A DNA stretch of 64,000 nucleotides, taken from contig CACVBU010000096.1 in the NCBI GenBank assembly GCA_902728285.1, positions 179,937 to 243,936 of the forward strand, given 5' to 3'. Position numbers and translations under genes: made by a program. Under the pieces are notes generated by a model. That model saw only the letters and a program-made list of their open reading frames with translations. It was not told the DNA's origin and made no database searches. The first letter of the stretch is position 1. Every line of letters starts with the position of its first letter. Below are positions 1 to 64,000 of the stretch, piece by piece. The DNA is from Clytia hemisphaerica (taxonomy: Eukaryota > Cnidaria > Hydrozoa > Leptothecata > Clytiidae).

Positions 1-278
1 CATCAGCGTTGTCACCTGCAAGTGATATTTATGCAATGTTTTATTATTAATGTACTCGAGAGGCAATGTATAATAAAAAGTGAGGGAATAAATGAATTAT
101 TCTGTAGAATGATTTATTGTACAATTATATTCTTATTATGCTCCAGGGTCCACGATGGACAATTTGTTTGAAATTTGAAGGTCCTGGTTGTTGATTATCC
201 TCTGGATAATACGTTCGTTCTGTTTTCTTTTTTTCATGCGAACCTAAAAGAAAGTAAGGGTTCCAAATTTAAAAATTA
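1..278. other. Unassigned flank of a Ty3/gypsy remnant
   Basis: I see no gene here. The stretch lies just 3' (on the minus strand) of the decayed gypsy pol remnant and could be its 3' untranslated or LTR-derived sequence, but I cannot find a second LTR copy in the window to confirm that. Confidence 0.3.
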
Positions 279-1715
279 TCACAGTTTCATATATTTGTCT
301 TCAGAACTTGTTGTAGAATTGAAGAATAGCAGAATTATTGTATTAGTTAAGATAAGGTTTTTGTTACCTTTGCGTACGTTTCTTGTTTCGGTAGATGAAA
401 TGTCTTCTTTGACACTCATATCGTCCATTGCGTGTTCTCGGGGCATAACTGATTGTTTTGATTGACCCACATGAGAGGGCTCGCTAGCAGGGCCTTGGTA
501 GTTCATACTATCGGTTTCAACATTTGGAACAATATCAATGTCTACAGTGTCAGGATGTTGCGCAATGTCCTCGAGATTAACCGTAGTCTCTACCCCAGAT
601 TGTAGACAGACATGAGTGTATTCTGGATTTGCGTGGATTAGTGTTGCTGGTGATACAATGGGATCGCTCTTACTCCTCCTTGGTTAATTCCTGATGTAAA
701 CGGGCCCTGGCTGACCCACGATGGGATTGAACGTCCTGCAGTGGATTTGCGTGAATATCTGAACATTCTTTCATGAGGTCTTTCGTTTGTTGTTGTGCAC
801 AGCAAGGAGCGGATCGAATGTGGTGCATCAGTAAGAACATCTTCCCAGTCAGATTGTTTTAAGTTCCGTGAATGTAACATGACTTGAATAGCTTTCCATA
901 ATGTTCCGTTTAGTCGTTAAACTTGACCATTACATCTTGGGTTATAACGACTTGTTTTCGATGTAGTGATTGATTTGCCGAGTAAATAGGATTGTGTTTC
1001 TTCCGAAAAGAAGTCGATACCTCGGTCGTTGTGGATCATTTCGGGCATGCCAAACATTGAAACACTGATTGATTGTTGAGCTTTTAGTGTCTCGGCAAGG
1101 GTATGCAAACGGAAAACGTGAATATTCGTCAATTATTGTAAGAAGGAAACGGTTTCCTCTTTTTGAAGGTGATAGTTGCCCTTTGAAATCAATATTTAGT
1201 TTCTGTAGAGGGGCTGTAGCATTAATCAACGTACCTTGACAGTTCAAGAATTTCGGTTTATGTAACAAGCAAGATTTACAACTGTTAGTGACGGTTTTAA
1301 CTTGGCCCTTGAGTGAACGGAAAATTTCTTTGACATACAAAGTGTGAAAGTCTTGTAACTCTAGGATGACAAAGTAGTTCGTGAAGATTGCGTAATTCTT
1401 GCAATGGGTGACAAATGGCAGCGATTTTGTAAAACGTGTCTGCCGCGGGGTTTTCACTTCCTGGCCGATACTTGTACTGGGACAGTTCCATACGCCATCT
1501 AGGGATTTTAGCGTTCTTTATCTAAGATATACGTCTGTTATCGAACATAAAACTGATGCTTCTTTGATCTGTGACAAGATTGAATTTACGGTCAATCAAG
1601 AAGTGTCTCCAATCTCGGAAATACTCAACGATGGCAGCTGCTTCTTTTTCTACTGAATGGCGTTTTATTTCATTATGTTTGATGGTTCTCAATAAGAATG
1701 CAACTGGACGACCCC
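279..1715 (-). pseudogene. Ty3/gypsy retrotransposon pol remnant (RNase H end, integrase)
   Basis: This is a decayed retrotransposon polyprotein read right to left in several frames. Order seen: an RNase H-like tail (about 1715-1430), including the connector YRPGSENPAADTF; the integrase zinc-binding segment with a CKSC pair near 1280; the integrase core with LNIDF (first catalytic Asp, codon at 1188-1190) and HNDRG (second Asp, near 1040); then the C-terminal segment with TNERPHERMF and NPEYTHV. The core uses at least two frames (942-1457 and 917-1132). At 917-919 an ochre stop stands where the third catalytic Glu of the DD35E triad should follow the NGQV motif. Downstream pol sequence continues through 638-880 to about 300. 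No gag, protease or paired LTRs were found, so it is a 5'-truncated, inactive fossil. Confidence 0.85.
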
Positions 1716-3870
1716 CGGCCGTTGAACCGGAATGAGCAGTCGGCCGTCGAAATAGAGCATCCAGTCGTCGAAAAGAGCTTCCGGCCGCCGGTAATTAAAT
1801 TTCGTGTCTAGTTACACAACGACAAAACAATAAAGAACAAAATTGGTACCGCATGGTGCTAGCCTAGATATCTAAGCCAGTTTTCAGTCACTTGCTATAA
1901 AATATGAAAGTTAAGTTGTGACTGAAATACTGGCTTAGGAGCAGTAGAACTCGGTGCTTATCAACTGACAACAACGACAGTTCAAAATTCGCGCGAACAG
2001 TGACGTAATTACACATAATTTGTATAATTTATTCGGCCGAAAGTTTGAAAGTTCCTTTATGAATAACAGCCTAGAAATATTTCATCACACACAAGAATAA
2101 AAACATAACATATTGTTTTGAAGAAAAAAAACACAATTTGATTGGACACATTAAAAAAAGTGCTGCTCTTTGATTGGTTAATTTCAACTCCAAACAATAA
2201 AACCAAAATTCTTTTATTTGATTACGAAAAAAACAAACACTTCATCAGTTTGTTTTTTCTCTCTTCGCTATTGAAAAGTAATACATTTGTTTTATTTGTG
2301 ACCCGAGAAGAAGTGTGTGTGTGTAGGATGGAAAATTGTGTTTCTTATGTTTCTGAAAAAAGACTTCTGAGAGAAAAAACGCTCTTTTGGAATGTGTTAT
2401 GATTTGTTTTGAATGTAAATTCTACAGTCATCAAAAACATTTAAAAATATTACAAAACAAACCAAAATATACCCAAATATAAGATAAAAATTACTACGAA
2501 AAAATCTTTGCTTCAATATATCGAATCTTCGTTATATATAGGATCTGCGACAATTATTGTCTTTAAAAAATTGTTTTTCAAAAACATTTTTTTAACCCAA
2601 AAACTATATTGCAGCAAAAACCATTAATGCCATCATCAAATAAATTTTATCGTTCAACAAACATACATGAAGTTGGAACATTATTCCCTAGCCTGGGAAT
2701 CCAAGCTGATAGTTTATGTAATTGTACATACATAGTACGAATAACGGTTGGCTCTTTCATCTATTAAATTTGACACACAACAGTCGACATTGGGATTCAG
2801 TCATGACCAAATAACGGAATTCATTCTGAAAAAGACACATGGTAGCTCGAACACTTCTCTCCAAATACATAATAAGGTTTTCAGTTTGATGAAAATATTT
2901 AATTTGCTTCAAGTGTGTTTGTAGTCGAAGATCTCAGCAGACTCCATTATCACAAAACTCAAAGTCAAAGCACCAAAAGTTAAATTCAGCTTCAGCAAAA
3001 CAAAAACTTTTTTCACAACACTGCACACTTCTGAAAATATTTTAGTGACGCAATCAAAAGTCCCCCTCAAAACATAACCGCTCTGGTCAGCAAATTACTT
3101 TCAACTGCTCTAACTTGGGATTACTTTAGGCGCGAGCAGAGTAAATGTCTTTAAAAATTCTAGGAAGGGCCATTCGCAAAAGTTTATGCTCGCGAAATAT
3201 TCTTGACAAAATAGAAAATCTGTTAAACTTCAAACTTTGAATAAAATGTAGCTTGGAAATTTCCCGTCGTGACAAAAAGTCAGAAGTGTGCAGCGTCGCC
3301 TTCTGTGCCATTGACCCTAGACAGTTTTTGTTCACAAATTTTATAAGAAATGGTTAAGTGAATGAAAACTAGAATGCGTGTTTTGAGCCTTCTGGGCCAT
3401 AGTAATAATCTACTGTTAGTAGCCATGCCAACTAAGGATTATTCTTACACCTTCAATGTTGATTTTTCAGCTAAAGAAATTATGTCTAATATTATGGTTA
3501 TTTGATGTTTCTTGTTCTTAGAGATGGGAGGATGTAGTTATTTCTAGTTTTCAAGGAAAGCAAAATTAATTTTTCTTCTATTTAAGAAACACACAGAGAA
3601 GGCCCAGTGATATGGACTCAGAAATGAGGTATAAAATATTTTCGACTTTTGAGTGATTTTGTGCAAAGAATTGTTCCATATGGTGCATTTTTTGAAAATT
3701 TTGTTCATTTTCTAGGGGTTTTCAAAAAGTTATATAAACCCCCTACAAAATTGTACCCCCTCTATTGGCTTAAAACTTCTTCCTAAAAGATTTCAAAATT
3801 GGGAAGAGAGTGTCTCATGTGCCATGGTATATAATGCTTCCAATTAACACATTATTCTTCTTTTTTTTAT
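1716..3870. other. Non-coding AT-rich DNA
   Basis: I see no credible gene. The first ~80 bases hold short GC-richer direct repeats of a GGCCGTCGA-like word (about 1718-1790). A strong hairpin lies at 1872-1938 and is listed separately. The remainder is AT-rich with homopolymer runs; short open frames here look like chance. Confidence 0.5.
1872..1938. other. 67-nt hairpin, possible pre-miRNA or short foldback
   Basis: The arms 1872-1891 and 1918-1938 are near-perfect reverse complements (CTAAGCCAGT...TCAGTCAC against GTGACTGA...ACTGGCTTAG) with a single bulged base and a ~26-nt AT-rich loop. The size and stem fit a pre-miRNA, but a tiny foldback element would look the same. Strand cannot be assigned from sequence alone. 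Confidence 0.45.
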
Positions 3871-3874
3871 TAGA

Positions 3875-5013
3875 CGTCTATTCCCTCAGTCTGCAGGGAG
3901 AAGTCAGCCCCCAGCTAGATCAAGGGAGCAAAGTCCTGGAAGACCTAACCCTTATAAAACAAACACCTGGACTCGAGAATTTTGTGTTTTGCCCAGTCTT
4001 TTGTATTTACCACCTCAAAACATCTATGAAGCAGTTGCCCTAAATTCTCGAAATCACAGAAATTTAGCACTACTAGAGGATACGGATAGACTAATTATTT
4101 CTGTGAGAAGAAGAAAAATATGACCTGACGCTGTTCGTGAATTTGCCGATCATTCTTTAATCGACTTTTTAGAGAAGCCACTGTTGGTGGACTTTATAGG
4201 GGAAGATGGTGGGGACTATGGCGGGTTGACTCGAGAGTTCTTCACAGAACTTTTTATTGGTGCAGAAGGTCATATCTTGCAAGGCCCACCTGAAAAACTG
4301 TCAATTCTAAGAAATTAGAGAAAGCTTCAAAATAGAGAATATTTTGTGTATGGTGTGGCAATTGGTTTGGCTTTACTGCACAGCTTTCCAGGCCCACGGA
4401 ATCTTTCCACGCTGGTTGCCTCTTATCTTTTGGGTCAGTCCATCATTGCAAAGCCCAAGCATAAAGTTGAGATTTCAGACTATGAGCTGCAGGCAAAATT
4501 GACCCAAATTATGGGTCATCTGTTGAAGAGTATCGTGGTTTAATGTCAAGTGTTATGGAGCGATTCGATGCTGGACTTCCAGAACTTGTTGATGTTTCCA
4601 AAGAAGAGTTTGTCAAAACAATAATTTTTCATCGTTTGATCAAGCTTAATGTTGAAGAAATGGATCAATTAAAGGAAGGCTTGAAATTTGCTGATACCAT
4701 GCAATGTATGCAAAATTTTCCAAACAATGCCATCAAAGAGCTTACCGCAACTGGTATTCTTGAGGTTGATGACCTGAAAAGTATTTTCAAAATTAATTTC
4801 GAGTCTGACCCAACCATCGATTACGCGGATGCATCTTATAAACAAAACGAAGAAGACCTCGTGTATGAGTTCTACCAGCTCCTGAAGACCATTGCGAAAA
4901 AGAACGAACAAGTGGCTTATTACAATCTAATGCTCGATCAAAATATTGTGAAAGATGTTGGTCTAAAGGAGTTGCTTGGCTATCCGACAGGGTCTTTAAA
5001 CATCAGGGCATAA
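3875..5013 (+). pseudogene. HECT-type E3 ubiquitin ligase-like gene fragment, broken
   Basis: A polypyrimidine tract and TTAG at 3860-3873 look like a splice acceptor. The frame that follows starts RLFPQSAGRSQPPARSRE and includes NPYKTNTWTREFCVL. It then reads into a HECT N-lobe-like segment with VDFIGEDGGDYGGLTREFF, a HECT signature, and continues with GVAIGLALLHSFPGPRN. The frame has an in-frame TGA near 4121 and a TAG at 4316. It then shifts near 4500 into the frame that ends at 5013 (SSVEEYRGLMSS...TGSLNIRA). The C-lobe with the catalytic cysteine is not visible, so the domain is also truncated. The overall pattern resembles the G2/M-phase-specific (G2E3-like) HECT proteins that are abundant in invertebrates. 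It is probably a decayed duplicate; an alternative is a real multi-exon gene with the stops inside unrecognised introns. Confidence 0.7.
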
Positions 5014-5092
5014 TTGTAGTTGAGTCCCGACACGGGATTGTAATTCAATCCCGATGAAATTTTTAAGAATTTTCGTTAAGAAAGAAGAAAAA

Positions 5093-5940
5093 TGGCGGGA
5101 CTGAACTGCAAGTATATATATAGTAATTGGCGGGACTGAACTGCAAGTATATATATAGTAACTGAACAATAATTTTCCTTTTGTTAGTTTAGTCCCTTTA
5201 AAAGAAGGATTGGCGGCTTGAACTTTGAAAACAGGGAAGAACGGAGCTAATTATATATAATACGCACTAATTATAAGGATTTCAAGTATTTGTCGGGACT
5301 GAACTGAACTTCAGTTCCGCCATTAAATTATTCGGGACTGAAATACAGTCCCGCTAAGTATTTGGCGGGACTAAACTGCAAGTATATATATAGTAATTGG
5401 CGGGACTGAACTGCAAGTATATATATAGTAACTGAACAATAATTTTCCTTTTGTTAGATTAGTCCCTTTAAAAGAAGGATTGGTGGCTTGAACTTTGAAA
5501 ACAGGGAAGAAAGGGGCTAATTATAAATAATACGCACTAATTATAAGGATTTCAAGTATTTGTCGGGACTGTTATTCAGTCCCGCCATTAATTTACCGGG
5601 ACTGAAATACAGTCCCGCTAAGTATTTGGCGGGACTAAACTGCAAGTATATATATAGGGACTGAACTGCAAGTATATATATAGTAACTGAACAATAATTT
5701 TCCTTTTATTAGTTTAGTCCCTTTAAAAGAAGGATTGGCGGCTAGAACTTTGAAAACAGGGAAGAACGGGGCTAATTATAAATAATACGCACTAATTATA
5801 AGGCTTTTAAGTATTTGTCGGGACTGAAATTCAGTCCCGCCAATAAATTATCGGGACTGAAATACAGTCCCACCGAGTATTTGGCGGGACTGAACTGCAA
5901 GTATATATATAGTAATTGGCGGGACTGAATTGCAAATATA
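5093..5940. repeat. Tandem repeat, unit ~255-270 bp, rich in GGGACTGAA / AGTCCCG words
   Basis: The landmark ACTGAACAATAATTTTCC occurs at 5161, 5431 and 5686, giving periods of 270 and 255 bp. Each unit contains direct copies of a GGCGGGACTGAACTGCAAG word followed by (TA)n, and inverted pairs of GGGACTGAA and TTCAGTCCC that could fold into short stems. The third unit lacks one internal copy, explaining the shorter period. A relic of the same word lies at 6848-6895, beyond an apparent insertion. Confidence 0.85.
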
Positions 5941-6838
5941 CCGGGTGCACCAAAAAAAAGTAAACAGGTTCTTCGAGATATTGTGAGCTTCAGGATTTAA
6001 ATTTTTTGTTCATTCTTTTTTTATTGTATAGAAGATGCTCTAACTTAAATTTTGAGCTATTATACATTAAATTTGAAAAAGTAGTTCGAAAGTTATTTCC
6101 GAAAAACTGACTTTTTCCATGTCGAAATTTCAAAAAATCATTAAAAACAGCAATCACGCTATAAATAAGACAAAATGACAAATTTTATTCTTTTTTCTCT
6201 TATCTTATACCTTAAGTGGATAAATTTTGGTGGGGATTAAATTTGGCGAATTTGGCGAATTTGGCCAAAATTCGCCAAATTAAATACCCGTCAAAATTTC
6301 CAAATTCGACAATTCGCCAAATTAAATCCCCGCCAAATTTAACAAAAAGAGAGTTATGTGAAAAATCACAACTTTTTAGTATATTTTTGAGTAATTTTCA
6401 CCCATTTCAGTGTGACAAAATTTCCAATTCGCCAAATTAAATCCTCGCCAAATTTTACGAAATTGAACTATCGCCAAATTAAATCCCCGCCAAAAATCGT
6501 ATTTTGGCCAATCGCCAAATCAAATCCACGCCAAAATTTATCCACTTAAGGTATTTTGCCAACAGTTTGCCCATCTTATTTGCACGTTATGAACATTTCC
6601 AACACCATCAAACTCAATGCAGACAGACCCAAGTTCTAGTCGAGGAATGGTGATCTATTTTTTCAAAATTTTTCTCACATAGCATAACATCAAAACCTTG
6701 GAGATTTCAAAAAAAAATTTCAGCTTTTCCAAAAATATTATCTTACATGGGAATAGCTTGTTTTACCATATTCTTAAATTCCGTGACGAGTTTTGATGAA
6801 CACAATTGCATCTTTTGGTATTTTTATGTGTAAACAAA
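5941..6838. mobile_element. Likely insertion splitting the 5-kb tandem repeat
   Basis: The tandem repeat stops at 5940 with TA followed by CCGGGTGCACC plus an A-run, a start resembling Tc1/mariner-superfamily termini, and the repeat word resumes near 6840. The ~900 bp between is unrelated AT-rich DNA containing a nested MITE. No matching inverted terminus is visible at the right end, so the boundary there is approximate. Confidence 0.35.
6210..6551. mobile_element. MITE, TA-flanked, ~40-bp terminal inverted repeats (family copy 1)
   Basis: The element begins CCTTAAGTGGATAAATTTTG and ends with the reverse complement, ending at CTTAAGG. It is flanked by TA on both sides (6208-6209, 6552-6553), as for Tc1/mariner-type target duplications. 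The interior repeats GGCGAATTTGGCGAATTTGG and its complement. Related copies are at 44385-44649 and 61443-61618. There is no coding capacity. Confidence 0.85.
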
Positions 6839-7427
6839 ATATATACAGTAATTGGCAGGACTGAACTGCAAGTATATATTTTTGGCGGGACGATGTCACC
6901 ACTAATAGTTTGACACAATTTCAATCGCTCATCTGTCATCTGGCGTGACGTCCAATTTTGAACTTTATTCGTGTATTCTAAAGCCTTCTCTTTATCAACA
7001 AAGTTATAAAAATTAACTTTTTCCATTTTTATCGTGTTTATAAAACTGCGGTACTAACGGTTGAATTATGTCAGGCTTTTTATAAAATTTATAGACTTTA
7101 TTTTGATTTGTCGGGATTGTTAGTTCACGATCTCTAGAGATTTTAGTCATTCAGCGCTTCTTTTTCCGTCAATAGATTAAACTTAGTTATAAAGTTTCTA
7201 ATAAAGAAAAGATATATCCCATGTGAGCAAAAGATCTTTTCAAAAAAGTACTTAGGGAATTAGGAAATTAATGGTGTCATTAAATAAAGGTTATTAAATA
7301 AAGGTTATTTAATATAAATGAGTCTTGCTCATGACAATATTGCGATGGTGTTTTTTGTAAAGAAAAAAAAAGATATACAAATTATTTACAAACATTGAAT
7401 TCTGGTGTTAAGTGTGTCTATCTAATA
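6552..7427. other. Non-coding or unassigned, with one short minus-strand open frame
   Basis: 6848-6895 carries a relic of the GGGACTGAACTGCAAG repeat word. A minus-strand frame from 7026 to about 6880 (starting MEKVNFYNFVDKEKALEY) has gene-like composition and might be a short exon, but it runs into the repeat relic and I recognise no family. The rest is AT-rich with nothing identifiable. Confidence 0.3.
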
Positions 7428-8744
7428 TTATTGGAAATCACTGTCAGAAGAAAGGTTTGCTGTTGATCGATATCTAACAGGGCGTCTGATTTTGTGTTCC
7501 CCAGCTGCCTTTGCAGGTCCCTGAATAGAAGTGGAAGCCTCGTTGATAGCCTTTGATTGTGATCTTTCTTTTTCGTTGAGATTTTTGCTTGTTGTTGCTT
7601 TAGCTTTCTTGCCTTGGTTTTTAGACGGAACATTCTTTCTAAATTAAGAGTAAAGTTTTAAAACTTTGATGAAATACAATACATTATTAATTATTATCAA
7701 AATCACAGTTTATTATTGAAAACAGAGCTTTTGAAGTTTTTTAATTGTAACTCATTAAGACTTTTCGGCAATTATATTTTATTAAATGTGACCCTCCAAA
7801 CGATTTAGAGTACATTAAAAACGAGACCGGTCTTGGTGCGGTCGTGCTCGTGCCGCTTTCCGACTGGTTAATTGTGCGTGTAAAAGTTGAAAAAGCGGCC
7901 AGAAGACCGCACAGTACTGTATGGTCCGTGCGTACAAAACGCCGACTAAAGCGGACGATGGTGCGGTCCCCGCAGACTAAAGCAGACGATGGTGCGGTCC
8001 CCGCCGTTTGTTTATATTTTTTTCGGTTGCCGTAAGAATTTCAGCCTCGAGTTCAAGCAAGCAAAACAACAACTTGTTTCTGGACACACAAAAAGAACTT
8101 GCGATGTTCGATGCTCACATGTGAATTCTTGAGTTCAACTTTGTTTATTTTGCCGAACGTTATAAAATCGGCAAACAGTCATGTAAAAAACCCTTCCATA
8201 AAATGTATACTGTTTGTTATGATTTCTCGTTTGCCGGCAAACGTTTCGAACGGCAAAATGTCCGCACCATGACCGCACTGAATACCGCACTTATTCAAAT
8301 GGTGCTCTTTAGTGACCGATCGAGTGCGTTTGAATGGATTTTTAGAAAAGATTTTTGAATGATTTCTGGCCGATACCAAGGTATCATTTTACCGCACGGT
8401 AAATCGTTTTGCCGCTTTTTTGCCGCACATTTTATCGATCTGTTCGCACCAAGACCGGTCTCATTTTTAATGTACTCCAAATCGCTTGGGGGGTCACAAA
8501 TTTGCACATAATATATTGTCCTGCCACAAAATAGCGCTTTACTAGTTGTATGTAATCAGATAAGACGAATTGCATGCTTACTTTTGCTTTCTTTTCAGTA
8601 GTTTCAAGGACTTGTGTCCCAGTCTCCCTTCCCATCTGTGTAAGGTCAAAGTCAATTGGTTTATATATATGTTTTCTTTTCAATGCCTTGGCCTGTTCAA
8701 TTCTATGTGTTTTATTCTTTTCCGGACTAGTTTCGATTTCTGAA
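7428..8744 (-). CDS. Candidate last two exons of an unrecognised gene
   Basis: The minus-strand exon 8744-8582 is preceded by an acceptor (CATACTTGCAG) and followed by a consensus donor (AAAA/GTAAGC). It encodes a charged segment including KRKHIYKPIDFDLTQMGRE. A second exon, 7634-7428, follows an acceptor-like TTTAGAAAG, continues in phase 0 and ends with TAA at 7428-7430. It is rich in Lys, Ser and Ala (SKNQGKKAKATTSKN) and ends SSDSDFQ. The intervening intron is ~950 bp and contains an inverted-repeat element (7788-8497). No conserved domain is recognised; the basic, Ser-rich tail suggests a disordered C-terminus, possibly nuclear. Upstream exons were not found. The gene model rests on splice-site fit and open frame only. 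Confidence 0.4.
7788..8497. mobile_element. 710-bp inverted-repeat element (non-autonomous DNA transposon)
   Basis: The left end GTGACCCTCCAAACGATTTA and the right end (...AATCGCTTGGGGGGTCAC) are imperfect reverse complements over at least 55 bp, extending through AGACCGGTCTTGGTGCG. The interior is GC-richer than the flanks and has a short tandem duplication (GACGATGGTGCGGTCCCCGC, about 7958-8006). No clear target duplication is visible, so the superfamily is uncertain. It lies within the proposed intron of the flanking minus-strand gene. Confidence 0.75.
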
Positions 8745-9650
8745 CTGCAAGTATGTATGGTGAAGATCAGAGATCTGACCTCAAGGAGAGAAAGTGTTGA
8801 TACATTGTTTTAATTTATAGTACATTCCTAATTATTGCCCGTTCTTTAAAAGCATTATACAAAGGGGTTATTCTAAAGAACGGAAGATACATTTTTAAAA
8901 CCTGAACTTCTGAAGTTCTTATAGAAAATGGTTACCTCAATCATTTCCACTCGTGTTATCATTTGAAAAACACATTTATATATTTAGATATTTTCATAAT
9001 TTATGAGATACAATAAACAAAACACGGTTACAATAGTACAATAAATAAAACACTTTTGATAGGATTTCAAATTGAAATTGAAATTTATAATCAACATTCT
9101 CTTCTGACATCTTTTGCATCACCATTGAAGTAGAGCAGTCTTTTATGGAATAAACTATAATAAAACCAAACATTTTTCTTTTTGTCTATGTTCTGGATAA
9201 TACGACAAACTTGATCACATCTTTTCAGCAGAGCTAAGCACCCATTCCGCCGTAATTAGTGGAGATAATCCATTCCCTGTGGTAAATAAGTAACAAGATA
9301 CATTATGTTTATGAGATATAATTCTCGGGGTAAACGCTAGATCCAGGAAAATTCCCTCTGATTTAACATATCAAAATATCAGTTTTTAAAGTGTTCAATT
9401 AAAAAATTACCTATTAAAAACCAGGCAAGTTTTGCAAAATCCGCATCACCTAAAGGCTTTTTTAAAAAAAGTAGTCGATACGTCAAGGGCCATGATTTCA
9501 ATGGTGGTAAGATATCACCACTAATATATTTTGACGTCAATTATTTTCGCAGACACGCTTTTCTGGATCTGAAATTTTTTTTTCTGCACAACTTCACTAA
9601 AATTCATCAAATTTCGATAAAAATCACCAATCCTTCTGGTTTACCCGAGC
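8745..9650. other. Non-coding AT-rich DNA upstream of the first LINE
   Basis: I see no supported gene. The last part (about 9550-9665) is probably the 5' untranslated region of the LINE whose ORF1 starts at 9666, but its exact 5' end cannot be placed without other copies. Confidence 0.4.
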
Positions 9651-9665
9651 TTGGAAGCCGGCATC

Positions 9666-10748
9666 ATGATGCCATCAAGGCCAGAAGAAGGTGGTGGCCG
9701 ATTGCTGGTTTGCACACTAAAACAATGCACCGACGATATCGTTGATAAAGACAAAGACCGCTTGACCTGTGTCAAGTGCAAGAGGAGTGTTCACTACAGA
9801 TGCACGATGCTTCCCGCGTACCAGATACAGCAGTTCATCGACAAGACGAAAAGCACTCATTACAGGTACACCTGCCAAAATTGTGTAGAAGTTAAACCTG
9901 TACTCTCAGCCCTCATCCCTTCAAGACGACCCCAATCATCTCTTAAACTTGAACAGGAAGTCGAAAACCTACGAAGAGAGCTAGAAGCCTGTAAGGGGCT
10001 TCTCAAGCAAAACGAAGTCGATAGAGTTACTATTGCATCCCAAAAGAAAGAACTGGCGAACCTAAGGAAAAATCTCAATGAAGATCCGGGTTTCCACACC
10101 ATAGAGTACGTTGAGCAAAAGTTTGAAGAGAAACTCGAGTCACTCAAACCGACTATCAAAGAAATGATTGAACAAACAATCAAAACAGAGTGTAAAGCAC
10201 TCTCAGAAAAGACGTATGCTTCCGTTACCTCCTCCAACACCACTAATCTTGCTACCCCGAATCAAGACTCACTAAAGGAAGTTATCAAAGATGCCTGGCG
10301 CGAAGAGGGAGCAGAAGAGGCAGACAAGAGAAGACGTGCACCAAACGTCATCGTTCATGGTTTACCAGAAAAAGATGAAGAAAATGACAAAAGTTGGGCA
10401 TCAGATTTTATCAAGGATACCCATGCCCGAGCTAACATTCAGCGTGTCAGAAGATTAGGCGTAGCAGATGGAAATAAAAAGCGACCTTTGTTGTTATCAC
10501 TCAAAAATGAACAAGAGAAATGGACCGTTATCGGAAATTTAACAAGTTTAAAGGGATTAGAAAACTACAAAGGTATCAGTATTACAGAGGACCTAACACC
10601 CGCACAACGGAAAGTATATAAGGAATTATCGAACGATGCAAAGAAGCTAAACTCTGAGGAAAAATCTCAAACTGAAATTTATCGAGTCAGAGGTGATACA
10701 AAAAACGGTTTCGCTGTAAAGAAGCTGAAAATCAAAAAACAACAATAG
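9666..10748 (+). CDS. LINE ORF1 protein with PHD-like zinc finger and coiled coil
   Basis: This is an RNA-binding/chaperone-type ORF1 of a CR1/Jockey-like element. The frame opens at 9651 with TTG; I choose the ATG at 9666 (MMPSRPEEGGG). Residues near the start contain spaced Cys/His pairs (CTLKQC..CVKC..HYRC..CQNC) that look like a PHD-type finger. A charged coiled coil follows (LEQEVENLRRELEACKG), and then a conserved C-terminal segment with RRRAPNVIVHGLPE and KGISITEDLTPAQRKVY, shared with the ORF1 part of the second LINE at 28.2-28.9 kb. The ORF is intact. ORF2 begins in another frame overlapping or abutting its end. Confidence 0.85.
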   Translation: MMPSRPEEGGGRLLVCTLKQCTDDIVDKDKDRLTCVKCKRSVHYRCTMLPAYQIQQFIDKTKSTHYRYTCQNCVEVKPVLSALIPSRRPQSSLKLEQEVENLRRELEACKGLLKQNEVDRVTIASQKKELANLRKNLNEDPGFHTIEYVEQKFEEKLESLKPTIKEMIEQTIKTECKALSEKTYASVTSSNTTNLATPNQDSLKEVIKDAWREEGAEEADKRRRAPNVIVHGLPEKDEENDKSWASDFIKDTHARANIQRVRRLGVADGNKKRPLLLSLKNEQEKWTVIGNLTSLKGLENYKGISITEDLTPAQRKVYKELSNDAKKLNSEEKSQTEIYRVRGDTKNGFAVKKLKIKKQQ

Positions 10749-13693
10749 AAACAAACCACTATAAACAAGCACCAAATAGCAATAAAGCAAACCCTACCCC
10801 AAGAACTATACCTGAAATAAGAATCCTATCAACAAATGCCGATCAATTTACGAAAGCAAAGAAAGGAATATTAAATAAGATAAATCAACTCGAGAAACCG
10901 CACCTAATCGCAATTTGTGAAGTAAAACCCAAACATGGTGAAAAATGGCAAATCCACGAATACGAAATGAAAGACTACAAAGTTGTAAACTCCACTAATA
11001 CCAATAACAACAAAGGTCGAGGAATCGTTATATTGGCACACTCATCAATAGACCATCTAGTTGCTGACATCGAAAGTCCTGTTGAATTCGAAAAAACCTG
11101 TATTATCGAGATTCGTCTAGCAAAGAAAGACAAACTTGTATTTGCGTGTATATACAGAAGCCCTACGAAGCAAGCTAACTCGCACGAAAACAATTCTATG
11201 TTGAACAGCCTGTTGAAGTCATTGAGTCAAGACAAGAGATATTCACACAAATGTATAGTTGGAGATTTTAATCTACCAACAATAAATTGGGAAAACTGGA
11301 CAACCCCCCATATTGAGGACAGTAAAGAAGAAAAATTCTTGGATGCACTACGAGATTCATTTCTTTACCAATACGTCAAAGAGCCGACGAGATGTAGAGG
11401 AACAGACGATCCGTCTCTAGTAGACCTCATTCTAACCAGTGAATATAACCAAGTCAACAATCTCAAATATCTTAGTCCACTTGGAAAAGGTGACCACAGT
11501 GTACTTGTCTTTGACTTCAAGTGTTGTGCTGAGCAGAAGCCAAGTTGCCAAAAGTATTCCTACAATTCAGCTAACTTCCAGGAAATGCGACGCTTTCTTC
11601 GAGCGGCTAATTGGACGCAAGACTTTATCGCGACATCAAGCGGAAAGACAGTATGTGAGCTCTGGGAACAGTTCAAAACTGATCTAAACGATCTAAAGAG
11701 CCGATTCGTCCCGCTAAAAGAAGTTGGAAATTCCTTTGGAAGAAAAAAGGAAATATACCGATAGGGGAAGATATTCGAAATGAAATCAGGATAAAAGAAC
11801 GCCTACATAGGAAGTGGATTAATTCTTCGGATGCTGACAAGGAGTTCAATAGAGCAAAATATGTTTCGGCGCGAAACCGAGTCAACAGTATAATGAGACG
11901 CACGCGTAGAAACCATGAACGAGAAATTAGCAGATCGGCAAAGAACAACCCGAAGCCCGAAGCGATTTTGGTCGCATGTAAGAAATCAATTGAAGTCGAC
12001 AAGCCGAGTTGCATCTCTTCTGGAGTCGGAGGACAACAAAGAATCATTGAAGCATGTAGACATAGAAAAGGCAAATATCCTACAAAAGCAATTTTGTGGT
12101 GTATTTACGAATGAGCCAAACGGACAATTACCTTCATTTGATAAAAGAACAGATACGATGATCGATATCCCTGAAATTTCTCTAGAAACAATAATAAGAC
12201 AGATCAAGCAGCTTGACCCCAGCAAATCATTTGGACCAGATGAGATTCATCCGTTGATGCTGAAGGAACTAGTTGACTTCGTTGCAGAACCGCTGAAGAT
12301 AATCATGAACAAAACATTAGAAGAGAGCGTATTACCTGAGGACTGGAAGATGGCGCATGTCACGCCAATCTACAAGAACAAGGGTGCTCACAACCTAGCC
12401 ATAAACTACCGTCCAGTCAGTTTAACATCTATAGTATGCAAAATGATGGAGTCAGTGCTACGAAAAGCAATTATGGATCATCTTGTGGAAGAAAATCTTT
12501 TATCTGAAAAACAGTACGGTTTTATTGGTAAGCGATCAACAGTCACTCAACTTCTTTACTACATTGACCAATGTTGTGAAACGATGGCAGAAGGCAAAGT
12601 TGTCGATTGCATCTATTTTGATTTTGCAAAAGCGTTTGACACCGTCCCTCACAGGAGGTTAAAGAAAAAACTGGAATGTTACGGGGTAGGTGGAAGTCTA
12701 CTAAACTGGATAACATCGTTTTTGTCAGATCGCAAGCAGCTGGTCAAAGTCAACTCAGCCAAATCAACAACTAACCCTGTCGTAAGTGGGATTCCTCAAG
12801 GAAGTGTACTTGGACCTCTGCTATTTGTCATTTACATCAATGATTTGCCAGACAAAGTAGTTTCGGATGCATTTCTCTTCGCTGATGACACGAAAATAGT
12901 GAAGACTATAGATTCGGTAGAAGACTCTATCGTTGTACAAAGAGATATCGATGAAATGGAAAAGTGGTCTCAGGATTGGTTACTCACGTTCCATCCTGAT
13001 AAATGTCATGTCTTAACAATAGGTAAATTCGCCAACATCAAGCATGCACACAGATACCAGCTTGGGGGTAATGAACTTGAACATGTTTTTGAAGAAAAAG
13101 ACCTCGGCATCTTGATCGATTCCGAACTAACTTTCGAGGAGCATATATCCAAACAGGTTAACAAAGCAAATTCAATCCTTGGAGTCATCAAAAGAAGTTT
13201 TAACGACTTGAGTCCTTCGGCATTTTGTACTCTGTACACCACCTTTGTCAGACCTCACTTGGAATATGCACAATCAGTATGGCAGCCAAAATTACGTCGT
13301 AGTATAAATTTGATTGAAGGTGTTCAAAGACGGGCGACAAGACTGATCCCTCAATATCGTAATCTCCACTACGAAGAACGTTTAAAAAGACTCAAACTTC
13401 CATCTCTTGAGTTCAGAAGGCTTTTCAGTGATATGGTGCAAATATATAAGCATATTCATTTTTACGACCCACAGACAACTCGGAACAAGTTTAGATTCCA
13501 TGATCATGAATTTGTTCCAAACTTTGCTGATGATGGTTTTCGTGGGGCTCAGACGAAATCTTTCTACTATAGATCGATCCCAACATGGAATGCACTACCG
13601 CGATTTGTCATCGAGTCGACCTCAATCAAATCGTTTAAAGAAAGCCTAAACAAAGCGTGGGAAAAACACCAACTAAGATACTTGACATATTAA
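10703..13693 (+). pseudogene. LINE ORF2 (endonuclease-reverse transcriptase), broken
   Basis: The endonuclease part shows STNADQF, AICEV, CIYRSPT, VGDFNLPTINW and GDHSVLVF, the APE-type active-site blocks. The reverse transcriptase part shows NYRPVSLTSIVCK, YFDFAKAFDTVPH, SGIPQGSVLGPLLF and the FADDTK catalytic box. Defects are: a shift in the A-run near 11740, with a TAG at 11762-11764 in the endonuclease frame; and a 7-bp duplication (CCCGAAG, about 11950-11963) that shifts the frame back before the RT domain. No ATG lies upstream of 10967 in the endonuclease frame, so the normal ORF2 start is lost or non-standard. The homologous intact ORF2 at 25212-28238 confirms these breaks. Confidence 0.9.
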
Positions 13694-13820
13694 TATTGTA
13701 ATTAGAAATCGGTTCGTAGAGGTCCACCTCGGGCCTGTGAGCTTGTATACATCATAATAATAATAATAATATTAATAATAACTATAATGAAATTTTGATT
13801 TTGAACGAAACGCGCGAGGG

Positions 13821-13965
13821 TTTGAACGATATGTCGGAACTTTGAACGAAATGACTTTCCCGAATGAACGACATGTCAGATCTTTGAACGAAATGACTTT
13901 CCCGAATGAACGATATGTCGGATCTTTGAACGAAATGACTTTCCCTAATGAACGAAAAGCATATT
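13821..13965. repeat. Short tandem repeat, ~41-bp unit, three copies
   Basis: TTTGAACGAAATGACTTTCC begins at 13841, 13883 and 13924, spacing 42 and 41 bp, with a degenerate start at 13821. The open frames here are repeat-derived and not taken as genes. Confidence 0.8.
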
Positions 13966-14870
13966 ACCCAGAAAGCACCGCGGCATTTCGCAGCGAAGAA
14001 AAGGAGGTTAGAAAACCAGTACAAGACTTTGATATATAAGCACGGTTAGCGTACGGATATATAAGGACGGTGTTGTCTCTAATTTTAGCCCGATCTGGTG
14101 GGAAATTTGATATCTGTGCCGCTTCGAACGAAGAACCTTCTTACATCAGGACGTCCTTAAATATCAGGAATATTCTGTACTGAAAGTATTTTAAAAATTC
14201 TAAACAAAATGGCAGTGAATTGATCATGTGCTCGTTTATTGGTGGGAGGAATGTATAAAGTGATTGCTGGAAATAAAGATGTAAAAAGTTGTCATTTGAC
14301 TTCAGATTTTGTAAATGGGACTGAAGAGTTTGAATTTTCAACAAAAGAACCTTTGGATGTTTGTGAGTATGTACGTGCGATGCGAAAAGTTACAAGTTAC
14401 TTCTTATTGACTTTATACGTTTGCAATAAGCTATTCCATTTTTAAACAGGAGTATTAAAAAACTTTTGCAGGGCGCTTGAACCTTTTAAGAGGCTATATA
14501 AGTAAGTAAGTCAGTCGTCTGGGAAATCCACATATATAATTGCACGTTTTAACTTCTGTGGGCGTAAGCATGCAATTGCGCGCTTCTACCGTCAAATTGG
14601 GTAACTTTCATAATATGTGGGTAATTATCATCTCAAGATTACAGAATAACTGTTTCATGTTTTAATATACCGTGAATGCACGTTAAAATTGAACGCGTAC
14701 CTAACTTTGAATGAATGTAAACAAACTTTCCAGCTGGTCTTCAAAATAATATCTAACTTACTACTTACAAGGTTTGTCAATTAAATGCTTTTCCCTTTTC
14801 TCTTTCCTTCCACGATACTTCAATCCCCACGGGAAAATCAAAATGGTTCGCTGCATTATTCCAGGGAAAG
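13966..14870. other. Non-coding DNA
   Basis: I see no recognisable gene, repeat or RNA. Short open frames (for example 14239-14445) have no features of known proteins. Confidence 0.4.
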
Positions 14871-15520
14871 TCAATCGAACAATTTGATTGTCGAATCAAT
14901 CGAACTCAATCGAATTCAATCGAACTGATCGATCGAATCGATCTAACTCAATCGAACTCGAATTTTTACTTTTTTTTACAGTTGATTGGGTTCGATCGAT
15001 CCAATTTTTCAATTGACTTCGATTAAGTTTTCTTTTTGTGCTAGAGGACTAAAGTCAGAACGAGGAACGATAACGATGTGTGTGATCGTCTCATTTCTAA
15101 ATATTTCTTCTACGCTATTGGCGTTTCCCCGCCCCGCGCTCGATATAATTGAGATATTTGATGTGTTTATACCCCACCCTGCATTCGATAATTGATGTGT
15201 TCCCATGCCCCGCACTTGATATTTTGATGTGTTAACCCACCCTTCCACTCTATCTATGATAGAATGGGGGAACATATATTTTTAAGGAAATCATCTTTCT
15301 TTCTTAGAAACTAACCTGTTTCCCTGTTCTCCCGATCGAACTCATGATTGATCGAATCGATCGAATTCAATCGAACTGATCGATCGGACAATCGAACTCA
15401 ATCGAATTTTACATTTTTTCCAACTTTGATTGAGTTCGATTGTCCAATCGATCAGTTCGATTGAGTTTGATCGATTCGATCAATCAATTCGATTGATGAA
15501 TTCGATTGTGTTCGATTGCC
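14871..15520. repeat. Foldback and simple repeats of an AATCGAACTC word
   Basis: Two blocks (14871-15010 and 15340-15515) consist of direct and inverted copies of AATCGAACTCAATCGAA-type words. In the right block the halves about 15340-15405 and 15430-15495 are reverse complements, so it would extrude a long imperfect hairpin. Between the blocks, 15158-15250 has about three copies of a ~35-bp unit containing TTGATGTGTT and a CCCC-rich word. No coding function is supported. Confidence 0.75.
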
Positions 15521-15569
15521 ATCATTGAGATTTTTTGCAGATCTAACTGAGGAATTTCGTTACATTTAA

Positions 15570-16332
15570 CCCTTTCCATGCAGAATTACACTCCCTTTGC
15601 CGCATGTCGGATATATCCGACATAGGCAATATATACACCTTTAGTTTAGAGACTTACACTCTTTTTTTTTTTAAGCATACGGGAATATTGGGTCGAGGCT
15701 CAATATGCTTAGCAAAATCTCATTTTCAGCCTTAATTTATGCTTATTTATATGCTTAGACTTTAGGTTTTTTTTGGGTTCATGAAAATTTGGAATTTTTA
15801 AGTCAGAACATTGATTCGGCTCAAAGAATGAAAGTTGTCTTTGTAATTTGGCGCCGCAGGCGAAAATCTTTGGTCTAAGAAAACTCAAACAACTTTAAAA
15901 GTAACCCTAAAAAGGTCAGCGTTTTAGAAAAGCTGCACAAATTTTTTTGCATTTCAGCTTGGAGGTATGCTTAGCATTATGCTTATTTTTTACCGAATTT
16001 GAGCCTCAGTATGCTTATAAACGTTATGCTTATAAAAAAAGAGTGTATTTCTAAAAACTTTAAAGATGACTTTCAAAGGTTAAATTTTCTTATCAAAGTA
16101 ACTGTTTTTGTGAATGTGTAACAAAAAATTGCCCTATTCTGGATTTATTTTTGTCTTTATTGAACACATCAAAGATTTAGGCAAAAATCTTCAAATTTTT
16201 GGCAATACGGAAGCACATTTTTTAAAACCCGCGCGGCAAATAGGTTGAAAATTACAATGTCGGATATATATCCGACAATGGCAAATATATAAATGGGAAA
16301 TACGCATGTCGCCGACATTGGCTCGGAAAGGG
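15570..16332. mobile_element. piggyBac-type MITE (TTAA-flanked) with nested inverted repeat
   Basis: The sequence is bounded by TTAA at 15566-15569 and 16333-16336. The ends are CCCTTTCC and GGAAAGGG, the pattern expected for piggyBac-type insertions. Subterminal regions contain ATGTCGGATATATCCGAC and the near-identical ATGTCGGATATATATCCGAC on the other side. It has no transposase, so it is non-autonomous. A second inverted-repeat segment (15657-16045) lies inside. Confidence 0.75.
15657..16045. repeat. Nested inverted-repeat segment inside the piggyBac-type MITE
   Basis: CACTC plus a T-run, AAGCATA and GAGGCTCAATATGCTTA on the left are mirrored by GAGCCTCAGTATGCTTA, TTATGCTTAT and an A-run plus GAGTG on the right. 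This looks like a second element inserted in the first, or an internal palindrome. Target duplications are not clear. Confidence 0.5.
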
Positions 16333-16336
16333 TTAA

Positions 16337-17861
16337 ATAAAACTTTTCACAGAAACAACCCAATTTTGAAGATTTTACTCCAAATTTATGCTTCTCATTT
16401 ATAGAAAATCTTTTTGTAATTCTAGATAAAGTATTTTTCATGTACAATACTCCAAGATTTAAGTGCTAAATGTATACAAAAATTTGAAATGTGATATTTT
16501 AGTATGTCCCGTACGTAATAATTTTCAACTTATTTTGCTTGATGGCCCTGCTTGGAAGAAAGATGCAAACCCTAGACATGTTCATGGGAAAAAAAATTTT
16601 AAACCGTTCTGTTATCCATTAAGGGCACCCTCTAGGAACAAAAAATCCTGCGAAAATTAATCCGATTAAAGTACGAGATTAAAGATTGACCAATCAGGTA
16701 CAGTAATCAGAAAATTAACCGAGGATTCGAAAAGGTACACAGTCTTACGGAAGCACCTTGCGACTAACCAACGTACATGGGATTATCCAAACCACATAAA
16801 AAAATTTAAATCGATCGATGTTGATCGAAAGAAAGCAAGAAAGCTTTATTAACTACCATTTTTTCTTTGTCGGTTGTTCTTCCTTCGAAGAATATTCATT
16901 AATATTCAATTTCCCTCAAATCTGTGATGTGAAAAATAAAATATCCGCACCTTGCTAGAGCGCTTATTTTCCCCGTTTTATGGATATATTTTGATAGGTA
17001 GCGTAATCTATGCATATACCACAATAATTCTTATTGTTTTTATTTTAGGTATGCAGAACAAGGATCAATGTCATCACACACAATGTCACAACGAGAATGA
17101 CGGATTGACAATAAACGAACAATTACAATGCAAACAACTAATAGAAAACTAGCCAAAAATCTTTCCGTGAGGTTGTCGTAATACAATGCCTGCTTAAATA
17201 CCCATGCCCTTAGTGGTGAGTGTATTCAGATCGCCTAAACCGGGGGTTCGATTACAACAGTTATAATTTTGTATTTTTCATTCTAAATCATTTTGAAAAG
17301 ATAATCTTCGCTAAAATGCATCTTTATTTATAGAAATATTTCAGAAATCTTTTTTGTAACTTTTAATAAATCTTTAAAAAGAAATTGTTTGTTGTATTTA
17401 TTCCCGTTTAAGCAACCCCCTGTTAAAGCCTATCTGTAATAATAATTATTAATTCATAGTGCAGAGCTCACCGCCGAAAGCCGAGATCCATAATGGTAGG
17501 TGAGCTGTGAAAATTTATTCACAGTTGACTAGGGTTTGTGACTAGTTGCTTGTGGTTTGTTGGTGAATTTTTTCTTGCTTAGACAAGCTGAGAATTTCGT
17601 CTTTAGGAATAATACCGGGTGACCCACGAAAAAGTTCAGACGTTTCTCGACGAAAGTTGTGTTGTGGATGCTGGAAGCAGTTGGATCTGGCATAAATGTA
17701 GACAAATTCTAGTCTTTTTATCTGTTGGAAAGGTAACTTTTTGCTACACTGTGTATAAAGGTGAGCTTCCAGACTTATTCAAGTGTACCCAGGTGTACCA
17801 AAACCTCCCATACAATGAAAAGGCCTGTTTTTTCATGTAAAAAAAGTGACAGGTACGTACC
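16337..17861. other. Mostly non-coding, with tRNA-like and mariner-like end traces
   Basis: I see no supported protein gene. 17198-17262 has a degenerate tRNA-like segment (listed). At 17613 TACCGGGTGACCCACGAAAA resembles a Tc1/mariner-type terminus also hinted at 5939 and 63684, but no partner end is visible. The frame 17619-17840 starts inside that terminus and is unrecognised. Confidence 0.35.
17198..17262 (+). other. Degenerate tRNA-like sequence (box A/box B), possible SINE trace
   Basis: TAGTGGTGAGTG resembles a pol III box A and GGGGTTCGATTAC a box B, with TCGCCTAAAC between them as in some tRNA-Val sequences. The spacing is too short and the acceptor arms do not pair, so it is not a functional tRNA. 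A tRNA-derived SINE head or chance are both possible. Confidence 0.2.
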
Positions 17862-18060
17862 ATCGTAGAATAAACTACCTAGCTAAGTTGTGGCTGCACA
17901 ATCAATAAAGTCATTCAAAGAAAAGCTAAATGACACATATGGACTTAAAACCACCCCAAAGATTTGTTGCAAGAGGAATGTAAAGGGAGATCGGTTAGAG
18001 GCCCACAGAGAGCCTAGCTTGTAAATCTATATGCATAATGATAATAAAAATAAAGAATTT
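17862..18060 (+). mobile_element. LINE 3' fragment (CR1/Jockey-like)
   Basis: The frame NKLPS*VVAAQSIKSFKEKL matches the extreme C-terminus of ORF2 in the two larger LINEs (NALPRFVIESTSIKSFKESL and NSLPEKVVKSSTIQEFKENL). It is followed by AGAGGCCCACAGAGAGCC, CTTGTA and an (ATA)n-like tail at about 18033-18058. This is a strongly 5'-truncated copy with a stop in the coding remnant. Confidence 0.75.
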
Positions 18061-18694
18061 TTTGTAATTTGTGTAAATACAGTAATTTTGTTCAGTTATA
18101 TATTGTAGGCTAGAAAAATTAAAACAATTTTTAGGAAGTTATCAAATTTGATTGAAAATGTATTGAAAATCTTACTTCGTTACTTTCTGGTTTTCAAATT
18201 TGGAATTTCTGCACATCTGACAAATTTCCATTTCCTTTTTGAATTCTTTTTCGCGTTCCGAATGGAACATTTGCAAAGTGAGGTTGAAGAGTCAGTGTGG
18301 AATCAAAAGTAACAAAATAACTACTGGTTGAAATAACTTTTAAAATACAACCACACATCAAATGATAAATACAACCACACATCAAACAAAGTCGAATTTA
18401 TTCAGATGATCATGGTCATTTTTAATGTGACGTTTTGTAAATGCTCAAAAATTATGATTTATGCTCAAAATACAATCTTTTTTAAGTGTGTTTTTTTTAG
18501 GATAGTAGATTTTCAGAGTTTATTAATGTTACAAAGAACTTCATTTTTATGTTGCAAAAGTGAGGTTACCATGAAATTTAAACACCTTCACTAAATTTTA
18601 AAAAACTACTAGAATTAAGGATTATACCGTTGATTTTTCGGCCATGTGAAGTTAGATAACTGAGGTTCCATTTCCCAAAAAAGGTGCTGGAAAT
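18061..18694. other. Upstream region of the Mos-like kinase
   Basis: No gene is seen. A direct repeat of AAATACAACCACACATCAAA occurs at about 18344-18364 and 18365-18385. This region would hold the promoter of the kinase, but I cannot point to a specific element with confidence. Confidence 0.3.
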
Positions 18695-19555
18695 ATGAAA
18701 AGTATGAAAAATCGGTTAGATTATTTTGAGAATTTATGCACCAAACGCAAGGAAGATTTCCATTTCAACGAAATTCAACTCGGTCGTCTTTTGGGTTCCG
18801 GAGGTTTTGGTAATGTACATGAATGCACAATTAATCGCCAGAAGTATGCACTCAAACGCTTTCATATCACCACCAGAAACGCAAGGGCTGCTCAAGAAAG
18901 TTTCACATCCGAGAACATGGCTATTCGATTGCAACATAAAAACATTGTGCGCACACATTGTACGTTTATACAAAATGAATCACATTATATCTTAATGGAA
19001 TATTTGAATGCAAGGACATTACAATCCATAATTGATGACGAAAACGAGGTAATATCATTTAAGCGCAGAATTAGATTCGCAAAACAAATTTCTTCCGGTC
19101 TTACGTACTCACATGAGAAAAATATTGTACATTTAGACTTAAAACCATTGAACATTTTAGTCTCCCAGGTTATAGATCAGTGTAAAATCTCTGATTTTGG
19201 ATGTTGTAAAGACCTAACAGAGATCTCTTCTCTTACAACTCCAACAAAGACAAGCTTGACCGGCACCTATCCATACCGTGCACCTGAATTACTATGCGGC
19301 GAGCCTGCTACAGACAAAGCTGATGTATACTCTTTTGGCATATGTTTGTGGCAAATGGTAACGCGCGAAAAACCTTATGGAAACGAACACCACGAAGTTA
19401 TAATTTTTAAAGTGGTTGCATACAATTTTAGACCCCACATACCAGAGGACACAGAGAAACTCTATTCAGAGGTGATGACTCAGTGTTGGGAGGAATGTAA
19501 AGAGAATAGGATGAAAGCTAGCGAGGTTATGCAATTTTTCAGAGAACATTTTTAA
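18695..19555 (+). CDS. mos: Mos-type serine/threonine protein kinase
   Basis: This is a 286-residue single-exon kinase. In the family, Mos is a MAPK kinase kinase that activates MEK/MAPK in oocytes and controls meiotic arrest. Visible motifs: glycine loop GSGGFGNV (34-41), YALK with Lys54, αC Glu73, catalytic loop HLDLKPLN (146-153), DFG (167-169), APE (196-198) and a KADVYSFGICLWQM stretch. HLDLKP in place of HRDLKP, CKISDFGC, the GTY.YRAPELL segment and VAYNFRP near the C-terminus are Mos-like. All catalytic residues are present. The start at 18695 leaves a ~28-residue leader before the kinase core, typical for Mos; a second ATG is three codons later. The macrosatellite begins 15 bases past the stop, so the 3' UTR and polyadenylation site probably lie in repeat DNA. 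Cnidarians often have several Mos paralogues, so the exact paralogue is not set. Confidence 0.88.
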   Translation: MKSMKNRLDYFENLCTKRKEDFHFNEIQLGRLLGSGGFGNVHECTINRQKYALKRFHITTRNARAAQESFTSENMAIRLQHKNIVRTHCTFIQNESHYILMEYLNARTLQSIIDDENEVISFKRRIRFAKQISSGLTYSHEKNIVHLDLKPLNILVSQVIDQCKISDFGCCKDLTEISSLTTPTKTSLTGTYPYRAPELLCGEPATDKADVYSFGICLWQMVTREKPYGNEHHEVIIFKVVAYNFRPHIPEDTEKLYSEVMTQCWEECKENRMKASEVMQFFREHF

Positions 19556-20751
19556 TCTAAGTAGAATATGATTTAGAGGGATCTCAACCAGGATGAGGAC
19601 AGGATAGAGGGATCTCTCGAAAACAAAAGTGCCCAATAACTGGTGAACAAAATCAAGATCTTTAAAACGAAAAGGCAGAGGTAGAGGCAACAATTTCATC
19701 CAATTGGCTGCAAATAACCATCCAACTGGTGGAAATTTCCCAAATTTCTCCCTACAACAATACAGGGAGGCCCTTAGAATGGAAAGGCAGGGAAGAACGC
19801 AGACATTTAGAGGAACGAGCTGAACTGTTGGAACGTTTAATCCAACATACGGTGAAGCCTTTGAGCTCAAATCCTGCACAAAACAACAACACAACACAAT
19901 GTCAGCCAACAAACCAATTAAAATTAAACCGTCCAACAACTACATCATCAACAACACTTGCTCAAAACCAAATAATGTCAAATTCAAATCCTCGTCCTGT
20001 TTACCATATAAATTTCAGTAACAATAAATTTGTCATGAATGAGTTCCACCACCCTTGAGATTATTTCAATATTACAATAGTTTTTTCTTTTTATTTCTTT
20101 ATATGTGCCTTTTTTTCTTTTTTAATTTTGAATCCGAAATCTATTGCAAAACCGGTGTTCTTCTCTTCCAAACTGGTAGCAACCGGTTCTCATTGACTGA
20201 GATTTCAGATTTTTTTGAAACCGGTTTAGATTGGTTTGAACGGGTTGCACGAACGATCGGCACCGGCGCAAAGATCGGTTTTTCGATAACCGGTTTAAAT
20301 TGGGTGTTATGGAAATCGCTTGGCAGGACACAAATATTTAAAGTAATTTATTTTATTGTGTATGCTTTCAACAGAAAAGTTAGAGAGTCACAAGAGTGCT
20401 TGAAAATAAAAATAATTTGCACCAGTTAAAACAATTGTTGCATGGCCATCTTTGATTGGATTAATCGGATTCAAATTTCCTTGTTTAACCAAATTTTAGG
20501 AAATTAACTGAGAAGAAATGCTTTCTTTTCCTTTTATCCTTTAGAAGACAAATATAAGTATATTCTGTGAAATTTTCAAGTCTCTAGCCCTTTCCTATCC
20601 GGAATTATCTTGATTCTGATTTAGAGGGATCTCAACCAGGATGAGGACAGGATAGAGGGATCTCTCGAAAACAAAAGTGCCCAATAACTGGTGAACAAAA
20701 TCAAGATCTTTAAAACGAAAAGGCAGAGGTAGAGGCAACAATTTCATCCAA

Positions 20752-21126
20752 TTGGCTGCAAATAACCATCCAACTGGTGGAAATTTCCCAAATTTCTCCC
20801 TACAACAATACAGGGAGGCCCTTAGAATGGAAAGGCACCATAAGCGGCAACAATACAGGGAAGAACGCAGACATTTAGAGGAACGAGCTGAACTGTTGGA
20901 ACGTTTAATCCAACATACGGTGAAGCCTTTGAGCTTAATTCCTGCACAAAACAACAACACAACACAATGTCAGCCGACAAACCAATTAAAATTAAACCGT
21001 CCAACAACTACATCATCAACAACACTTGCTCAAAACCAAATAATGTCAAATCCAAATCCTCGTCCTGTTTACCATATAAATTTCAGTAACAATAAATTTG
21101 TCATGAATGAGTTCCACCACCCTTGA
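20752..21126 (+). CDS. Open frame carried by each macrosatellite unit (representative copy)
   Basis: The frame is open from a TGA at 20692 through TAA-free sequence to the stop at 21124-21126; the first ATG is at 20827. It reads a basic RKGRGRGN stretch, then NHPTGGNFPNF, an Arg/Glu-rich likely helical segment (QQYREALRMERHHKRQQYRE, EERRHLEERAELLERL), and an Asn/Thr/Gln-rich tail ending MNEFHHP. The same frame is intact at 21820, 22888, 29915, 30981, 33114, 34182, 35250, 36318, 37315, 38383, 39381 and 41418. It is broken in the units starting at 19570 (20-bp deletion), 23821, 24887 (LINE insertion), 31913 and 40245. I recognise no family. The few differences seen (Ile/Asn and Pro/Ser at two sites) change amino acids, so there is no sign of purifying selection. 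It may be a captured exon fossil or a tandem gene family. Confidence 0.35.
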   Translation: MAANNHPTGGNFPNFSLQQYREALRMERHHKRQQYREERRHLEERAELLERLIQHTVKPLSLIPAQNNNTTQCQPTNQLKLNRPTTTSSTTLAQNQIMSNPNPRPVYHINFSNNKFVMNEFHHP

Positions 21127-24100
21127 GATTATTTCAATATTACAATAGTTTTTTCTTTTTATTTCTTTATATGTGCCTTTTTTTCTTTTTTAATTTTGAA
21201 TCCGAAATCTATTGCAAAACCGGTGTTCTTCTCTTCCAAACTGGTAGCAACCGGTTCTCATTGACTGAGATTTCAGATTTTTTTGAAACCGGTTTAGATT
21301 GGTTTGAACGGGTTGCACGAACGATCGGCACCGGCGCAAAGATCGGTTTTTCGATAACCGGTTTAAATTGGGTGTTATGGAAATCGCTTGGCAGGACACA
21401 AATATTTAAAGTAATTTATTTTATTGTGTATGCTTTCAACAGAAAAGTTAGAGAGTCACAAGAGTGCTTGAAAATAAAAATAATTTGCACCAGTTAAAAC
21501 AATTGTTGCACGGCCATCTTTGATTGGATTAATCGGATTCAAATTTCCTTGTTTAACCAAATTTTAGGAAATTAACTGAGAAGAAATGCTTTCTTTTCCT
21601 TTTATCCTTTAGAAGACAAATATAAGTATATTCTGTGAAATTTTCAAGTCTCTAGCCCTTTCCTATCCGGAATTATCTTGATTCTGATTTAGAGGGATCT
21701 CAACCAGGATGAGGACAGGATAGAGGGATCTCTCGAAAACAAAAGTGCCCAATAACTGGTGAACAAAATCAAGATCTTTAAAACGAAAAGGCAGAGGTAG
21801 AGGCAACAATTTCATCCAATTGGCTGCAAATAACCATCCAACTGGTGGAAATTTCCCAAATTTCTCCCTACAACAATACAGGGAGGCCCTTAGAATGGAA
21901 AGGCACCATAAGCGGCAACAATACAGGGAAGAACGCAGACATTTAGAGGAACGAGCTGAACTGTTGGAACGTTTAATCCAACATACGGTGAAGCCTTTGA
22001 GCTCAATTCCTGCACAAAACAACAACACAACACAATGTCAGCCAACAAACCAATTAAAATTAAACCGTCCAACAACTACATCATCAACAACACTTGCTCA
22101 AAACCAAATAATGTCAAATCCAAATCCTCGTCCTGTTTACCATATAAATTTCAGTAACAATAAATTTGTCATGAATGAGTTCCACCACCCTTGAGATTAT
22201 TTCAATATTACAATAGTTTTTTTCTTTTTATTTCTTTATATGTGCCTTTTTTTCTTTTTTGATTTTGAATCCGAAATCTATTGCAAAACCGGTGTTCTTC
22301 TCTTCCAAACTGGTAGCAACCGGTTCTCATTGACTGAGATTTCAGATTTTTTTAAACCGGTTTGGATCGGTTTGAACGGGTTGCATGAACGATCGGCACC
22401 AGTGCAAAGATCGGTTTTTCGATAACCGGTTTAAATCGGGTGTTATGGAAATCGCTTGGCAGGACACAAATATTTAAAGTAATTTATTTTATTGTGTATG
22501 CTTTCAACAGAAAAGTTAGAGAGTCACAAGAGTGCTTGAAAATAAAAATAATTTGAACTAGTTAAAACAATTGTTGCACGGCCATCTTTGATTGGATTAA
22601 TCGGATTCAAATTTCCTTGTTTAACCAAATTTTAGGAAATTAACTGAGAAGAAATGCTTTCTTTTCCTTTTATCCTTTAGAAGACAAATATAAGTATATT
22701 CTGTGAAATTTTCAAGTCTCTAGCCCTTTCCTATCCGGAATTATCTTGATTCTGATTTAGAGGGATCTCAACCAGGATGAGGACAGGATAGAGGGATCTC
22801 TCGAAAACAAAAGTGCCCAATAACTGGTGAACAAAATCAAGATCTTTAAAACGAAAAGGCAGAGGTAGAGGCAACAATTTCATCCAATTGGCTGCAAATA
22901 ACCATCCAACTGGTGGAAATTTCCCAAATTTCTCCCTACAACAATACAGGGAGGCCCTTAGAATGGAAAGGCACCATAAGCGGCAACAATACAGGGAAGA
23001 ACGCAGACATTTAGAGGAACGAGCTGAACTGTTGGAACGTTTAATCCAACATACGGTGAAGCCTTTGAGCTCAATTCCTGCACAAAACAACAACACAACA
23101 CAATGTCAGCCAACAAACCAATTAAAATTAAACCGTCCAACAACTACATCATCAACAACACTTGCTCAAAACCAAATAATGTCAAATCCAAATCCTCGTC
23201 CTGTTTACCATATAAATTTCAGTAACAATAAATTTGTCATGAATGAGTTCCACCACCCTTGAGATTATTTCAATATTACAATAGTTTTTTCTTTTTATTT
23301 CTTTATATGTGCCTTTTTTTCTTTTTTGATTTTGAATCCGAAATCTATTGCAAAACCGGTGTTCTTCTCTTCCAAACTGGTAGCAACCGGTTCTCATTGA
23401 CTGAGATTTCAGATTTTTTTAAACCGGTTTGGATCGGTTTGAACGGGTTGCATGAACGATCGGCACCAGTGCAAAGATCGGTTTTTCGATAACCGGTTTA
23501 AATCGGGTGTTATGGAAATCGCTTGGCAGGACACAAATATTTAAAGTAATTTATTTTATTGTGTATGCTTTCAACAGAAAAGTTAGAGAGTCACAAGAGT
23601 GCTTGAAAATAAAAATAATTTGAACCAGTTAAAACAATTGTTGCACGGCCATGTTTTATTGGATTAATCGGATTCAAATTTCCTTGTTTAACCAAATTTT
23701 AGGAAATTAACTGAGAAGAAATGCTTTCTTTTCCTTTTATCCTTTAGAAGACAAATATAAGTATATTCTGTGAAATTTTCAAGTCTCTAGCCCTTTCCTA
23801 TCCGGGATTATCTTGATTCTGATTTAGAGGGATCTCAACCAGGATGAGGACAGGATAGAGGGATCTCTCGAAAACAAAAGTGCCCAATAACTGGTGAACA
23901 AAATCAAGATCTTTAAAACGAAAAGGCAGAGGTAGAGGTAACAATTTCATCCAATTGGCTGCAAATAACCATCCAACTGGTGGAAATTTCCCAAATTTCT
24001 CCCTACAACAATACAGGGAGGCCCTTAGAATGGAAAGGCACCATAAGCGGCAACAATACAGGGAAGAACGCAGACATTTAGAGGAACGAGCTGAACTGTT

Positions 24101-25211
24101 GGAACGTTTAATCCAACATACGGTGAAGCCTTTGAGCTCAAATCCTGCACAAAAAACAACACAACACAATGTCAGCCAACAAACCAATTAAAATTAAACC
24201 GTCCAACAACTACATCATCAACAACACTTGCTCAAAACCAAATAATGTCAAATTCAAATCCTCGTCCTGTTTACCATATAAATTTCAGTAACAATAAATT
24301 TGTCATGAATGAGTTCCACCACCCTTGAGATTATTTCAATATTACAATAGTTTTTTCTTTTTATTTCTTTATATGTGCCTTTTTTCTTTTTTAATTTTGA
24401 ATCCGAAATCTATTGCAAAACCGGTGTTCTTCTCTTCCAAACTGGTAGCAACCGGTTCTCATTGACTGAGATTTCAGATTTTTTTGAAACCCGTTTAGAT
24501 TGGTTTGAACGGGTTGCACGAACGATCGGCACCGGTGCAAAGATCGGTTTTTCGATAACCGGTTTAAATTTGGTGTTATGGAAATCGCTTGGCAGGACAC
24601 AAATATTTAAAGTAATTTATTTTATTGTGTATGCTTTCAACAGAAAAGTTAGAGAGTCACAAGAGTGCTTGAAAATAAAAATAATTTGAACCAGTTAAAA
24701 CAATTGTTGCACGGCCATCTTTGATTGGATTAATCGGATTCAAATTTCCTTGTTTAACCAAATTTTAGGAAATTAACTGAGAAGAAATGCTTTCTTTTCC
24801 TTTTATCCTTTAGAAGACAAATATAAGTATATTCTGTGAAATTTTCAAGTCTCTAGCCCTTTCCTATCCGGAATTATCTTGATTCTGATTTAGAGGGATC
24901 TCAACCAGGATGAGGACAGGATAGAGGGATCTCTCGAAAACAAAAGTGCCCAATAACTGGTGAACAAAATCAAGATCTTTAAAACGAAAAGGCAGAGGTA
25001 GAGGCAACAATTTCATCCAATTGGCTGCAAATAACCATCCAACTGGTGGAAATTTCCCAAATTTCTCCCTACAACAATACATAATAATAATAATGTTTTA
25101 CAGATTTCCAGGCCACCGTGCAAGCACATGGGCCTCTATAAATCGCTCATACATTGGTTTGGTTTATTACAAAGGTTAACTTCAAACAGATATGCAACAA
25201 TAGTGACAGTT

Positions 25212-28200
25212 TCAATCATACTCAAACATTTTCTCTTTCCAAGCTAGACCGAGGTTTTCTTTAAACTCTTGTATTGTAGATGATTTAACTACTTTTTCAG
25301 GTAGGCTATTCCACTGTTCAATGCCCCGATAGTAAAGGGAGTTGCTCTGTGGTCCACGGACACCATCGTTCCCGAAAATTCTTACCAGCTCAGAATTATG
25401 TGTTCTCATTGGTCTTATTCGTTGGTTAAATTTCTTAGGAACACACGATTTTTCATAGTGATTTAAATGTTTAAAGATCTCAACCATATCACTTACCGCA
25501 CGCCTATATTTTAGACTTGGGATTCCAATTCTTTGTAGTCTGCTTTCATAACATAGTCGTCCACATGTTTCGACTGTTTTTGTAGCGCGCCGCTGAACAC
25601 CTTCTATAAGTTTTTTGTGTTTTTTCAGTTTCGGTGACCAAATGACTTGGGCATATTCTAGGTGGGGCCTGACAAATGTTATGTAAAGTTTACGGAATAA
25701 TTCAGGAGTGAGATACGTGAAGGCTCGTCTAATTAGACCAGCCATTGAGTTTGCCTTTTTTACTTGGTTTGATATATGTTGGTCGAATGAGAGATTTTGG
25801 TCAAAGATAACTCCGAGATCCTTTTCGAATTGTACATGTTTCAGTAAATTTCCTCCGAGTGTGTATTGATGTACATGTTTAATTATATTCGGCTTACCTA
25901 ACGTTAGTACATGACATTTGTCGGGATGAAATTTTAAAAGCCACGTATCTGACCATTGCTGTAGTCGATCGATGTCCTCCTGGATTATAAGTGCATCTTC
26001 AATTGATTCTACTTTATTGACAAGTTTAGTGTCGTCAGCAAATAGAAAGAGTTGTGATTTAATTGAATCTGGTAAATCGTTGATGTATAGAACGAAAAGG
26101 GTAGGCCCTAAGACACTACCTTGGGGTACTCCACTAAGAACTAATTGTTTTTCGGATTCAACTCCATTTACTTTAACTATCTGAAATCGATCCTTCAGGA
26201 AGTATCTGATCCATTCAAGCAGCTTATTTCTTATTCCGTAGGCTTCTAATTTGATTAAGAGCCTTTGGTGGGGAACTGAGTCGAATGCCTTTGCAAAGTC
26301 AAAGTACACTGCGTCAACAGCTTTACCGTTAGCAATGTCTTCGGTACACACATCTAGATAGTTTAGCAGTTGTGTTACTGTTGATCGGCGATTGATAAAA
26401 CCATGTTGCTTGTTAGAAAGTAGTTTCTCTTGCTCTAGATGCGACATAATATGTGTTTTAAGAATCTTTTCCATCATTCGACACACAATGGATGTCAGGC
26501 TAATCGGACGGTAGTTTTCCGCTATATTTTTGTTTCCTTTTTTGTAAACAGGTGATACATTAGCATGCTTCCAGTCGTTTGGGAGACAACTTTCGTTGAG
26601 AGATTTTGTCATTATTAGGAAAAGCGGTTCTGCAATATATTCAGCGAGCTCCTTTAGCATCCTTGGGTGAAGTTCATCTGGCCCCATGGATTTGTTTGGA
26701 TTTAACGCCTTGAGTTCCTTTTTTATAGTTTCAGTTAGTATTTTTATCTCTACTTCTTTATCCGTCCTGGAATGGAATTCAGGGAGTTGTTCAAGTGGCT
26801 CACGTGTAAAGACACTACAGAATTGGCTCTGGAGTATGTTGGCTTTACTTTTGTCATCATATTTGATCGAATTTTCATTATTAGGGTTTTCGAGGAGAGG
26901 ATGTATTCCCGTTCTTGCTTTCAGATTGCTGCGTACATATTTCCAGAATCTTTTTGGATTTGTTTTTGATTGTTCGCTGATCTTTTTTTCGAACTCTCTC
27001 TTGGAGCGAGTCAGGGCTCTATTAGCGGCGTTGCGCCATCTTACGTACTCCCTTCTACGTCTTTCAGTGTCGTCGTTTTGAAGTGAGATGATCCATTTTC
27101 TATGCGCCTTACGTTTCTCTTTAATTATCTGACAAATTTTTGGATCTAAGGGATGCTTCCCTTTCCTCCTTTGATTTGACAGGTTGTTCTTATTGTGGGT
27201 AAGTGGCACATAGAGGTTTCTGAGCTCGATCATCTGTTTTAGGAATAGGTCCCAACTCTCATTCACATCTAATTCAATCGACTTTTGGATGAATTCGATA
27301 GACCAATTGATGTGGCTTAGATGAGATCTCATAAACTGGTAGTTGGCTTTGCTGTATTGATATCTATCAAGCTCATTTTTAATTGTGAAATAGCCATAGA
27401 ATTTAAAGGAGAGGACACTGTGATCACTGAGATGGAGTGGGGCAAGATATTTTATCTCGGAAACTTGATTTTCTTCCCCTGTAAGGATGAGATCGAGTAT
27501 TGATGGTTTGTCGGTGCCTCGTCGCCGTGTCGGTTCAAGGACATGTTGGTATAAAAAACAGTCTCTTAAAGCATGAAGGAATTTCTCCTCGTCGCTATCT
27601 TCTTCACAAGGTGAGGACCAATGGACCCAATCGATTTTCTTATAGTTAAAGTCACCTATAAGACATATATGAGTGTATTTCGGATTTAGGCAGAGATCTT
27701 TTATGAGCTTATTCATGTTCTTATTATTTTCATCGAAGATGTTTGTTTCGGTTTTTGTCGGGCTTCTATAAAGACATCCGAGTAACATAGTGTCTTTGTT
27801 CTCCATTGCAATTTCTAACAGGCAAGTCTCTTCAAATTCAACTTTCGTTTGTATTTGTAGAATGAGGTGATCAATAGACTTGTGGACTAGAATGATGATT
27901 CCTCTCTTTTTTTGTATTCCTATGTTAGTTTTATATGGTATAGAATAATTCTCAATTGAGTAGTCTTGATCTTTTCTCTCAGAGATCCGTTTGGTGTTGA
28001 CTTCGGTGATCGCAATTATATGAGGTTGTTCGGTAGCGACGTGCTTTAAAAGTTCATTTTTCTTCTTAGATGTCATTTGGTCTGCATTTGTGTAGATGAT
28101 AGTAAGTTCACTAATTGTTGTGGTTGTGTTTTTTGAATTGTTTTTGTTAAGTGGGTTTTCATTCAAGCTGTCGTTATCGTTATCGATCGGTTTTATTGAT

Positions 28201-28238
28201 TGATTGGGTTGTTGTTTCGTTTTTGTGTTTTGTTGCAC
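25212..28238 (-). CDS. LINE ORF2: endonuclease-reverse transcriptase, intact (1,008 aa)
   Basis: This protein nicks target DNA and primes reverse transcription. The APE endonuclease part has YTNADQM, AITEV, GCLYRSPT, IGDFNYKKIDW and LSDHSVLSF (within residues ~45-280). The reverse transcriptase part has VSPVYKKGNKNIAENYRPIS, YFDFAKAFDSVPH, SGVPQGSVLGPTLF and FADDTKLV. A C-terminal region with FVRPHLEYAQVIW and EGVQRRATK follows, typical of CR1/Jockey elements. ATG at 28238 overlaps the end of ORF1 by 46 nt in another frame, as expected for translation coupled to ORF1. There are no internal stops or frameshifts. With ORF1 truncated the copy should not be autonomous, but its ORF2 could still be made if transcribed from array sequence. 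Confidence 0.95.
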   Translation of the reverse strand: MQQNTKTKQQPNQSIKPIDNDNDSLNENPLNKNNSKNTTTTISELTIIYTNADQMTSKKKNELLKHVATEQPHIIAITEVNTKRISERKDQDYSIENYSIPYKTNIGIQKKRGIIILVHKSIDHLILQIQTKVEFEETCLLEIAMENKDTMLLGCLYRSPTKTETNIFDENNKNMNKLIKDLCLNPKYTHICLIGDFNYKKIDWVHWSSPCEEDSDEEKFLHALRDCFLYQHVLEPTRRRGTDKPSILDLILTGEENQVSEIKYLAPLHLSDHSVLSFKFYGYFTIKNELDRYQYSKANYQFMRSHLSHINWSIEFIQKSIELDVNESWDLFLKQMIELRNLYVPLTHNKNNLSNQRRKGKHPLDPKICQIIKEKRKAHRKWIISLQNDDTERRRREYVRWRNAANRALTRSKREFEKKISEQSKTNPKRFWKYVRSNLKARTGIHPLLENPNNENSIKYDDKSKANILQSQFCSVFTREPLEQLPEFHSRTDKEVEIKILTETIKKELKALNPNKSMGPDELHPRMLKELAEYIAEPLFLIMTKSLNESCLPNDWKHANVSPVYKKGNKNIAENYRPISLTSIVCRMMEKILKTHIMSHLEQEKLLSNKQHGFINRRSTVTQLLNYLDVCTEDIANGKAVDAVYFDFAKAFDSVPHQRLLIKLEAYGIRNKLLEWIRYFLKDRFQIVKVNGVESEKQLVLSGVPQGSVLGPTLFVLYINDLPDSIKSQLFLFADDTKLVNKVESIEDALIIQEDIDRLQQWSDTWLLKFHPDKCHVLTLGKPNIIKHVHQYTLGGNLLKHVQFEKDLGVIFDQNLSFDQHISNQVKKANSMAGLIRRAFTYLTPELFRKLYITFVRPHLEYAQVIWSPKLKKHKKLIEGVQRRATKTVETCGRLCYESRLQRIGIPSLKYRRAVSDMVEIFKHLNHYEKSCVPKKFNQRIRPMRTHNSELVRIFGNDGVRGPQSNSLYYRGIEQWNSLPEKVVKSSTIQEFKENLGLAWKEKMFEYD

Positions 28239-28906
28239 ACCTTCTTTATTTCGAAGCCGTTTTTTGACGATCCTCGAACCCGATAAATAAATTCATCGGT
28301 TTCTAGGTCATCATTTAGGTCTTTCGCCTGTTGTGATAGCTCTTTATACTTTTCACGTTGGGACCTACATAGGTCTTCTGTGATACTTATGCCTTTATAA
28401 GTATCGTTACCTTTAAGTGATGGGAGATTTCCCATGATCTTAAGTTTATCATCTTCACTATCGAGGCAAATTAACAGTGGACGATTTGGTTTCTTACCTA
28501 TTCTAAATATTTTTTTGATCTTAGAAGAAACATGCAGATCCTTAATTAATTGATCAGCCCATTCGCAGTCCCTAGTATGATTATTTTTGTCACTATTATC
28601 GCATACCTGTTCTTCTTCTTTTATCCCGTGAACGATGATGTTCGTGGCTCTTCTCCTCTTCTCCATCTCAAGAGCGATCTCTTCGTCTCTGGCTTGTTTA
28701 ATCGCAAGTTTGATTCCGCTCGTGTCACTCGTCGGTTGTTGAGGGAGACCAGATTTTGTGGCTTCTGAATACGATTTCATCGCTTGTTGGCATTCGTTCT
28801 TTATTGTTGACAGGATACTGTCCTTGAATTCGTCAAGCTTTCGTTCGAATTTCTTTTCAGCAAACTCGAGTGTATGCAGGCCGGGGTCAGCTTTCAAATC
28901 ATTTTT
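28193..28906 (-). pseudogene. LINE ORF1, 5'-truncated
   Basis: Only the C-terminal portion of ORF1 remains, starting at KNDLKADPGLHTLEF and ending at the stop at 28193. It aligns to the intact ORF1 at 9666-10748 from about residue 132 on, including RRRATNIIVHGIKE and KGISITEDLCRSQREKY. The zinc finger is missing. The frame happens to stay open into the adjacent macrosatellite unit (antisense to its open frame) up to 29056, making a 287-codon chimeric frame. Confidence 0.9.
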
Positions 28907-31900
28907 CAGGGAGGCCCTTAGAATGGAAAGGCACCATAAGCGGCAACAATACAGGGAAGAACGCAGACATTTAGAGGAACGAGCTGAACTGTTGGAACGT
29001 TTAATCCAACATACGGTGAAGCCTTTGAGCTCAATTCCTGCACAAAACAACAACACAACACAATGTCAGCCAACAAACCAATTAAAATTAAACCGTCCAA
29101 CAACTACATCATCAACAACACTTGCTCAAAACCAAATAATGTCAAATCCAAATCCTCGTCCTGTTTACCATATAAATTTCAGTAACAATAAATTTGTCAT
29201 GAATGAGTTCCACCACCCTTGAGATTATTTCAATATTACAATAGTTTTTTCTTTTTATTTCTTTATATGTGCCTTTTTTTCTTTTTTGATTTTGAATCCG
29301 AAATCTATTGCAAAACCGGTGTTCTTCTCTTCCAAACTGGTAGCAACCGGTTCTCATTGACTGAGATTTCAGATTTTTTTAAACCGGTTTGGATCGGTTT
29401 GAACGGGTTGCATGAACGATCGGCACCAGTGCAAAGATCGGTTTTTCGATAACCGGTTTAAATCGGGTGTTATGGAAATCGCTTGGCAGGACACAAATAT
29501 TTAAAGTAATTTATTTTATTGTGTATGCTTTCAACAGAAAAGTTAGAGAGTCACAAGAGTGCTTGAAAATAAAAATAATTTGAACTAGTTAAAACAATTG
29601 TTGCACGGCCATCTTTGATTGGATTAATCGGATTCAAATTTCCTTGTTTAACCAAATTTTAGGAAATTAACTGAGAAGAAATGCTTTCTTTTCCTTTTAT
29701 CCTTTAGAAGACAAATATAAGTATATTCTGTGAAATTTTCAAGTCTCTAGCCCTTTCCTATCCGGAATTATCTTGATTCTGATTTAGAGGGATCTCAACC
29801 AGGATGAGGACAGGATAGAGGGATCTCTCGAAAACAAAAGTGCCCAATAACTGGTGAACAAAATCAAGATCTTTAAAACGAAAAGGCAGAGGTAGAGGCA
29901 ACAATTTCATCCAATTGGCTGCAAATAACCATCCAACTGGTGGAAATTTCCCAAATTTCTCCCTACAACAATACAGGGAGGCCCTTAGAATGGAAAGGCA
30001 CCATAAGCGGCAACAATACAGGGAAGAACGCAGACATTTAGAGGAACGAGCTGAACTGTTGGAACGTTTAATCCAACATACGGTGAAGCCTTTGAGCTCA
30101 ATTCCTGCACAAAACAACAACACAACACAATGTCAGCCAACAAACCAATTAAAATTAAACCGTCCAACAACTACATCATCAACAACACTTGCTCAAAACC
30201 AAATAATGTCAAATCCAAATCCTCGTCCTGTTTACCATATAAATTTCAGTAACAATAAATTTGTCATGAATGAGTTCCACCACCCTTGAGATTATTTCAA
30301 TATTACAATAGTTTTTTCTTTTTATTTCTTTATATGTGCCTTTTTTCTTTTTTGATTTTGAATCCGAAATCTATTGCAAAACCAGTGTTCTTCTCTTCCA
30401 AACTGGTAGCAACCGGTTCTCATTGACTGAGATTTCAGATTTTTTTAAACCGGTTTGGATCGGTTTGAACGGGTTGCATGAACGATCGGCACCAGTGCAA
30501 AGATCGGTTTTTCGATAACCGGTTTAAATCGGGTGTTATGGAAATCGCTTGGCAGGACACAAATATTTAAAGTAATTTATTTTATTGTGTATGCTTTCAA
30601 CAGAAAAGTTAGAGAGTCACAAGAGTGCTTGAAAATAAAAATAATTTGAACCAGTTAAAACAATTGTTGCACGGCCATGTTTTATTGGATTAATCGGATT
30701 CAAATTTCCTTGTTTAACCAAATTTTAGGAAATTAACTGAGAAGAAATGCTTTCTTTTCCTTTTATCCTTTAGAAGACAAATATAAGTATATTCTGTGAA
30801 ATTTTCAAGTCTCTAGCCCTTTCCTATCCGGGATTATCTTGATTCTGATTTAGAGGGATCTCAACCAGGATGAGGACAGGATAGAGGGATCTCTCGAAAA
30901 CAAAAGTGCCCAATAACTGGTGAACAAAATCAAGATCTTTAAAACGAAAAGGCAGAGGTAGAGGCAACAATTTCATCCAATTGGCTGCAAATAACCATCC
31001 AACTGGTGGAAATTTCCCAAATTTCTCCCTACAACAATACAGGGAGGCCCTTAGAATGGAAAGGCACCATAAGCGGCAACAATACAGGGAAGAACGCAGA
31101 CATTTAGAGGAACGAGCTGAACTGTTGGAACGTTTAATCCAACATACGGTGAAGCCTTTGAGCTCAAATCCTGCACAAAACAACAACACAACACAATGTC
31201 AGCCAACAAACCAATTAAAATTAAACCGTCCAACAACTACATCATCAACAACACTTGCTCAAAACCAAATAATGTCAAATTCAAATCCTCGTCCTGTTTA
31301 CCATATAAATTTCAGTAACAATAAATTTGTCATGAATGAGTTCCACCACCCTTGAGATTATTTCAATATTACAATAGTTTTTTCTTTTTATTTCTTTATA
31401 TGTGCCTTTTTTTCTTTTTAATTTTGAATCCGAAATCTATTGCAAAACCGGTGTTCTTCTCTTCCAAACTGGTAGCAACCGGTTCTCATTGACTGAGATT
31501 TCAGATTTTTTTAAACCGGTTTGGATCGGTTTGAACGGGTTGCATGAACGATCGGCACCAGTGCAAAGATCGGTTTTTCGATAACCGGTTTAAATCGGGT
31601 GTTATGGAAATCGCTTGGCAGGACACAAATATTTAAAGTAATTTATTTTATTGTGTATGCTTTCAACAGAAAAGTTAGAGAGTCACAAGAGTGCTTGAAA
31701 ATAAAAATAATTTGAACCAGTTAAAACAATTGTTGCACGGCCATGTTTTATTGGATTAATCGGATTCAAATTTCCTTGTTTAACCAAATTTTAGGAAATT
31801 AACTGAGAAGAAATGCTTTCTTTTCCTTTTATCCTTTAGAAGACAAATATAAGTATATTCTGTGAAATTTTCAAGTCTCTAGCCCTTTCCTATCCGGGAT

Positions 31901-34900
31901 TATCTTGATTCTGATTTAGAGGGATCTCAACCAGGATGAGGACAGGATAGAGGGATCTCTCGAAAACAAAAGTGCCCAATAACTGGTGAACAAAATCAAG
32001 ATCTTTAAAACGAAAAGGCAGAGGTAGAGGCAACAATTTCATCCAATTGGCTGCAAATAACCATCCAACTGGTGGAAATTTCCCAAATTTCTCCCTACAA
32101 CAATACAGGGAGGCCCTTAGAATGGAAAGGCACCATAAGCGGCAACAATACAGGGAAGAACGCAGACATTTAGAGGAACGAGCTGAACTGTTGGAACGTT
32201 TAATCCAACATACGGTGAAGCCTTTGAGCTCAAATCCTGCACAAAACAACAACACAACACAATGTCAGCCAACAAACCAATTAAAATTAAACCGTCCAAC
32301 AACTACATCATCAACAACACTTGCTCAAAACCAAATAATGTCAAATCAAATCCTCGTCCTGTTTACCATATAAATTTCAGTAACAATAAATTTGTCATGA
32401 ATGAGTTCCACCACCCTTGAGATTATTTCAATATTACAATAGTTTTTTCTTTTTATTTCTTTATATGTGCCTTTTTTTCTTTTTTAATTTTGAATCCGAA
32501 ATCTATTGCAAAACCGGTGTTCTTCTCTTCCAAACTGGTAGCAACCGGTTCTCATTGACTGAGATTTCAGATTTTTTTGAAACCCGTTTAGATTGGTTTG
32601 AACGGGTTGCACGAACGATCGGCACCGGTGCAAAGATCGGTTTTTCGATAACCGGTTTAAATTGGGTGTTATGGAAATCGCTTGGCAGGACACAAATATT
32701 TAAAGTAATTTATTTTATTGTGTATGCTTTCAACAGAAAAGTTAGAGAGTCACAAGAGTGCTTGAAAATAAAAATAATTTGAACCAGTTAAAACAATTGT
32801 TGCACGGCCATCTTTGATTGGATTAATCGGATTCAAATTTCCTTGTTTAACCAAATTTTAGGAAATTAACTGAGAAGAAATGCTTTCTTTTCCTTTTATC
32901 CTTTAGAAGACAAATATAAGTATATTCTGTGAATTTTTCAAGTCTCTAGCCCTTTCCTATCCGGAATTATCTTGATTCTGATTTAGAGGGATCTCAACCA
33001 GGATGAGGACAGGATAGAGGGATCTCTCGAAAACAAAAGTGCCCAATAACTGGTGAACAAAATCAAGATCTTTAAAACGAAAAGGCAGAGGTAGAGGCAA
33101 CAATTTCATCCAATTGGCTGCAAATAACCATCCAACTGGTGGAAATTTCCCAAATTTCTCCCTACAACAATACAGGGAGGCCCTTAGAATGGAAAGGCAC
33201 CATAAGCGGCAACAATACAGGGAAGAACGCAGACATTTAGAGGAACGAGCTGAACTGTTGGAACGTTTAATCCAACATACGGTGAAGCCTTTGAGCTCAA
33301 ATCCTGCACAAAACAACAACACAACACAATGTCAGCCAACAAACCAATTAAAATTAAACCGTCCAACAACTACATCATCAACAACACTTGCTCAAAACCA
33401 AATAATGTCAAATTCAAATCCTCGTCCTGTTTACCATATAAATTTCAGTAACAATAAATTTGTCATGAATGAGTTCCACCACCCTTGAGATTATTTCAAT
33501 ATTACAATAGTTTTTTCTTTTTATTTCTTTATATGTGCCTTTTTTTCTTTTTTAATTTTGAATCCGAAATCTATTGCAAAACCGGTGTTCTTCTCTTCCA
33601 AACTGGTAGCAACCGGTTCTCATTGACTGAGATTTCAGATTTTTTTGAAACCGGTTTAGATTGGTTTGAACGGGTTGCACGAACGATCGGCACCGGTGCA
33701 AAGATCGGTTTTTCGATAACCGGTTTAAATTGGGTGTTATGGAAATCGCTTGGCAGGACACAAATATTTAAAGTAATTTATTTTATTGTGTATGCTTTCA
33801 ACAGAAAAGTTAGAGAGTCACAAGAGTGCTTGAAAATAAAAATAATTTGAACCAGTTAAAACAATTGTTGCACGGCCATCTTTGATTGGATTAATCGGAT
33901 TCAAATTTCCTTGTTTAACCAAATTTTAGGAAATTAACTGAGAAGAAATGCTTTCTTTTCCTTTTATCCTTTAGAAGACAAATATAAGTATATTCTGTGA
34001 ATTTTTCAAGTCTCTAGCCCTTTCCTATCCGGAATTATCTTGATTCTGATTTAGAGGGATCTCAACCAGGATGAGGACAGGATAGAGGGATCTCTCGAAA
34101 ACAAAAGTGCCTAATAACTGGTGAACAAAATCAAGATCTTTAAAACGAAAAGGCAGAGGTAGAGGCAACAATTTCATCCAATTGGCTGCAAATAACCATC
34201 CAACTGGTGGAAATTTCCCAAATTTCTCCCTACAACAATACAGGGAGGCCCTTAGAATGGAAAGGCACCATAAGCGGCAACAATACAGGGAAGAACGCAG
34301 ACATTTAGAGGAACGAGCTGAACTGTTGGAACGTTTAATCCAACATACGGTGAAGCCTTTGAGCTCAAATCCTGCACAAAACAACAACACAACACAATGT
34401 CAGCCAACAAACCAATTAAAATTAAACCGTCCAACAACTACATCATCAACAACACTTGCTCAAAACCAAATAATGTCAAATTCAAATCCTCGTCCTGTTT
34501 ACCATATAAATTTCAGTAACAATAAATTTGTCATGAATGAGTTCCACCACCCTTGAGATTATTTCAATATTACAATAGTTTTTTCTTTTTATTTCTTTAT
34601 ATGTGCCTTTTTTTCTTTTTTAATTTTGAATCCGAAATCTATTGCAAAACCGGTGTTCTTCTCTTCCAAACTGGTAGCAACCGGTTCTCATTGACTGAGA
34701 TTTCAGATTTTTTTGAAACCCGTTTAGATTGGTTTGAACGGGTTGCACGAACGATCGGCACCGGTGCAAAGATCGGTTTTTCGATAACCGGTTTAAATTG
34801 GGTGTTATGGAAATCGCTTGGCAGGACACAAATATTTAAAGTAATTTATTTTATTGTGTATGCTTTCAACAGAAAAGTTAGAGAGTCACAAGAGTGCTTG

Positions 34901-37900
34901 AAAATAAAAATAATTTGAACCAGTTAAAACAATTGTTGCACGGCCATCTTTGATTGGATTAATCGGATTCAAATTTCCTTGTTTAACCAAATTTTAGGAA
35001 ATTAACTGAGAAGAAATGCTTTCTTTTCCTTTTATCCTTTAGAAGACAAATATAAGTATATTCTGTGAATTTTTCAAGTCTCTAGCCCTTTCCTATCCGG
35101 AATTATCTTGATTCTGATTTAGAGGGATCTCAACCAGGATGAGGACAGGATAGAGGGATCTCTCGAAAACAAAAGTGCCTAATAACTGGTGAACAAAATC
35201 AAGATCTTTAAAACGAAAAGGCAGAGGTAGAGGCAACAATTTCATCCAATTGGCTGCAAATAACCATCCAACTGGTGGAAATTTCCCAAATTTCTCCCTA
35301 CAACAATACAGGGAGGCCCTTAGAATGGAAAGGCACCATAAGCGGCAACAATACAGGGAAGAACGCAGACATTTAGAGGAACGAGCTGAACTGTTGGAAC
35401 GTTTAATCCAACATACGGTGAAGCCTTTGAGCTCAAATCCTGCACAAAACAACAACACAACACAATGTCAGCCAACAAACCAATTAAAATTAAACCGTCC
35501 AACAACTACATCATCAACAACACTTGCTCAAAACCAAATAATGTCAAATTCAAATCCTCGTCCTGTTTACCATATAAATTTCAGTAACAATAAATTTGTC
35601 ATGAATGAGTTCCACCACCCTTGAGATTATTTCAATATTACAATAGTTTTTTCTTTTTATTTCTTTATATGTGCCTTTTTTTCTTTTTTAATTTTGAATC
35701 CGAAATCTATTGCAAAACAGGTGCTCTTCTCTTCCAAACTGGTAGCAACCGGTTCTCATTGACTGAGATTTCAGATTTTTTTGAAACCGGTTTAGATTGG
35801 TTTGAACGGGTTGCACGAACGATCGGCACCGGTGCAAAGATCGGTTTTTCGATAACCGGTTTAAATTGGGTGTTATGGAAATCGCTTGGCAGGACACAAA
35901 TATTTAAAGTAATTTATTTTATTGTGTATGCTTTCAACAGAAAAGTTAGAGAGTCACAAGAGTGCTTGAAAATAAAAATAATTTGAACCAGTTAAAACAA
36001 TTGTTGCACGGCCATCTTTGATTGGATTAATCGGATTCAAATTTCCTTGTTTAACCAAATTTTAGGAAATTAACTGAGAAGAAATGCTTTCTTTTCCTTT
36101 TATCCTTTAGAAGACAAATATAAGTATATTCTGTTGAATTTTCAAGTCTCTAGCCCTTTCCTATCCGGAATTATCTTGATTCTGATTTAGAGGGATCTCA
36201 ACCAGGATGAGGACAGGATAGAGGGATCTCTCGAAAACAAAAGTGCCTAATAACTGGTGAACAAAATCAAGATCTTTAAAACGAAAAGGCAGAGGTAGAG
36301 GCAACAATTTCATCCAATTGGCTGCAAATAACCATCCAACTGGTGGAAATTTCCCAAATTTCTCCCTACAACAATACAGGGAGGCCCTTAGAATGGAAAG
36401 GCACCATAAGCGGCAACAATACAGGGAAGAACGCAGACATTTAGAGGAACGAGCTGAACTGTTGGAACGTTTAATCCAACATACGGTGAAGCCTTTGAGC
36501 TCAATTCCTGCACAAAACAACAACACAACACAATGTCAGCCAACAAACCAATTAAAATTAAACCGTCCAACAACTACATCATCAACAACACTTGCTCAAA
36601 ACCAAATAATGTCAAATCCAAATCCTCGTCCTGTTTACCATATAAATTTCAGTAACAATAAATTTGTCATGAATGAGTTCCACCACCCTTGAGATTATTT
36701 CAATATTACAATAGTTTTTTCTTTTTATTTCTTTATATGTGCCTTTTTTTCTTTTTTGATTTTGAATCCGAAATCTATTGCAAAACAGGTGCTCTTCTCT
36801 TCCAAACTGGTAGCAACCGTTCTCATTGACTGAGATTTCAGATTTTTTTAAACCGGTTTGGATCGATTTGAACGGGTTGCACGAACGATCGGCACCGGTG
36901 CAAAGATCGGTTTTTCGATAACCGGTTTAAATCGGGTGTTATGGAAATCGCTTGGCAGGACACAAATATTTAAAGTAATTTGAACCAGTTAAAACAATTG
37001 TTGCACGGCCATCTTTGATTGGATTAATCGGATTCAAATTTCCTTGTTTAGCGAAATTTTAGGAAATTAACTGAGAAGAAATGCTTTCTTTTCCTTTTAT
37101 CCTTTAGAAGACAAATATAAGTATATTCTGTGAAATTTTCAAGTCTCTAGCCCTTTCCTATCCGGAATTATCTTGATTCTGATTTAGAGGGATCTTAACC
37201 AGGATGAGGACAGGATAGAGGGATCTCTCGAAGACAAAAGTGCCTAATAACTGGTGAACAAAATCAAGATCTTTAAAACGAAAAGGCAGAGGTAGAGGCA
37301 ACAATTTCATCCAATTGGCTGCAAATAACCATCCAACTGGTGGAAATTTCCCAAATTTCTCCCTACAACAATACAGGGAGGCCCTTAGAATGGAAAGGCA
37401 CCATAAGCGGCAACAATACAGGGAAGAACGCAGACATTTAGAGGAACGAGCTGAACTGTTGGAACGTTTAATCCAACATACGGTGAAGCCTTTGAGCTCA
37501 AATCCTGCACAAAACAACAACACAACACAATGTCAGCCAACAAACCAATTAAAATTAAACCGTCCCACAACTACATCATCAACAACACTTGCTCAAAACC
37601 AAATAATGTCAAATCCAAATTCTCGTCCTGTTTACCATATAAATTTCAGTAACAATAAATTTGTCATGAATGAGTTCCATCACCCTTGAGATTATTTCAA
37701 TATTACAAAAGTTTTTTCTTTTTATTTCTTTATATGTGCCTTTTTTTCTTTTTTGATTTTGAATCCGAAATCTATTACAAAACCGGTGTTCTTCTCTTCC
37801 ATACTGGTAGCAACTGGTTCTCATTGACTGAGATTTCAGATTTTTTTGAAACCGGTTTAGATTGGTTTGAACGGGTTGCACGAACGATCGGCACCGGTGC

Positions 37901-40900
37901 AAAGATCGGTTTTTCGATAACCGGTTTAAATTGGGTGTTATGGAAATCGCTTGGCAGGACACAAATATTTAAAGTAATTTATTTTATTGTGTATGCTTTC
38001 AACAGAAAAGTTAGAGAGTCACAAGAGTGCTTGAAAATAAAAATAATTTGAACCAGTTAAAACAATTGTTGCACGGCCATCTTTGATTGGATTAATCGGA
38101 TTCAAATTTCCTTGTTTAACCAAATTTTAGGAAATTAACTGAGAAGAAATGCTTTCTTTTCCTTTTATCCTTTAGAAGACAAATATAAGTATATTCTGTT
38201 GAATTTTCAAGTCTCTAGCCCTTTCCTATCCGGAATTATCTTGATTCTGATTTAGAGGGATCTCAACCAGGATGAGGACAGGATAGAGGGATCTCTCGAA
38301 AACAAAAGTGCCTAATAACTGGTGAACAAAATCAAGATCTTTAAAACGAAAAGGCAGAGGTAGAGGCAACAATTTCATCCAATTGGCTGCAAATAACCAT
38401 CCAACTGGTGGAAATTTCCCAAATTTCTCCCTACAACAATACAGGGAGGCCCTTAGAATGGAAAGGCACCATAAGCGGCAACAATACAGGGAAGAACGCA
38501 GACATTTAGAGGAACGAGCTGAACTGTTGGAACGTTTAATCCAACATACGGTGAAGCCTTTGAGCTCAATTCCTGCACAAAACAACAACACAACACAATG
38601 TCAGCCAACAAACCAATTAAAATTAAACCGTCCAACAACTACATCATCAACAACACTTGCTCAAAACCAAATAATGTCAAATCCAAATCCTCGTCCTGTT
38701 TACCATATAAATTTCAGTAACAATAAATTTGTCATGAATGAGTTCCACCACCCTTGAGATTATTTCAATATTACAATAGTTTTTTCTTTTTATTTCTTTA
38801 TATGTGCCTTTTTTTCTTTTTAGATTTTGAATCCGAAATCTATTGCAAAACCGGTGTTCTTCTCTTCCAAACTGGTAGCAACCGATTCTCATTGACTGAG
38901 ATTTCAGATTTTTTTAAACCGGTTTGGATCGATTTGAACGGGTTGCACGAACGATCGGCACCGGTGCAAAGATCGGTTTTTCGATAACCGGTTTAAATCG
39001 GGTGTTATGGAAATCGCTTGGCAGGACACAAATATTTAAAGTAATTTGAACCAGTTAAAACAATTGTTGCACGGCCATCTTTGATTGGATTAATCGGATT
39101 CAAATTTCCTTGTTTAGCGAAATTTTAGGAAATTAACTGAGAAGAAATGCTTTCTTTTCCTTTTATCCTTTAGAAGACAAATATAAGTATATTCTGTGAA
39201 ATTTTCAAGTCTCTAGCCCTTTCCTATCCGGAATTATCTTGATTCTGATTTAGAGGGATCTCAACCAGGATGAGGACGGGATAGAGGGATCTCTCGAAAA
39301 CAAAAGTGCCTAATAACTGGTGAACAAAATCAAGATCTTTAAAACGAAAAGGCAGAGGTAGAGGCAACAATTTCATCCAATTGGCTGCAAATAACCATCC
39401 AACTGGTGGAAATTTCCCAAATTTCTCCCTACAACAATACAGGGAGGCCCTTAGAATGGAAAGGCACCATAAGCGGCAACAATACAGGGAAGAACGCAGA
39501 CATTTAGAGGAACGAGCTGAACTGTTGGAACGTTTAATCCAACATACGGTGAAGCCTTTGAGCTCAATTCCTGCACAAAACAACAACACAACACAATGTC
39601 ACCCAACAAACCAATTAAAATTAAACCGTCCAACAACTACATCATCAACAACACTTGCTCAAAACCAAATAATGTCAAATCCAAATCCTCGTCCTGTTTA
39701 CCATATAAATTTCAGTAACAATAAATTTGTCATGAATGAGTTCCACCACCCTTGAGATTATTTCAATATTACAATAGTTTTTTCTTTTTATTTCTTTATA
39801 TGTGCCTTTTTTTCTTTTTAGATTTTGAATCCGAAATCTATTGCAAAACCGGTGTTCTTCTCTTCCAAACTGGTAGCAACCGATTCTCATTGACTGAGAT
39901 TTCAGATTTTTTTAAACCGGTTTGGATCGATTTGAACGGGTTGCACGAACGATCGGCACCGGTGCAAAGATCGGTTTTTCGATAACCGGTTTAAATCGGG
40001 TGTTATGAAAATCGCTTGGCAGGACACAAATATTTAAAGTAATTTGAACCAGTTAAAACAATTGTTGCACGGCCATCTTTGATTGGATTAATCGGATTCA
40101 AATTTCCTTGTTTAACCAAATTTTAGGAAATTAACTGAGAAGAAATGCTTTCTTTTCCTTTTATCCTTTAGAAGACAAATATAAGTATATTCTGTTGAAT
40201 TTTCAAGTCTCTAGCCCTTTCCTATCCGGAATTATCTTGATTCTGATTTAGAGGGATCTCAACCAGGATGAGGACAGGATAGAGGGATCTCTCGAAAACA
40301 AAAGTGCCTAATAACTGGTGAACAAAATCAAGATCTTTAAAACGAAAAGGCAGAGGTAGAGACAACAATTTCATCCAATTGGCTGCAAATAACCATCCAA
40401 CTGGTGGAAATTTCCCAAATTTCTCCCTACAACAATACAGGGAGGCCCTTAGAATGGAAAGGCACCATAAGCGGCAACAATACAGGGAAGAACGCTAGAG
40501 GAACGAGCTGAACTGTTGGAACGTTTAATCCAACATACGGTGAAGCCTTTGAGCTCAAATCCTGCACAAAACAACAACACAACACAATGTCAGCCAACAA
40601 ACCAATTAAAATTAAACCGTCCAACAACTACATCATCAACAACACTTGCTCAAAACCAAATAATGTCAAATCCAAATCCTCGTCCTGTTTACCATATAAA
40701 TTTCAATAACAATAAATTTGTCATGAATGAGTTCCACCACCCTTGAGATTATTTCAATATTACAATAGTTTTTTCTTTTTATTTCTTTTTATGTGCCTTT
40801 TTTTCTTTTTTGATTTTGAATCCGAAATCTATTGCAAAACCGGTGTTCTTCTCTTCCAAACTGGTAGCAACCGGTTCTCATTGACTGAGATTTCAGATTT

Positions 40901-42359
40901 TTTTGAAACCGGTTTAAATTGGTTTGCACCGGTGCAAAGATCAGTTTTTCGATAACCGGTTTAAATTGGGTGTTATGGAAATCGCTTGGCAGGACACAAA
41001 TATTTAAAGTAATTTATTTTATTGTGTATGCTTTCAACATAAAAGTTAGAGCGTCACAAGAGTGCTTGAAAATAAAAATAATTTGAACCAGTTAAAACAA
41101 TTGTTGCACGGCCATCTTTGATTGGATTAATCGGATTCAAATTTCCTTGTTTAGCCAAATTTTAGGAAATTAACTGAGAAGAAATGCTTTCTTTTCCTTT
41201 TATCCTTTAGAAGACAAATATAAGTATATTCTGTGAAATTTTCAAGTCTCTAGCCCTTTCCTATCCGGAATTATTTTGATTCTGATTTAGAGGGATCTCA
41301 ACTAGGATGAGGACGGGATAGAGGGATCTCTCGAAAACAAAAGTGCCTAATAACTGGTGAACAAAATCAAGATCTTTAAAACGAAAAGGCAGAGGTAGAG
41401 GCAACAATTTCATCCAATTGGCTGCAAATAACCATCCAACTGGTGGAAATTTCCCAAATTTCTCCCTACAACAATACAGGGAGGCCCTTAGAATGGAAAG
41501 GCACCATAAGCGGCAACAATACAGGGAAGAACGCAGACATTTAGAGGAACGAGCTGAACTGTTGGAACGTTTAATCCAACATACGGTGAAGCCTTTGAGC
41601 TCAATTCCTGCACAAAACAACAACACAACACAATGTCAGCCAACAAACCAATTAAAATTAAATCGTCCAACAACTACATCATCAACAACACTTGCTCAAA
41701 ACCAAATAATGTCAAATCCAAATCCTCGTCCTGTTTACCATATAAATTTCAGTAACAATAAATTTGTCATGAATGAGTTCCACCACCCTTGAGATTATTT
41801 CAATATTACAATAGTTTTTTCTTTTTATTTCTTTATATGTGCCTTTTTTTCTTTTTAGATTTTGAATCCAAAATCTATTGCAAAACCGGTGTTCTTCTCT
41901 TCCAAACTGGTAGCAACCGATTCTCATTGACTGAGATTTCAGATTTTTTAAACCGGTTTGGATCGATTTGAACGGGTTGCACGAACGATCGGCACCGGTG
42001 CAAAGATCGGTTTTTCGATAACCGGTTTAAATCGGGTGTTATGGAAATCGCTTGGCAGGACACAAATATTTAAAGTAATTTGAACCAGTTAAAACAATTG
42101 TTGCACGGCCATCTTTGATTGGATTAATCGGATTCAAATTTCCTTGTTTAACCAAATTTTAGGAAATTAACTGAGAAGAAATGCTTTCTTTTCCTTTTAT
42201 CCTTTAGAAGACAAATATAAGTATATTCTGTGAAATTTTCAAGTCTCTAGCCCTTTCCTATCCGGAATTATCTTGATTCTGATTTAGAGGGATCTCAACC
42301 AGGATGAGGACAGGATAGAGGGATCTCTCGAAAACAAAAGTGCCCAATAACTGGTGAAC

Positions 42360-42902
42360 GGTTTAATGTACCAAAAGACTTTTTTTGCTACTTTTACATT
42401 GCTATAAGGAGACTTCATATACAAAATTTCATCCCCTTATGAGCATTACTTAAGGAGATACAAGGGATATTAGCCAAAATAATCACGATCTTACAAAAGT
42501 TCTAATGAAAGATCACTATGTTGCACAGTTCTTCATGCAATCTCCAGGCAATAGATTATCTTATTATCGCATAACTATCAAAAAGTAAAGTTCTTCTGCC
42601 TAAAATTGAAAACAAGTTCAAATATGCTAAATGTGACATGTTTTGTGAAAATTGAACAAATACTTTTGCCTTTAAAATTATCTAGGTAGCTGTAGAGATA
42701 GAAATTGGTTCATTCCAGTATAAAAGTGGTTGTGATGATAACGTAATTCTTTGTCTAAAAATTTAGTTATTTTAAAGAAGTATGACCTTTTGATTATAAG
42801 TAATCATGTGAATAAAACTATTGACTTCAAAATAATTTTTAATCATTTAATACTTTGATGAATGATTTGTCAAAAGTATAACTTCCAATTTTCATTTTTC
42901 AG
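42360..42902. other. Non-coding DNA after the array, probably intron
   Basis: The array stops within a unit at 42359 and is followed by AT-rich DNA with no gene. It ends at an acceptor-like CATTTTTCAG (to 42902) in front of a candidate exon, so it may be an intron or upstream region of the gene that follows. Confidence 0.45.
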
Positions 42903-44858
42903 ACTACAAATTTTCAAACACAATTGTGGAGGAGCTATTGGTAACCTGGTTTTTGTTTGGAAAGTACCAAAAGGACCACTCAATCAACAAAAACAACACA
43001 AATGCATTTTAAGTGTGAGAGATAAACTCCCTCGATTTGAAAGCAGGGCCTCTGCAGATCTCTTCCGCAAGAAATTTGCTAACGTTGCAGGTATGACCCC
43101 TCTGCTTAGAAGAAGTTAAGTAGAATTTCTAACTGGAAAAATACCATAGTAAGTAACATTTTTAATCAGTAATTCCAACTCTTCATCATCATTTTAAGCC
43201 TATTAGGATTTTAAAATTATTGTCTCGTTTTATTTTCCCAGCTAGTTTATTATTTGTGTTTTCAATATTTGACATTGGTGTAAACAATGTGAATAAAGAA
43301 TTGTTTCTTTTTAGATCAAAGAACGAAGTAGATTACTTATTCGAACAATTCACAAGTTTGTCATTAGACGAAGATGAACAGAATGAAATCATATATGATC
43401 TGAGAATAATAAACTCTGGAAGACCGGAAGGTAAATTATTTTCAACTTCAGTTTAGCTGTTATTGAGGAAGATTGTCTTGCTTATTTTTAGTATTTATCT
43501 CATAAAGAAATATGTAACACGTACTGGAGACTTAAGAACGGTTTAAACAACTGGGGAGTCTTTTTTACATTCAAAAGAAAAAAAGGGAGAAGCTTTTTGC
43601 TACTGTTAAAACTGAATCCAACATGGTTTTCGTAAATGAAATATGAATTGAGTTTCCTGGCTTAGTATTTTTTATTGATATATCTGATTAATTATACTAC
43701 TATTTTTTTGCCAGGTGACTTTGGTATCTGCAAAGAATTGGATAGTTTAATGGAAGACTATTAGAAAGCTGCTCAAGAACGTCGCAATGGACAATACTGT
43801 CACCTTCCTTTGGCTGTTTCTGTCTAACATCTGATCAATCGGGTACACATTTTTCTTTTTATAAGCACAACGCTTATAAGCCTGAGCCTCAGCGGGTTGG
43901 GGATGTGGAGGATGAAGGGTAAATTTCGGTTTTCTGAAACTTAATTGAAATTTCGATAACTACAATATTTTGAAATTTCGGTTTGTACTCCTCATCCTAA
44001 ATAGTGGAGATCCTTTCGGTTAGGGTCAGGGTTAGAGCTGGAAATGTTTTCGATCACGCACACAATTAAAATGTTACTAAAATGTCATTGTTAGAATCTT
44101 CTAGGAAGTACATATTCTATAATTTTTGTTACAAATTAATAAAACTACACATTTTGTAGAATGGTCTGACCTTATTTGCTTTCATTCACTATTCAAAACA
44201 ATTTATATTATTTGTATAGAATGGTAGACCAAATTTTGGGTTTTATTTAATAGCTATTTTGGATTGTGTATTACAACAGATGTGATGCATGGATAAGGTT
44301 TCTCGTACACTCGTTTCCTTTTAAGCATTATAAGGTTCAGCTCTTTTCTATCGACATAAGGGTAAAGATAAATTTCAATATATATCTTATTGGAAGAAAT
44401 TTTGGCGGGAACTAAATTTGGTGGATTTGGCAGATTTGCCTTAATTCCGCCAAAATAAGTTCCCACCAAATTTATCTTTTTTCGTTTCATGTCTGATTTT
44501 TCACAATTTACCCACTTAAAGTATGCATGTTTTTTGACCTACAAATCTGTCATCCGCCAAATCAAATTCCCGCCAAATTGAATTCTCTTTAAAAAACCTT
44601 TTTAGCCATCCGCTAAATTAAATTCCCACTAAAATTTCTTTGAATAAGGTAACTGACTTTTTTCAGGCATACTTTTAAAGATGTTACCAATCGTTCATCT
44701 ATGGTTGTCTCTCTTAATGATGTCACTGGAAAAGAGGCACAGGCTAAACTTTGCCTTCACATTTATGAAGCGCTATTACATGGTTGCCTTTCACGAGGTC
44801 TTTTTGGCTTAGCATGCGATGGTCTTGTCGTGTCTTCTAATTTTCACGAGTCAGACAG
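42903..44858 (+). CDS. Candidate multi-exon gene of unknown function (four exons)
   Basis: Exons with good splice borders: 42903-43090 (acceptor TTTTTCAG, donor CAG/GTATGA; contains HNCGGAIGNLVFVWK and LPRFESRASADLFRKKF); 43315-43430 (acceptor CTTTTTAG, donor AAG/GTAAAT; KNEVDYLFEQFTSLSLDEDE); 43715 onward (acceptor TTTTGCCAG; GDFGICKELDSLMEDY then TAG at 43760-43762); 44667-44858 (acceptor TTTTTTCAG, donor CAG/GTGACC; EAQAKLCLHIYEALLHGC). Exons 2 and 3 join in phase. Exon 1 to exon 2 does not join in phase as placed, so an exon is missing or the gene has decayed. Frame continues after the TAG of exon 3 for ~20 codons (QERRNGQYCHLPLAVSV), hinting that the stop is a later mutation. I do not recognise the family. 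A MITE (44385-44649) ends 15 bases before the last acceptor. Confidence 0.45.
44385..44649. mobile_element. MITE, TA-flanked (same family as 6.2 kb, copy 2)
   Basis: Left end TCTTATTGGAAGAAATTTTG and right end (AAATTTCTTTGAATAAGG) are imperfect inverted repeats. They are followed inward by GGCGGGAACTAAATTTGG and its complement, the same body words as the elements at 6210 and 61443. TA flanks both ends. This is the most diverged of the three copies. Confidence 0.7.
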
Positions 44859-45319
44859 GTGACCATTTTTTATTCCTTGAATCCAATTTAGCCATTAAAG
44901 ATTTTATATACACCAACCTAAAATAGGACATTTTTATAGCCTGTTTCCATACACAGATTTTATTATATACTCACTGAGACTCGCTATTATCGGAATATTG
45001 TCTAGCTTATTTTTATCTTTACTATACGATCTCAAAAAAAGCGAGCGAGCTGGTTTAACTTTTGGAAATATTCTTTAGAGTTTTATTTACCTTTTTTGGG
45101 AGTGGATTAATTTGATTAACTTTACCGTGGACTTTTTTACCCAAATCAGCCTGTTTCTCTCATCTTTCATCATTTTCTGAGAGGTTTTGCCAAAAAATTA
45201 AAGTTAAACCCTATTCGTACTAGGGGGGGGGGGCTGTTTCTGTTCGGAGGTCAAAATAATGTTATTAACCCCCCGAGCTTTTGCCATGAAATTTTCTGTA
45301 ATTACCTAACTTTTATTTA

Positions 45320-46135
45320 AGGCCGACGTAAACGATTCCAACATTCCATCCAACATAGAAATTGAAATTTTGGAAAGATGTTGGATTTCCTTTAAAATCG
45401 TTTCTTCGCAATGTCCAACATCATTTTCATCCAACATGGGTGTTCATTCATTCTATTTGTAATGAATTCCTTTCAAATTAGAAATGGCGTGTTAGCAGAG
45501 AATTTTTATACCCAGTGTAGCCAGTACTGCTGTTTATGCAGACAAAAATATTATAGTCTAACAATTGGACCTCTTACAAGGCAGAGAAAATTCTGGCGAA
45601 AAATAGACTCTTATGATGCAATTTCTTGAAATTTATTTGTATATTTCAAGGCAAAAAATGGTCAAATATTCTAAAATTTTGCAACAAAAACTACTTTCTC
45701 ATTTTTTACACACTTACAATACATTTTGGGAAGCCTGAAAAACGTACCTTTAAAGAGTCACGCCTCTACTATAGATCGCTTAATTTAAGTGCTTCCCCCT
45801 TGGTCAATTTTCCGAAAAAAAACATCCGAACTAGTGGCTTCTCTACCATCTATTTTAAATTTGTTACAAAATCTTTCGAATTTTTGACAAAGAAACATTC
45901 GATTCTATTTCTAATGACGTCATTCCCTTTCAAATGTTAGATGTAAGCTGAGTAAACGAATCCAACATAATCCAACACAAAAAAAGAATAAGTGTTGGAC
46001 ACAATGTTTGATGGCCATCAAACTCCAACATAATTTTTTCTTCCTTTCCGATTTTAAGTATACGATTCCAACATTCCGTCCAACAGACAGAAAATGGTAT
46101 GTTGGATAGAATGTTGGAATCGTCTACATCGGCCT
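45320..46135. mobile_element. PIF/Harbinger-like MITE, 816 bp, TTA target duplication
   Basis: The ends AGGCCGACGTAAACGATTCC and its near-perfect complement (GGAATCGTCTACATCGGCCT) are inverted repeats of ~37 bp. They are flanked by TTA on each side (45317-45319, 46136-46138), as for PIF/Harbinger insertions. Many subterminal copies of a TCCAACAT word occur near both ends. Open frames inside (45411-45940) have no known domain, so the element is non-autonomous. Confidence 0.75.
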
Positions 46136-46138
46136 TTA

Positions 46139-47369
46139 GCTTCAAAGTAAAAAGAAATTGACACCTAAACATTTTCACACCTTGAGCATGATGACATTTT
46201 TGACAGTGAGGTGTCACAAAACTTGACACATCCAATACAAATTTATCAAATATATCGTTTAAATTGTGATTTCTTTAATATTTAGGATAAAATTTTACAG
46301 CCCCCTCCTATTGAATGTAAAGTCGTGTGAAAGAGAATAAAGAGTGAAACTTCCTTACAAATACATCACCCGAATTTCATCCAAAACACACTTGCTTACT
46401 CTTTTTTATTGTGATGTATCTTACATGCCTTTTGACCAAATTAGTTCAAAGGATCAATGTTGTTGACATTAGTTCAAATTTGATAGCCAATTTTTGAAAA
46501 ACCTGCATTCTGTGGGGCACCTGCATTTTGTGGGCCAGGGACTTATGAAAAAACGTAACGGTCTTCTATTGGACATCCATTAAATTGAAAAGCTCTCATT
46601 TTCGATGAACGTTTGATTGAGGTTCATTGATGATTTCGTTTTCTTATTCAATTTCTAGCGTCAATCTCGTGCTCAGAGCTACTTGTACCACTTTTTATTG
46701 TTAACTGATAAACGTGAAGCGATCCTTTCGTACACTAGAAAAAAATTGCTAAAATATTGTTCTTAGTTCTCACTGCAATATATTATGTTACTTTTCCCAT
46801 CCTCACTGAATTTTATCCTGAAAACAAAAGAATTAAATTACCAGCCATAAAAAATAGGTGTACAAATGCAAAGCGAGTTTTTGCCAATTTTTAACATCTC
46901 TGGCTAAAAAATCGGGCTGGTAAGAAAGATTGGGGTATTTTTTGTAAGCACTGTGAGAGTAATTTGTTTCTAGCGTATTTAATAAGGCCTATAGGACATC
47001 AGGGTAGGGGCTTTTGGTGCTTCACGTAGCAGACTTACTCGCCAGAAAAATATTCAGATTCAGATTCATGATGTTATTTTTCCTGATTCTGAGCGGGCCA
47101 CCACGGTTAAAAAAATCTATTTTTCTTATCTTATTTCGAAAGCATCAAATCAATAACTTATGATAGAGATGGTCATATATCTTTCAGTAATTAGTTTACA
47201 CAACGTCAACTACTGATATTCTAGATTAGATACCATGAACATGATTTTACTGTGTGCGTTAAGCTGTACAGTTCGTTCCCTTTTTTCTCATGTAAAAATA
47301 TTATCAATATTTTCAGAGCTATTTGCAGAATTCCCAGCTTGAAGTAACTTTAGTAACTGGGTAAATCCA
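46139..47369. other. Non-coding AT-rich DNA
   Basis: I see no gene, RNA or repeat that can be named. Homopolymer runs and short chance frames only. Confidence 0.4.
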
Positions 47370-48035
47370 GCCTTTGCAACACTCGCAACACACTTTCAGA
47401 TATCAAACTATCCAATATTCTTTCACTCAAGTATTTGCAACTTTTGCAACGCTCGCAACGCACTTTCCGATGTCAAGCTGTCTAATATTCTTTCACTTAA
47501 ATATTTGCAACTTTTGCATCGTTCGCAACACATATTTTGACATGAGCTATTCTATTTTTCATCCACTTTAATCATTGCAACTTTTGCAACGCTCGCAACG
47601 CATATTTTGGTTCCCATATTTTAACAAGAGATGTTCTATTTTTCATCCACTTTAATCATTGCAACTTTTGCAACGCTCGCAACGCATATTTTGGTTCCCA
47701 TATTTTAACATGAGATGTTCTATTTTTCATCCACTTTTTATCATTGCAACTTTTGCAACGCTCGCAACGCACTTTCTGATGTCAAACTGTCTGATATTCT
47801 TTCACTTAAATATTTGCAACGTTCGAAACGCATATTTTGACATGAGATATTCTATTTTTCATCCACTTTAATCACTGCAATGCTCGCAAGGCATATTTTA
47901 ACATGAGATGTTTCTATTTTTCATCCACTTTAATCAATGCAACTTTTGCAACGCTCGCAACGCATATTTTAGCATGAGATGTTCTACTTTTCATCCACTT
48001 TAATCAATGAAACCTTTGCAACGCTCGCAACGCAG
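47370..48035. repeat. Minisatellite, ~10 copies of 60-85 bp
   Basis: The core TTGCAACTTTTGCAACGCTC, usually followed by GCAACGCA, recurs at about 47433, 47503, 47575, 47659, 47744, 47937 and, degenerately, at 47373, 47814, 47875 and 48009. Two unit types alternate. One continues CTTTCCGATGTCAA...CTTTCACTTAAATA, the other ATATTTTGACATGAGAT...CATCCACTTTAATCA. Open frames across it are repeat-derived. Confidence 0.9.
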
Positions 48036-49261
48036 AATTTCACTTGAACTGCTGCAGTATAGCTTTCCCTCTCATACTATTATAGCGCATTGATGCGCTC
48101 ACTTCATGCCTACTTTCTTATATGCCCTTGTACTTACGATGAGTAAAATCGGAAAGATAAAATATGCTGATTCAGCATAAAATACATTATCCAATCAGAT
48201 GTCTATGGTGGCCAAGCGTTGTAATAGTGAAATTCAGAAAATTTTGAAAAAACCTAAAAAAAAATAAAAAAAGATAAAAAATAAATAAAAAAATATAATA
48301 AAAAAAAAAATTTTAATTTTAAAAAAAAATTTAGAAAATTATTTTTCGCGTGGCCGAGCGTTGTAATAACGGCAAGAATCCCATCTCCGTGGCCGAGGAT
48401 TGTAAAAGCGAAAAAAATTTAAAAAATTTTTTGAAAAAAAAAATTTGCGCGTGGCCAAGCATTGTAATAAGGGCAAATTTCCAACCCCTTAAATTTAGCC
48501 ATTACCAATGCGAACGGCGTAGGAGCCATACTACATAATTCCTACAATATCAGTGCTGTCCTGTCTGGTATGTGTTAGTTTGTTGGTTGGTTGGTATTCG
48601 TGGTATGTGTGGATGTACAAACTTTGAACTTTGAGATTGTATTCAACTAACATCAACTGCAATGTGGTTGCGAAATTGAAATCCTCCCAGTACAAGTTCT
48701 CCGACAACATTCACACGTTCAAAGATATGATTTTGCGTACAGAGTAGTCCTTCTTTTGTCATGTCAACACCCTTGATGTATTGTTCTCTATTCTAAAGAT
48801 CTTGTTTATTCAGAAGCTCTCCATATGTGTCAAAACTTTAAATTTTCATCTTATGCATGTATTCTAGCTCTTTCTTCTGTCATAAAGACACAAATGTTAC
48901 TCCTATGTTACTCTTTTTGATCCAGTGATTTTTCCTCGTCATTTTTATGAAGAGCTTTACAAACCTAATTATCTGAACTGGTATGACATAATGTTTTGTC
49001 GAGAGAGTTTTTGTGAGAAGGGTAAACTGAATCATTTTGTTCCCCTAGTTTCAAAGTAGGGTAAAAAAGGGAACCAAAAGAGGTCACCCAGATCCTCAAG
49101 TTCCACTCAAGTTAATAAAATCTCTTTTCCTCCTGTCCCTAAGAAACCACAATCTGCTTCTTTAAAGTCTTCAAAAATATAGCTACATCAACAAAACCAC
49201 GATGTAAGAAGAATTCTCCTTTCCAGGTAAATACCATTTTTGACACGTATTCGTTTAAAGC
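48036..49261. other. Non-coding, with A-rich tract and short GTGGCCGAGC repeats
   Basis: 48240-48350 and 48400-48445 are very A-rich. Four copies of a GTGGCC(G/A)AGCGTTGTAAT-like word occur at about 48209, 48350, 48391 and 48452; the word resembles a pol III box A but no box B follows. From about 49055 the frame KKGNQKRSPRSSSSTQ may be the N-terminal leader of the transposase-like remnant that follows. Confidence 0.4.
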
Positions 49262-49905
49262 TTGTCAAATAGCTCCTTCTTCTTCGTCAAATATTGTTAC
49301 TTCCTCGTGTGCTTATTCCCTAAACATGGAACTTCTTCTTTTAACCCAAAATATTTAAAAAATGATTCTACTTGGGCTAGATATTCTAAAAGTCAAGGTG
49401 GTGTATTTTGCTTGCCTTGTTCATTATTTGCTCATACCCGTGGTACATTAACATCACAAACAAATTTTGTTTCTCAATGTGTTGTTCCAGGAAAATCTTT
49501 TTCTGGTGCTTTCAAGCCATTTAGGTGAAAATAAACCTCAACATTGTGATAGGAGAAATTATACTGATGAATCTCTCCATTTACGGTGTCAAAGTATTAT
49601 GTGTGCCTTTTTAAATTGCTTTGAGGGTGGAAAACCAAGAGATGTTGATGTTCTTATTGATAGGGATAATTTGAAAGCCATCAACAAGGCCAAACTGATT
49701 TTCCCTTTAATAATTGACACCGTTTTTGTTTGTGCTCATATGGGTATTCCTTTGAGAGGCCATCGTGATGATCGTAAGAATTATCCTGAGGCTGGAGAAT
49801 ATTCTGAAAAATCTGGTCTAGGTAATTTTATTGAGTTGATCAATTATGGGATAAGAAGGGGGACAAATATTTAGAGGATCATTACATTCATGGATCCTTC
49901 TAAAA
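49262..49905 (+). pseudogene. hAT/DUF4371-type transposase-like remnant
   Basis: The first frame (49262-49528) contains FNPKYLKNDSTWARYSKSQG and FCLPCSLF, the TTF/zinc-finger-like head seen in DUF4371 proteins related to ZMYM and hAT transposases. A shift near 49520 moves to the frame with NKAKLIFPLIIDTVFVCAHM and IPLRGHRDD, then GNFIELINYGIRRG, characteristic of the DUF4371 region. A second shift in a G run at about 49858 would continue GDKYLEDHYIHG before a stop. The catalytic RNase H-like C-terminal half is absent. This is a decayed 5' part of a transposon or of a domesticated derivative. Confidence 0.65.
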
Positions 49906-50084
49906 CTAGATGGCTCGAAAGAATCAAAGACCTTGAATTATTGAGCTTTTTGAACCTCTTTAGCTTACCCTTGAAGAAATAAAGAACAATGCGAACCGCA
50001 AGTATAACGATCAAACCCGAAAAGATGCTTTCTCTTTTTTTAAAGCTATTGACTCATTTGATTTTATTGTCAACAAGTCTTCAT

Positions 50085-50359
50085 TCGCAAATGAGAAGTA
50101 CGAAAAGGAGACAGAACTTTCTAAGGAAATTTGGAAGTTGAAACGTAAAAACTGACACTCAAAGATTACTTGGAAAACAATCCGTCGTTGTCCGCACTTC
50201 AACCGTGCCTCGGTAAAATGTTCACTTTGTCTCAGTGAAAAGTTTGAAATTGCAACATTCAACCAGCCCGACAAGCTGTTGAACTCCAGAAACGAACTGA
50301 TTTCGAAATGCCACCATGTGAACAAGTTCACGCTAAAACAACACGATTCGAAAGACTGA
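50085..50359 (+). pseudogene. Penelope-like element, GIY-YIG-associated C-terminus
   Basis: The frame ETELSKEIWKLKRKN, an in-frame TGA (50152-50154), then ITWKTIRRCPHFN, VKCSLCLSEKFEI and LLNSRNELISKCHHVNKF matches the C-terminal region of GIY-YIG endonuclease-bearing Penelope-like reverse transcriptases in cnidarians (established family pattern). The paired Cys/His residues are in place. Only this tail is recognisable. Confidence 0.7.
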
Positions 50360-50572
50360 CGTCAATTGTTGTCCAAAAGAAGCCAGTACATTGTTCTAAA
50401 CATTCGAATCGAACTTAATAGTTTTTTTAAATTTTATTTTCAACTGATGATCGTCTCCATGGCGTGAAACTATTAGTTTTGAAATAAAACTCATTGACTT
50501 CATTCGACAATAGTAAAAAATTCTTCAAGATATTATGGGAAATATGTATATTATATATAAATAGATCCACCA

Positions 50573-50905
50573 TCGATTGTTTACTCTTTAACTCCTACGA
50601 TTAGAAATAAAATCTTTAATTATAAAGAAACTGTAAATTCCATCAATACAGCAGATTTAGAAACTTTTAGCACCAACCTTCCATCTTGTGAGTGTCACAA
50701 TTCTCCTTTTATTGATCTAGACCATGGTCATATCATGACCGGAGATTAAAGTTTCATAAAAAATAATCATTTGCGAAAATTGATATCCAAGGGACCAAAT
50801 TATCGTGAACCTCGAAATATCAATTGGAATAAATCTAAGAAAAGTTTGAAAATCTCTCATGGATCAAAACACTACCCTCAGCATAATCTCAGCAAAAGCT
50901 GAAAC
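50573..50905 (+). pseudogene. Penelope-like element, N-terminal/RT-proximal fragment
   Basis: The frame reads SIVYSLTPTIRNKIFNYKET, then PSCECHNSPFIDLDHGHIMT, an in-frame TAA (50747-50749), and KLISKGPNYREPRNINWNKS. The C.C....F.D.DHGH..TGD and KGPNYREP blocks are characteristic of the region just before the RT domain in cnidarian Penelope-like elements. It lies ~210 bp after a C-terminal fragment on the same strand, a head-to-tail order typical of these elements. The RT domain itself is missing. Confidence 0.65.
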
Positions 50906-51579
50906 ATCATCACACCCCAATTGCTCGACCGACAATACCAACAAATATGATACAAAACAGACAAAACATTCAAACAAAAAATTATACAAAGAAAAAGAAA
51001 ATGGCAAGATGAAGACAAAGCCTAGTCAGGTGTGGTACCAAGAGTAAGCACTCTCTGGCGCCCGCGAGCCACCCGTCATCTTTACCAAAGAAGAAATAGT
51101 GTTGATCAGACACTATTTCGTACATAAAAAAACAGAGAAGAGGGATTAAAATAAAACAAATTGCAAACAAAAAAGTTTAAAGTTTCTGACCATACAGTGA
51201 AGTACATCAGAAAGAAAGAGAAAAAGTTGAAAGGTTGACCGAGAGCCCGGTTCGGAATCCCGTAACCGAGTGGCCGTACACATTGGAAACGAATTAGGAA
51301 ATGAGACAAACTTAGACACAAACTACAAATATACTGAATAGAGAAAAAGATACAACACATTGAAATATGAAACGACTCTATCGATTAAAAAGAAATGATA
51401 ACTAGTAAATTAGTATAAGAAACAGTGACAAGTCCAAAATCTTTTTGTTGTTTAGTTGTGGAGTAATGAATCTGAAGTAATTCATAATCTTAATTCAAAT
51501 CAGTTTTAGAGGATTTTTACATTAGAATAATGACTTGTTTTATTCAGAGCTTGCGTTTTCATTTTTATAGGATCGAAAA
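50906..51579. other. Non-coding, with possible 5' exon border of the next gene
   Basis: No supported gene. 51236-51285 contains CCCGGTTCGGAATCCCG, a box-B-like word that may be a SINE trace. TTTTTATAG at about 51563-51571 looks like an acceptor just before the start codon of the following gene. Confidence 0.35.
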
Positions 51580-52948
51580 ATGAGTCAAGGAGAGAAAGAT
51601 GTTGTGAAAGCCTTCCACCACCGCCAAAATAGTAAGATGGAAAAGTTCAACGGGTTCTTAGTTGAAAAGGTTGTATTATCCAAAAAGAAAAAGGTTAAAG
51701 CAAAAGATCCACGAAACTTTTTAGAAAAACCTAAAAGAAAGTCTTCATCACCATCACTGTCACCGTCACCCTCGCCTTTGGTGTCAGAATCAGGTTTACG
51801 ACGGTCTTTGTCACCATGGTCACCTTCAAAGTTACCATCACAATCTCGGTCCCCATCACGTTTACGTTCATTGTCATCTTCACCGTCAAGCTCGTTAACA
51901 TTATCATCTTTACTGTCAAGCTCGTGTACATCATCATCTTTACCATCACATCCACGTTCACCGAAAGCGAAACTGCTGGAGACTCCTTCAACTGTGGACA
52001 GGTTATCTCCATTGTCTTCAACAGCTAATTCGCCATCCTTTGGTCAAGAATTATCAAATGTGTCGTTTACTACACCAGTAGCAAAAAGCCCAAGACAACT
52101 GAAATCAAGAAAATCACCAATTGCAAATAACCAGACTGTGGCTGTACAAACATCACCAACAGTTGATTCCGTCATCCAAAGAAATGGCACCCCTGAGTTT
52201 TCAAGACTATTTGGTTCTACTCAATCAACCCCGTTCAATCACAAAAACATGCAAATTGAAGATCTACGTCGTGACATTACCGAATGGAAAGAACAGATGA
52301 GTAATCAATTGACAGAAATCAAATGTCTTTTAACAAATTTGACTTCTCCTCCACGCAAGGACAGCAACGAAGGCGTCATCGATGTTACACAAATGTATAT
52401 CCACACTGATAACTTCGCTCAAAGCTTTCTCGCTCAACTACAACCTGAATTACTGTCAGGTTCACTCAATCAACAACATCAACAAGGAGCGTCAAACCAT
52501 CACCAACAACAATCTTTGAACCATCATCAACAACAGCCGTCACCACACAACAATCAGCAACAACGAGCCTCATACCTTCAGCAAGACTATTCAAATCAGC
52601 TTCCATCATCAAACCAGTCTTCTCAAGAGAGCGATATCAATCATTCGCACACAATATCTAAATCAGAGAAAAAGGATATGATCAAGTTAGCATCTGATCA
52701 CGGACTTGTATTAATCAAAGCCAAATTTTCCATCAGAGAAATTCTAACCTGCAACATCAATGGCCGACAAACCATTCGATCACAGAGTTATATCGTGCAT
52801 TCTCAATGAAGTCGATAGCAAGTACAGAGTTCCAGAATATTTGGAGGAAGATGTGCAAAAGGGCATAACAGCAAAATTAAAGCGTTTTCCACAAAGTCTA
52901 CGGGGAAAACTGACAAAGGAAAATAAACTTCATGAATATTTAGAATAA
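51580..52948 (+). CDS. BEN-like domain protein with a +1 shift near the C-terminus
   Basis: The first frame (51580-52809, 409 codons) has a basic head (VLSKKKKVKAK), a Ser/Pro-rich low-complexity region (~residues 50-130), a helical segment (IEDLRRDITEWKEQMSNQL), and a His/Gln-rich stretch (~300-350). It then enters a conserved-looking domain (LASDHGLVLIKAKFSIREIL, NINGR). That domain continues only in another frame (52760-52948): KPFDHRVISCILNEVDSKY, then VQKGITAKLKRF and GKL. One extra base near 52765 explains the switch. The composite resembles a BEN-type DNA-binding domain (NG...LD.....I...V...Y...), a family of chromatin and transposon-related proteins. Alternatives: a tiny intron, assembly error, or a decayed gene. 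The domain assignment is tentative. Confidence 0.5.
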
Positions 52949-54609
52949 AATTTCAAAATTTTAGACATCTAGTTCCAATAGTGCACCTTAAAGGTTTTAT
53001 TTTCACATGAGTGTTCCCGCTTCATACCAGGAGTCTTTCCGACCAATCTTGCTCCACATTTGTGTCAATTCAATATAAAAACGCTTGTAAATCAAAATTG
53101 ATAAGTGAGCAGAGAATATAACTCTTATTAAAAAACAAAATCTTTAAGTGTACACTTTACTGATCCAGTTGTGTTTATTTAATTTTGCAAGTTTTTTGGT
53201 TAAATTATGCAAAATTAAGCAGAATTAAGTAATGTTAATCTTTTAAAAGATTACAAAATTAAATAAACATCTATACAATAGCTAATTTTGATTTTTTTAC
53301 GATTCATGTCCGTTAAACTATCAGCGAGTCCATTAGTTTGATAGCTTTTATGAACGTTTTGAAAGTTTCGCAACTCACAAAAATTTACACTTACATTTTA
53401 CAATTAGTGTGATGACTGGTCTGTAGCCAACCTTTTTGAATGCCTGATGAACAAAACATCCATCTTCCCTTTAAATAAAGACAAAGGAATTTCAATTACT
53501 TTAGCATTTGAAATGTTTTGCAACTATGAGACTTTTAGGAGATTTTACATTCTTATGAGATGCTACTCGATATACTCGATTTTTTCTTCTTGATGGTTCT
53601 GCAAATGCTCCTTTCTAATATTTGATTGTTTTTTTTTATTTCAATGAAAAAGTTGATTTTTGTTCTGATTTTTAATCGACAAAATATTTATTTACTTTGG
53701 TTAATGATTAGTGAACCAATTATTGCGAAGCGAATGTACATGAGCGAAGCAGTTTTGCTATCGTGTGTGCGTACCTTTAACTTTCCATTCCTTTCAACTC
53801 TCTATAAGGCAGGAGATGGGAAACACGTTTCGAATCTCCGAGTTGCGCGATACCAAAATATAAAGGAGATAAAATACTGATAATATTCCGGGAAACGATA
53901 ACTCAAATTATCTCCGTCATAGAAAATTTGTCGTATACAAATTTAGTGAATCCGTGTATGACTACATGACTCGAAATTCTCGTATTTCCTCAGGTCGCTC
54001 CGCTTTCGCCGCTAAATGCTCATTTTGCCCCAAGAGAACTCCTCTTATTGGTTAGTTTTATGATTCGCGGCAGAAATATCTTTACACTGATTGGTCCTGC
54101 AGAATCGTTGTTATGGTTTCTATTTATCATCAAAATGTTTAATTTCATTCTCTCCGAATTTGGCTGCTGAATCGCAATTCTGACAGTCTGAGAAACTGCT
54201 TGGCTGTTTTTTTGGATTTTCATTGAGTCGTTTACATCATTATTATAAAAGTTTAAACCGTTTTTAAAACTGGTTTTCTTGGCTTTATCTTTAATTGCCA
54301 TCGTTTTTCGTTGACCATTGGTTTGGTTTGGACTTTCAATCAAATCGACATCAAACAAACACAACGCCTGCCCTGCTGCTATTGTTTATTTTTTGGTCAA
54401 CTGGTGGTTGATGGTCTTATTTTCAAATCAGGGAAGTAAATTTTTTAATTGTGTGTGTGCTACACAATACTATTAGTTTTAATATTTGTTCTTGATCTTG
54501 GAGTACTATCCTGCCTCCTTGCTTTTCTTTCTACTAAAGAGACCCATTGTTCTAACTTTTGCCACACGCACCAAATTAATTAGATATTTTTGGGTATCAT
54601 TTTGATAAT
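52949..54609. other. Intergenic region before the USP-Helitron locus
   Basis: AT-rich with no recognisable gene. A minus-strand open frame 54364-54020 (114 codons, Asn/Lys-rich, starting MCLFDVDLIESPNQTNGQRK) is longer than expected by chance in this base composition but matches no family I know. The frame 53626-53880 is hydrophobic and probably chance. The promoter of the USP frame would lie at the right end. Confidence 0.35.
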
Positions 54610-56268
54610 ATGTCGGCTTCTTCAGACAGAATTAGTCCTATAGGACTTACCAATTTCGGCCAAAATGTGTGTTTTTTTAATTCCGTTATTCAAGCATTGT
54701 ATTCAGTCAATGCCTTTCGGAAGTTTGTTTGTCAATTTAAAAATAGTGCTGAAAATGATCCCGTCAAAATTGTGATGAAACACTTATTTACTACTATGAC
54801 ATCCTCTGATGCCCCAGTAGAAACATACCCATTATTGCCATATTTTGAGCTACCAGGTTACGAACATGCAAGGTTTGAACAGTTTGATGCACACGAATGT
54901 CTCCTTCATATTTTGGATAAAATTTCTCCAATAGAAAATGAGCAATCAGTGTTTAAGACTTCAGTTTTACAGTCAATATTATGCAAAAGTTGTCAGAATG
55001 TTTCTGATCAAACAGTGTTTGAACAGACATGTCACATCAAATTTCCCAATAGGGTTGGTAATTCAATAAAGCAAGAGCTGGCCAAGCTAGTAGATGACCC
55101 TTTTGGAGAGCCACTTGATGAATTATATCAGTGCTCTAATTGCTCCGTTCGAACCAATGCTATTATATCTAGAACATTATTTCATATATCTGATTTCCTT
55201 ATTATTACAATGGGTATGTTTCGTTACGATCGTACAACACAGAATTCAAGAAAAGTGGTACCTGATTTAGTAATTGAAGAAAATTTTGAGAATGTTCTTT
55301 TGGGTAATTTGAGTTTACAAGCTGTCATTTTCCATCACGGTGAAACCGCAAATAGTGGTCATTATACATCAGCTGTCAAATATAAAGATACGTGGTATTC
55401 AATTAATGATGATAAAGTTTTTTGTATCAAAAATGCAAACTTCAACTGTAAAGTTAATGATGAGACTGTTCCATATTTATTAATTTATAAAAAATCAAAA
55501 CCACAAAAAATTTCACCATCTTTACCAATTCATAATAGCCCTGTACGCAATTTTACATTTGATAATAACATTTCTAAAGTTGCTTTTTGCTCAAACTCAA
55601 AAACCACCAAAAGTATGGGTGCTACCTCTTTCACAAAAAAAATGGACAGTGTTGATATGCATTTGCAAGAGGAATGTGACATTTACAAAGCTACTTTTTT
55701 ATCACCTCAAAAGAATGAAAGCACCAGCGCAATTAGGAAACGAAGAAAAATTATGCGAAGTGAAATAAAAGTAAAAAAGTTGTGTAAATTTCCAATGAAA
55801 CTGAAAAAGAACTTGCTTGATAGACCAGTCATAAAAATAACGTTCCCAAATAAACCTCAGGGTAAAACACTATTTAAAAATATTGATTTTCAACGCATCG
55901 TTATCCCTTCTGCAACTTTTAAAGATAAAAAATCCTCAAAAGAAACAACATATAAGAACAAATCGAAAACTGGCAAACTTTTAAACAAGAAAAAGATAAA
56001 TCCAGACAGGTTATTAAAAGGTCTTACTCAAAATAATTCAAAATTATCACACACTTCTATGAACATCAATACTAATCGACCACCTTCTGACAACAATAAC
56101 ATTCCATTGAACAATCAGAATGATCATGAGATGAATGAAGAACCACGTGTGAACGAAACAAATATTCAATTGAGTGACCATCATCATGGGCACCTTAACA
56201 TCTATGAAAATAGATTTGTAAAAGAAGCTGTATCGAACTTCATCAAAGGGGAAGATAAGCATTCATAA
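54610..56268 (+). CDS. Ubiquitin-specific protease (C19) domain, N-terminal part of a Helitron replicase
   Basis: USPs cleave ubiquitin from proteins. The Cys box is at residues 12-30 (GLTNFGQNVCFFNSVIQAL, Cys21). A QFDAHECLLHILD box is at 91-103. Zinc-binding pairs are CKSC (125-128) and CSNC (175-178), and the His box HHGETANSGHYTSAV (His251) is followed by WYSINDDKV (third catalytic residue Asn266/Asp267). All expected catalytic residues are present in a compact ~295-residue domain. A basic, disordered linker follows (300-552). ATG at 54610 is the first in-frame start and sits just before the domain. The stop (56266-56268) lies inside the 642-bp insertion, not in the original gene: the ancestral frame continues into the Helitron Rep protein downstream. 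Confidence 0.9.
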   Translation: MSASSDRISPIGLTNFGQNVCFFNSVIQALYSVNAFRKFVCQFKNSAENDPVKIVMKHLFTTMTSSDAPVETYPLLPYFELPGYEHARFEQFDAHECLLHILDKISPIENEQSVFKTSVLQSILCKSCQNVSDQTVFEQTCHIKFPNRVGNSIKQELAKLVDDPFGEPLDELYQCSNCSVRTNAIISRTLFHISDFLIITMGMFRYDRTTQNSRKVVPDLVIEENFENVLLGNLSLQAVIFHHGETANSGHYTSAVKYKDTWYSINDDKVFCIKNANFNCKVNDETVPYLLIYKKSKPQKISPSLPIHNSPVRNFTFDNNISKVAFCSNSKTTKSMGATSFTKKMDSVDMHLQEECDIYKATFLSPQKNESTSAIRKRRKIMRSEIKVKKLCKFPMKLKKNLLDRPVIKITFPNKPQGKTLFKNIDFQRIVIPSATFKDKKSSKETTYKNKSKTGKLLNKKKINPDRLLKGLTQNNSKLSHTSMNINTNRPPSDNNNIPLNNQNDHEMNEEPRVNETNIQLSDHHHGHLNIYENRFVKEAVSNFIKGEDKHS

Positions 56269-56906
56269 GCCTACATTGACATGAAATATATAATCTCAGG
56301 GTCAACGGACTCATTCTCGTCTCCATTTCTTGTCTCCCGCCCACTAATCGCAGTTTCGGGCCAAGGCGTGAAATTATGGTCAGTGGCGGTAGACAAGAGA
56401 CCGCCCGCGACTCTCCCTAGTCCTCTCGTTCCGGTGTTTATTCGACCCAGACCTCGCGTGGTTTCTTCTTCTTCGACCCTGCTCTTCGGTCGTGAGTTTT
56501 CTTCCCCACCTTCCCACCCTTTCACAATTTTCTCGGGTCCCTCCTATGTCGCGGTTGGTCACATGATTGTGACGCCTAGATTCTCTTCCTAGGGCCTATG
56601 TTAGCCTTTGTACTTACGGGGCCTCTGTATTACACATGCCGACCGAGTACCGTATCTGATAGCCTTTGTACTTACGGGGCCTCTGTATCCTGCATGCCGA
56701 CCGAGTACCCACATGTTTAGTCGCCTCTTAGCCTTGGTACTTACGGGGCCTCTGTCATATGCCGACCGCGTACCTTACTTGCCTATAGGAGTGACCCCAA
56801 TATATCCGCCACACTTGTATATAGCAATAAGCCTACATTGACATGAAATATATAATCTCAGGGTCAACGGACTCATTCTCGTCTCCATTTCTTGTCTCCC
56901 GCCCAC
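56265..56906. mobile_element. 642-bp insertion with identical 80-bp terminal direct repeats (TRIM-like)
   Basis: 56265-56344 and 56827-56906 are identical 80-bp direct repeats (ATAAGCCTACATTG...CCCGCCCAC). The element is flanked by a 9-bp direct repeat TAAGCATTC (56256-56264 and 56907-56915). The interior is GC-richer than the host DNA and holds three ~65-bp tandem copies of a GTACTTACGGGGCCTCTGT word followed by GCCGACCG(A/C)GTACC (about 56610, 56670, 56738). There is no coding capacity. The structure is like a terminal-repeat retrotransposon in miniature, but the ends are not TG/CA and the 9-bp duplication is long for an LTR element, so its class is open. Confidence 0.85.
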
Positions 56907-57945
56907 TAAGCATTCTATAGATAGATGTATCACATGCCAAGAAGTCAGGCCAGTATTCTTTTCCCATGTCCCTAAGAAGAAGGCGGATAAGTGGCAAGTA
57001 GAAGATCAAAGATGCATTAGGTGTAAAGATGAATTTAATCAGAAACAAAATCGAAAAAAAAATCATGCGCTACTTTTTTCAGGGATTCATTCACCTCCCA
57101 CTGATTGCTTCTGTGACAATGAGGGAAATCTGTTGCATAATAATCAACACTTTGCCAACACACCCTCTTTTCTCCAAGGCCTTACTTTTGTCGAAACATT
57201 GTTAATTCGCAAAATATCCATTGCAATCTATGTTCATTGTTTAAAGTACGGAATGTTGGCCTCAAAGGGCCATGCAGTTGCCATACCTTCAAATTTAAAA
57301 ATATTCACCAAATTGCCTCAATTACCATCTGAAATTGGCATCATCTTGATAAGAAGTGGTAGCAATAATTCAAAAGCTTACATGGCCTCCCGACACAGGG
57401 TACAAAAAGCTCTTAACGGTTTGGTTTTTGGTATCCCTGCTTTTGGACTGGATAATCCACATCCTGGATATTCTCAATATAAAGGAAAAAATCACATTTC
57501 TGGGAAAATTTTAAAAGGAAAATATTTTTTGCATGAGCCCAATCCATATTATCATGATGTAATTATTGAGCAGAATCGCCTCTTAAACATTCCTGAAGAT
57601 GCTGGAATTATACCAGGGCTTCCAATAGTTTCTGCAAATAAGTTCAATAATGAAAATAAAAATGAAGATAAAGGCCCAGCACCTGGTCAGTTTGAAAAGC
57701 TTGCTGTAGATGAAGAATTAACAACAGCATCAGGGTTTGCAACTCAATTAACAAATTCTGATGCTGATGAAAATGTCAAGAATGCATTGCGTGCATTTCT
57801 GGGTGACAATGCTAATGTTGAAGAAATTCTTGAAGCAGGTCAAGTAGCAGACATAGGAAGGCTGCACCTAAACAAAAGAGAGAAACCTATTCCAGAATTA
57901 TCAACCGATGGTTTTTTCACAATGTGTTATCCTCATATTTTGTAA
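56907..57945 (+). CDS. Helitron replicase: Cys-rich and DUF6570-like segment
   Basis: Directly after the insertion the USP frame resumes with a segment carrying CITC, CIRC and CFCD, a probable zinc-binding module. Then comes a region with FLQGLTFVETLLIRKISIAI, KGHAVAIPSN and LPQLPSEIGIILIRSG, which resembles the DUF6570 region found at the front of many invertebrate Helitron proteins. The end reads TDGFFTMCYPHI, the start of the Helitron_like_N domain, before a 1-base loss in a T run (57935-57938) that produces the stop at 57945. The in-frame TTG at 57133 is not a real start; the true start is the USP ATG upstream. Confidence 0.8.
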
Positions 57946-58785
57946 ATGGGACATGTGATTATACTATTAAAGCTGCAAGAACTTTGAAATATGAAGACTG
58001 GGTACAGCACATATGCTATTGCAATGATAACAGAGTGCCTGCTCACAGATTTCTCAAATTTCACCTAATGAATATCAGTATGCGTAAAAAAGCTTTGGAT
58101 CAAGGTTCCTTCTGTGTCAACCAACAGATCAATGAGAAGCACATCACCAGGGATGAGTTACTTGAACAGTTAGAAAATCAAGATGAGGCAATACCGCGTA
58201 AATTTTTATCATTCAGTGCTAACTTAATTGATACAGCTCCGTATTGGCGTGAACGAAAGCATGAATTGGATTCCTTTTGTTTTTTCATTTTGAAAGAACA
58301 CCAAGTTTATCCTACCTATTTTGATACTTCCAGCTGTGCAGAGCATCACTGGATTCCACTGCATAACATTTTGATAAAGTACCTGTCTCAAATTACTGGA
58401 GATCTTGAAGCTGATCTCCAAGTAAAATTCAAAAGTGACTCAAAGTTTCGACATCAAGTCTTACTTCAAAACCAGCATATTGTTACATCATATTTTCATG
58501 CAAGACATCACAATTACATAAATACAGTATTAAAAGAGCTTTTTCAGTATGAAGAATTTTGGAGTCGATATGAATTCGCCAAATCAAGAGGGCAGATTCA
58601 TTCACACTCCTTATTTTTTTCTAAACAACACTATGATAAAGTCAAAGCTATATTATCTCAAGATAAAAATGACCCAACTGTAAATATTGCCAAAGATCTT
58701 GAAACATGGCTTCAAACAAATGAGATGAATGACACTGGGGGTTTTTTTCTCCTGGGTTTGTATCCTTACACCCTGCAGGAGGTGA
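57936..58785 (+). CDS. Helitron Rep (HUH nickase) domain, N-terminal half
   Basis: The frame continues FVNGTCDYTIKAARTLKYED, with RVPAHRFLKFHLMNISMRKK and YPTYFDTSSCAEHHWIPLH, the Helitron_like_N pattern. The HUH motif appears as RGQIHSHSLFF (about 58588-58617), with His-Ser-His in place of the usual hydrophobic middle residue, a variant I associate with this Helitron branch. This domain nicks the donor strand and joins DNA during rolling-circle transposition. A second 1-base loss in a run of seven T (58742-58748) shifts the frame. The stop at 58862 lies in the wrong frame. Confidence 0.85.
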
Positions 58786-60823
58786 AGTGCAACACAATGA
58801 TGATCAAACACCACAATGGGTTCCTAACAAACAAAATTGGCCTTTGCCAGAAGGAAGTTTAACTGATGTAGATGCCAATGTGTTGAAAAAATGTGTCTTA
58901 TGTCAAGGAGATGATGAAGAATTAAAAGCATTCCATACTGACTTAGTCAATAAGGTTATGCTTCACACGTGTAGCTCGTACTGTCTTAGACGTAAAACTG
59001 TAACCACTAAGGAAAAAGATCAAGATGGTAAACCAATTGAGAGAGTCATTCGATACTGCAGACATCATTTTGGCGAATATGATGAAAAATCTAAAAGATC
59101 AACTGGTAAAGAGATCAATCCTTTTGAGCCAAGAATTACAGAGGGTAAAATATCCAGATTTGAAGGTAGAAACGATCACCCCAGGATGGTTCAACATATA
59201 CTTCTAAGACCTTTAACATGGCTAGCCCAATGTGATACCCAGGCTATAGTCACTGATGATTTATTGGCATTGATTAAGTATATAACTGGGTATTGTTGTA
59301 AAGGTAACAAATCTACACAAGACCTTATGGATATATACAAGGAAATACTGAATAAATCTGATCCAACAATTTCTCTGAAGTCTGTCGCTCAAAAACTGCT
59401 TTTGAAAACAGTTGGTTTTGTTGATACTCCATCTTCAGCTGCTGATTACATCAATACTAAAGGTAAGCTATACAGCTGCAGCAGGAGATTTAAAAGAATT
59501 GGTTTAAGCGGTTTCAGGCTTTTTGATCCTAATGGTAAAGATGGCAAAGTTACCAAAGATACCATTATTGACAAATTTCTTTCAGATAAAAGAAGGGAAG
59601 AAAATCCCTATATTACTTTGTACGACTGGGCAAAAAAGTGTGATTGTGCAAAGAAGTCACCCTGTAACAAAGATCATGTTCCTGTATTTACTGGATGTCA
59701 GCGCTTTTGGATATGGCCAGCAGGTGAAGATTTTTCTAAAGAACTATTAATGAAATTCTCTCCTGGTACTTGGAGAAAAGTTGATGATTTGAAAAATGGA
59801 TTTGATACATACACAGAATCATTTGCTCAATTTCTGGACTCTGACTATTGCCCTGAATCTGTGAGAATGATGCTGCAGTTTGCGAAGGCTGAATATGACA
59901 AGAAAGTTGCTAGACGCCAAAAGAGACAAAACAATCAGCCGAATCAACCAATAGAAGAAATAAATTTCTCTCAATCAACACTTGAAGGAAGTCAAGATAG
60001 CCAATCTTCACAAGGCTCTGTCGTTGATACAATGGGAAACCAACTTCTTAGAGATATTGCGAGAGAAAATAGACTATCAATTGAAGAAGCTTCTGTCGAT
60101 GAGGAAGTGCTATACAATGGTGGAATTGATTATGACTGGCACGCAAATGGCTTGATGTGGTTGGGTGTACAATCCTTTCCTGACACACTTATAGAAGAAA
60201 CAAAGAATTGGCAAGCAAATGAAGCATTTGAGAGGGAAGGTAGACTTTGTACATTGCCAGATGTTGACCCAAAATTAGTAAATCCAATCCAAATGCTAAT
60301 TGTCAACTACAATATTCAACTTCTTTTGGATTATGCGAGAGGAAATTTTGCTGTAGGATATGAACATTGCAAACGACTAATTGTTCAAGGCTGTGCGGGT
60401 ACAGGTAAGTCACAAGTAGTAAAAATTATCACCCGTCTTGTGCGTCGCATTTTCAAATGTAATAGATCCGTTTTAAACGTTGCTCCTACTAGTGCAGCAG
60501 GTATTTTTTTACCTGATGGCGGAACTATTCACTCATGTGTTAATATTCCTAGAAAAACTAAAGGAATAACTTTTGACAGTTGTCCCATGAATTCTGATCA
60601 AATCAAACATTTAAAAAGCCTGGCACTCGACAATGATGGCAAAAAACTCTCTCTCATGTGTCTAAATGCTGATGAAAGAGGAATGGTTGGACAATATGTT
60701 TTGGGTTGGTTTCATCAACGGTTTTCCCAACTTTCAATAAACCTATTAGACAGGGAAAGTGATCAAAGTATACCGTTTGGTTGCATTCCAACTATTAATT
60801 TTTTGGTGACATTTTCCAATTGA
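58750..60823 (+). CDS. Helitron Rep C-terminal half and Pif1-type helicase
   Basis: After the T-run shift the frame reads SPGFVSLHPAGGEVQHNDD, then HTCSSYCLRRK...CRHHFGE, the Cys/His cluster of Helitron Rep. The catalytic-tyrosine segment is LIKYITGYCCKGN (about 59270-59310). A linker rich in Ser/Gln follows (59930-60030). The helicase begins near 60280. Walker A is VQGCAGTGKSQ (60388-60417), with APTSAAG (motif Ia) and NADERGMVG (motif II, DE conserved) after it. A third 1-base loss in a T run (60800-60805) ends this frame at 60823. The next frame continues GDIFQLRAIGERNLYDIVLD to 60958. The first in-frame ATG, at 58787, is internal. Confidence 0.88.
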
Positions 60824-60958
60824 GAGCCATTGGGGAACGTAATCTGTATGATATTGTGTTGGATTCGACAGACCCTATTGATTCTGCTGGTGGTTTTGCC
60901 TTCAAAGATTTCCAGGATGTATTCATTTTAGAAGAAAAATCATCAAAAAAATCATCAT
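60824..60958 (+). pseudogene. Truncated continuation of the Helitron helicase
   Basis: In the frame that corrects the T-run loss, FGDIFQLRAIGERN and FKDFQDVFILEE continue the Pif1-type helicase through motif III (the GD.FQL block). The sequence then becomes AAAATCATCA repeats and stops at TAG (60956-60958). Motifs IV to VI are absent, so the helicase is incomplete here. Confidence 0.8.
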
Positions 60959-61442
60959 AGGCAAAAAAATTGTCTGCTTTTATAGTACTGTTAAACTGCT
61001 TTAAAATAAAAATGGTTCATCCAAAAGATCATTATGTAAGCACTTTTTGAAAGTTGGAGAAACTTTTCAAGAGGCTTGATTTGCTCTTTCACTGACTAGT
61101 GCAAAGTAAGAGTTTTTTTTTGTCACAGTTTTTCCCCATGAAACATACCATGAGTCTCAACCAGAAACTAATGAAATAAGAAAATCAACCCAAAAACTTT
61201 TCTATAGACCTTCCAAGTTTTTTTTCTGGCTGCATATTATTTCTGACAATTTGGTATATAGCATGTGTGATGGAAAATTTAGACCTGTGCCAAAAGCCTA
61301 GTATAATTTTGGTTAGATTCATTTTAATAGGAAAATTTTTTCTAGAATATGTTTCTAATAGTTAGGTTTAATCAAAATATTAACAATTAAAAAGAGGCTC
61401 TGAAAGTTTGATATGCCTTTTTTTAAATCAAAATGTTACATA
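60959..61442. other. Non-coding DNA after the Helitron
   Basis: The sequence changes abruptly from coding to AT-rich DNA. I found no Helitron 3' hairpin with CTRR ending that I could defend. Confidence 0.35.
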
Positions 61443-61618
61443 CCTTAAGTGTATTAATTTTGGCGGGGATTAAATTTGGCAGATTTGGCAGTTTTAGTAC
61501 CAAATTTAGTACCTGCCAACATTTTCAAAATCGATTAACCGCCAAATAAATACCCGCCAAAAATAGCGTTTCGGCTAACCGCCAAATTAAGTACACGCTA
61601 AAATTAATACACTTGAGG
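61443..61618. mobile_element. MITE, TA-flanked, 176 bp (same family as 6.2 kb, copy 3)
   Basis: Starts CCTTAAGTGTATTAATTTTG and ends with AAAATTAATACACTTGAGG; inward are GGCGGGGATTAAATTTGGC and its complement. TA flanks both ends (61441-61442, 61619-61620). This is the shortest and cleanest of the three copies in the window. Confidence 0.85.
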
Positions 61619-63737
61619 TACACCATTTTCGAAAAACATGGCCATATTTTCTGAATTTAGTACAAACCTGACCTTATAATATTATTTTTCTCATTCTAGT
61701 ATGTATTTATGAAAAGTTCTCATATAACAATTGATATTTTATATGCATTTAAAAAATAAATGGTAATTTTACATTTTATGATGTTAAGAGTTACATCACT
61801 TTTTAGGCCAAATTCTTAAACAACCCTTGCATGTTATAAATCAGTGAAAGCTAAATTTTGAGTAGATTTTGAATTTCCAAGTTTCAAAGCGAAAAAACGA
61901 GATGAATAGGAGTTAATTTGCTTCTAAAAACAGACAACTTTTTGCTTTTATAGCTCCATTGTAATGGGGGAGGGAGGCAAGCGAGAGGTTGTCCCCACTC
62001 AATTCGTTACCTTTGAGACAATTGGGAAGTGTTCAGTCATGATAGCAAAACACCTTTAATTATACATTTACCTCTTTAGAGTTTCCAGAATTGACATATT
62101 TATCATCAGGAGGATCGCCATCAGTTAAGTCGATCTTAAAGTGACATAAAATAATGATTATTATGATTTTACCAAAACTATTATCATCATCATCACTATA
62201 TGTGATCTAAAACTGGGTAGTTATGTATGTTATGTAAAGTCAACATGAATAAAATACCACCCTACTACAAGAAAAAGATAAGGTACAGTCAACCAACCAG
62301 CATCATGATTGTTTTATATTCATGCAGTTAATACACAACATTTACTAGTCGTGGTGATCGAAAATTCTTTTAGGAAAACAAAGGATGGTTGACCCAATCA
62401 ATATTTTGTGTAGTAACTGCTGATATTTAATAGTAACTGCCATGCAGCTGAAGAATTTGGTAAGATATTGCTGAAAAATTTTGAATTATTTTTTTCGAAT
62501 TTTCGCACTCTCAATCATGGTCAAATTTCCAACAGAAATATTTTTGTGTTAAATATAGTTTGCAACGCTGATTGGGCTCTTCCAGAAAAAAATTCTACAT
62601 GGAGGGTGGAGGATACATATTGTCTGGGCGGTAGCAAAAAATCATCAAAATTTCCCTTGTCTGGGGGAGCGCGTTATAAGAAATTATGCGAGCCGACTTG
62701 AAGTGTCCGCCTAAGTATTTGCATGGATCGCGCGGGCGATCAGCAAGGCGCGTATACTGCTTTGCAAATCTCCCTGATTTTTCTTCTTCCAAGCAAATAA
62801 CAATAGAATGCCTAATTATCTCCCTTGGGTGTTTGACCACGCATCTAAATAAAAATAACAATAATGGTAGGGAAGAAGTGGGAAGATAAAAACATGCGAA
62901 TTTTTAGATGTTCTGGTTGTTTTCTTTTCATACTTGCTTAGATATTCTTGTTGTTTTAATCTTCTTAATGACTTGGTTGCATCTTGTAAAGAACTAAAGG
63001 TATATCTTTATTTTGCTTCAATTCTTCTTTTCTGTTTGCTAATTTTGTAGTGCTGTTTTGGGTTGGAAGTTTTGTTTTGATAACTTTTTTTTTCTCCAAA
63101 ATTCACTTTGCACTTTTTCTGTCTAACAGACTTTACACCATACTGTCTATATTTTATGGTCAAGGCTGCCATTCTAAATTGATTTATCACTGCTTGGGTA
63201 CCATCTTGAAATTATGCATGTCATTATGTGCATATATTTATTTTCAGCCATGGGATTCATGCAGGAAAATCTGTCAACAGGGGTTCACCTGATTTCTAGG
63301 TGAACCAAGCTCTATAATTTTAGAACTTTGTCTGACTTTTTTTTTCTAAAATTCTGAGCTCGGACATCCAGGCTAACTCTTCTTGTGAATCCATCAAAAG
63401 TCATCAAAAGTCATCAAAGGTCAAATAATTAATCAATACAGAGGAAATTAGCACACTGAGGCCAATAGTTGCTGAAAAATTAGCAATCAAAATTTGGACA
63501 TATATACAGTCATAAGGTAGATACATAAGGAAAACTCTTTTTTTAAATGTTAAATTTTAAAAAAGTACAGAAAGGAAGAAAGACTGATATTAATGTTTAT
63601 TTACATCAGAACAAAGTATATAAAAGAACATAAGGCTTTGAGGTCCAAAAATCAAGAACATGCTTTGGAGAATCAAGAGTATATACCAGGTGTCCCAGAA
63701 ATAAAATTGGTTTAAATTTATTTCGGGTTTTAAAAAC
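61619..63737. other. Non-coding AT-rich DNA
   Basis: No supported gene. 63393-63420 has three copies of CATCAAAAGT. At 63684 TACCAGGTGTCCCAGAAATA resembles a Tc1/mariner-type terminus. Short open frames (62468-62889, 63008-63292) show no domain. Confidence 0.35.
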
Positions 63738-63977
63738 TTACACATATTCCTTCTTTGAAGATGAGCTTCGAAAATAATGAGGTCTTGGAAAGTCGATAAC
63801 GTCGTCGTGATCGTAAAATATGATTCCCTCGGCTACCTCTTGCCAAGCTTTCATTTGAAGGAAGTCTGGAATTCTTTGAAGGTGGCATTGCCAGGCTTTA
63901 GGATAATTTTCTAGCAGGTGAAATGAAAAAAGTGTGTTTTCCGTCTCGGCTTGAGAAGCTCTGCATGTTTACTAATT
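63738..63977 (-). CDS. Unrecognised terminal open frame or exon (possibly partial)
   Basis: On the minus strand a frame of ~79 codons is open from a stop near 63977 to TAA at 63738-63740. It has gene-like composition (FHLLENYPKAWQCHLQRIPD, KAWQEVAEGIIFYDHDDVI, ending SSSKKEYV). No ATG lies near its start, so it would be a last exon of a gene reaching beyond the window. It may equally be a transposon remnant. No family is recognised. Confidence 0.25.
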
Positions 63978-64000
63978 TCGTTTTTCTCGCTTTTTGTATA

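Follow-up and report, generated by a model that had tools for sequence, protein, structure and literature searches.

To date, two classes of deubiquitinase, VTD and OTU, have been reported in rolling-circle transposons (PMC9741609). According to that report, zebrafish Helitron VTDs act on ubiquitin when expressed, and the existence of VTD and OTU Helitrons argues that ubiquitin removal is a recurrent need. Here we describe a locus of the hydrozoan Clytia hemisphaerica, within a 64,000-nucleotide stretch of contig CACVBU010000096.1 (hereafter the window), at which a Helitron-like element carries a ubiquitin-specific protease (USP). As in the VTD Helitrons and Helentrons of PMC9741609, the deubiquitinase and the Rep-helicase of the USP elements share one open frame. 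The OTU Helentrons (PMC4067079; PMC9741609) likewise combine a rolling-circle element with a cysteine deubiquitinase-type domain; however, OTU belongs to a different class and, as described in PMC4067079, has its coding sequence in additional ORFs, whereas the USP is fused in the Rep frame. Deubiquitinase-like domains are also shared with Helinoto, an icefish Helitron2 reported to have three of them (Capriglione et al. 2014). The literature searches listed no USP Helitron; the class of the Helinoto domains lay outside the scope of that search, and a USP among them would lower the novelty of the present element. The first-pass annotation had considered the protease to be of a different fold. 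Since cysteine deubiquitinases all adopt a papain-like fold according to PMC9741609, the USP represents a different class instead.

In the same genome, all three sibling elements scanned (L050, L052, and L053) carry a VTD N-terminal to DUF6570, i.e., in the place of the USP. Unlike these siblings, the four USP elements analyzed (L039–L042) contain the other deubiquitinase class and gave no match to Herpes_teg_N or OTU at E 0.01. The idea that all Helitrons of this genome carry a deubiquitinase was rejected, because neither a deubiquitinase nor DUF6570 was present at any of five loci of another family, the best Helitron_like_N family of the genome, in the stretches scanned (~1.2 kb before Rep to approximately the Pif1 start). 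Thus, the module appears dispensable for some Helitrons. The proposal that ubiquitin removal is a recurrent need of these transposons therefore holds in part: it agrees with the VTD of the three siblings and with the same argument in PMC9741609, but not with these five loci.

Organization of the Window Element

The window element (Table 1), a rolling-circle transposon of the Helitron/Helentron type, is a dead copy. The open frame of its USP spans 54,580–56,268 (+), with a Met at 54,610. The DUF6570 frame is in frame with the USP, and the Rep and Pif1 pieces then follow downstream. The Rep-helicase is broken by two frame changes (near 57.83–57.95 kb and 58.73–58.86 kb) and by a stop (60,821–60,823); the open frame of the intact relative L039 extends ~1 kb beyond the point matching window position 60,937. 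An Rfam scan of the window gave no match over the cut-off.

Table 1. Features of the USP-carrying element, in window positions.
Feature	Position	Strand	Remarks
Decayed USP-carrying Helitron-like element	53720..60937	+	5′ end 53,720 (TTATTGCGAAGCG...); homology to L039 (intact relative) stops at 60,937
USP (UCH) protein part and linker	54610..56264	+	UCH domain ~54,640–55,488
USP residues	Cys21 54,670–54,672; His251 55,360–55,362; N266-D267 55,405–55,410	+	
USP zinc Cys pairs C125/C128 and C175/C178	54,982–54,993 and 55,132–55,143	+	
Later insert, 645 bp	56265..56909	+	83-bp terminal direct repeats, identical; GCATTC at 56,259–56,264 / 56,910–56,915
DUF6570 frame	56842..57945	+	Domain ~57,133–57,417; first bases of the frame inside the insert
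Rep (HUH) piece, second frame	57834..58862	+	His-Ser-His 58,599–58,607; motif also in L039/L040
Rep end and Pif1 helicase start, third frame	58733..60823	+	YITGY 59,279–59,293; Walker A GCAGTGKS 60,389–60,412

The USP and DUF6570 parts are separated by a later insert, which measures 645 bp rather than the 642 bp first given. Together with the flanking duplication, it adds 651 bp, a multiple of 3. As the first-pass annotation had recognized, the insert itself provides the USP stop codon (TAA, 56,266–56,268). That it is the only separation is correct for the USP–DUF6570 junction, where it is the sole break, but not for the Rep-helicase, with its two frame changes and stop. Copies without the insert were found at six related loci (L039, L013/L017 as one locus, L012, L011, L015, and L030), and L014 carries this insert at the corresponding place. 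An Rfam scan of the insert gave no match at E up to 1.

Related Copies and Element Ends

A search of the Clytia genome yielded ten candidate rows with a stop-free frame of at least 1,500 amino acids. The four full-length elements fetched from these ten (L039–L042) all encode USP, DUF6570, Rep, and Pif1 as a single protein, and their UCH, DUF6570, and PIF1 matches fall in the same open frame, so the continuity of the USP with a Helitron Rep/Pif1 protein is borne out in every intact relative fetched. The USP–Rep-helicase protein is present in many copies, which belong to at least two Rep lineages, referred to as A and B. The 5′ end of the window element (53,720, within two bases) is common to ten other loci, with similar flanks in two, and sharp 5′ ends were seen in four further subfamilies. 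In lineage B, four copies have a common T-rich 5′ end with TGGACCTACC, and two of its members, L041 and L042, have a common 3′ end, GGTAGGTCCA...TT, so that TGGACCTACC/GGTAGGTCCA form a 10-bp subterminal inverted repeat. T-rich boundaries with subterminal inverted repeats are a Helentron feature. For lineage A, the 5′ end is defined; three additional stretches searched for the 3′ end did not reach it. The USP thus sits inside the mobile unit and, where the copy is intact, is read in the Rep frame; given the shared ends and intact single frames, it is neither an independent host gene nor a domain that Rep copies never carry. There are long-open copies with >99% identity to each other, suggesting recent transposon activity.

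The USP Domain

The USP of the window matches Pfam UCH over residues 11–293 with 97.1 bits (cut-off 23.9, E 1.7e-27). The scores are 83–98.5 bits for L039–L042 and 77–98 bits for the proteins P0020, P0021, P0022, and P0024; P0019, a database model of an L042-like copy that begins inside the USP, gave no UCH match. The domain had been called complete in the window, and indeed C21, H251, D267, and the four zinc Cys are invariant in all nine aligned family members. The catalytic Cys is present in 28/28 rows of a larger USP alignment, from which 9 of 32 loci had been removed beforehand for broken frames and in which two loci were entered twice. Exceptions in this alignment are L016, which diverges ahead of the His box, L032, which is gapped over the first zinc Cys, and P0022 and P0024, in which the regular first CxxC is absent. 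The Cys box is one residue longer in 27 of the 28 rows, and this extra residue could alter catalysis.

The best PDB matches of the USP profile are USPs, the closest solved structures being USP46, USP12, and USP14. An AlphaFold model also matched USPs best, but these fold matches weigh little because the model is poor (mean pLDDT 55). According to the profile and the weak-model matches, the transposon USP shares its catalytic domain family with cellular USP12/USP46, USP14, and USP7, although the identity is 16–22% among the structural matches listed. Unlike the cellular USPs, it is fused to a replicase and has the longer Cys box.

Judging from codon comparisons, the transposon USP is under purifying selection: of 14 USP pairs, the seven with dS 0.13–0.38, which share members, all have dN/dS values of 0.21–0.27. 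The constraint is weaker than that on Rep, since the USP and linker diverge more. Between Rep lineages the USP is ~50% diverged, yet it is retained.

The Rep-Helicase

HxH and YxxxY motifs are present in L039–L042 and a Walker A pattern in L039/L040; all three can be read in the window pieces as well. PIF1 scored above the Pfam cut-off in 4/4 (L039–L042). Helitron_like_N (PF14214) had no Pfam match in the window pieces or in L039/L040; it exceeded the cut-off in L041/L042 (44.7 and 46.0 bits), P0020–P0022, and P0024, and is carried by 7 of 18 homologues of the lineage A Rep piece. A search for a C-terminal AP endonuclease gave weak Exo_endo_phos matches below the cut-off in L041/L042 (E 0.0055 and 0.0024) and none in L039/L040 at E 0.01. 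The Rep identity to the VTD elements L050/L053 is 23–25% for lineage A and 28–30% for lineage B.

Exchange of USP Modules

In one copy pair, the Rep-helicases are 97.7% identical and the USPs 60.6%, with a sharp switch. For L041/L042, which switch sharply, dS is 0.067 in the Rep-helicase and 2.65 in the USP. Such mosaics were seen in two pairs, L041/L042 and L039/L012. Since the USP differs between elements with nearly identical Rep, it is taken to have been exchanged. The Rep/USP distance ratio is 0.04–0.40 within lineages versus 5.0–5.5 between A and Clytia B, and the USPs of lineages A and B look like the result of exchange, not of two gains. The support for exchange consists of these ratios and the two mosaics. 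The USP topology was dropped as proof of between-lineage transfer, as monophyly of the B USPs, i.e., a vertical history, was not rejected (p-AU 0.158). Long branches are also in play. One such branch is that of P0024, which has a C-terminal USP and a Ulp1-type protease; its USP may have been gained separately. Neither P0024 nor P0021 had a relative in IMG/VR scans.

Tentatively, the N-terminal deubiquitinase slot in one Helentron-type branch could be a swappable cassette. Arrangements with a 2A leader and VTD and those with USP would replace each other, and recombination around the linker would move USP cassettes from one near-identical element to another as well as across deeply separated Rep lineages. 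Driving this exchange would be a conflict with the host, which would restrict rolling-circle transposition through ubiquitin.

Proposed Function of the USP

The transposon USP is most likely a deubiquitinase working with its own replicase. The full reading, to which we give a probability of roughly 0.7, is that of a dead rolling-circle transposon copy whose single USP–linker–DUF6570–Rep–Pif1 protein employed the USP in this way. The protein begins with the USP-class deubiquitinase, which is followed by a linker, DUF6570, the Rep nuclease of the HUH-Y2 type, and finally the Pif1 helicase; the USP thereby occupies the N-terminal position that the VTD deubiquitinase holds in some related elements. 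The USP would strip ubiquitin and, given its tether to Rep, would act mainly in cis or at the replication site. There it could protect the replicase, or else local factors, against degradation or silencing that depends on ubiquitin.

Alternatively, the USP might act in trans on host silencing or repair proteins as a counter-defense, not on Rep in cis. Module swapping and the fast change of the USP and linker look like an arms race, and action in trans is compatible with a Rep fusion; the directness of this fusion and the absence of a 2A-like NPGP between USP and Rep (L001–L042) nevertheless render it unlikely. A processing protease that, instead of deubiquitinating targets, separates the USP from Rep by cutting the long polyprotein is less probable still. 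The single protein is very long, the L041 linker has tandem repeats, 2A-like sequences in relatives suggest product splitting in some of these elements, and viral deubiquitinases often process viral polyproteins as well (PMC9741609); however, the nearest solved relatives (above) are ubiquitin proteases.

Helitrons are reported to capture host genes (PMC4289320, PMC4344730), but it is highly improbable that part of a host USP gene was captured in this ordinary way and travels as passive cargo. The structure of the copies, the element ends, and the selection on the USP led us to reject this reading: USP and Rep share one uninterrupted frame in diverged lineages, USP accompanies Rep also in P0021 and P0022, and the catalytic residues, the low dN/dS, and the retention of a strongly diverged USP speak against mere cargo. 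In the window alone, the stop ahead of the Rep part might suggest that a Helitron merely inserted next to a host USP gene. Such accidental adjacency has a negligible chance and is refuted, since that stop lies in an insert missing from six other loci, ten other loci share an element start that precedes the USP, and intact copies have one frame.

Implications

The USP would be a third deubiquitinase class in rolling-circle transposons, beside VTD and OTU, and it shares its genome with VTD elements. Given this co-occurrence and a module that differs between elements whose replicases are nearly identical, a shared selective pressure is likely, namely a putative ubiquitin-dependent host step that limits these transposons. 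The Helitron family of the same genome that seemingly lacks a deubiquitinase offers a natural comparison, and the suggested recent activity of the long-open copies makes the question testable. Transposon-borne USPs may also be a source of new USP genes, as well as an annotation trap for host USP families.

The interrupted copy in the window

The first-pass annotation placed a complete USP domain in the reading frame of a Helitron protein, and this assignment stands: the UCH match is far above cut-off (see the table), and DUF6570 (E 1e-12) lies in the same frame 3' of the insert. It also held that a 642-bp insertion alone separates USP from Rep. The insert does contribute the stop codon of the USP frame, but it measures 645 bp, and DUF6570 is followed by two frame changes before Rep, which is matched by the Clytia hemisphaerica protein P0002, and the start of the Pif1 helicase (E 1.1e-8). 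Because of the insert, the frame changes, the early stop and the loss of the 3' part, this copy is dead. The locus L014 carries the same insert at the same site but has a different left flank, so it seems that an interrupted copy was mobilised or took part in sequence exchange.

The window represents 64 kb of one contig in a 417-Mb genome. Its other features include a kinase frame, which looks Mos-like by eye and for which a PDB search gave no subfamily resolution, and two retrotransposon-like frame sets.

Features of the window (plain coordinates) and of related loci
Feature	Position	Details
Non-LTR retrotransposon-like frame set	9,621-13,693	RVT_1 (reverse transcriptase); scanned without its 10,697-11,764 frame
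Protein kinase open frame	18,656-19,555	Uninterrupted; Pkinase E 1.7e-50
Non-LTR retrotransposon-like frame set	25,212-29,065	RVT_1; endonuclease match
Start of element homology	53,720	Some 890 bp 5' of USP start
USP domain and lysine-rich linker	54,610-56,264	Open frame; UCH E 1.7e-27, 97 bits (cut-off 23.9)
Cys box	54,652-54,672	NxGxNxC
Insert	56,265-56,909	645 bp; 83-bp identical terminal direct repeats; three 53-bp repeat units within; between two GCATTC copies
End of homology to L039	60,937	
Linker repeats, deubiquitinase to DUF6570	L041:2006-2557	In-frame 69-bp tandem repeats
Linker repeats, deubiquitinase to DUF6570	L053:5692-6104	60-bp tandem repeats
Sequence carrying CGCTTCGCAA	L025:530-592; L026:3582-3646	Adjoined by both insertions

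Intact fusions elsewhere in the genome

Used as a query against the same genome, the USP piece gave at least 100 matches; since 79 of 406 candidates were scored, copy counts are lower bounds. Stop-free frames of at least 1,500 aa occurred in at least 10 rows, four of which were fetched (L039 and L040 of lineage A, the Rep lineage of the window; L041 and L042 of lineage B). The fusion recurs: each of the four is a single frame of 2,247–2,469 aa, stop to stop, with UCH, DUF6570 and PIF1 above the Pfam cut-off. Copies free of the insertion exist as well, as seen in L039, at the locus with 97% identity to the window's USP. In the same scan, L041 and L042 gave Helitron_like_N above cut-off and an endonuclease match under it, and L039 and L040 gave neither. 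The USP-element query also matches the Clytia hemisphaerica proteins P0019 and P0020; P0019, a database model that hardly differs from L042, begins within USP and has no UCH match, which counts against the fusion.

Conservation of the USP domain

USP was found in 32 loci. Nine short or broken frames (L013, L014, L015, L017, L021, L026, L030, L031 and L033) were dropped, leaving an alignment of 28 rows (23 loci, the window and four database proteins) in which two loci are entered twice (L024/L040 and L038/L041). All 28 rows keep the catalytic Cys and 27 the catalytic His, L016 diverging ahead of it; in L032 a gap spans the first zinc Cys, and a regular first CxxC is missing from P0022 and P0024. 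A nine-row alignment shows no variation at C21, H251, D267 or any of the four zinc Cys. The Cys box is one residue longer than the NxGNTC of cellular USPs, and the extra residue is present in 27 of 28 rows, the exception being P0021. By homology, the domain is probably a ubiquitin protease; its best solved-structure matches are USP46/USP12 and USP14, and a low-confidence structure model matches USP structures.

Among 14 USP pairs, which share members, dN/dS is 0.21–0.27 in seven (dS 0.13–0.38), 0.13–0.26 in four (dS 0.92–2.7) and 0.42–0.81 in three very close pairs with few changes. For full-length pairs, where dS is mostly saturated, the values are 0.11–0.14 for USP, 0.20–0.30 for the linker, and 0.145 (L041/L042) and 0.079 (L039/L040) for the Rep-helicase. 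USP thus evolves under purifying selection, and at the protein level it diverges more than Rep.

Element ends

The 5' start of the window element is shared, within one base, by L039, L014, L013/L017 (one locus), L012, L011, L015, L016, L031 and L033; in L030 homology starts at window position 53,722. Flanks 5' of this start are unrelated by eye, save those of L014 and L017, which are alike. The common start and these flanks give at least nine insertions in addition to that of the window. The element starts with T-rich sequence and TTGCGAAGCG. Sharp 5' ends also occur in four further subfamilies: long matches are 97.0–99.4% identical in L022/L023/L026, L025/L027 and L028/L029/L034/L035, and 84–99.7% in L018/L019/L020/L021/L032, where L019 lacks the common 5' end. 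Beside L025 and L026 lies the same sequence with CGCTTCGCAA, which is the lineage A 5' end in reverse complement; this sequence may represent the 3' end of a different element.

In lineage B, the 5' end TTGGACCTACCCCGG is common to four copies and the 3' end GGTAGGTCCATAAAAGTATCGCTTGTT to L041 and L042, in each case with unrelated flanks; TGGACCTACC and GGTAGGTCCA form inverted repeats. The copies L041 and L042 span about 9.1 and 9.6 kb, and the lineage B USP sits between the element's two ends.

Exchange of the USP module

Exchange of USP between L041 and L042 is clear: their Rep-helicases are 97.7% identical (dS 0.067) and their USPs 60.6% (dS 2.65), and DNA identity rises from 46–72% to 97–100% across one 200-base window at the DUF6570 start. 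A milder switch is seen in L012 and L011 against L039, from 60–95% in the 5' part to 97–99% starting some 150 bases 5' of the insert site; L011 homology stops later. The linker repeat units of 69 and 60 bp are multiples of 3, and such tandem repeats are possible recombination sites for module exchange.

Between lineages A and B, USP identity is 48–53%. Rep identity between lineage A and L041/L042 is 26–28% over 500–661 residues, and no match was found between the Reps of P0020 (lineage B) and lineage A. The Rep/USP distance ratio is 0.04–0.40 within each lineage; it reaches 5.0–5.5 when A is compared with the Clytia members of B, and 2.2–2.4 for A against P0021/P0022. The Rep tree rejects a single clade of Clytia USP carriers (p-AU 0.0007, with a long-branch warning). 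The USP tree on its own does not decide the matter: it recovers lineage A as one clade (99/98) but fails to reject a vertical clade for B (p-AU 0.158). Overall, exchange of the USP module has good, though incomplete, support.

Deubiquitinases in related elements and proposed function

Four further Helitron loci were fetched, and L051 (44% N) was left out of the Pfam scan. The remaining three (L050, L052 and L053) encode Herpes_teg_N (a viral tegument-like deubiquitinase, VTD), DUF6570, Helitron_like_N and PIF1, with Herpes_teg_N above cut-off in all, barely and partly in L052. The VTD lies N-terminal of DUF6570, the position occupied by USP. Ahead of the VTD, near the N-terminus, stand GDIELNPGP, GDVETNPGP and GDVELNPGP; D[VI]ExNPGP likewise precedes USP in P0020 (65-72) and P0021 (99-106), and we take these motifs to be 2A-like. 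None was found in L039–L042, and among the papers listed in a literature search none could be recognised as reporting 2A sequences in Helitrons. P0021, L050 and L052 share the leader start MISIEAYR. P0024 (2,838 aa, 51 member sequences) is a Helitron protein with a C-terminal USP (residues 2309-2627) followed by a Ulp1-type/C48 protease in the C-terminal 212 residues (PF02902, E 4.6e-6).

The suggestion that ubiquitin removal is a recurrent need of these transposons gains from the three VTD relatives with the same slot and loses generality in the family that scores highest for Helitron_like_N in the genome: in L002–L006, scanned at E 0.01 from the frame start, or near it, to at most the Pif1 start, none of the five loci gave a UCH, VTD, OTU or DUF6570 hit. 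These loci are a control against a universal need for a deubiquitinase, so the slot reading narrows to one branch of these transposons without becoming less likely.

A Helitron2 with three deubiquitinase-like domains, Helinoto, was reportedly described in 2014. Among the papers listed for Helitron/Helentron deubiquitinases and for Clytia, PMC7599744, PMC6387122 and PMC4528327 included, none could be recognised as reporting a USP-carrying Helitron. PMC4067079 characterises Helentrons by an endonuclease at the C-terminus, by subterminal inverted repeats and by TT insertion, mentions OTU, and states that Helitron2 has no such endonuclease. PMC9741609, in the part available, reports Helitrons with VTD and OTU domains and active zebrafish VTDs, and names USP solely as a class.

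Fused to Rep, USP would be delivered to any site of Rep action. Action in trans on host silencing proteins is a doubtful alternative, and processing of the polyprotein by USP is more improbable still. Most economically, ubiquitin would be stripped from the replicase, or else from factors present where replication takes place. In line with this, PMC9741609 suggests that the VTDs of Helitrons may keep proteins required for transposition from degradation by the proteasome, and that Helitrons profit from deubiquitinase activity, which can come from different classes.
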